Source of the DNA: a virus
Reading direction: 5' to 3' (one strand)
IMG/VR virus record: IMGVR_UViG_3300025000_000328
Location: 1 to 30,032 of that record
DNA: 30,032 nt
Numbering within the stretch: position 1 is the stretch's first letter; every line of letters begins with the position of its first letter. Shown here piece by piece: positions 1-30,032 of the stretch. The translations under genes were made by a program, and so were the position numbers. Under the pieces are notes generated by a model that was not told where the DNA came from, did not search any database, and saw only the letters and a list, made by a program, of their open reading frames with translations.

Positions 1-19
1 TACAAATATAAAAAGCAAT

Positions 20-153
20 GGAGTTTGAGAATTATTGAGAATTTGAGAATTAATGTAAGTGTTTTGAAATAAAGAAGTTGGAGAAATTATGAATAAAAAG
101 AGGTTTGAGAAAAAAAAGCGGCCATTTACAATTTTTTGCAAGAAGTTTGAGAA
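20..153 (+). promoter_or_regulatory. Putative phage left end with repeated transposase-binding sites
   Basis: The 12-mer GRRGTTTGAGAA occurs exactly at 20-31, 100-111 and 142-153, with a one-mismatch copy at 74-85 and a weaker copy at 38-49. All are in the same orientation. MuA binds three sites (L1-L3) at the left end of Mu; the spacing of the last two exact copies here (42 bp) is close to Mu L2-L3. A terminal TG at 19-20 would place L1 at the very end. The region has no gene and lies outside the repressor gene, as attL does in Mu. The exact end and any target duplication cannot be fixed from this window. Confidence 0.5.
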
Positions 154-235
154 TTTAATAAAATGCGTTTTTTCTATATATAAACACTGTTTACACACCA
201 CTTAACTGGGAACCTTCTACATGTCCAACAAGCAT

Positions 236-667
236 CTATCCTTTTTGCATACTTTTAGTTTTTTGCTTTTCCATTGCTTCCAGCTTATCTGCAAGCTTGT
301 TATTAAGTTCCATGACACTCTCAAGGATTGAGTAAAGAAAGGGATTAGTACCTTTTAATTTTATTAGCTCTACAAGTTGTTGCTGCGTGAATTGAAATTT
401 TGGCTCTAGCTGTTGACCAGCGCGATAAATAACGGGTTGAGGCTCTTTAACAGTACCGGGTGCCTCGTCGCCATTTAATAACCAATCTGAAGTAACACCA
501 TAGTGAAGCGCGATCCTACGAATATTTTCTAGGTCCGGTTCTCGATCACCATTTTCATAATTACTAATAGTAACACCGGACTTCACGCCGATAAACTCTG
601 CGAGCTGATCTTGTGTTTCCTTATCTCGCTTTCTTAAATATTTGATTCTTTCGCCAACAGTATTCAT
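236..667 (-). CDS. XRE-family phage repressor (c-like)
   Basis: This 143-aa protein has an N-terminal HTH_3/XRE domain at about residues 5-65 (QLAEFIGVKSGVTISNYENG), followed by a linker and a C-terminal helical segment at about 95-140 that may dimerise. There is no LexA-like peptidase domain, so SOS-driven autocleavage is not expected. It is transcribed leftward, away from the early genes, as the Mu c repressor is. The start at 667 is supported by GGAGGAG just upstream (671-678 on the reverse strand). It probably binds the TTGCGAA-type repeats in 681-838 and controls the early promoter at 820-848. The role as lysogeny repressor is inferred from the domain and position. Confidence 0.85.
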   Translation of the reverse strand: MNTVGERIKYLRKRDKETQDQLAEFIGVKSGVTISNYENGDREPDLENIRRIALHYGVTSDWLLNGDEAPGTVKEPQPVIYRAGQQLEPKFQFTQQQLVELIKLKGTNPFLYSILESVMELNNKLADKLEAMEKQKTKSMQKG

Positions 668-680
668 TTATCTCCTCCGG

Positions 681-838
681 TTCGCATTGAGAGACACATA
701 AGTGTGCATATTGCGAACATTATTGCGAACTGTAAAACCCCTAAATCACGTCAAATATCTATTTATTGTAAAATTTATTGCGAACTGCAAATATATTTTT
801 CGCAGTATGCAGATTTTCCTTGACAATAAATTCGCATT
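681..838. promoter_or_regulatory. Repressor operator array
   Basis: TTATTGCGAACTG is repeated exactly at 720-732 and 775-787. A third TATTGCGAAC lies at 709-718. Inverse-orientation TTCGCATT copies are at 681-688 and 831-838, the second inside the spacer of the early promoter. The repeated asymmetric half-sites in the divergent interval between repressor and early operon are what is expected of O1/O2-type operators. Which protein binds them (the repressor, or the Cro/Ner-like protein at 891) is inference. Confidence 0.6.
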
Positions 839-848
839 ATGCTAATAT
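820..848 (+). promoter_or_regulatory. Early promoter (rightward)
   Basis: TTGACA at 820-825 and TAATAT at 843-848 are separated by 17 bp, a near-perfect sigma-70-type promoter. It points at the early operon starting at 891. An operator-like TTCGCATT lies in its spacer, so occlusion by repressor is likely. Confidence 0.75.
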
Positions 849-890
849 TGCTATGTAAATAACGCCTAACAATTTTAAGGAATCATCATC

Positions 891-1067
891 ATGCCAAACA
901 CAATCGATAAAAAATTAATTAACATCGCAGAAATAGCCCGCAGACTTGGAATCTCTCAATCGTACGCTTCTGAAATTGTACGCGGCGTAAAGAAGGGGCC
1001 AAGAGCACAGAAACGATTGAAAGATATTGAAACCGAAATTGCAAAGTATATGAACAAAGCTGCCTGA
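891..1067 (+). CDS. Small Cro/Ner-like helix-turn-helix protein
   Basis: A 58-aa basic protein is encoded directly downstream of the early promoter. Residues 12-35 (IAEIARRLGISQSYASEIV) form a clear helix-turn-helix of the Cro/C1 type, followed by a short basic helical tail. In Mu the first early gene is ner, a small DNA-binding protein that turns down early and repressor transcription; size and position fit that role. The upstream AAGGAATCATCATC contains an AAGGA Shine-Dalgarno 9 bases before the ATG. Ner homology itself was not established; the call rests on the HTH and location. Confidence 0.75.
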   Translation: MPNTIDKKLINIAEIARRLGISQSYASEIVRGVKKGPRAQKRLKDIETEIAKYMNKAA

Positions 1068-1148
1068 TGAGAAAAATGTTTTAACAGCTCTTACAAAGAT
1101 AAGAAGCTGAACAAACCGAAGAAAGGAAAATAAAAAGGAAAATTTTTA

Positions 1149-1613
1149 ATGAACACGACGGCAACAATTAAAAGCATCCTCTACAGCACAATCCATCGTA
1201 ACCCCAAAACGATTGACCAACTAGCCGACGAATTAGGGATCTCTTCCAACACTTTATACCGCAACTGTCTTGAAGGTGAAAGCGGCAGTGAGATGCCGAT
1301 GAGCCGGTTAGTACCTCTAATGAAAGCTACTAAAAATTTTGATCTTCTAAAACATATTGCACACCTCTGCGGTTGTGTTGTGGTTAAAATTCCGCGCGTG
1401 GCCTTCACGAAAAAAGAAGAGATTGATATTGTAGATGAATATCAGAACGCAACATGTAATTCCGTAACACTCCTTAAAGATTTTTTTAATAAGCCCACAC
1501 AAGAAACCTTTAAGAAAGTACATGATTCTCTGCGTGAAGTAATGGAGAAATGTGCACAGAATTCAAAATACACCGAGAAAAAACTAGCCGGACAATTGGA
1601 GATGGATTTATGA
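1149..1613 (+). CDS. CII-like phage regulatory protein
   Basis: This 154-aa protein resembles the phage CII/CP76 regulator family (Pfam Phage_CP76). The N-terminal half (about residues 8-75) has an HTH reading TIDQLADELGISSNTLYRN, then the family's 'M..S.L..LM...KNFDLLKHIAHLCG' pattern, in which a second helical segment precedes a conserved hydrophobic strand (VVVKIPR). The C-terminal half is helical. In P2-like and related phages these proteins bind DNA as oligomers and influence the lysis-lysogeny choice. An A/G-rich leader with AAAAGGAAAA precedes the ATG. It lies between the Ner-like gene and the transposase, so it may control transposase expression, possibly at the inverted repeat 1653-1710. 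Confidence 0.65.
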   Translation: MNTTATIKSILYSTIHRNPKTIDQLADELGISSNTLYRNCLEGESGSEMPMSRLVPLMKATKNFDLLKHIAHLCGCVVVKIPRVAFTKKEEIDIVDEYQNATCNSVTLLKDFFNKPTQETFKKVHDSLREVMEKCAQNSKYTEKKLAGQLEMDL

Positions 1614-1652
1614 TTGGGACGGAGAGAAGTCTTTTTTCAACATTTAATCTTT

Positions 1653-1710
1653 CACTCTTATGGTTCGCGAAATTGGAGTTGCCGCCAAAAGTAACGAACC
1701 ATAATGAGTG
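1653..1710. promoter_or_regulatory. Long inverted repeat upstream of the transposase gene
   Basis: The arms CACTCTTATGGTTCG (1653-1667) and CGAACCATAATGAGTG (1695-1710) are complementary over 15 positions with one inserted base, separated by 27 nt. The right arm ends 17 bp before the preferred transposase start and contains an ATG (1704) that would be an alternative start. It could be an operator for the CII-like protein, or an mRNA hairpin limiting transposase translation. No T-run follows, so it is not a typical terminator. Confidence 0.55.
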
Positions 1711-1727
1711 CTTATAGAGGGACTAAT

Positions 1728-3794
1728 ATGGAACTTCATCAATTATCAGATGCGGTCACAAGGCAAGAACTAAAACCAAAAGAAAAATTTGACGTACGAG
1801 AAGTTGCTGAATTATTGAGGATTAGTGAAAGAGCAGTTCAGAAAAAAATAATAAAAGAGAAATGGATTACAGAGGATGTTCCTCATCCAGGTCCGACTGG
1901 AGTGAAAAAATATATTCCACTTACTTCATTGCCGGCGCTGGTACAATTGAAATATTGCCGCGAGAACAATCTTTACCAAAACAAAGATCAAAAATACTTT
2001 GAAGAAGAAAGTCTTGATGAGATACCGGAAAAAGCGCGTGAAATAGCACTAACAAAAAATGATTGGATAATCTCATGGTTAGACTTCAGGAAAAAATCGA
2101 AACTTCCGAAACACAAAGCAGATCTAAAATTTATTCATCAATATAAATCAAACCCGAACGATCCAATCTATAAAAGACTGAACGGCAAAGGATCTATTAA
2201 AACATTATACCGCGATTGGAAATTACTGGAAGAGAACGGAAATGATTGGAGAGTTCTTGTCCCAGGGTTCTCTTATGGTAAAGCAGGCTCAATTGTATGT
2301 GCAAAAGAAGCTGAAGCTCTTCTGAAATATATAAAGTACCCGACGAAGTTAAAGATCTCCGAAATAGTCCGCAACGCTGTTGACGAACTGCAAGCTGATG
2401 GATTTGTGAACATACGTCACCCGCGCGTTTACGAACACTGGATCAATGAATGGAAGAATAAAAATTTTGACGAATGGACCTTGCACCGCGAGGGACAAAA
2501 AGCATTGAATGATAAAGTGAGTTACTACACCCGCCGCGATAAAGAATTATTGGAAGTAGGCGACATGATAGTAATTGACGGTCACACATTAAACTTTGAG
2601 ATACAATCCCCTTACCCGCCGTACAAACCGAAACGAATGACATTGATTTTAACTTATGATTACCGGAGCGACATGCCTCTTGGCTGGGAAATAATGCCGA
2701 GTGAAAATAAATACGCAATTGCATCTGCGGTAAGAAGAGCCCTAATATTTCTGGCATACAGCTGCGGACTTGAGAACAACGCATTGAAAGGAAGAGTCGT
2801 AAATATTGATAACGGCCGCGCGAACAAGAGTAAATATTTATTGGGCACTAAAGACTGCTGGTATCACGGAGATTTTAAGAAAGATGGAGTAACCGGATTG
2901 TTTCAAAAGGTATTTGAGAAGGTTCAAATTGCAAAACCATACCACGGACAAACGAAAACAATTGAGAGATTTTTTGGAACATTCAGCGAGATGGAACGAC
3001 TGGCAATTACTTACAGCGGAACCTCGATTGCGGATAAAGCGCCGCGCATGATGCGCAATGAAAAATATCACAAAGCAATTTATGAGAAGATGACTAAAGG
3101 CGTTTCAATGGGAGTTGAACAGGCTCATTACGCTATTTCAAAATGGTTTGACAACTACGCGGCAAGACCACACCAGGACGGATACTTCAAAGGGCACACA
3201 CCAAAAGATTTATTCTTTGAGAGTTTAGAAAAAGTAAAACGGATGCCGGATTTTGAAAGCCGTTTACTTGGCAAAGAGCATCTGAATTATCTGATGCTTG
3301 AAGAAAGGATAACAACTTTATACCGCCGCGGGATCCGGTTTGGCGGCAGAGAATATTTTGACCCGGCGCTTTACAGTTTTGAAAAAGGGAAAGATAGAAT
3401 TGAGTTTAGAATAAAGTTTGACAGAGAGAGTCCTGAATCGATTTTAGTATTTGACGAGAAAGATAATTTTATCTGCACAGCCACAGAGAAAAAACTTTTA
3501 CACCCGCTTGCGAAATTTTACGGCTCACCTGATGAGATACAAGAGTATCAAGATCAATTAAAAATGCAGAGTGAGATGAAGCGCTTAACAGTTGACAGCT
3601 TTCAGACACATTTTACCACTGAGGTTATGCCTTTGCTACCGGCGGCGATAAAACAAATTGAAAACAGAGAAGAAGCCAAACAACTGAAGAGAGGAAATGC
3701 CGTTATTAAAAAAGCTGTTGGTTATGACGGCCTGGATTTTTCTTGTGATGATGAAATTAAAAAAATTGATAACGAACTAGATCTTAATCCTTAA
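1728..3794 (+). CDS. MuA-like DDE transposase
   Basis: This 688-aa protein is close in size to MuA (663 aa) and should catalyse integration and replicative transposition of the phage. Residues about 20-75 form the N-terminal winged HTH (VREVAELLRISERAVQKKI), followed by the end-binding domains. The RNase H-fold core spans about 275-430 with D284 (VIDGH), D361 (NIDNGRANKS) and E413 (KTIERFFG), the DDE triad. A beta-barrel Mu-transpos_C region follows at about 530-600, then a charged tail of the kind that contacts MuB. An in-frame ATG at 1704 exists but lies in the inverted repeat; the ATG at 1728 has AGAGGG six bases upstream and is preferred. Confidence 0.95.
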   Translation: MELHQLSDAVTRQELKPKEKFDVREVAELLRISERAVQKKIIKEKWITEDVPHPGPTGVKKYIPLTSLPALVQLKYCRENNLYQNKDQKYFEEESLDEIPEKAREIALTKNDWIISWLDFRKKSKLPKHKADLKFIHQYKSNPNDPIYKRLNGKGSIKTLYRDWKLLEENGNDWRVLVPGFSYGKAGSIVCAKEAEALLKYIKYPTKLKISEIVRNAVDELQADGFVNIRHPRVYEHWINEWKNKNFDEWTLHREGQKALNDKVSYYTRRDKELLEVGDMIVIDGHTLNFEIQSPYPPYKPKRMTLILTYDYRSDMPLGWEIMPSENKYAIASAVRRALIFLAYSCGLENNALKGRVVNIDNGRANKSKYLLGTKDCWYHGDFKKDGVTGLFQKVFEKVQIAKPYHGQTKTIERFFGTFSEMERLAITYSGTSIADKAPRMMRNEKYHKAIYEKMTKGVSMGVEQAHYAISKWFDNYAARPHQDGYFKGHTPKDLFFESLEKVKRMPDFESRLLGKEHLNYLMLEERITTLYRRGIRFGGREYFDPALYSFEKGKDRIEFRIKFDRESPESILVFDEKDNFICTATEKKLLHPLAKFYGSPDEIQEYQDQLKMQSEMKRLTVDSFQTHFTTEVMPLLPAAIKQIENREEAKQLKRGNAVIKKAVGYDGLDFSCDDEIKKIDNELDLNP

Positions 3795-3813
3795 TAATAC
3801 AGGAGTGTTGCAA

Positions 3814-4068
3814 ATGGCAAGTAAACAGTTACAGAAGGATCAGACAGTCCTTTACGCAAACGTGAAGTATGATGTTGTCTTCAGCAACAACACCACCACC
3901 AAACTTGTGAAATCCGGTGAGAAGATAAAGCATTTTGAGACAAAGGACCCGGACTCAGGCGAAATTCAAAAAGTTGAGACCAACACAATATACTGTGATA
4001 CCGACAGCATGTTATTGAGAACGCTGCCGAGTGAAGTTGAACAGCCTGCCGAGGTTGAACATGAATAA
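3814..4068 (+). CDS. Hypothetical early protein between transposase and MuB
   Basis: An 84-aa, mostly hydrophilic protein of unknown function. The ATG at 3814 has AGGAG at 3801-3805, eight bases upstream; an earlier GTG at 3805 overlaps that site and is unlikely. The first 65 residues look beta-rich (VLYANVKYDVVF, TTTKLVKSGEKIKHF) and the tail is acidic. Its last eight bases overlap the MuB start, so it is co-translated with the transposition proteins. No family was recognised; an accessory transposition role would be guilt by association. Confidence 0.6.
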   Translation: MASKQLQKDQTVLYANVKYDVVFSNNTTTKLVKSGEKIKHFETKDPDSGEIQKVETNTIYCDTDSMLLRTLPSEVEQPAEVEHE

Positions 4069-4954
4069 CGTAATAGAACAGTTTAACAATCTCATACTTG
4101 AGAAGAAAATAAAATCGATAAACAATGCTGCAAAAGCTATGGATGTTTCTTCCTCTTCCCTCTCGCAATATCTGAACGGGAAGTACGGCGGGGACTCCGT
4201 GAAAATTGAAGCGAAGGTACTCAGCTTTATGCAGCTTATTAAAGAACGTGAACTGAACTGTGATGACGAGATCTCTTTTATTGAAGGGTTGAAAAATACG
4301 CAGATGATTCTTGATGTTGTCCGGTTAGCGCATATAAGAAAAACAATTGGTTTGATAACAGGCCGCGCAGGTTTTGGGAAAACACTAGCTCTGAAAAATT
4401 ACTGCAGGAAGAATCCGGACGCGATTTACATTGAGGTTGACAACGCATTTAACGCCAAGGAATTGATGAAAGAGATAAACGCGAAGTGCGGGTTCTACGG
4501 AGTTGGTCAATTGAACAAATTAAAAAATCAGGTGATTGAGAAATTGGCAGGAACCGGAAGAGTAATAATTATTGACCAGGCAGAATACTTAAACGACAGA
4601 GCTCTGGATCTTCTAAGAACCGTTTACGACCGGGCCAATGTTGGATTGGTACTTAGCGGATTGCCTGTACTTCTGAGTAACATAAAAGGGACCAACGGAA
4701 TACATGAACAGGTTTATACAAGGATAGGCGTGGCGCTTCAGCTGGAGCCGCCTTCGGTTGAAGATCTTAAGAAGCTGATAGGTACTTATATAAAGAGTTC
4801 AATTGAACTTGACAGTGCGTTTATAACTGAAAGCCGGAGAAACCCGAGAGTGCTTTACATACTTATCCGCGAGAGCAAACGGATTGCGAAGAACAAAGGG
4901 ATTCCGATTAATCCGGATATAGTGAGAGTTGCATCAAGGCAGCTGGTAAGGTAA
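4061..4954 (+). CDS. MuB-like AAA+ ATPase, transposition target selector
   Basis: This 297-aa protein has an N-terminal HTH (about residues 5-50, SINNAAKAMDVSSSSLSQYL) as in MuB, then an ATPase domain with Walker A GRAGFGKT at 101-108 and Walker B VIIID ending at D172. MuB (312 aa) forms ATP-dependent filaments on target DNA, delivers it to MuA and gives target immunity. The ATG at 4061 has GAGG six bases upstream and overlaps the previous gene by 8 nt; the upstream in-frame GTG at 4031 lies inside that gene and has no better site. The gene order transposase, small ORF, MuB is typical of transposable phages. Confidence 0.92.
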   Translation: MNNVIEQFNNLILEKKIKSINNAAKAMDVSSSSLSQYLNGKYGGDSVKIEAKVLSFMQLIKERELNCDDEISFIEGLKNTQMILDVVRLAHIRKTIGLITGRAGFGKTLALKNYCRKNPDAIYIEVDNAFNAKELMKEINAKCGFYGVGQLNKLKNQVIEKLAGTGRVIIIDQAEYLNDRALDLLRTVYDRANVGLVLSGLPVLLSNIKGTNGIHEQVYTRIGVALQLEPPSVEDLKKLIGTYIKSSIELDSAFITESRRNPRVLYILIRESKRIAKNKGIPINPDIVRVASRQLVR

Positions 4955-4983
4955 TTGAAAATTGAGAATGGAGAATTGAGAAT
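4953..4983 (+). repeat. Heptanucleotide tandem repeat (AATTGAG type) carrying an RBS
   Basis: Four 7-bp units (AATTGAA, AATTGAG, AATGGAG, AATTGAG) run into the start codon of the gene at 4982. The AATGGAG unit supplies the only Shine-Dalgarno-like GGAG. A 31-bp stretch is identical at 8684-8714. Confidence 0.8.
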
Positions 4984-5218
4984 GAACTGTAATTGCATTG
5001 AAAAAATAGTTGCCGACATGCTGAAGCTGAAACAAGCTGAAAATCCATCCGTAACTGAAGTTCGATTTATGAATATGACATTCGACTTGACTAGAGATAA
5101 ACAGACTTATACTAATTCTGAAGTAAATATAGTCGCCGGGAAAAGAAGAATTAAAACAATCTATCTCAACCATAATTATTGCCCGTTCTGCGGGAAACCG
5201 GAGGAGGTGAAAGCATGA
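4982..5218 (+). CDS. Small early protein with paired cysteines
   Basis: A 78-aa protein with CNC at residues 3-5 and CPFCG near the C terminus; the pairs could form one zinc site. The middle is helix then strands. The ATG at 4982 lies in the heptamer repeat, whose GGAG is seven bases upstream; a TTG at 4955 in the same frame would translate the repeat itself and is less likely. It overlaps the next gene by 4 nt (ATGA). Function unknown. Confidence 0.65.
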   Translation: MNCNCIEKIVADMLKLKQAENPSVTEVRFMNMTFDLTRDKQTYTNSEVNIVAGKRRIKTIYLNHNYCPFCGKPEEVKA

Positions 5219-5376
5219 TAAAAATTGAAACCATATTGCACCGATTGAAAAAGCTGCCGACACGAAATGCAGTTTTTAATAATCATCAATCCACAGTTGT
5301 TTCTGTAGTCAAGACAGATCACGTTGCAAAACTTATTAATCAAATTGAAAACTCTCTTCTTAAAGAGGCGAAATGA
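5215..5376 (+). CDS. Small hypothetical early protein
   Basis: A 53-aa basic protein with an amphipathic N-terminal helix (IETILHRLKKL). The ATG at 5215 has GGAGG about six bases upstream, which outranks the upstream start at 5179. It overlaps its neighbours by 4 nt on both sides, so translational coupling is likely. No family recognised. Confidence 0.6.
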   Translation: MIKIETILHRLKKLPTRNAVFNNHQSTVVSVVKTDHVAKLINQIENSLLKEAK

Positions 5377-5618
5377 TGGAAAATTTAAAACCATTCATAC
5401 TGAAAATAAAACCGACGATTTTATTCAGTGAGGTCGTGGCTGAAATGAAGTGGCGGTACCCGGGTTTGAATCTGAAAACACAAGCGAAGGAATTTATTGA
5501 TTTGATGCTTATTGTATTCGAGCACGCGCATGTGGAAGAAGCCAAATTCCGTTCATCAAGAAAAATAAAGCTTGCCGTTTTAATTGAAGAAGCATTTGAA
5601 GCTGAAAGGATGAACTGA
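5373..5618 (+). CDS. Hypothetical early protein
   Basis: An 81-aa, mainly helical protein. Starts ATG-ATG at 5373/5376 with AGAGG a few bases upstream and overlaps the previous stop by 4 nt; its own stop overlaps the next ATG by one base. No recognised domain. The coupling places it in the early operon. Confidence 0.6.
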   Translation: MMENLKPFILKIKPTILFSEVVAEMKWRYPGLNLKTQAKEFIDLMLIVFEHAHVEEAKFRSSRKIKLAVLIEEAFEAERMN

Positions 5619-5827
5619 TGAGCCCGTCAGAAAGATGCCGGGCAAGTCGTGAGCCGGTGGAAGAGTTTACAACTGAAGAGAAGAACATGATGCTAGAGGT
5701 TCAACCGTATCTTGACAGATTAACACGAACAGAGCTGACAGCGATTGCGGCGATGTTTATTGTGAAGAAGAATCAGCATCATTGGAAGGGAATGATTGAG
5801 CAAATAATAAAAAACCGTGAGACGTGA
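5618..5827 (+). CDS. Hypothetical early protein
   Basis: A 69-aa helical protein. The start at 5618 shares a base with the stop of the upstream gene (TGATG), indicating termination-reinitiation. The N terminus is Arg/Glu-rich, followed by two predicted helices (LTAIAAMFIVKK, HWKGMIEQIIK). No recognised family. Confidence 0.55.
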   Translation: MSPSERCRASREPVEEFTTEEKNMMLEVQPYLDRLTRTELTAIAAMFIVKKNQHHWKGMIEQIIKNRET

Positions 5828-5850
5828 AAAGTGAAACGTGAGAGGATGAG
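5823..5850 (+). repeat. Heptanucleotide repeat (CGTGAAA type) before a gene
   Basis: Four 7-bp units (CGTGAAA, AGTGAAA, CGTGAGA, GGATGAG) fill the gap exactly up to the ATG at 5851 and contain its purine-rich ribosome binding site. Related copies are at 21408-21421 and 23422-23435. Confidence 0.7.
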
Positions 5851-6072
5851 ATGAGCATGATTGTGGTATCTGTACATACGATGGAAAATGTTGCGACGGT
5901 CCAATTGAAGTATGATGACGATTACGTTGTTGAGAATTCCAAATGGAGCGAAGGTAAATCCGGATTTCCTTACAGAGCATTGTTAAGAGGTGCTTGCAGA
6001 ATATTAAAACTAAGAGTTAAGAAATGGTATCCGTCTTTTGTTGAATCAATAAAAAACAAACTAATCAATTAG
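5851..6072 (+). CDS. Hypothetical early protein
   Basis: A 73-aa protein with an N-terminal beta-rich half (MIVVSVHTMENVATVQLKYD) and a basic C terminus (about +7 over the last 25 residues), which may touch nucleic acid. The ATG at 5851 directly abuts the heptamer repeat that contains its GAGAGG site. No family recognised. Confidence 0.55.
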   Translation: MSMIVVSVHTMENVATVQLKYDDDYVVENSKWSEGKSGFPYRALLRGACRILKLRVKKWYPSFVESIKNKLIN

Positions 6073-6080
6073 GAGGAGTT

Positions 6081-6416
6081 ATGAACGGCACAACAAACGA
6101 ATTCCAATCTCAAATGACTTTCTTGAAGAGATACAGCGAGAATTATTATCACCGGGCGCAGCTAATAGCCGAAAAGAGAAAAATGCTGGAGGATCTTAAG
6201 CCGAGTGTTGATCAGTCCAACCTCATCACCGAAGAGATTGAGGACCTGAAAGCACAAAACAAAATTGATGAAAAGTTCCTTATCAGTATGAACGATATGG
6301 TACTTCGAAATACAGGCGAGCCGATCAGCAACGGTCCGCTGTTTGAAGAGACAGCAGGCACTTCGGCTTCGCTCAGTGCAGGCGCGAAAGGTGAAACGGG
6401 AGAAAAAACAGAATGA
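6081..6416 (+). CDS. Hypothetical coiled-coil protein with repeat-derived tail
   Basis: A 111-aa protein with a strong AGGAGG site six bases before the ATG. Residues about 15-75 are heptad-like and charged, fitting a coiled coil. The last 20 residues (TSASLSAGAKGETGEKTE) come from a TTCGGCTTCGCTCAGTG-type repeat followed by a GGTGAAACG repeat, so this C terminus is probably a recent, unconserved extension. It overlaps the next gene by 4 nt. Function unknown. Confidence 0.6.
   Translation: MNGTTNEFQSQMTFLKRYSENYYHRAQLIAEKRKMLEDLKPSVDQSNLITEEIEDLKAQNKIDEKFLISMNDMVLRNTGEPISNGPLFEETAGTSASLSAGAKGETGEKTE
6361..6384 (+). repeat. TTCGACTCCGCTC-family repeat inside a coding region
   Basis: CTTCGGCTTCGCTCAGTGCA belongs to the family also seen at 7860 and 22345, and its closest relative is at 21873-21899, where it is read in the same frame (TSA-x-LSAG). 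Confidence 0.65.
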
Positions 6417-6613
6417 CACCGGAAGAAGTAATTGTAAAAACAATTAAGACTGCCGGTGGATCTCTCCCTGACGAAGAGGCAGCCAAAAAGATTCTTGCTG
6501 ATTTGAAAGCGGAAGGTTTTTTAATTGTACAGAACAGAAAAAAGACGATGACAACGGGCTCTGAGTACAAGGATAGATTCTTCCAGCTAAACTTATGCGG
6601 AGCGGCACGATGA
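6413..6613 (+). CDS. Hypothetical protein, possible small winged helix
   Basis: A 66-aa protein starting ATGA over the previous stop. The pattern (VIVKTIKTAGGSLPDEEAAKKILADLKAEGFLIVQN) is helix-turn-helix-strand and resembles a compact winged-helix layout, but it is too short to assign to a family. It overlaps the next start by 4 nt. Confidence 0.55.
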   Translation: MTPEEVIVKTIKTAGGSLPDEEAAKKILADLKAEGFLIVQNRKKTMTTGSEYKDRFFQLNLCGAAR

Positions 6614-6807
6614 AACGGACAGACTCAAGAATAAAAAGTAATGTTAAATGCGCATGCGGCTGCGGAAGGTTTCTTAAACAAAATCTGATTGACCGGAACC
6701 CGGATGCGAAATTTATCTACAGGGATTATCCGAAGAGTAAGAAGAATAGACCGGGAGCGAACCGGAAAGCAATTGATGCCTCGACTCCGCTCGGCATGAC
6801 AACATAG
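6610..6807 (+). CDS. Small zinc-ribbon-like protein
   Basis: A 65-aa basic protein with a CACGCG cluster at residues 14-19 of the kind seen in minimal zinc knuckles, followed by 'FL...NPDAKFIYRDY'. The ATG at 6610 overlaps the previous stop (ATGA) and has GGAG seven bases upstream; an ATG at 6595 lies further inside the neighbour. The last ten residues (DASTPLGMTT) are encoded by a TCGACTCCGCTC repeat. Function unknown; nucleic-acid binding is plausible. Confidence 0.55.
   Translation: MKRTDSRIKSNVKCACGCGRFLKQNLIDRNPDAKFIYRDYPKSKKNRPGANRKAIDASTPLGMTT
6779..6801 (+). repeat. TTCGACTCCGCTC-family repeat at a gene end
   Basis: CCTCGACTCCGCTCGGCATG plus GACAAC supplies the last codons and is within a few bases of the stop of the upstream gene. 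Same family as at 9481, 10543, 13337, 16341 and 27096. Confidence 0.75.
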
Positions 6808-6838
6808 AAATAAGAATTGAGAATAAACCCATAACTAA

Positions 6839-7012
6839 ATGAAGAGACCGAGAACAAATCCAAGTGCGCCGCCAAATGAAACTGGCATTAGTTCATTGAC
6901 ATCCCGGAAGAGACGGGGAACATGGGTATTAAGTGCGCTGGTAACGGAAGAGTTTTCTGACAGCCGGGAAAGACCGGCAACTCTTAATGGAAAATTGAGA
7001 ATTGCAAATTGA
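6839..7012 (+). CDS. Possible small ORF before gam
   Basis: A 57-codon frame from ATG 6839 to TGA 7010-7012 fills the only sizeable gap in the early operon. The product would be basic and Ser/Arg-rich, with its last seven residues (GKLRIAN) encoded by the heptamer repeat at 6986. No clear ribosome binding site precedes it and no family is recognised, so it may be non-coding leader sequence. Confidence 0.3.
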   Translation: MKRPRTNPSAPPNETGISSLTSRKRRGTWVLSALVTEEFSDSRERPATLNGKLRIAN

Positions 7013-7020
7013 GAATTAAG
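6986..7020 (+). repeat. Heptanucleotide tandem repeat (AATTGAG type)
   Basis: Five consecutive 7-bp units: AATGGAA, AATTGAG, AATTGCA, AATTGAG, AATTAAG. It lies about 70 bp before gam and gives no RBS to it. Confidence 0.75.
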
Positions 7021-7086
7021 GCAAGAGTGATGGTTAGAATAAATAAACCGGAATACAGATTAACCATTAAAAAACGGAGTAGTAAA

Positions 7087-7590
7087 ATGAACATTCAAAC
7101 ATTTGAGGACGTGAATAAAACACTCCTCGAAATTGCAAAGAAGGAATCATTCATCACAAAGAAAGAAGTTGAGATGAATGAGAAGATCAACAAAATAAAA
7201 AACGAATTCGACGATGACGTGAAAGAAACCCGCGCTCAAAAGCAACTGCTTGAGCAGGAAGTTGAGGGTTTCTGCAAGGTGAACAAAGAAGAATTCGGTA
7301 AGCTGAAATCGATGGCGTTAATGTTCGGGACAGTATTCTTCCGGACAACACCGCCAAAGGTTACGCAGCTCAATAAGAAATATTCGGTTGCCACAACAAT
7401 CGAGTTAGCCAAAAAACTTTTCAAGCAGAAATTCATCCGTGAAAAAGCCGAGCTTGATAAGGAGGCAATCCTCACCTCTTACGCCGCAAAAGAGATAAAT
7501 GATGAGAAGCTCGCGGCGATCGGTTTGAAGATAGACCAGGAAGAAAAGTTCGGTTACGAAATAAACTGGGAAACATTGGATAGCAATTAA
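7087..7590 (+). CDS. gam: Gam-like host-nuclease inhibitor
   Basis: This 167-aa protein matches the Mu Gam family (Phage_Mu_Gam), about the length of Mu Gam (174 aa). The N-terminal half is a long helical hairpin (about residues 1-75); it is followed by the family's hallmark strand pair 'GTVFFRTTPPKVTQL' and a C-terminal helical part ending in the EEKFGYEINWE strand. Gam binds DNA ends as a Ku-like dimer and shields them from exonucleases such as RecBCD. ATG 7087 has GGAGT six bases upstream; upstream in-frame starts (7009, 7030) would extend it through repeat sequence. Confidence 0.85.
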   Translation: MNIQTFEDVNKTLLEIAKKESFITKKEVEMNEKINKIKNEFDDDVKETRAQKQLLEQEVEGFCKVNKEEFGKLKSMALMFGTVFFRTTPPKVTQLNKKYSVATTIELAKKLFKQKFIREKAELDKEAILTSYAAKEINDEKLAAIGLKIDQEEKFGYEINWETLDSN

Positions 7591-7591
7591 C

Positions 7592-7612
7592 AATGTATAA
7601 TGTACAATTGAG
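7592..7612 (+). repeat. Heptanucleotide repeat before a gene
   Basis: Units AATGTAT, AATGTAC, AATTGAG lead directly into AGGAAGTC-ATG of the gene at 7621, so the repeat abuts its ribosome binding site. Confidence 0.65.
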
Positions 7613-7620
7613 AGGAAGTC

Positions 7621-7842
7621 ATGATTGAGGAGATGAAAAAATTTCGTGAGCAGATCCGCACGAACATTGCGGAGCTTAAGGCGATTAAGGATAAGAACTA
7701 CCACGAGCTTTATAACAACGGAGATCTTAGATATGTGGAAGAGATCTCCCGGAGTTTGTATGTAAGTGCGGCTAATGTTGCAACGTTTATTGAGCATATC
7801 TCGACTTCGCTCGATATGACTAAGACGGAGACTCATAATTGA
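7621..7842 (+). CDS. Hypothetical helical early protein
   Basis: A 73-aa helical protein with GAGAGGAAG upstream of the ATG. The last dozen residues (STSLDMTKTETHN) read through a TCGACTTCGCTC repeat at 7800-7820, so the original product may have ended near residue 60. Between gam and gemA. No family recognised. Confidence 0.55.
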   Translation: MIEEMKKFREQIRTNIAELKAIKDKNYHELYNNGDLRYVEEISRSLYVSAANVATFIEHISTSLDMTKTETHN

Positions 7843-7859
7843 AAGCCATGCGCGCACAT

Positions 7860-7883
7860 ACTTCGACTTCGCTCAGTATGACA
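7860..7883 (+). repeat. TTCGACTCCGCTC-family repeat
   Basis: CTTCGACTTCGCTCAGTATG plus ACAG ends exactly at the AGGAGGG Shine-Dalgarno site of gemA. A second copy is only 60 bp upstream (7800-7820). Confidence 0.75.
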
Positions 7884-7894
7884 GGAGGGCAATT

Positions 7895-8380
7895 ATGAAA
7901 GCGACACGAGCGCAAATAGCGAAGATTCATATTGCGAAGAAACAACTCGGAATTGATGAAGGTGATTATAGAAATCATCTTCTCGATTTCGGTGTTGAAC
8001 ACTCGAACGATCTTTCTTACGATCAAGCTAATCAACTTATTGCAATGTACACACAGAGCGGGTTCAAAGGGAATGTTAGGACCAAAACAGATCAAGAGAA
8101 AAAATCGATTGAGCAATATGGATACGGCGCTAACAAATATGCGGCTCTGGATAAGCGCGGTTACCCTTTTGCGGCATCTTCGAAGCTGAGAAGGATTGAG
8201 GTTCTCTGGCGTGAAGTGAGCAATTCTAAAACAGATGAATCCTTGCAAACATTTATTAAGAACCGCTGCGGAGTGGACCATATTACTTTTTTGTATGATG
8301 AGCATGCGAGAATAATTTTAAGTGCGTTGCAATCTATGAAGAAGAGTAAGATTAAGAATAAGAGCAAGAGCACGAATTGA
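7895..8380 (+). CDS. gemA: GemA-like protein (Mu gp16 family)
   Basis: A 161-aa protein of the DUF1018/Phage_GemA family. Diagnostic parts are the N-terminal 'QIAKIHIAKKQLGIDEGDYRNHLLDFGVEHSNDLSYDQANQLI' region (quoted here in outline: ATRAQIAKIHIAKKQLGI, then DYR, then SNDLSYDQA) and the later 'LDKRGYPFAAS' and 'RIEVLWREVS' segments, with a C-terminal 'FIKNRCGVDHITFL' helix. In Mu, GemA/Mor affects host gene expression and DNA topology. A strong AGGAGGG site precedes the ATG. The basic Lys/Ser tail ends in a TTGA overlap with the next gene. Confidence 0.85.
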   Translation: MKATRAQIAKIHIAKKQLGIDEGDYRNHLLDFGVEHSNDLSYDQANQLIAMYTQSGFKGNVRTKTDQEKKSIEQYGYGANKYAALDKRGYPFAASSKLRRIEVLWREVSNSKTDESLQTFIKNRCGVDHITFLYDEHARIILSALQSMKKSKIKNKSKSTN

Positions 8381-8685
8381 AAACGAGACCCGGATATAAC
8401 AGCGAGCAGATCAGGAACATGGCTTATGAAGAGGTCCTGAAAAATCTATCCAACAGAGAAGCTGCGGTGTATCAAATGATACTTGAATTCTATCCGATCT
8501 CTACTGAAAAAATTGCCGAACTGATGGGTGTTTATCCCAACTATATAACCGGAAGAGTAAAAACTTTGAGAGATGAATTACAGTTAATTGAATTTGCCGG
8601 GACAACGATAAGCGAGAAGAGCAACGCGAAAGCTTCATTGTGGAAACCGAAGAAGTGGGATGCGCAGCTGGCTTTCAACTTATAA
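8377..8685 (+). CDS. Winged-HTH regulator, possible Mor analogue
   Basis: A 102-aa protein with a helix-turn-helix in residues about 25-75 (NREAAVYQMILEFYPISTEK, then IAELMGVYPNYITGRVKTLRDE), typical of a small winged-helix regulator. It follows gemA, the position that mor holds in Mu, so it could activate middle or late transcription, although it is not recognisably in the Mor/C family. The TTG at 8377 overlaps the gemA stop (TTGA); the alternative ATG at 8419 has its AGGA too close. Confidence 0.6.
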   Translation: MKTRPGYNSEQIRNMAYEEVLKNLSNREAAVYQMILEFYPISTEKIAELMGVYPNYITGRVKTLRDELQLIEFAGTTISEKSNAKASLWKPKKWDAQLAFNL

Positions 8686-8718
8686 TTGAAAATTGAGAAT
8701 GGAGAATTGAGAATTGGG
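8684..8718 (+). repeat. Heptanucleotide tandem repeat (AATTGAG type) carrying an RBS
   Basis: Five 7-bp units; the first 31 bp are identical to 4953-4983. The AATGGAG unit lies seven to nine bases before the TTG at 8714, the same arrangement as at 4982. Confidence 0.8.
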
Positions 8719-8920
8719 AAAGAGAAAACCTTTGGCTTCAGTATTTATGACAGACATGGGTAATACAAACCATGCTTTGTACCGGAGACTGGATCGTTTA
8801 AGAGATATTCAAAAGGTAAAACCGGATTTCAATTATAGAGAACATCATTTTCTACAATTCGACATTGACCGGGCAATAAAAACTCTTGAAGAGATGAAAA
8901 CAATCGGAGTCGGGAATTGA
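8714..8920 (+). CDS. Hypothetical early protein
   Basis: A 68-aa basic protein. The TTG at 8714 sits in the last unit of the heptamer repeat, where the parallel copy has the ATG of the gene at 4982; ATG 8747 (product 57 aa) is the alternative. It ends in an overlap with the TTG of the next gene. No family recognised. Confidence 0.5.
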   Translation: MGKRKPLASVFMTDMGNTNHALYRRLDRLRDIQKVKPDFNYREHHFLQFDIDRAIKTLEEMKTIGVGN

Positions 8921-9246
8921 ATTGCGCGAATTGTGAAAGGGATTTTAAGGAAGATGACAGCAATCGAGGTGGCGGATTTACACAACAGAACGCTCACTTC
9001 GGAAGACCTTACCGGATGTTTGGTTTCAGTTGTCCATGGTGCGGCTTTCATAATACGGTATTTGCTGTCCCCGTTAAAATACCTTTTGTGAGAAGCGGAA
9101 GAACATACGATAAGCTCGATGTAATAATTGAGAGATTCAAAACAGATATTGCCGCGTTCTATGCCAACAGGAAAGAACTGCAAGGACAGTTATCATTATA
9201 TGAGCCAGATGAACCCACGGAAGAAAATAGAGCTTCTAAAGGATGA
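8917..9246 (+). CDS. Zinc-ribbon protein
   Basis: A 109-aa protein with CANC at residues 3-6 and CPWCG at about 39-43, a two-knuckle zinc ribbon, followed by beta strands and a C-terminal helix. A TTG start at 8917 overlaps the previous stop (TTGA) and has GGAG seven bases upstream. Its 3' end overlaps the start of the MuF-like gene by about 47 nt. Function unknown. Confidence 0.6.
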   Translation: MNCANCERDFKEDDSNRGGGFTQQNAHFGRPYRMFGFSCPWCGFHNTVFAVPVKIPFVRSGRTYDKLDVIIERFKTDIAAFYANRKELQGQLSLYEPDEPTEENRASKG

Positions 9247-9934
9247 GATACGCGCGACTCTTGAACATGACGCGCTGAGATATAAACGAAGCATCATTAG
9301 AGAGATTGATTCTTTGTGGCGGAGTTACAAGAACACAACATCAAATATGTCGATTGACCGATTTGCAGATTATGTCTTTAACTTCCTACGTGTCCCCGCC
9401 GGTGTGAGATATGAGATACTTGCGGATCTGAAAGATACTCAGACGCAGATAGGGAGTGTATGGGACGAATACTTTGGTTCGCTCCTCGACTCCGCTCGGA
9501 GTGACACGCTTGGTAAAAATTATGAGAAATTGATTGCAACTTATTCCGTTGATTTCAAAAGCATTGACAGCAACACACGGGATATTGTTGTAAAAACTTT
9601 TCGTGAATCTGTTAATAAGGACTATTCGTTTGAGACCATACGCACAAATCTTTTAAAGACAACAATCAATTCAAATGAAGTTTACACTCTTGCCAATACA
9701 GCTGTTAGTATGTATGATAATTCCACAATGTTTGAGTACGCGCTTCAAGCCGGGATAAATCGATTTTTGTATGACGGACATCTTCAGGCAAACAGCAGAA
9801 TTTTTTGTATTGAACATTTCAAAAAGATCTACACTTACCAACAAATTTTACAGATGGATAATTTTCAGGGTTTGCCGGTTGTAACAAGCTGCGGCGGATA
9901 TAATTGCCATCATTACTGGACAGCGAAAATTTAA
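9200..9934 (+). CDS. MuF-like minor head (head morphogenesis) protein
   Basis: A 244-aa protein whose C terminus has the Phage_Mu_F signature: 'SRIFCIEHFKKIYTYQQI', then 'MDNFQGLPVV', then 'CGGYNCHHYW'. In Mu-like phages this protein sits inside the capsid near the portal and is needed early in head assembly. Here it is not beside the portal gene (13405-14610, opposite strand) but after the early block. Residues 94-105 (SLLDSARSDTLG) are encoded by an in-frame TTCGACTCCGCTC repeat. Start: ATG 9200 or 9209; both overlap the previous gene and neither has a strong RBS; a TTG at 9128 is in frame. Confidence 0.8.
   Translation: MSQMNPRKKIELLKDEIRATLEHDALRYKRSIIREIDSLWRSYKNTTSNMSIDRFADYVFNFLRVPAGVRYEILADLKDTQTQIGSVWDEYFGSLLDSARSDTLGKNYEKLIATYSVDFKSIDSNTRDIVVKTFRESVNKDYSFETIRTNLLKTTINSNEVYTLANTAVSMYDNSTMFEYALQAGINRFLYDGHLQANSRIFCIEHFKKIYTYQQILQMDNFQGLPVVTSCGGYNCHHYWTAKI
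9479..9513 (+). repeat. TTCGACTCCGCTC-family repeat in frame within the MuF-like gene
   Basis: 28 bp (9479-9506) are identical to 10543-10570, in another gene. In both genes the repeat is read as SLLDSARSD. It adds about 12 residues without breaking the frame. Confidence 0.8.
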
Positions 9935-9945
9935 GAATAATTTAG

Positions 9946-9972
9946 AATTGAGAATTGAGAATGGAGAATTGA
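9946..9972 (+). repeat. Heptanucleotide tandem repeat (AATTGAG type) carrying an RBS
   Basis: Units AATTGAG, AATTGAG, AATGGAG, AATTGAA run straight into the ATG at 9973; GGAG is six bases before it. Confidence 0.75.
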
Positions 9973-10155
9973 ATGAGTCATTATGAAAAAGAATTAAACG
10001 AGCAGGAAACGGCTCTTAAGAATGAATTGAGAAAACAGATAAGGCTGAAAATAAATGAGTTTTCTAAAGATGAGCTGGAATTTGTTTTTATAGTTGTAGC
10101 GCACCTGAAAGTGTTCAGAAATTATTTACAGGCTGTTAAGGCACTGCTATCATGA
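9973..10155 (+). CDS. Small helical hypothetical protein
   Basis: A 60-aa protein, charged coiled-coil-like in the first 35 residues, then a hydrophobic segment (ELEFVFIVVAHLKVF) that is too short and charged-flanked for a sure membrane helix. The RBS is supplied by the heptamer repeat. ATGA overlap with the next gene. Confidence 0.55.
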   Translation: MSHYEKELNEQETALKNELRKQIRLKINEFSKDELEFVFIVVAHLKVFRNYLQAVKALLS

Positions 10156-10379
10156 TCAGCGATAAAGATCTAAAGATTAATCAGCTTTACTGGTGCGAGA
10201 TCATAGATCCTCAATGCACTCAATATTTTGGAAAGCAGTTGATTGTTAAATCCACCGGGATACAATTCCGTGAGGTTGACGATAAAAAAGCCATTAAAGA
10301 CAAAAGAAATTTTCTTCTTCCACAATTAAAAATTTTTAGAGAAGCAAAGGAGATGGACCGTGAGTCAACGATACTTTAA
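10152..10379 (+). CDS. Hypothetical protein
   Basis: A 75-aa protein, beta-rich at the N terminus (YWCEIIDPQ, KQLIVKSTGIQF) like a small barrel. Translationally coupled on both sides: ATGA overlap upstream, and the next gene's GTG lies 20 bases before its stop. No family recognised. Confidence 0.55.
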   Translation: MISDKDLKINQLYWCEIIDPQCTQYFGKQLIVKSTGIQFREVDDKKAIKDKRNFLLPQLKIFREAKEMDRESTIL

Positions 10380-10602
10380 AAAAATAAGAAAAGAAGTAAA
10401 GAAGAAAATATCTGCTGACCTTGGTCAGGCTGTGAGATCTCTTGGAAAAGAAAAATTGTACTGGAGAGTTGTTTACGCTCTGCGGATCATTTTTAATTTC
10501 CATCCGGATCCGAAATTTTTAGTTAAGAAAACGGAAGATCCCTCGCTCCTCGACTCCGCTCGGAGTGACAAGCTCGGGATGACAAAAAAGGAGAATAAAT
10601 AA
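10360..10602 (+). CDS. Small basic hypothetical protein with repeat-derived tail
   Basis: An 80-aa basic protein. The GTG start at 10360 is well supported by AAGGAGA six bases upstream. The last 20 residues (from PSLLDSARSD) are encoded by a TTCGACTCCGCTC repeat, so the gene originally ended elsewhere. No family recognised. Confidence 0.55.
   Translation: MSQRYFKKIRKEVKKKISADLGQAVRSLGKEKLYWRVVYALRIIFNFHPDPKFLVKKTEDPSLLDSARSDKLGMTKKENK
10543..10583 (+). repeat. TTCGACTCCGCTC-family repeat at a gene end
   Basis: 28 bp match 9479-9506 exactly. A further AGCTCGGGATGAC half follows, giving a longer copy. On the reverse strand it reads CHSERSRGA, a peptide produced by this repeat family. Confidence 0.8.
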
Positions 10603-10603
10603 A

Positions 10604-10924
10604 ATGGCAACAATGGTTGAGTTGGGAATTGAAACCTACGCATGCGCTCACTGCAAAATGCAGATGTTCCTTACGGCTGAGTTTGTAAGGCAAATGAGAG
10701 AGACACATGAAGGGTTCTACTGTCCAATGGGACACAATAATTTTTTCCCTGGTAAATCCGAAAAAGAAAAGCTGGCAGAGCAATTAGATCAATCTCGTCG
10801 TGAACTCGAAAGAGAACGGAATATGATTTCTTCCCTTCGGGATGAAGTACAGAGAGAAAAATATTCTAAAGCCGCATACCACGCACATTTTACGAGATTG
10901 AAAAAGAAAATAGCCTCGGACTAA
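10604..10924 (+). CDS. Zinc-binding coiled-coil protein
   Basis: A 106-aa protein. CAHC at about residues 14-17 and 'YCPMGH' at 39-44 could bind one zinc (C, C, C, H). Residues 50-105 are a charged coiled coil (EKEKLAEQLDQSRRELERER). AAGGAG lies eight bases before the ATG. It is the last rightward gene before the terminator at 10999. Function unknown; other phages carry similar zinc/coiled-coil proteins of unknown role. Confidence 0.6.
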   Translation: MATMVELGIETYACAHCKMQMFLTAEFVRQMRETHEGFYCPMGHNNFFPGKSEKEKLAEQLDQSRRELERERNMISSLRDEVQREKYSKAAYHAHFTRLKKKIASD

Positions 10925-10998
10925 CGGCGTGGAAACTAAAGCGCCGCCAATAATTGTTCTTAAAAATTTTGATTGACATAAACTAAGAAATAAAAAAA

Positions 10999-11018
10999 GA
11001 CCGCTCGGTTGAGCGGTC
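10999..11018. terminator. Rho-independent terminator, probably bidirectional
   Basis: An 8-bp perfect stem GACCGCTC/GAGCGGTC with a GGTT loop. On the reverse strand it is followed at once by seven T, so it ends the leftward pair 11053-11422; on the forward strand a weaker T-rich tract (TTTGAGTTTTT) follows, ending the early rightward block. Confidence 0.85.
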
Positions 11019-11052
11019 GCTTTGAGTTTTTGGTTATGGGTTTTTGCGCGAC

Positions 11053-11187
11053 TTACTTTTGGTTGACATACTTTTTAATTAATTCAACGATTACAAAAAG
11101 CATTGTTTTGCCTTGCGTGGCGCATTTGATTTTGAAAGCCCGCCAGAGCGAGCTTTCAATTTCGAGTTTGTAATATGATTTATTCAT
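11053..11187 (-). CDS. Ribbon-helix-helix (CopG/Arc-type) DNA-binding protein
   Basis: A 44-aa basic protein below usual ORF cut-offs. It reads beta strand (YYKLEIES), then helix (LWRAFKIKCATQGK), then helix (TMLFVIVELIKKYV), the pattern of CopG-type RHH repressors, with the 'FK.K....GK.M...I.ELI..Y' spacing known from plasmid and antitoxin members. Its ATG overlaps the stop of the acidic gene upstream by 8 nt, so the two are translated together. It probably represses its own promoter through the palindrome at 11467-11477. The terminator at 10999-11018 follows 35 nt after the stop. Confidence 0.65.
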   Translation of the reverse strand: MNKSYYKLEIESSLWRAFKIKCATQGKTMLFVIVELIKKYVNQK

Positions 11188-11422
11188 TATCATACTTCTC
11201 GTGAATTAACTGAATTGCTTCTTCAATTGAATCAACATCTAATTCGATTGTGTCAACTATTCCTTGCCACGCCGAGCGCGGGTAAGAGGTTTGAGCATCA
11301 CTTTCGTTTCCTTCAACGAAAAGTTCTTCACAAACTTCTTCTTCGTTGTTTGTGTTAATTTCACGAACTAACTCTTCATCAAGTTCGCCAGAGATGTCGA
11401 TGTAAAAAGCAAATTTTTTCAT
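11180..11422 (-). CDS. Highly acidic small protein, partner of an RHH regulator
   Basis: An 80-aa protein with 23 Asp/Glu and 5 Lys/Arg (net charge near -18), two short hydrophobic strands (KFAFYIDISG, DTIELDV) and a C-terminal helix (SIEEAIQLIHEKY). No known family was recognised. GGAG is six bases before the ATG, and a promoter (TTGACT-N17-TATCTT) lies upstream. Leftward orientation between two rightward blocks, its own promoter and terminator, and coupling to an RHH gene mark a self-contained cargo unit. The charge would fit a DNA mimic such as an anti-restriction protein, or an antitoxin-like partner; neither is shown. Confidence 0.6.
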   Translation of the reverse strand: MKKFAFYIDISGELDEELVREINTNNEEEVCEELFVEGNESDAQTSYPRSAWQGIVDTIELDVDSIEEAIQLIHEKYDNE

Positions 11423-11457
11423 TTTGAACTCCTTTAATTGGTTTTAATCTCACTTCA

Positions 11458-11486
11458 AAGATAGTGAACACAGTGTTTAAAGTCAA
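11458..11486 (-). promoter_or_regulatory. Promoter and palindromic operator of the acidic/RHH pair
   Basis: On the reverse strand TTGACT (11481-11486) and TATCTT (11458-11463) are 17 bp apart. The spacer contains a perfect 11-bp palindrome AACAC-A-GTGTT (11467-11477), well placed for autorepression by the RHH protein. Confidence 0.55.
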
Positions 11487-11586
11487 GAGAAATCGACAAG
11501 AAAATAAAAAAAAGTTTTGAAGGAAAGTAGAAGGCAAAACAATGCGATTTCGCACTGAAAAATGAATTTAAGCGCAAAACCCCCAT

Positions 11587-11642
11587 AACAAACGCTTAGC
11601 CCGCACGGCGTTGTTTGCCGGGACGGCGCTCAAGCGTCAGTT
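11587..11642 (+). other. attC-like hairpin (integron cassette site?)
   Basis: AAC-AA-ACGCTT (11587-11597) pairs with AAGCGT-CA-GTT (11632-11642): two paired boxes separated by a 2-nt mismatch, and a 34-nt GC-rich imperfect inner stem. That two-box hairpin geometry is the hallmark of integron attC sites (R''/L'' and L'/R'). The patch is much more GC-rich than its surroundings. The RYYYAAC consensus is met only partly, and no integrase is in the window, so this may be a chance or relic structure. Confidence 0.35.
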
Positions 11643-11704
11643 AGCCCGGGCGGTTGATTGGCACAAACTTAATGTTTAATTTAAAGTTAAAGGCAGGAGG
11701 AAAA

Positions 11705-11917
11705 ATGGAAAGTGTCCCCCAAATTTTCACAATGAAGAGAATAGCGATATACTTATTTTGTCTCTGGCTGGGCGGAACGATGCTTTTTACATGGATGATC
11801 AATCTGGATTCTTTGCATATTCGCGTTCACGGCGGACCAACAAAATTATATGAGCAAATCTATTACCAAGCTATAACAATTAAAGAAATGAGTAAATCAT
11901 TCATAACAATATTTTAG
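11705..11917 (+). CDS. Small single-span membrane protein
   Basis: A 70-aa protein with one hydrophobic segment at about residues 12-32 (IAIYLFCLWLGGTMLFTWMI) after a short basic N-terminal stretch, giving one membrane helix with about 38 residues outside. AGGAGG is four bases before the ATG at 11705; an upstream TTG (11654) lies in the leader. It is followed 8 bp later by a lipoprotein gene, so the pair may act at the envelope, for example in lysis or exclusion. No family recognised. Confidence 0.6.
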   Translation: MESVPQIFTMKRIAIYLFCLWLGGTMLFTWMINLDSLHIRVHGGPTKLYEQIYYQAITIKEMSKSFITIF

Positions 11918-11925
11918 GAGGAAAG

Positions 11926-12330
11926 ATGAAAAAGTATTTTATCCCGTTGGTTTTTCTTTTGTTCTCATGCTCGACCATGGAGACACAAAAAGAAATTAGA
12001 TATTATGGATATGATTTTCGTCCCTACACCGCAAAGGGATTCCTCTTCACAACGGAGGGGTACGACGGTCAATATGAAAGCATTGCATCATTCGCGGCGG
12101 TGATGTACCCGGAGGTAAAACAGATTGAGGATCAATCGGTTTTAGGGAATACACGATGGGCGGCGGGTGAAGTCCATGCCGGCGAAGTAATTGATAGTAT
12201 GTATGCCAGGGCAACAAGAATGGGCGCTAATGCCATAATCCGTTTCGAATTGCGCGATATTCAAAAATTAAACGGGAAAATAATAATGGAAGGACTTCAA
12301 GCCTCCGGATTTGCGATTAAAAGGAAGTAA
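11926..12330 (+). CDS. Lipoprotein with YbjQ-like (DUF74/UPF0145) domain
   Basis: A 134-aa protein with a short signal peptide and a lipobox LFSC (Cys15), so it should be a membrane-anchored lipoprotein. The C-terminal half (about residues 75-132) has the pattern of the YbjQ family: 'AGEVIDSMYARATRMGANAI', a strand, then 'MEGLQASGFAIK'. AGGAGG lies just upstream. Together with the preceding membrane protein and the terminator at 12359 it forms a two-gene rightward unit between the early block and the leftward head block. A prophage cargo (moron) role is inferred; it has no known part in virion assembly. Confidence 0.7.
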   Translation: MKKYFIPLVFLLFSCSTMETQKEIRYYGYDFRPYTAKGFLFTTEGYDGQYESIASFAAVMYPEVKQIEDQSVLGNTRWAAGEVHAGEVIDSMYARATRMGANAIIRFELRDIQKLNGKIIMEGLQASGFAIKRK

Positions 12331-12358
12331 CTACAATAAGAAGCAACCTCACCTCTAC

Positions 12359-12392
12359 CCCTCTCCTTGAAAAAAGGAGAGGGATTTTTTTT
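12359..12392 (+). terminator. Rho-independent terminator
   Basis: A 10-bp perfect stem CCCTCTCCTT/AAGGAGAGGG with a 5-nt loop, followed by A and eight T. It ends the lipoprotein unit and its T-run overlaps the stop codon of the converging gene 12391-12621. A related CCCTCTCC hairpin without T-run is at 14630-14648. Confidence 0.85.
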
Positions 12393-12621
12393 ATTTGAAC
12401 TGCTTATCTATTCTCTTCTTAATACTTCCCCACTCAGCTTGAAGCTCTTTGCAATTCAATAGATGCGACCGGTGCTTTTGCAAATCAAATTGTCTATCGT
12501 TCATTTCGGTTCCGTTAATTACTTCCACCGGAAGGTAACTATTAAACATACCATTACCTTGTAAAACCACGAAGACTTTGGGACAGTAAGGACAGTTGTA
12601 TGGAGTGTTGAGTTTGATCAT
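12391..12621 (-). CDS. Small zinc-finger protein
   Basis: A 76-aa protein with CPYC at residues 10-13 and 'HRSHLLNC' at about 50-57, giving a C-C-H-C/H zinc site with an unusually long insertion between knuckles. It is the last gene of the leftward head block and its upstream spacer is the heptamer repeat 12622-12654. Function unknown. Confidence 0.6.
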   Translation of the reverse strand: MIKLNTPYNCPYCPKVFVVLQGNGMFNSYLPVEVINGTEMNDRQFDLQKHRSHLLNCKELQAEWGSIKKRIDKQFK

Positions 12622-12654
12622 AATTGCGAATTGAAAATTGAGAATTGATAATTA
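12622..12654. repeat. Heptanucleotide tandem repeat (AATTGAG type)
   Basis: Units AATTGCG, AATTGAA, AATTGAG, AATTGAT and a partial fifth lie between the zinc-finger gene and the gpG-like gene. As read on the leftward transcript it is pyrimidine-rich and gives no RBS, unlike the copies before rightward genes. Confidence 0.7.
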
Positions 12655-12655
12655 G

Positions 12656-12690
12656 ATCCTTCGGTCACTCCGTTCCCTCAGGATGACAGC
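12656..12690. repeat. Diverged repeat supplying the end of the gpG-like gene
   Basis: GATCCTTCGGTCACTCCGTT and CAGGATGACAGC form a variant of the TTCGACTCCGCTC/GGATGACA repeat family. The stop codon and the last few codons (LSS) of the leftward gene lie in it. Confidence 0.6.
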
Positions 12691-13319
12691 TTCTGAAAAA
12701 TTAATTTTTCGGCGAGATCTCCGAGCTGATCGAGTTCGTTTGGAGAGAGATCCATGAAGATACGTTTTACTTTATTCTTGCCGGCACCGATATGCTGATA
12801 GTATGCTTTCTCAGATTCACTTGCGGATGAGAAACCGATTTCAGCTTGTAAATTTTCCGCACGGAGAATTCCTAAATTTCTAAGCATCCTTGATGACCAA
12901 CTCATATCAACCGGTGACGCGCTTTTCATGTTCATTTCCCGCCAGCGCTTGTAACCGCCTTGAATTAAAACCATTGTGTGACCGCTCTTTGAACGGAACA
13001 CTGAAAATTCACTGCGGTCCATTGCGGTGGACACAACATGTTGTGTCCCTACTTTACGTTTGATGAATTTTACATTCTTAGCGCCGCGTGTTCCCTCCCT
13101 CCGCAAAAGTGTTTTACCGAATTTTTTTATAAAAAGTCCATACGGCACCGGCATTGGTCGTGTTGAATATTCCGATCCTCCGGTGCTGCCATCAAGGTAA
13201 ATTCCTCTCTCAACGCGCTGGCGGATGAACGCTTGCGCTTTGGTTGCAACTTTGATCATCAGTACATTATCTACAATGCTGTTTTCGATTTGCTTGAATA
13301 TGTCTATGTTGGGGTCCAT
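12678..13319 (-). CDS. Virion morphogenesis protein (Mu gpG-like)
   Basis: A 213-aa protein of the phage virion-morphogenesis/tail-completion type (PF05069). The C-terminal third shows the family pattern 'IGFSS...YYQHIGAGKNKVKRIFMDLS' followed by a terminal helix; the N-terminal part is helical with an Arg-rich middle. It probably acts at the head-tail interface. In Mu gpG follows gpF; here it directly follows the portal gene and MuF is missing from this side. The 85-bp spacer to the portal gene holds an inverted pair of repeats (13340-13401). Confidence 0.75.
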   Translation of the reverse strand: MDPNIDIFKQIENSIVDNVLMIKVATKAQAFIRQRVERGIYLDGSTGGSEYSTRPMPVPYGLFIKKFGKTLLRREGTRGAKNVKFIKRKVGTQHVVSTAMDRSEFSVFRSKSGHTMVLIQGGYKRWREMNMKSASPVDMSWSSRMLRNLGILRAENLQAEIGFSSASESEKAYYQHIGAGKNKVKRIFMDLSPNELDQLGDLAEKLIFQKLSS

Positions 13320-13336
13320 TTTTTATTTACCTTATG

Positions 13337-13404
13337 CCTCGACTCCGCTCGGCATGACAATTCTGCTCGACATGACTTCCACGTCAGACTGAGCGGAGTC
13401 GAAG
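13337..13404. repeat. Inverted pair of TTCGACTCCGCTC repeats
   Basis: CGACTCCGCTC (13340-13350) and GAGCGGAGTCG (13391-13401) form an 11-bp stem around 40 nt that holds a third, partial copy. The element fills the gap between the gpG-like and portal genes. A full palindromic element like this may be the parent form of the single copies elsewhere in the window. Confidence 0.75.
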
Positions 13405-14610
13405 TCAATTGAATACTTCATCACCATCGGCGGGAGGTGTAAAATTTAGTTTCTTGTATACTTCGCTTTTCTTCAACGGAATTTGTTTGCGCAATTCGGG
13501 ATCTGAAAATAAATTAGTAATGATCCTTGAATTGCTTTCGAAATCTTCCTGCTCATCCTGAACGAAAACAAATTCAAAGAAATCATTTTTCGGTTCGCCG
13601 TAATTGAGCAGATAATCATGTTTCAAATACTGTTCACTGATTATTTGCTGAACCTTTGAAAGATCACTCACAATAATTAGATCATCAACGGTTGAATGAA
13701 CTTCGGCAGCGGCTTTTGAGCCCTGCTTAATTTCTGTCGTGAGGTTTTGTCCGTGCAGTAAAATTGCAAGCTCTGTATTAGCGGCGGAGATGAACTGATT
13801 GAAAGATTCTTTTGAGTCATTCTTCAAAGCGTCATCATATAATATTTTTACATAATCCGGAAAGACAGCGACTGAATCATTCTTCAGCTTCTCAACCATT
13901 GTAATAAGTTTTGAAACTTCGGCATCATCAATTCCGTCCGGATGAGTTGCGTATGTTGAAGGGATCCCGTGACGTTTGTTCAGATCTCGCCAGTCCCACC
14001 GTGTATGATATTTGAGATAGCTCAACATCATTGCGCTGCGCATGAAGGAGCCGATATAAAATTTTCTATTCTCAAGCGGATTATGACGGGTGAGGATGTG
14101 AACTTCCGGATCCAGTTCGGATTTTGTTAAAGTGTTGCCGTTGGTAATTTCATAAAGTCCGTTTGTCTCATCGGAAAAATCGAGATCGCTGAGATCGTAA
14201 GAAAATTTATTTGCAACCATTGTACCGAATGGAGTGTTCTCCCATTCGAGACGGACGGCACTCATGCCGTAAAGAATTCCATTCATAATATCGGCAATGA
14301 GATCTGAAATCTTTCCACGTCGGAATCTTCTCTTGGTCTCGGTGAGTTGTTTCTCTTCGAGCGGAGAAATTTTATATTCTTGAGGCAAGCGGATGTCAAA
14401 CGGATAAGTTTGAATTGCCAGCTTGCGCGTTTGCACCAATCCCATGAGATAGAGATCCACTTCGCAGAGGCGCTGAAGAAATGTCATCAACGCGCGGACA
14501 TCTCTTTGAGCTCCGTTTTGAGTTGGAGTGTTGGCAAGTCTTAAATATTTCCGGAGCTGATCGACAGTCGGAAGGATGTTGTTTGTTAGATCTGCATTTT
14601 GGTACGGCAT
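13405..14610 (-). CDS. Portal protein (Mu gp29-like, DUF935)
   Basis: A 401-aa portal protein, the dodecameric DNA gate at the capsid vertex. Family marks include the mid-region 'LNKRHGIPSTYATHPDGIDD' and the strongly conserved 'LLHGQNLTTEIKQGSKAAAE' with the following VHSTVDDL. It is shorter than Mu gp29 (about 510 aa), mainly at the N terminus. Its RBS GGAGAGG, six bases upstream, is part of the CCCTCTCC repeat at 14617-14648. It is translated after the large terminase subunit in the leftward head operon. Confidence 0.9.
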   Translation of the reverse strand: MPYQNADLTNNILPTVDQLRKYLRLANTPTQNGAQRDVRALMTFLQRLCEVDLYLMGLVQTRKLAIQTYPFDIRLPQEYKISPLEEKQLTETKRRFRRGKISDLIADIMNGILYGMSAVRLEWENTPFGTMVANKFSYDLSDLDFSDETNGLYEITNGNTLTKSELDPEVHILTRHNPLENRKFYIGSFMRSAMMLSYLKYHTRWDWRDLNKRHGIPSTYATHPDGIDDAEVSKLITMVEKLKNDSVAVFPDYVKILYDDALKNDSKESFNQFISAANTELAILLHGQNLTTEIKQGSKAAAEVHSTVDDLIIVSDLSKVQQIISEQYLKHDYLLNYGEPKNDFFEFVFVQDEQEDFESNSRIITNLFSDPELRKQIPLKKSEVYKKLNFTPPADGDEVFN

Positions 14611-14616
14611 AAAAAG

Positions 14617-14648
14617 CCTCTCCCTTTGTCCCTCTCCAAAGGAGAGGG
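14617..14648. repeat. CCCTCTCC hairpin repeat supplying the portal RBS
   Basis: CCCTCTCC/GGAGAGGG with an AAA loop at 14630-14648, next to another CCTCTCC (14617-14623). Related to the terminator stem at 12359. No T-run follows on either strand; on the leftward mRNA the GGAGAGG next to the portal start is the likely Shine-Dalgarno. Confidence 0.6.
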
Positions 14649-14655
14649 AATTAAT

Positions 14656-16329
14656 TTACAATCTATTACCTAGATCTCTGCTGCTGATTGAATGAACGAT
14701 GTTACCGATTTTGAATGAGCCGGAATAGTGAACTAATTTTAATTCGTGCAATAATTCCAAAATAGAAACAAACCAATCGGCGGCGTCATCTTTTTTATTT
14801 CTCTTCTTTCCGGCGAATCCGTGGAACTGCGCTAAAAATCTTTCACCTGTTTCCGTTTCTTTAAAGCCGGGTGGAAAATAAACTTCACGATTCTTATAAA
14901 TCTTCTCGGCATTTTTTGTGAGAGCGTCAACATCGTAATGCTTGTAATCGATTGAAGGAACCGGAATACCTTGATGACGTGAAAAGTTCCGGACGTGCTG
15001 AGTCCAGTGACTTTCCTGATTAACATTTCCATCGAACGCAAGAACTCGGGAATAGATTCCGCTCATTTTTAATTTATTGCGGTGTTCCAAAACTTGTTTG
15101 AGCAATTCGTTTGGATCCGAAAAAGATTCGCAGATTAAACCGGGAGGAATATAAAACTTTTGTTTTGACGGACTGAAACCCATCGATCCCGCGGCGGTTG
15201 TATCTCCTTTCTGTTTTTTAGAAAGGTTCGGATCCGTATAAGTTGCCGTGCGAATATCTTTTGGAAGATCTTCCCACTCCTGATAAAACTCCGGAGGAAA
15301 AATATCCGATCCGCGCACTTTTGGATTCTGTTGAAAGTTGCCTGCCCAGTCGTAATCATTTTCCGGCTGGAGCATTTCTTTCAATTCCTCTTCGCTCTTT
15401 GCCGGATACTTTGAGAACCAAACAGATTTAGCTTGACCGGGACGGGATGGATCCCATGCTTTATGAATATGAAGAATAAAATTCTTTGAGAGGACACCGG
15501 CTTCAAATTCTTTCTTCAATTGGTTAAGCGCGCAATCTACATGAAAATTATTTCCTTCTGCGAGAAGTGTTCCCCAGCTTTCCAGAGAAGAACGCATTTC
15601 ATTAATACGGTCAATTCTTTTTCTGATTGCGTCTTTAGTGAGTGAAGAAGTTTCATTCTCAATATCCGTGAAGACAATTTCATCGTAACGATCAATTAAA
15701 TTTCTCTGTCCGCCGCGTGTTGATCTCTCTTCGGAAAGCGGTTCGATGTATGAACCTTCCGGATTTTCCGAATAGTTGGAAATCAATTGAAGTCCATCCT
15801 CGGAAATTTTTCCCCACTGAAGATGATAATCATGCTGAATGCGTTTGTTGGTTGTAAGAAAAATATAAACGTCAATCAAAAATAATTTTGGAGCGCGGAG
15901 AGTACCGGAACCGAAACCGATATATTTTCTTTTGGCATGGAGAAAATCGAAAATGACTTTACGTTTTACCCATGAAGTTTTTGCCGTCTTACGCGGACCC
16001 ATAAAGATGTGAGCCTTTGCGTCTCGAAGATCCGTAATGCCGATTTCTTCCTTATGGTAGAATCCGGGTTCTGCAAATCCCGTCTGATCGCCGGGCGAGC
16101 CAGAGAAAACTTCCGGAGGAAAATAAGTCCTATCCCACAACCAAAAATCTTTAGTAACTTTTTCCATTCTTCTTTTTGTAGCAGCGGCAGTCATCTCGGA
16201 AGGTTTGAATGGCGGAACACGGCTGGAAGATTCAAGAATTTTATCTTTAGTCTCCTGCGCGTTCTCGGCAGCGAGTTGTTCTTCAATCTGCTTGAGAAGT
16301 ATGTCGTCTGTTAAAAAAAGTTCGTCCAT
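14656..16329 (-). CDS. Large terminase subunit (Mu gp28-like)
   Basis: A 557-aa DNA-packaging motor. ATPase: a deviant Walker A GPRKTAKT at 111-118 and Walker [10 protein letters not shown] with D222 and E224. Nuclease (RNase H fold): D366 (YTDPN) with D376, D433 (AFDGN), and the D514/D515 plus D518 cluster (KKDDAADWF). Length and order match Mu gp28. An ATG at 16365 in the same frame would start inside a TTCGACTCCGCTC repeat and has no RBS; ATG 16329 has AAAAGGA very close to it. The start therefore stays uncertain by 12 codons. Confidence 0.9.
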
Positions 16330-16339
16330 GTCCTTTTCG

Positions 16340-16362
16340 TCCCTCGACTCCGCTCGGGATAC
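16340..16362. repeat. TTCGACTCCGCTC-family repeat at the terminase start
   Basis: TCCCTCGACTCCGCTCGGGA lies just upstream of (or at the very start of) the large terminase gene. If translated it would add an N-terminal extension ([10 protein letters not shown]), the reverse reading of the same repeat. Confidence 0.75.
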
Positions 16363-16452
16363 CATTTAAAACCCGTTTAAAACCGTTCAAAATCGATTTG
16401 AGGGGGCAGCAACGGAATTATGGTCAAGTGACCATTTTCGCAATAGCCAGCC

Positions 16453-17007
16453 TCATTTGTTTAATTTTTTCAACTTCTCGGATTCTTCCTTAAAAATGCG
16501 TGTAATTTCTTCATCGGAAATATCCGGTTGCATACGTCTCATAATTGCAATAATGATTTTAGCGTTGCCATTTTTAAGATACTGCTCGATCATTTGAGCT
16601 TTCATTTGTTTATTGACAATCGAAAGCTTTCTAAGAAGATCTACTCTTTTTTCGAGAGTAATCTTTTTCTCATTTATCTGCGAGACAATAACAGTGATCT
16701 CATGCTCAATAAATTTTTCGAATGACGGGAATTGGGAGTAATCAATGGGCGGCATTTCGGTAACGGTTTTATCAGCGTTAATTTTTACTTCTTTGATCTT
16801 TCCCTTTTCATCAACCGTGGTTGAAGATTTAGCATCACGCGGATTGATTGTGTTGTAAATCTGGAAGTAAGAATATTTTCCTTCGCAGAAACGGAAGATT
16901 TCCATCGGCTTCATGCCTTGATTATGAAGCGAGAGAATTTTTTTTGTATCGTTTGCCGATTTGTGAATGGCTCTTGGTTTACGCTGATTCTTTTTATTAC
17001 CGTCCAT
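16453..17007 (-). CDS. Probable small terminase subunit (Mu gp27 position)
   Basis: A 184-aa basic protein. Residues about 15-55 (NDTKKILSLHNQGMKPMEIF, then SYFQIYNTI) form a helix-turn-helix like the DNA-recognition domain of small terminases. Long charged helices at 90-180 would support oligomerisation. It comes directly before the large terminase, as gp27 does in Mu. Its ATG shares a base with the stop of the upstream gene (TAATG on the reverse strand). The function is inferred from HTH and position. Confidence 0.6.
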   Translation of the reverse strand: MDGNKKNQRKPRAIHKSANDTKKILSLHNQGMKPMEIFRFCEGKYSYFQIYNTINPRDAKSSTTVDEKGKIKEVKINADKTVTEMPPIDYSQFPSFEKFIEHEITVIVSQINEKKITLEKRVDLLRKLSIVNKQMKAQMIEQYLKNGNAKIIIAIMRRMQPDISDEEITRIFKEESEKLKKLNK

Positions 17008-17456
17008 TACACACCTTTCATTTTGTATTTAAACGCCGCTTGAATAGTTGAACCCGCTGCCGACTTGCGAAGAATTAAAATTGGGATGTCCTGGCACTCG
17101 ATATGAATAACTTCATCTGCGTTATCGGAATTTTTGAGAGTTGCGAAAGCTCCGGTAGCAACAACTTTGTGAACTGTAAGAGCCATGAGTAAAGCTTCGT
17201 TAAAACTTTCTCCGGCGGATTCGCATTGAGAGGAGTTGCAAGAAAAATAAATGCTGCACGGCAGTCCGATAATTTTATTTTTCTGAGAGTCAAGTTCCGC
17301 CGGATCATCGAAATCGGAATAGATCATAATTGCGGGACCATCCGGGAAAGAATAATCTTCACTCCCCTCTTCCGGAAGAACGAGTTGCGAATAAGTAACC
17401 ATATTATCTCCGATGAGATCTATGAGATACGCAATTACTGTCGTTGGCATTACCAT
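17007..17456 (-). CDS. Connector/tail-terminator-like protein (Mu gp37 position)
   Basis: A 149-aa protein. The N-terminal helix, 'GPAIMIYSDFDD' strand and later 'IPILILRK...AAFKYKM' strands fit the alpha/beta layout of phage neck and tail-terminator proteins (DUF1834/gp37-like), but no diagnostic motif is visible. GAGAGG precedes ATG 17456; a second ATG is two codons later. It overlaps both neighbours by one to three bases in the leftward operon. In Mu gp36 and gp37 also lie side by side. Confidence 0.45.
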   Translation of the reverse strand: MVMPTTVIAYLIDLIGDNMVTYSQLVLPEEGSEDYSFPDGPAIMIYSDFDDPAELDSQKNKIIGLPCSIYFSCNSSQCESAGESFNEALLMALTVHKVVATGAFATLKNSDNADEVIHIECQDIPILILRKSAAGSTIQAAFKYKMKGV

Positions 17457-17869
17457 TATAACCTCTCGCTTCTTGAATCATCCGCGCTGTAATAAAAAGT
17501 TGAAGCTTGCGAAGTCTGGGATTTTGATACTACGGCTCCGGTAGAATCGTAAACAATTTTTTTGCCTTCACTGATGTCGTTCAATTCAGCCATAGCATCG
17601 TCATACATTTTAGCGCGGTGTTTGCGGTCATCTTCATTTAGCGTTTGACGCGTACCGACTAAGTAAATAAAAATGACATGCGAGAAATATTGAAGCATCG
17701 GGATTGCGTCATCTACAGACGCCGGGATCGGGATAAGAGTTTTTTGAAAAACGATATTGTCCGCTTGAGCTATTGCGGACTCCATTCCGGCAACTTCGGC
17801 AAGATCTTTAGTAATAAAACTTTTATCACCAAGAAAACTTTTAATTGTCTCACTGCTAATTAACGGCAT
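17456..17869 (-). CDS. Head-tail connector-like protein (DUF1320/gp36-like)
   Basis: A 137-aa protein starting with a helix pattern (MPLISSETIKSFLGDKSFIT, then AIAQADNIV) typical of gp36/DUF1320-type adaptor proteins, though its similarity is judged only by eye. ATG 17869 has GAGG five bases upstream; an ATG at 17899 in frame has no RBS. It is the first gene of the leftward block, next to the divergent control region. Confidence 0.5.
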   Translation of the reverse strand: MPLISSETIKSFLGDKSFITKDLAEVAGMESAIAQADNIVFQKTLIPIPASVDDAIPMLQYFSHVIFIYLVGTRQTLNEDDRKHRAKMYDDAMAELNDISEGKKIVYDSTGAVVSKSQTSQASTFYYSADDSRSERL

Positions 17870-17892
17870 AACGTCCTCATCTTTTTCAATTA

Positions 17893-17938
17893 CCCACATC
17901 TGAAAATGTGGGCTAAAAAATCTCCATCTAATATGATA
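17893..17938 (-). promoter_or_regulatory. Leftward late promoter element and leader hairpin
   Basis: On the reverse strand TATCAT (17933-17938, five of six -10 matches) lies 32 bp from the centre of the dyad at 17968, with no -35 consensus, as expected of an activator-dependent promoter. The leader then forms a 7-bp hairpin CCCACAT/ATGTGGG (17893-17912) before the first gene. Confidence 0.4.
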
Positions 17939-17956
17939 AGTGAAGATGATAAAATG

Positions 17957-17985
17957 TTGACGGATACAGTATGCGTCATTTATCT
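17957..17985 (+). promoter_or_regulatory. Divergent control site: 21-bp dyad and rightward promoter
   Basis: TGACG-g-ATAC-a-GTAT-g-CGTCA (17958-17978) is a 21-bp palindrome with one internal mismatch pair. TTGACG (17957-17962) overlaps its left end and TTATCT (17980-17985) lies 17 bp on, a possible rightward promoter. Placed between the two divergent late operons, the dyad is the best candidate site for a late-gene regulator with a Mor/C-like role. Confidence 0.55.
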
Positions 17986-18044
17986 GTGGTCTTGACTGTT
18001 TAGGTTGTCGTAAGAAATTTTAGAAAGATTTGGAGAAAAATATT

Positions 18045-18626
18045 ATGTGGGAAAAACTTTTAGCGCTGTTCAAGTCGAAAGGCATAGAGCTTGGCGATAA
18101 AGAGAAAGATTTGAAAACGGAATTCGATAAACTGGAAAAAGACAAAGATGGGAATGTTGATCTGTCTAAACTTGATTTGAGCAAGCTGACAAACAAAGAT
18201 GTTGACCCGGTACTTCAAGCCGTGATTGAACAAAATAAAATTTTAATGCAGTCCGTAAAAGATTTGCAGTCTACTCTTGGTAAGGAACAGTCCGACAGAG
18301 AAGCCGCGATAAAAGCACAGACCGATAAAGCGAAAGCCGATCAGTTGAAAAAAGTAACCGACGCTGTTGAAAAAGCATTTAAGGAAAAAAGAATTGTTGA
18401 AGCGGATAAAGCAATTTGGACGGCACGGCTTACAAAAGATTTTGATGAATGGAACAAAGAGCTTGAGGCGAAGCCGGTGCCGAAACAATTTGAGCAGAAG
18501 AAAAACGAAACACCCCCTGGAGAAAAGCCATTAGTCACCGGCAATAAGACTTTTGACGCGGTTGTGCAGCATGGACAAGCAGCAGCAATAGAAAAACCAT
18601 TTGTATACGAATCATTAACAAAGTAA
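18045..18626 (+). CDS. Capsid scaffolding protein
   Basis: A 193-aa, highly charged and mainly helical protein (Lys/Asp/Glu-rich, coiled coil at about 60-125) immediately upstream of the capsid region, the usual place of a scaffold. No serine-protease motif of the Mu gpI type is visible, so it would be a scaffold only; the C-terminal 'AIWTARLTKDFDEWNKELEA' resembles the end of Mu-like I proteins. ATG 18045 has GGAG nine bases upstream; an in-frame TTG at 18030 lies before that site. Confidence 0.65.
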   Translation: MWEKLLALFKSKGIELGDKEKDLKTEFDKLEKDKDGNVDLSKLDLSKLTNKDVDPVLQAVIEQNKILMQSVKDLQSTLGKEQSDREAAIKAQTDKAKADQLKKVTDAVEKAFKEKRIVEADKAIWTARLTKDFDEWNKELEAKPVPKQFEQKKNETPPGEKPLVTGNKTFDAVVQHGQAAAIEKPFVYESLTK

Positions 18627-18638
18627 AGGAGCTATAAA

Positions 18639-19094
18639 ATGAAACGCTTAATTTTTTTAATCAGCTTGTTGCTCGCGGGGTTTCAGTGCTTCGCACAATC
18701 TTCTTTTGTCTCAGATCTAACGGCAAGTTCCGAGCGCGGCGCTAATCAGTTTTATGTAAAGGCACTTGTGGATAGTACGGGTGATACGCTCACAACAGCT
18801 GAGATAAATCTCTCGCTGAATAATGGTATCTACAATATTCCCATCTTTGCGAAAAAACTATTTACCAGCGCTGCCGGAAAACCGAGACTTAAGATAGTAC
18901 GACAGGAATATGCTTTCGGCTCATGGCGTGATGCACGTACTCTTTACACTGCCGACTCTTTAGAGACATACCAAGATTTTACTGCGGACACCCTGCGGGC
19001 GACCAGGAATCGCTACCTGATAATGGGCACTGCGGGCAATCGGAGTGACACAGTGGTTGAATGGATCCTGCGATTTTTAAAACTTCCTTATTAA
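18639..19094 (+). CDS. Secreted protein encoded between scaffold and capsid genes
   Basis: A 151-aa protein with a clean Sec signal peptide (KRLIFLISLLLAGFQCFAQ; cut before Gln20, as the Bacteroidetes Q-rule predicts) and a beta-rich mature part with regular 'VKALVDSTGDTLTTAEINLS' and 'LRATRNRYLI' segments. AAAGGAG precedes the ATG. A periplasmic or surface product has no obvious role in head assembly, so it may be cargo (for example exclusion of other phages) or a structural protein of unusual route. Its 3' end contains CGGAGTGACA, part of the TTCGACTCCGCTC repeat family. Confidence 0.6.
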   Translation: MKRLIFLISLLLAGFQCFAQSSFVSDLTASSERGANQFYVKALVDSTGDTLTTAEINLSLNNGIYNIPIFAKKLFTSAAGKPRLKIVRQEYAFGSWRDARTLYTADSLETYQDFTADTLRATRNRYLIMGTAGNRSDTVVEWILRFLKLPY

Positions 19095-19102
19095 CGAGGT
19101 AT

Positions 19103-19372
19103 ATGATGCTAGGAAATATTCTAAACATAGGTTCGAAAAAGGGTGATGATGAAAAGAAAGCTCCGCCCAGTCCCCTCAATTTTGAATTTATTGTCTTGGT
19201 AATCGGCAATGAAAACAAGAGCGAGGAGAAAAAAATAAAAGCAAGCGGAATTACAGAAGAAGCCGCTTTGAATACAGCAATGGAAAACGCTCGCAAGAAA
19301 TTTACAAATGCAGTTGAAGTGCGCTACACCGGAAATTTTAAGTTAATAAAAGAAGGAGTACAGACATGTTAG
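19103..19372 (+). CDS. Hypothetical protein before the major capsid gene
   Basis: An 89-aa protein with a central strand (FEFIVLVIGNENKSEEKKI) and a helix (ITEEAALNTAMENARKKF), an alpha/beta layout. CGAGG precedes the ATG-ATG at 19103/19106; ATG 19061 lies inside the previous gene. It overlaps the capsid start by 7 nt. It could be a head-decoration or assembly factor by position; no family recognised. Confidence 0.5.
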   Translation: MMLGNILNIGSKKGDDEKKAPPSPLNFEFIVLVIGNENKSEEKKIKASGITEEAALNTAMENARKKFTNAVEVRYTGNFKLIKEGVQTC

Positions 19373-20316
19373 TATCTCAAATTTCAGCGATGAACGGAAG
19401 AGCAGCCGGGCTGCTTAGTAAAATGATTGATCTGGCGCCTGTCTTCCGTGTGGCGCAGTTCAAACTCGATCCATCAACATTCCTTGTGAACAAAGAAGCT
19501 CTTGTCAATACAGGGACAGCCGCACGAGCTATCGGTGCAAGTGCTCAACGAGATGCGCAGGCACCCAGTTCAGCGCTTGCTTCCTTGGCCGCTTACACAC
19601 GCGAGATCTCGATTGATGAGGTTTATCTTGCCGACCAAAACATTGGCACTTCTCCAAAAGCGTTGAAGCAGGTTTATGACAGGAAGTTAAACGAGTTCAC
19701 CGTCAAAATGGCAGAGGAGATTCAGGACCATATGTTCGTTGGTACTGGTACAAACAACCAAATGGTTGGTTGTTCGGTATTCTGTCTTGATGCAGCGGCT
19801 GGTGGACAAACTACTCGTTTCGGCTTTACAACTGCCGAAATAGCTTCAATGAATCAGAATGTAAATCTTCAACTCGTTGAAGATAATTTTGGTGCCTTCC
19901 TTGAATTTTTGGAGAAAGAACTTGCAAAAGTCCCAGGTGCCAACGCGATTGAATGTAATATTAATCTTGCTGCTCGTTTAACTACAATTGCACGTGCAAA
20001 ACATGTTTACGGTCAAATCAACGATGCCTTCCAAGGAACTCTTGAGACAATCCTCAACGTCCCGATCATCAAGTTGCCGGTTACCGCAATTCCACAAACC
20101 GAGACTGACGGCGTCAACGCAGATTGTACTTCGATGTATTTAAAACGTTATGCCGAAGAGTTGGGAATGAGTTACTCGACAAATAATGGATTTACATTCG
20201 TTGATTTTCCGGAAACAGAAGTGAAACCAAATTCAGTTGCGAGAATCAGCTTCCACCTTCAGATGAGCCCGGAAAAAGTGAACTCGATGAAGAGGCTTAG
20301 CAGAATTAGATTATAA
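19366..20316 (+). CDS. Major capsid protein (HK97-fold, inferred)
   Basis: A 316-aa protein with AAGGAG seven bases upstream. Size, position after the scaffold, an N-terminal helical arm (residues 1-50), an E-loop-like 'YTREISIDEVYLADQNI' segment, a long spine helix (KALKQVYDRKLNEFTVKMAEEI) and 'FVDFPETEVKPNSVARIS' near the C terminus fit an HK97-type capsid, as in other Mu-like siphophages (Mu gpT is similar in size). No sequence motif alone is diagnostic. The transcript then passes a GC-rich hairpin (20358-20377). Confidence 0.75.
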   Translation: MLVSQISAMNGRAAGLLSKMIDLAPVFRVAQFKLDPSTFLVNKEALVNTGTAARAIGASAQRDAQAPSSALASLAAYTREISIDEVYLADQNIGTSPKALKQVYDRKLNEFTVKMAEEIQDHMFVGTGTNNQMVGCSVFCLDAAAGGQTTRFGFTTAEIASMNQNVNLQLVEDNFGAFLEFLEKELAKVPGANAIECNINLAARLTTIARAKHVYGQINDAFQGTLETILNVPIIKLPVTAIPQTETDGVNADCTSMYLKRYAEELGMSYSTNNGFTFVDFPETEVKPNSVARISFHLQMSPEKVNSMKRLSRIRL

Positions 20317-20357
20317 CCCCCACTACTTGCCATAGTGACTCAGCCGACCCCGGCGGC

Positions 20358-20377
20358 GTCCCGCAGAAATGCGGGAC
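20358..20377 (+). other. GNRA-capped hairpin between capsid and tail genes
   Basis: An 8-bp perfect stem GTCCCGCA/TGCGGGAC with a GAAA tetraloop, not followed by a T-run. Together with CCCCGGCGG just before it, it makes a GC-rich island in the 108-bp gap after the capsid gene. It may protect the 3' end of a processed capsid mRNA or be a host-type repeat. Confidence 0.5.
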
Positions 20378-20424
20378 TATGCCGTGGGAATAAGTTTTTG
20401 AATAATGGATAAACGGAGTTTGAG

Positions 20425-21357
20425 ATGAGCGCACAGTCAGGATTAGCACAGATAGCATTTTGCACGGCGGGAACGCTGGCAACTACACCAACGAGCGTAG
20501 TGGCAATGGGAATTACATCCAACGAAGATTTGAAGACAACACGATTGCGCGGAATAAAAATTGAACATCAAGATCATGATTTGCCGAACTATGATAATCT
20601 GTTGTTGAGTGCATCTTCAGTTCAGTGTTCAATTTTTATGTTTATGACTCTGCTCGGTTTCCGCGGTGGCAATTGCGATATTCAAATTATTACGAGAGAT
20701 AATAAAGTTTATAAATTTTTAGCCGCTTCAAATCCGCTTGGCATTAAACCTAAATTAATCTACAACAAAGATTCCAGAATTATCACAGTTGATGTTGAGG
20801 GCGCGTTTTCTCAAACAGCATGGGACGCAATTTTGACAGCGGCAGCTTCCGCAAGTGCTGTTAGTCTTGGACTGACTCCGGATAGCGGAGCGGACCATAC
20901 GAAACAAAGATTAGTTTACCCTCTTGCAACCGAGTGCCCTATAGCCACGGAATTATTCGGTAACTACATTGAACGATCGCTTACGATTGAGCCGAAGGAA
21001 AAAGCTAAAACAATTGCAAACATTTCTCTATTCGATAAGCTCACCGCAACGATCAATATAGTGATGGAAGATATTTCTCAAGCCAATTATATCACACAGC
21101 GCGGTAAGGGAACCGCACCTTCATTTTTATTTAAGGACGGGAATGTCGGAGCGGCTTATGACGCTTTCAGTTTCGCGGCGGGTGTGTTGGTACAGGATCC
21201 TGTTTATAACATAACGGGCGTCAAGACAGAACTTGCGGTTGCTCTGAAGGGAGCTTTTCCGGTTAGTAAGATGACGGGGGCTTATGGAATAGCAAACGGT
21301 GGAAGCGCGACAGACGGCGGAGTAACGGGCGGCACGCTTTCGATAGCGGCGTCGTAA
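20425..21357 (+). CDS. Probable major tail (tube) protein
   Basis: A 310-aa beta-rich protein with GGAG six bases upstream. It follows the capsid gene and precedes the tail chaperone and tape measure, the usual place of the tube protein in siphophages. The C terminus ends in a Gly/Ser/Ala-rich tail (GIANGGSATDGGVTGG) like the flexible ends of tube proteins. No sheath-like protein is adjacent, which argues against a Myo-type tail. A tube assignment is by position and composition. Confidence 0.6.
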   Translation: MSAQSGLAQIAFCTAGTLATTPTSVVAMGITSNEDLKTTRLRGIKIEHQDHDLPNYDNLLLSASSVQCSIFMFMTLLGFRGGNCDIQIITRDNKVYKFLAASNPLGIKPKLIYNKDSRIITVDVEGAFSQTAWDAILTAAASASAVSLGLTPDSGADHTKQRLVYPLATECPIATELFGNYIERSLTIEPKEKAKTIANISLFDKLTATINIVMEDISQANYITQRGKGTAPSFLFKDGNVGAAYDAFSFAAGVLVQDPVYNITGVKTELAVALKGAFPVSKMTGAYGIANGGSATDGGVTGGTLSIAAS

Positions 21358-21360
21358 AGC

Positions 21361-21421
21361 AATTGAGAATTTAGAATTGAGAATTGAGCGTCTCGACATG
21401 ACATAAAAGTGAAAGGTGAAA
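21361..21421 (+). repeat. Compound intergenic repeat
   Basis: Four AATTGAG-type heptamers (21361-21388), a truncated TCTCGACATGACA piece (21390-21403), then two GTGAAA-type heptamers (21408-21421) fill the gap before the endolysin gene. Confidence 0.7.
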
Positions 21422-21426
21422 CGAAA

Positions 21427-21858
21427 ATGAAGTTAAGCGAAAATTTTACTCTTGAAGAGTTGACAAAAAGTAAAGAAGCTGAAGATCTAGGGATAGAAAA
21501 TGTCCCGAACAATGGTGAGACAAAAGCTTTATTAGAATTAACTCTAAATGTTTTACAACCACTAAGAACTCTTATTAATAAACCGATCCGTATTAATTCC
21601 GGTTTCCGTTGTGAGCAAGTTAATAAAGCTGTCGGCGGTGTGGATACTTCTCAACACAGAAAAGGCGAAGCCGCTGATATTGTAACGGACGATCTTGAAA
21701 CCACATTTGAAATAATCCGGAATCAATTAATGTTCGATCAATTGATATGGGAATTTGGGAAGTGGATACATGTTAGCTTTAGATCCGGACGGAATAGAAA
21801 AGAAGTCCTTGAAGCATACAAAGAAAACGGTAAGACACACTATAGACCGAAGGTATAA
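21427..21858 (+). CDS. Peptidase M15A-type endolysin
   Basis: A 143-aa protein of the Peptidase_M15_3 family. The N-terminal 'NFTLEELTKSKEA' is typical; zinc ligands are H77 (SQHRKGEAADI), D84 and H115 (WIHVSF), with the conserved INSGFRC before them. These enzymes cut peptidoglycan cross-links; here it is probably the lysis enzyme, as holin-like genes follow. No signal peptide, so a holin is needed. ATG 21427 follows GTGAAA repeats; an in-frame GTG at 21409 lies inside them. Confidence 0.85.
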   Translation: MKLSENFTLEELTKSKEAEDLGIENVPNNGETKALLELTLNVLQPLRTLINKPIRINSGFRCEQVNKAVGGVDTSQHRKGEAADIVTDDLETTFEIIRNQLMFDQLIWEFGKWIHVSFRSGRNRKEVLEAYKENGKTHYRPKV

Positions 21859-21859
21859 A

Positions 21860-22333
21860 ATGAACAATGAAGACACTTCGGCTGCGCTCAGTGCAGGCGA
21901 AACACCAGTAAATGAATTACCGATTCATGATTTAAAAATAAATTCATTGGAGAAAGTTATGAGCAAGTTAGTTCTAGTAACCGAAGGGGACAAACCGAAT
22001 ATTGATCTCGGAATTTCCGAAGTAAAAAAAATAGTCAAAGCAATTAAAGAGCTTGAAGAAGCTTACGTGATTGTGACGAAAGATGGTGTAGTTACGCTTG
22101 GTGATTTTACAAGTCACCCGGTTGAAGTTTTGTGGCAGCCTGCCATGGCTATACTGGATGTTATAAAAACTAAGGATTTGCTCATCCATCAGATACTGCG
22201 CATTGACACGAATGAAGCTGATGAATTGATTCAAACGGTTTGTGACGAGTTTCAAATCAGCAGCGATAGTATGAAAGTGAAGATAGCGAACATTGTTAAA
22301 GCCGCTTATCATATCGGCGAGATTTTTAAATAG
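21860..22333 (+). CDS. Hypothetical helical protein in the lysis region
   Basis: A 157-aa protein if started at ATG 21860 (AAGGT just upstream), or 124 aa from ATG 21959, which has an excellent GGAG six bases upstream. Residues 5-16 of the longer form (TSAALSAGETP) are encoded by a TTCGGCTGCGCTCAGTG repeat, so the shorter form may be the original gene. Its helices (ISEVKKIVKAIKELEEAYV, ADELIQTVCDEFQIS) do not identify a family. Unknown function. Confidence 0.55.
   Translation: MNNEDTSAALSAGETPVNELPIHDLKINSLEKVMSKLVLVTEGDKPNIDLGISEVKKIVKAIKELEEAYVIVTKDGVVTLGDFTSHPVEVLWQPAMAILDVIKTKDLLIHQILRIDTNEADELIQTVCDEFQISSDSMKVKIANIVKAAYHIGEIFK
21873..21899 (+). repeat. TTCGACTCCGCTC-family repeat in an N-terminal coding region
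   Basis: ACACTTCGGCTGCGCTCAGT plus GCAGGCG differs by one base from 6360-6384 over the core and is read in the same frame there (TSAxLSAG). Confidence 0.7.
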
Positions 22334-22336
22334 CCC

Positions 22337-22367
22337 CTCGCCACTTCGACTTCGCTCAGTGTGACAA
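22337..22367 (+). repeat. TTCGACTCCGCTC-family repeat
   Basis: CACTTCGACTTCGCTCAGTG plus TGACAAGG fills the gap between two genes; its last bases (AAGGA) form the Shine-Dalgarno site of the next gene. Confidence 0.75.
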
Positions 22368-22375
22368 GGAAAATG

Positions 22376-22588
22376 ATGTTTAAGAAGATTGGAAATAGTT
22401 GGGAATGGCTATCCGGTAAAAAACGCCGGATAGCTCTTTTATCCGGATTGGTAACGCAGATTGCAAAGCCACATACATTGGCATACCAAGTAGCACAGGC
22501 AAGTTTTTATTTATTCGGCGGAGCTGATGTTGCCGAAAGCGGGAATAAACTTATTAAGGATAAACTTCCGGGCGGACTGAAGAGATGA
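22376..22588 (+). CDS. Small hydrophobic protein, holin-like candidate
   Basis: A 70-aa protein with AAGGA five bases before ATG 22376 (a second ATG is at 22373). The middle (RIALLSGLVTQIAKPHTLAY and SFYLFGGADV) is moderately hydrophobic and flanked by basic ends. Position between the endolysin and an XhlA-like protein suggests a role in lysis, but the hydrophobicity is low for a classic holin. The gene contains a strong hairpin at 22408-22434. It overlaps the next gene by 4 nt. Confidence 0.5.
   Translation: MFKKIGNSWEWLSGKKRRIALLSGLVTQIAKPHTLAYQVAQASFYLFGGADVAESGNKLIKDKLPGGLKR
22408..22434 (+). other. Intragenic terminator-like hairpin
   Basis: A 9-bp perfect stem GCTATCCGG/CCGGATAGC with a 9-nt loop, followed by TCTTTTAT. 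It lies 30 bases inside the small hydrophobic gene and could attenuate transcription between the lysis and tail genes, or be a recoding/stability element. Confidence 0.45.
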
Positions 22589-22818
22589 ACGAAGATAAAT
22601 TCAACCAACTGTGCACAGATGTTGAAGTGATGAAATCCCAATTGAAAGGATTTATTAACCGTATTGATAAAGATATGTACGGAACAAATCAGGACCATGA
22701 AAAGCGGATTAGATCTATTGAAGATTTTAAATCGAAGGTAGTAGGCGCGGTGGCGGCTGCCGGTGTTATCGGCGGAGTAATTGGCGGAGTAATTCAATTT
22801 GTAGCGGGAAAATTATAA
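22585..22818 (+). CDS. XhlA-like holin-associated protein
   Basis: A 77-aa protein with an N-terminal amphipathic helix/coiled coil (residues 1-48) and one C-terminal membrane segment (VVGAVAAAGVIGGVIGGVI), the layout of the haemolysin XhlA / Phage_holin group. It starts with an ATGA overlap and its last base is the first base of the next ATG. It probably assists endolysin release across the membrane. Confidence 0.6.
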   Translation: MNEDKFNQLCTDVEVMKSQLKGFINRIDKDMYGTNQDHEKRIRSIEDFKSKVVGAVAAAGVIGGVIGGVIQFVAGKL

Positions 22819-23222
22819 TGGCAGAAAATAAAACATACACTATCGGTGGACGTAAATTCAAACTGAGAGAAAAGTTCACAGTCCTTGATCTAGAAAAAAG
22901 GCGAAGGGTTGAGAGCTTACTATTAAAAACGAGATTATCGGTTGAGCATAAAGAAGAAAATGAACTCTATGAAATGTTTGGTGAGGAAATAACAGGCGAA
23001 GAATTAGTGCAATATGTTGCTGATGTATTGATACCAGTAGACGGCAATTCTGTACCAACGGGTTTCTTTAACGATATGGAAGATTTGTTAAGTATAGAAA
23101 TCTTCATGGATTTTTTTTTCGTATATCTGAAGTTGAGCAAAGATTCGGAACGCTTCTTGACGAAGTTGGAAAAGAGAGCGAACGAGTCTATGGAGAAATT
23201 AAAGCCCTCGAAGACAAACTGA
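22818..23222 (+). CDS. Tail assembly chaperone, frame-0 product
   Basis: A 134-aa acidic helical protein directly upstream of the tape measure gene, the position of gpG-type chaperones of siphophages. The reading frame runs over T-TTT-TTT at 23111-23117 (MDFFFV); most ribosomes should continue to the stop at 23222 and make this short form. Residues 101-134 differ from the frameshifted product. It coats the tape measure protein during tail assembly in related phages. Start shares a base with the upstream stop (TAATG). Confidence 0.75.
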   Translation: MAENKTYTIGGRKFKLREKFTVLDLEKRRRVESLLLKTRLSVEHKEENELYEMFGEEITGEELVQYVADVLIPVDGNSVPTGFFNDMEDLLSIEIFMDFFFVYLKLSKDSERFLTKLEKRANESMEKLKPSKTN

Positions 23223-23419
23223 ACCCGGGGAGGAAGAGACCATTTAAGAGCAAAATCAATTTTACAGAAGCGGAGAATATCATCTACACTTTAAGTCAAC
23301 ATAACGTAACCTACCAAACTCCGCTTGAAACAGCCCTCAAATTTTATTATCAGGAAGAAGTAAGGCAGCTGAATGAAGCAATTGGGTATTTGAACTCGTT
23401 GAAGAGCAGTGTGAAGTAA
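22818..23419 (+). CDS. Tail assembly chaperone, -1 frameshift fusion (G-GT type)
   Basis: A -1 shift at T-TTT-TTT (23111-23117) joins the first 100 codons to an open frame that runs from 23117 to the TAA at 23417-23419, adding 100 residues (product 200 aa). The extension (RISEVEQRFGTLLDEVGKES, then helices ending LNEAIGYLNSL) is helical and charged. The -1 frame has no start codon of its own, and it fills the otherwise empty 260 bp before the tape measure gene. Lambda G/GT and most siphophages use the same arrangement. Frame and site are seen directly; use is inferred. Confidence 0.8.
23111..23117 (+). promoter_or_regulatory. Programmed -1 frameshift slippery site
   Basis: A run of nine T (23111-23119) gives the heptamer T-TTT-TTT in phase with the upstream frame (GAT TTT TTT TTC). 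Both the A- and P-site Phe tRNAs can re-pair after a -1 slip. Confidence 0.8.
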
Positions 23420-23421
23420 GA

Positions 23422-23435
23422 CGTGAAAGGTGAAA
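23422..23435 (+). repeat. Heptanucleotide repeat (CGTGAAA type)
   Basis: Units CGTGAAA and GGTGAAA directly follow the stop of the frameshift product and lead into a purine-rich AGGAAAGAAG tract before the tape measure gene. Confidence 0.6.
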
Positions 23436-23483
23436 TGAAAAGGAAAGAAGAAAAGAAGGAAAGAAGGAACGAGATGACAGTTA

Positions 23484-25106
23484 ATGGATAAGCAGATAAA
23501 AATAACGTTGACGATTGACGGCAAGGAAGCGATTGCAACGCTGAATATGACCGATGAGAAGCTGAAAGAAATCTTCCGCCAGACCAACGCGCCGAAAAAT
23601 CCCGCAGCAATTCAAGGAGCTACAAAAGAATTCACCGGGATGAATCAGGTTATTGGTCAGACCGGATTTTTACTCTCCGATATGGATATGTTTTTCCGCT
23701 CGAATGATTGGGCTACTAATATGCGCATGGGCGCAATGTCTGTATCAAATAACTTTTCAATGGTGGGTCAAACTGTAGCCAATGCGATGCGGCAGGCTGA
23801 AACTGCCGGGATGTCATTCACACAAATGTTGAAAACATCTCTTACGGGGATTAACCTCTGGATGATTGGGCTGAACTTGGGCTTACTTGCCTTGAATTTG
23901 GTAACAAGATTCCTCGGATCAAATACCGAAGAGCTGGATAAAAATACCGATGCGATCAAGAAAAATGCTGACGCTCTAAAAGAACAAAGTAGCATCACTA
24001 TTGCTGATACGATCTTTAATCTTGAAAAAGAAGTTGATCTTCTCAAAAAGAAAAAAGAGATAGAGAAAGCGGCATGGGATGAAGAACAAGCGGCAAGAAA
24101 CGCTCGGCGCAATATGGGAGGGACAACAGTCGCTTCTGTTTTCAGATATAGCGGGCAGGAAGAATTGGATAGGCAGGGTAAATTATTAATGTTGGCACAA
24201 ACACAATCTATTCTGCTAGGTAAGGAATATAGCCTCAAAAACAGAATTAGAGAACTTGAAGAAGAGCGTGGCTCTTTAACAGGTAGAGAAGTGAATTACC
24301 AGGAACGATTATTATGGCTGAACCAACAGATAAAACAAAAGCAAGAAGAGTTAAACGCTCTTCAAGGGAAAGAGAAAAGCGGAAAGGAATTTAAACCTCC
24401 AAAAGCGGACGCTCCAAGATGGGGAACGGAACTTTACGACGAGCTGCATGAACAGGCAGAGAAAGAAGTTGAATTAGCAAAAGAGAAGAATAAAGAGATC
24501 ACTCAAGCAGCCGAAGACCGGGCGTGGAGGGAGAATGAAATAAATAAAGAGATGCATAAATCTGCTAAAGATAATATTGAAAAGACGGCTGCTTTAGCAC
24601 ATGATCAAACGGAAGTGGAGGTAGATCAGCTTAGTAATAAGTCTCGAGCACTCGGTCAAGTATGGCAGCGCACGGGGAATATTATTGCAAATTCTTTAAT
24701 CAGAAGTTTAGGTTTATTAAAACAAACTGATAACGTACTCGGCAATATAATGAGCCAACTATTAGAGATGGGTTTGCAGATGGGAATGATGATTGCGCTT
24801 AAAGCATTGGGGAAAGCAATAGGAATACCAACAGAATTTTTAGCTGAAGGTGGTGTGATAAACGAGCCGGTTGTTGGCGTTGGGCTCAACACAAATAAAC
24901 GCTACGTACTTGGTGAAGGCGGAGTGCCGGAGTTGGTTACGCCGATGAACCGATTGAATCTTCCACAGCCCGGTTCGTTTGGTGGACGGCAAACCGTAAT
25001 TATAGAATTAGCTCCTATTACCGTTCAAGGTACATCAACTATACGCGGACGAGACATTCAACAATCATTTAGTAAAACAGAAATCATTCAGAAAAAATAC
25101 TATTAA
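23484..25106 (+). CDS. Tail tape measure protein
   Basis: A 540-aa protein. Residues 1-45 form a small beta N-terminus; 45-150 hold hydrophobic helices (SLTGINLWMIGLNLGLLALN); 150-430 are long coiled coils (KKKKEIEKAAWDEEQAARNA and others); the end has the family's Gly-rich box 'FLAEGGVINEPVVGVG' and 'VLGEGGVPELVTPM'. By the usual 0.15 nm per residue the tail would be near 80 nm long. The start at 23484 has no strong RBS, so translation may be coupled to the frameshifted chaperone ending at 23419. Confidence 0.85.
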   Translation: MDKQIKITLTIDGKEAIATLNMTDEKLKEIFRQTNAPKNPAAIQGATKEFTGMNQVIGQTGFLLSDMDMFFRSNDWATNMRMGAMSVSNNFSMVGQTVANAMRQAETAGMSFTQMLKTSLTGINLWMIGLNLGLLALNLVTRFLGSNTEELDKNTDAIKKNADALKEQSSITIADTIFNLEKEVDLLKKKKEIEKAAWDEEQAARNARRNMGGTTVASVFRYSGQEELDRQGKLLMLAQTQSILLGKEYSLKNRIRELEEERGSLTGREVNYQERLLWLNQQIKQKQEELNALQGKEKSGKEFKPPKADAPRWGTELYDELHEQAEKEVELAKEKNKEITQAAEDRAWRENEINKEMHKSAKDNIEKTAALAHDQTEVEVDQLSNKSRALGQVWQRTGNIIANSLIRSLGLLKQTDNVLGNIMSQLLEMGLQMGMMIALKALGKAIGIPTEFLAEGGVINEPVVGVGLNTNKRYVLGEGGVPELVTPMNRLNLPQPGSFGGRQTVIIELAPITVQGTSTIRGRDIQQSFSKTEIIQKKYY

Positions 25107-25112
25107 GGCAAT

Positions 25113-25147
25113 GTAGAATTAAGAGTGTAGAATGTAGAGTGATGAGT
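25113..25147 (+). repeat. Heptanucleotide repeat (GTAGAAT type)
   Basis: Five 7-bp units (GTAGAAT, TAAGAGT, GTAGAAT, GTAGAGT, GATGAGT) occupy most of the 51-bp gap between the tape measure and the next tail gene. Confidence 0.7.
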
Positions 25148-25157
25148 GAAAAAATAG

Positions 25158-27095
25158 ATGACTAACCCTTATTTAATTACATACATTTTTGGGCAAACAA
25201 CTTCGATTGGTTTAAATCTTGGTAACGGGGATCTCTGTTTGATTACTCTTCAATTCACCGTTGATGATGCCGGCGATAATGTTACTTGTTTAGCAAGCAA
25301 TCAAAATTTGATAATGAAAAAACGCGGCACGATAGGAATGAATTATGATTTTGATAATAATTTTCTCATGCCGAATGAATATGCTTTTGAAGTTGCCGAT
25401 CTTGACGGTGAATTGCGGGACCTGCTTTATGACGGTGCTCTTGCCGGTAAAGTAAGAAAAGAATTTTTTGTAAAAGTTGAAATAAAATATTCCGGCACGT
25501 TTACTTATGTGACGGAATTCAGTGGATACAATGCGAATGATCTACTTGATTTTGATGTCCTCAATAAAACACATTTCTTCACAGCATTGCCGCGCACAAA
25601 TATTTTGAATGAGACTTATCTTTTTTCCAAAGAGTGGAGATCGGATTGGTTTGATGCCGATCCGTTAAGATCCGATACATGGCCGAACAATCCGCTCGAT
25701 CTTGATTTTTACAAAATAGATACATCGGCAAGATGGAATTGGGTTTATTTAAAAGAGAGAACCGGTGAGAAAGGATTGATCAATGAAATCTTTAAATTAA
25801 TTAACCCATCAATCACAGTTGACTTTGTACAGAACTGGACATTTTACGGAAACGACTGGCCCGGGTATGCCGCTCCGAATAATGAAAAATTAGATATAAC
25901 ATTTGCAGATTTAATTCTTGACGGCAATTGGGTGGGCGGAGTATTTTCTTCTAATATGCTGTCTCAGGTTGAAAGTGTCGGCGATCTCTTGAAACTTTTA
26001 GCTTTCGAATTCGGCTGCATGGCGGGAGTTACAACACAGGATAAAGCATTCTTCAAACAGATGTTTTACTTCGATGCAAATAACGTTCAAACGCTTGGCA
26101 CTTTAACAGACCAGGGATACCGCAAGAAATATAAATTCAATAAAGTAGATTATGTGGAGTTGAACAGTGTCTTCTTAAAACAGGATACCAATCAAGCTAA
26201 TAGATATGTACCACAAAATTATAAGCCAGCCGGATTCGCACCATTTTTTAACCAAGGCAAAATCTCGGGCAACAACGGTCTAAGCAAAGAATTGATTACT
26301 TGCGCGGATTCATTTTTCTATTTTCTCGGCTATGGGCAAGAATCATCTACTGCATCTAATCTGAGAGCTGCAAACTCCGGAGATCCGAATAGATTTTATC
26401 AAATCTATGGCGTTAAAGATAATTTTATAGCGCTCACGCCGCTCTTCCCCACTTTTTATTTAGGCGGGACAGCCGGATTTATGCCGCTGGCTTTATTCCT
26501 TGCCGAATATTATTACAATCTGAAAGGACTTCTGTACAAGATGCAAGTCCATGAATTTACTGTTGACGGTTTGAATTACGATTTCTTAAAAGGTTTTGTG
26601 CATGAGGGTTCAAACTTTTCGATAATCGGTCTAGAGAAAGATTTAGATAAGTGCTTAACAAAAATTGAGGCGCTAAAGATTGAAGAGCACACGGCAAGCG
26701 GCGGAGAAGGCGGAGAAGGAACACCGATTACAGTGCCGTTAGAGTTGGTATCAAGATCTATCGCTCCATACAGTGCACCATTCGATTATGGAAAAGCAAC
26801 CGGTCTTGGAATAAAATTAATGGATGTTGAGCCGGGCGACTGGACTAATGAATTTATAGTTGATCTTGATGAAGCATTCCTGCCTAATCAGATTGCGGGC
26901 TTTAGAATATATGACGGCAGCGAGACTCTGATGAGCAGCGATGATTTCGACATCTATTCCCGCGTTACTTATATACACAGAAAGGTAAAAAAATATTCAA
27001 CGGCGGATACAATTTATTTTGAACTTACACCGGGAGCTGAAACGCCGAATACGGGTTATGGAACGTTGATGGCGGTGTTGCTGAAGAAGGTTTAG
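25158..27095 (+). CDS. Tail tip/hub-like structural protein
   Basis: A 645-aa beta-rich, aromatic-rich protein directly after the tape measure gene, where distal-tail or tail-associated (hub) proteins are encoded. A Gly/Glu linker (ASGGEGGEGTPI, about residues 513-524) divides a 510-residue main part from a C-terminal domain of about 120 residues (ITVPLELVSRSIAPYSAPFD onward). No catalytic motif is visible. The distal-tail/hub role is inferred from order and composition. Confidence 0.6.
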   Translation: MTNPYLITYIFGQTTSIGLNLGNGDLCLITLQFTVDDAGDNVTCLASNQNLIMKKRGTIGMNYDFDNNFLMPNEYAFEVADLDGELRDLLYDGALAGKVRKEFFVKVEIKYSGTFTYVTEFSGYNANDLLDFDVLNKTHFFTALPRTNILNETYLFSKEWRSDWFDADPLRSDTWPNNPLDLDFYKIDTSARWNWVYLKERTGEKGLINEIFKLINPSITVDFVQNWTFYGNDWPGYAAPNNEKLDITFADLILDGNWVGGVFSSNMLSQVESVGDLLKLLAFEFGCMAGVTTQDKAFFKQMFYFDANNVQTLGTLTDQGYRKKYKFNKVDYVELNSVFLKQDTNQANRYVPQNYKPAGFAPFFNQGKISGNNGLSKELITCADSFFYFLGYGQESSTASNLRAANSGDPNRFYQIYGVKDNFIALTPLFPTFYLGGTAGFMPLALFLAEYYYNLKGLLYKMQVHEFTVDGLNYDFLKGFVHEGSNFSIIGLEKDLDKCLTKIEALKIEEHTASGGEGGEGTPITVPLELVSRSIAPYSAPFDYGKATGLGIKLMDVEPGDWTNEFIVDLDEAFLPNQIAGFRIYDGSETLMSSDDFDIYSRVTYIHRKVKKYSTADTIYFELTPGAETPNTGYGTLMAVLLKKV

Positions 27096-27120
27096 CCCCT
27101 CGACTCCGCTCGGGATGAAA
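27096..27120 (+). repeat. TTCGACTCCGCTC-family repeat
   Basis: CCCCTCGACTCCGCTCGGGA plus TGAAA sits between the hub-like gene (stop 27093-27095) and the tail fibre gene. Confidence 0.75.
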
Positions 27121-27136
27121 AAAAAGAGGTGAAGAG

Positions 27137-29074
27137 ATGAGAAAATTAATTTTAGCAATTAGCATTTGGCTGTTGGCTGTTAGCTTTATAAACGGGCAAT
27201 CGAAGCCGTTGATTACTAATTATGAAGGCACGACCGCAAGCGATTGGTTCATCGGTAAAAACGGCGGTAAAATACATTGGAATGTTGCGGAACAATTATA
27301 CAGCGTTATTACACCGACCGATACTTTATGGCTCGTTACAAGTACAAACGGCGATAACTCCTGGCTTGATTCTACCATCACATATATGAACTCCACTTTT
27401 TCGCAACATGATACCCGCATTACACAAAACACAGATGAAATTAATTTAACATCTACGTCAGTATTTGGCGGGGTTACATGGATAAATGAAGATAGTAAAT
27501 GGGGCACACATAGTTCCACGTGGGATTTTCTGGCTAACGGTTTAAAAAAGGGAGTGCTGGATTCTCTGGCGATCCATCGAAGCGGTATTCAAATAAATTC
27601 AGATTCGGTTAATATTTTTTCTTCAAGAACACGAAACGGTTCTTCGATGGTTTCATACATTAACTTAGCTCCTTCTAATATTAAAATCAGTTCACCCCAT
27701 ATAGAATTTTCCGGCACCGCAATATTTAAGGCATTAAACGGGACGAATGATTCGACATCTATTAACGGAAATAAAGTAAGAAGCGGGATAATACAATCGA
27801 ACAATTGGTCAACTACAAAGGGCAGTTATTATGATCTAACAAGCGGGATGATAAAATTAGGAGGCTCGACTAATCCGGCTTTTATGGTGGATTCGCTCGG
27901 CGTTGTAACTGCTACAGGTGTAGTAATCCGGGACGGCTCGATTGGTCTTGGGGCAACATCTTACAGCGCGGGCAACGGTGTATGGCTCTCTTCTACAGCG
28001 GGCTCGATGTTTAGAGTTGGGAATGCCAGTGGATCAAGGATGCTGTGGAACGGGACTAATTTAGAAATTTACAATTCATCAAATGCAAAAGTAGCATCTT
28101 TCGGCGCTACAAATTCTTTCTCCGGTTTTAGCATCACCGGTGATCTCACGATGGGGGCAAGCGGAACGATTAAGACTGCGGGAGCGGGCGAAGGTGCAAA
28201 CGGATTTGTTTTAGATGCGGCGGGTTTGAGAGGCTACAGTGCAACACTTGGAACTGTTTTTAACTTGCCAACAGACGGCAGCGCACCAACATTTTCGAGC
28301 GGGATAATTAATTACACAACATTCAATGTAAACACGAATGCGGTGATAAGAACGTCCGCAACCGTTGGTGATGGTTCTGCTTCGAGCGCGGGAATATTAA
28401 TTAATAACACGGGCTTCTACGCAACCGAAGCTAACCAAACGCTCGCGAATGCCAATATAAAAATCTTAACAAATGGAACGGGAAGTTTTAAGGGTGCATT
28501 AACGTCCGGCTCTACAATCACAGGCGCAACTATCACAGGCGGGACGATACAGACGTCTGCGAGTGGCGCGAGAGCAGAAATGTCAGCGACTAATGGATTT
28601 AGAATTTATGATGCCGATGGTTATTATAGTTCTCTTACACAAAGTGGTTATACTGGTCTAGCGACTTCAGGTGGTCTAATTGTAAACGGAGGACTTGGTG
28701 TTACGGGCAATATCGCGGGGAATACAATAAGTTCTACTACCTATATAATTGCTCAAACTCTCTTATATGGGAGAACTGGATTGAATATTGGTGATCCGAG
28801 TTCTTCCGGTGTATGGAATTTCAATATCAACTCCTCCGGTCAACTAACCAAAGTAAATAACACTGCGGCTTCCGGTAATACTGGCAAAGCATTAATAAGC
28901 GATGGTACTTCGTTCACGCCGACAACAATTCCGGTATTGGTTACAGCCGGTAATCCGGCACCTGCTAATTATTATGTAGCAACTACAAGCGGGGGCGCTA
29001 CTACAACACAACTTTCTGTTTTTTCTCTTGTTGTCAATGGTGTAGAATATTATGTATTCGGTTGGGAGCCGTAA
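27137..29074 (+). CDS. Tail fibre / receptor-binding protein with a Sec signal peptide
   Basis: A 645-aa protein. Residues 1-20 are a signal peptide (RKLILAISIWLLAVSFINGQ, cut before Gln21). The rest is Gly/Ser/Thr/Asn-rich with a fibre-like pattern: 'TQNTDEINLTSTSV' near residue 95, 'GSYYDLTSGMIKLGG', 'GSMFRVGNASGSRMLWNGTN' and 'GSTITGATITGGTI', as in central fibres and J-type C termini of siphophages. A signal peptide is unexpected for a virion fibre, which normally assembles in the cytoplasm. The hydrophobic core is encoded by a heptanucleotide DNA repeat (27152-27186). Confidence 0.7.
   Translation: MRKLILAISIWLLAVSFINGQSKPLITNYEGTTASDWFIGKNGGKIHWNVAEQLYSVITPTDTLWLVTSTNGDNSWLDSTITYMNSTFSQHDTRITQNTDEINLTSTSVFGGVTWINEDSKWGTHSSTWDFLANGLKKGVLDSLAIHRSGIQINSDSVNIFSSRTRNGSSMVSYINLAPSNIKISSPHIEFSGTAIFKALNGTNDSTSINGNKVRSGIIQSNNWSTTKGSYYDLTSGMIKLGGSTNPAFMVDSLGVVTATGVVIRDGSIGLGATSYSAGNGVWLSSTAGSMFRVGNASGSRMLWNGTNLEIYNSSNAKVASFGATNSFSGFSITGDLTMGASGTIKTAGAGEGANGFVLDAAGLRGYSATLGTVFNLPTDGSAPTFSSGIINYTTFNVNTNAVIRTSATVGDGSASSAGILINNTGFYATEANQTLANANIKILTNGTGSFKGALTSGSTITGATITGGTIQTSASGARAEMSATNGFRIYDADGYYSSLTQSGYTGLATSGGLIVNGGLGVTGNIAGNTISSTTYIIAQTLLYGRTGLNIGDPSSSGVWNFNINSSGQLTKVNNTAASGNTGKALISDGTSFTPTTIPVLVTAGNPAPANYYVATTSGGATTTQLSVFSLVVNGVEYYVFGWEP
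27152..27186 (+). repeat. Heptanucleotide repeat (TTAGCTG type) encoding a signal-peptide core
   Basis: Five 7-bp units: TTAGCAA, TTAGCAT, TTGGCTG, TTGGCTG, TTAGCTT. Equivalent arrays are at 29176-29210, 29502-29536 and 29948-29982, each at the same place in its gene. Confidence 0.8.
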
Positions 29075-29099
29075 AATAAATAAATAAAGGAAAGAATCA

Positions 29100-29116
29100 T
29101 CCCGCCTCAGGCGGGA
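29100..29116 (+). other. Short GC hairpin after the fibre gene
   Basis: TCCCGCC/GGCGGGA with a TCA loop, no T-run. Probably a small repeat or mRNA stability hairpin between the fibre and the next gene. Confidence 0.45.
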
Positions 29117-29136
29117 CTCAAAGAAGGAAGGAAGAA

Positions 29137-29490
29137 ATGAAAAAAATAATACTTCGACTGGCTCAGTACAAGTTTTTAGCAATTAGCTTTTTGCTGTTAG
29201 CGGTTAGCTTTGCCAGCGGGCAGGATACCTCGACAGTTCGGCAAAGCTCACCGCAAGCTCCGCTCACCACGGGCGTGAAAAATGATACGACTGTAATAAA
29301 CATGAAGATAAATAATTTGCAGAGTCAGTATCAGAAAATATCAGCGAATGTTGAGGAAGAGAAAAAATTGCTTTTGCGTATAGAGGGATATGTGCAGGCA
29401 TTAGCAGATCAGAAGAATGAAATGGTAGAAGCTGAAAAGAAAAGAATCGCTGCGCTCAATGAAGAAAAGAAGGAAGGAGGAAAGAAATGA
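29137..29490 (+). CDS. Secreted coiled-coil protein with a repeat inserted in its signal peptide
   Basis: A 117-aa protein. After MKKI comes ILRLAQYK, which is encoded by an ACTTCGACTGGCTCAGTACA repeat, then the signal-peptide core FLAISFLLLAVSFASG cut before Gln29. Mature residues about 55-110 form a coiled coil (NNLQSQYQKI, VEEEKKLLLRIEGYV, EAEKKRIAALNEE). GGAAGGAAGAA precedes the ATG. Overlaps the next gene by 4 nt. Function unknown; related in layout to phage spanin or fibre-accessory proteins, which would be secreted. Confidence 0.6.
   Translation: MKKIILRLAQYKFLAISFLLLAVSFASGQDTSTVRQSSPQAPLTTGVKNDTTVINMKINNLQSQYQKISANVEEEKKLLLRIEGYVQALADQKNEMVEAEKKRIAALNEEKKEGGKK
29151..29171 (+). repeat. 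TTCGACTCCGCTC-family repeat inside a signal-peptide sequence
   Basis: ACTTCGACTGGCTCAGTACA is a 21-22 bp variant of CTTCGACTTCGCTCAGTATG (7860). It is inserted in frame between the start and the heptamer-encoded core. Confidence 0.6.
29176..29210 (+). repeat. Heptanucleotide repeat (TTAGCTG type) encoding a signal-peptide core
   Basis: Units TTAGCAA, TTAGCTT, TTTGCTG, TTAGCGG, TTAGCTT. Confidence 0.75.
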
Positions 29491-29936
29491 AGAAAATATT
29501 TGTAGCAATTAGCTTTTGGCTGTTAGCTTTTAGCGGCTGGCAGTCAACAGTAAACGGACAATCAATTGTAACCCGTACTTGTATTGTGTGTGGTCAAGAG
29601 TGGGAAGAAATTATCTCAACAAGATCAAACAGTTGGTATAGTCTCGACGGTGCAACAATAATGTTAAGTAGTTATAACATTCAAGAAGAGAAAGGCAAGG
29701 AATGGTCTGTCTCTTTACATGATAATGCTTTTCTATGCGGACACTGCAATAAGATATACGGCGATGTCTGGAGAGAAAGGGTAAAGAATTATTTCAACCT
29801 GGAACTTGAGCAAGCTGTGAGTGAACAAAAAGAATATTCCGCTAAGGTGAAAGTTGATATAAAAATAAAACGTTTGAAAGAATTGGAAGAAAAACTAAAT
29901 GAACTCAAAAAAGAAATTGATGAGGTGAGGAAATGA
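29487..29936 (+). CDS. Secreted zinc-ribbon/coiled-coil protein
   Basis: A 149-aa protein with a signal peptide (KKIFVAISFWLLAFS core, cut before Gln25 after VNG), a two-knuckle zinc ribbon (CIVCG at about residues 32-36 and CGHC at about 84-87), and a C-terminal coiled coil (KRLKELEEKLNELKKEIDEV). GGAGG is upstream. It overlaps both neighbours by 4 nt (ATGA). A cysteine ribbon outside the cytoplasm is unusual. Function unknown. Confidence 0.6.
   Translation: MKKIFVAISFWLLAFSGWQSTVNGQSIVTRTCIVCGQEWEEIISTRSNSWYSLDGATIMLSSYNIQEEKGKEWSVSLHDNAFLCGHCNKIYGDVWRERVKNYFNLELEQAVSEQKEYSAKVKVDIKIKRLKELEEKLNELKKEIDEVRK
29502..29536 (+). repeat. Heptanucleotide repeat (TTAGCTG type) encoding a signal-peptide core
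   Basis: Units GTAGCAA, TTAGCTT, TTGGCTG, TTAGCTT, TTAGCGG. Confidence 0.75.
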
Positions 29937-30032
29937 AAAAAATATTATTAGCTGTTAGCTTTTGGCTGTTAGCTGTTAGCTTTATCAGCGGTCAATCTTT
30001 AACAAGTATTGCGCTGAATGAATCTTACGGTG
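29933..30032 (+). CDS. Secreted protein, 5' part only (cut by window end)
   Basis: The first 33 codons are present: a signal peptide (KKILLAVSFWLLAVSFISG, cut before Gln21) followed by SLTSIALNESYG. It starts with an ATGA overlap, with GAGGTGAGG upstream, and belongs to the same series of secreted products as the three genes before it. The rest lies beyond the window. Confidence 0.6.
   Translation, partial: MKKILLAVSFWLLAVSFISGQSLTSIALNESYG
29948..29982 (+). repeat. Heptanucleotide repeat (TTAGCTG type) encoding a signal-peptide core
   Basis: Units TTAGCTG, TTAGCTT, TTGGCTG, TTAGCTG, TTAGCTT, the most regular of the four signal-peptide copies. Confidence 0.8.

Follow-up and report, generated by a model that had tools for sequence, protein, structure and literature searches.

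The window analysed here is the whole 30,032-nucleotide stretch of the IMG/VR virus record IMGVR_UViG_3300025000_000328, and its gene content (MuA, MuB, Gam, portal, terminase and head protein) identifies it as a Mu-like transposable, temperate phage. It encodes a CI-type repressor (236-667), a CII-like regulator (1149-1613), MuA (1704-3794), MuB (4031-4954), Gam (7009-7590), a portal protein (13405-14610), a terminase (14656-16365), a protease and a head protein, and its packaging cluster (12678-17899) runs leftward. A gene that we call MuF-like (9128-9934, plus strand), a label taken from a C-terminal pattern that it has in common with the related phage L008 and not from any family match, converges with a gene at 12678-13319 (minus strand). 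The 2743 bp between them (9935-12677) hold a unit of two small genes, which reads on the minus strand from 11486 to 10992 and comprises a promoter, a palindrome, a Shine-Dalgarno sequence, two overlapping open reading frames and a terminator. The first gene (11180-11422, minus strand) encodes an acidic orphan protein of 80 amino acids and the second (11053-11187, minus strand) a putative ribbon-helix-helix (RHH) autorepressor of 44 amino acids; they overlap by 8 nucleotides (11180-11187).

The promoter, TTGACT-N17-TATCTT (11458-11486, minus strand), has its TTGACT at 11486 and its TATCTT ending at 11458, and it matches the sigma-70 consensus in 9 of 12 positions. Promoters of Bacteroidota have the form TTG-N20-TATCTTTG, and the same site at 11458-11486 fits this form too. 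The window shows no enrichment of this pattern (4 occurrences observed versus 3.3 expected), and therefore we do not call a host from it. Between the -35 and -10 elements lies an 11-bp palindrome, AACAC-A-GTGTT (AACACAGTGTT, 11467-11477), which is a putative operator. It is short; in this window, a stretch of 17 bp is expected to contain about 0.08 such palindromes, and this one, taken alone, is within chance expectation. The Shine-Dalgarno sequence AAAGGAG (11429-11435, minus strand) precedes the acidic gene, and the unit closes with an intrinsic terminator (10992-11018, minus strand) made of an 8-bp stem (10999-11018) followed by seven T. The initial annotation had already described the promoter, the palindrome in its spacer, the gene overlap and a very acidic first protein, and all four were found as described. 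It had also called the terminator, which lies just beyond the 11053-11486 that it gave for the unit, bidirectional; the hairpin is strong on the minus strand (fold z -4.7) and weaker on the plus strand, so that termination in both directions is plausible but not clear-cut. In our judgement, the correct order of promoter, palindrome, Shine-Dalgarno sequence, reading frames and terminator on one strand is not a matter of chance. It is very improbable that the reading frames are spurious or decayed and that there is no working unit; a unique sequence without homologs would fit this explanation, but the Shine-Dalgarno sequence, the promoter, the overlap, the terminator and the RHH-type sequence are all consistent on one strand.

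The orientation of the unit against its neighbours, as first described, holds in part. The genes next to it, at 10604-10924 and 11926-12330, point rightward, whereas the reading frame at 12391-12621 and the packaging cluster are leftward like the pair. We saw no leftward terminator between the pair and these leftward genes (12391-12621 and 12678-17899), and the hairpin at 12359-12383 is not followed by a T run on the leftward strand. Late transcription could therefore read through into the pair.

The acidic protein contains 23 aspartate and glutamate residues versus 5 lysine and arginine residues, which gives a net charge of -18 and a pI of 4.05. Homologs were absent from the viral_contigs, genome_contigs, phages, plasmids and PDB collections, in searches whose pattern-based scans are blind to distant relatives. 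The PDB search gave no sequence match to solved Acr proteins or to the DNA mimics Ocr and ArdA, PADLOC gave no relative, and profile searches gave no match to a toxin family. Lacking homologs, the protein also has no link by association to an Acr of proven activity. The one family match is partial: residues 58-80 (IEEAIQLIHEKY, a predicted strand followed by a helix) weakly match the Pfam family DpnD-PcfM (PF14207; E 0.0094). This likeness to DpnD/PcfM-like proteins is confined to 23 of the 80 residues and scores 16.4 bits, where the cut-off is 25. The family was not matched in L002 to L007, and a literature search for the function of PF14207 found no paper. The structure model of the acidic protein is poor (pLDDT 53), too low for a fold search.

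The RHH protein is basic (pI 9.8), with a net charge of +6 versus -18 for its partner. GAGAAG stands 7 bases upstream of the start used here, and an alternative ATG at 11193 would give a protein of 46 amino acids. The initial annotation assigned the protein to the RHH regulators, and this assignment is supported by a match to Pfam 56B_RHH (E 0.0011, which does not reach the curated cut-off), by a match to the PHROG Arc-like repressor (E 0.039) and by a fold search with the predicted structure. The single-sequence AlphaFold model, a monomer, is confident (pLDDT 87), and about 15 of its 22 fold matches are RHH proteins, among them MatP, PutA, VapB, AvtR, SvtR, MazE-mt9, CopASO and CopG, which we take to be of this class. 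Every single fold match is insignificant (E >1), and the support that the fold search gives to the class comes from the agreement among matches of which none is decisive singly. The sequence has the strand-helix-helix pattern of the superfamily; in the monomer model, a helix stands in place of the expected strand. The protein gave only chance-level matches in tblastn; two of the four plasmid matches are annotated as ParG and HicB-family proteins, both RHH-bearing. A match to NrS-3 was rejected, as it lies inside another gene on the opposite strand.

RHH proteins are common as antitoxins, and two small overlapping genes whose products have opposite charges could form a toxin-antitoxin-like or addiction unit, the two products interacting and jointly regulating the promoter. 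RHH antitoxins normally have a toxin-binding tail past the RHH unit. The 44 amino acids found here appear to make up the DNA-binding unit only, and the first gene is unlike known toxins; because of this, we consider such a unit rather unlikely. The pair shows no recognisable toxin and no tail, the features of a type II system, and acidity of the antitoxin type would be in the wrong gene.

The relatives of the phage, which were identified by way of MuA, terminase, Gam and the head protein, are few and distant. L016 is collinear with the window and its head protein is 72% identical; its MuF-like gene runs up to 4456 and the convergent homolog of 12678-13319 occupies the sequence from 4457, which leaves an interval of 0 bp. 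In L010, L011 and L009 the interval measures 654, 967 and 1718 bp, respectively, with different genes inside, and none of the three contains a leftward gene pair there. The empty interval in L016 and the other genes in these three phages show that this is an accessory site. The GC content of the module is 35% versus 41% elsewhere, a small difference over 434 bp. Conservation of the pair in other mobile elements was looked for and not found: the acidic and RHH genes together did not occur outside this record in the collections searched, where just the architecture and the site recur. Repeats of 32 nucleotides of the AATTGAGAAT type lie at gene borders at 4952, 6985, 8683, 9938, 12621 and 21360, and the copies at 9938-9969 and 12621-12652 bracket the 2.7-kb interval. 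These two could have served as recombination substrates, and some of the AATTGAGAAT repeats may be mere ribosome-binding leaders. Small lipoprotein-like or exported proteins are encoded in the interval of three phages (11926-12330 in the window, 13854-14537 in L011 and 8601-9083 in L009) and are possible superinfection-exclusion genes; the protein of the window (11926-12330) had no match in the phages collection.

Because L016 lacks the unit, it must be dispensable for phage development. This bears on the idea of a developmental switch, in which the RHH protein would act in trans on phage promoters and the acidic protein would be its antagonist. The RHH proteins Arc and Mnt of P22 do act in trans on phage promoters, and the Arc-like PHROG match, the opposite charges and the position at the border of early and late genes would be in agreement with a switch. 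On the other hand, the exact palindrome occurs just once in the window, genes for a CI-type repressor and a CII-like regulator are already present, and the collinear L016 does without the unit, so that we regard a switch as rather unlikely.

L008 contains an acidic protein and an XRE protein in a comparable operon (20217-21011) that immediately follows its MuF-like gene (19539-20189) and converges with it. The acidic protein has 140 amino acids and a net charge of -20, and its gene overlaps that of the XRE regulator (HTH_3, E 1e-11) by 14 nucleotides. The operon has a terminator and a promoter with TGACA/TGTCA repeats, TTGACA-N17-TATATT, in which the palindrome TGACA-AAG-TGTCA covers the -35 element. 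For the acidic protein of L008, too, no relatives were found; homology between the two acidic proteins is unsupported (shuffle p about 0.08), and the regulator class differs, RHH in the window versus XRE in L008. The pair of L008 lies near a contig end and the surrounding gene order differs from that of the window, and hence 'same site' refers to a position immediately behind the MuF-like gene, not to an identical flanking pair. The top score of the XRE protein is to the HipB-like antitoxin model 'couple_hipB' (E 7e-13, below cut-off), which would suit a toxin-antitoxin-like unit; we consider the operon a further candidate for anti-defence. With its own promoter and terminator, the empty site in L016 and this parallel pair in L008, the description of the unit as a self-contained accessory module stands.

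Anti-CRISPR genes are found in accessory regions of Pseudomonas Mu-like phages (PMC4378225). In one of these, JBD30, acrF1 (78 amino acids) and aca1 (79 amino acids) overlap and lie two genes past the minor head protein. As in the window, a small first gene overlaps that of a small DNA-binding regulator at an accessory site among head-morphogenesis genes. We found no sequence relation between acrF1-aca1 and the pair described here, and there are further differences. The regulator of JBD30 is a helix-turn-helix (HTH) protein, whereas here it is an RHH protein of just 44 amino acids; the JBD30 genes are co-directional with the late genes, whereas the pair opposes its immediate neighbours; and anti-defence activity is proven in JBD30, whereas here it is architecture and position that suggest it. 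In Aca operons generally, the core promoter contains an inverted repeat, and the regulator encoded downstream represses that promoter by binding to the repeat (PMC9410906); an inverted repeat at this place, AACACAGTGTT, is present here, weak as it is alone. All twelve Acas of one study are HTH proteins (PMC9765179), and the Aca families in the literature cited here are HTH, none being RHH (PMC9410906, PMC9765179, PMC8708921). Since its regulator is RHH, the pair is not of a known Aca type, although it may still work alike; compared with known phage anti-defence operons, it appears to differ in regulator class and to be alike in construction. A precedent for an RHH regulator comes from conjugative plasmids of the pLS20 family, on which the RHH repressor Reg(p576) allows anti-restriction genes to be expressed only transiently, turning off itself and the anti-restriction gene ardC following a burst (PMC8708921); we propose similar control here. 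Reg(p576) differs in that it belongs to conjugative plasmids and controls several operons in trans, and the acidic protein is not ArdC-like in the searches made. Arc of P22 and CopG of plasmids are stand-alone short RHH autorepressors within their own operons, as the protein of the window would be; their partner genes, ant and repB, bear no relation to that of the acidic protein, and there is no significant sequence match.

Taken as part of the longer accessory interval, the unit falls within the definition of a moron (PMC4378225): the sequence provides it with its own promoter and terminator, it lies between two genes that abut in L016, and its GC content differs. The empty site in L016, the other genes in three relatives and the parallel pair in L008 are the reasons why we see it as a swappable operon of the moron type. 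The explanation that we tentatively favour is that this operon of a Mu-like phage consists of an RHH autorepressor and a briefly expressed acidic anti-defence factor. The promoter would give a short leftward mRNA encoding both proteins and stopping at the terminator, and synthesis of the RHH protein would be translationally coupled to the acidic gene. An RHH dimer would then occupy the palindrome in the spacer and close the promoter. Autoregulation of the 11458-11486 promoter by the RHH protein is, as we infer it, a point with fair support. If it does repress its promoter in this way, synthesis of the acidic protein would come in a burst once the DNA has entered the cell and would stay low in the lysogen. 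Judging from architecture, size, charge and location, the acidic protein most likely would bind and block an enzyme of host defence, such as one of a CRISPR or restriction system, and might do so by mimicking DNA.

A moron function outside defence would accommodate the same facts nearly as well. In the same RHH-autoregulated operon, the acidic protein may be a factor for lysogenic conversion or host takeover with no action on defence, one that, for example, targets RNA polymerase, a nuclease or the membrane or benefits the lysogen. The architecture and the accessory site fit equally, and the adjacent accessory genes include those for lipoprotein-like or exported proteins and not known anti-defence genes. 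An orphan gene overlapping that of a regulator near Mu-like head genes, however, is the acr-aca layout of JBD30, and we regard a function outside defence as possible, with less confidence than the anti-defence operon.

In its widest form, the anti-defence explanation would make the regulator an RHH counterpart of the Aca regulators that controls a hitherto unrecognised family of acidic proteins active against defence, with phage-specific sets at the site, a proposal that we consider doubtful. A gene of 44 codons is under common gene-calling size limits. As, in addition, anti-CRISPR operon finders look for HTH regulators (PMC9765179), such units would escape notice. Should the acidic protein block defence, the site after the MuF-like gene in this phage group becomes a search target, and if the regulator is indeed a counterpart of the Acas, searching the site would yield genes missed by HTH-based Aca mining. 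If the protein blocks no defence system, the unit is one more ordinary moron.

Other repeated sequences were noted in the window. Two late reading frames of 645 amino acids were considered as duplicates and rejected, as they are not duplicates. Short repeats with the core CCTCGACTCCGCTCGG are dispersed in the phage (at 6774, 7856, 9479, 10543, 13332, 16337, 22339 and 27093), and the copy at 9479-9513 lies in frame within the MuF-like reading frame. TTAGC-rich repeats of 85 nucleotides (TTAGCTTTTGGCTGTTAGC) occur at 27117, 29141, 29467 and 29913, and these open several late genes, in the part that encodes the N terminus.
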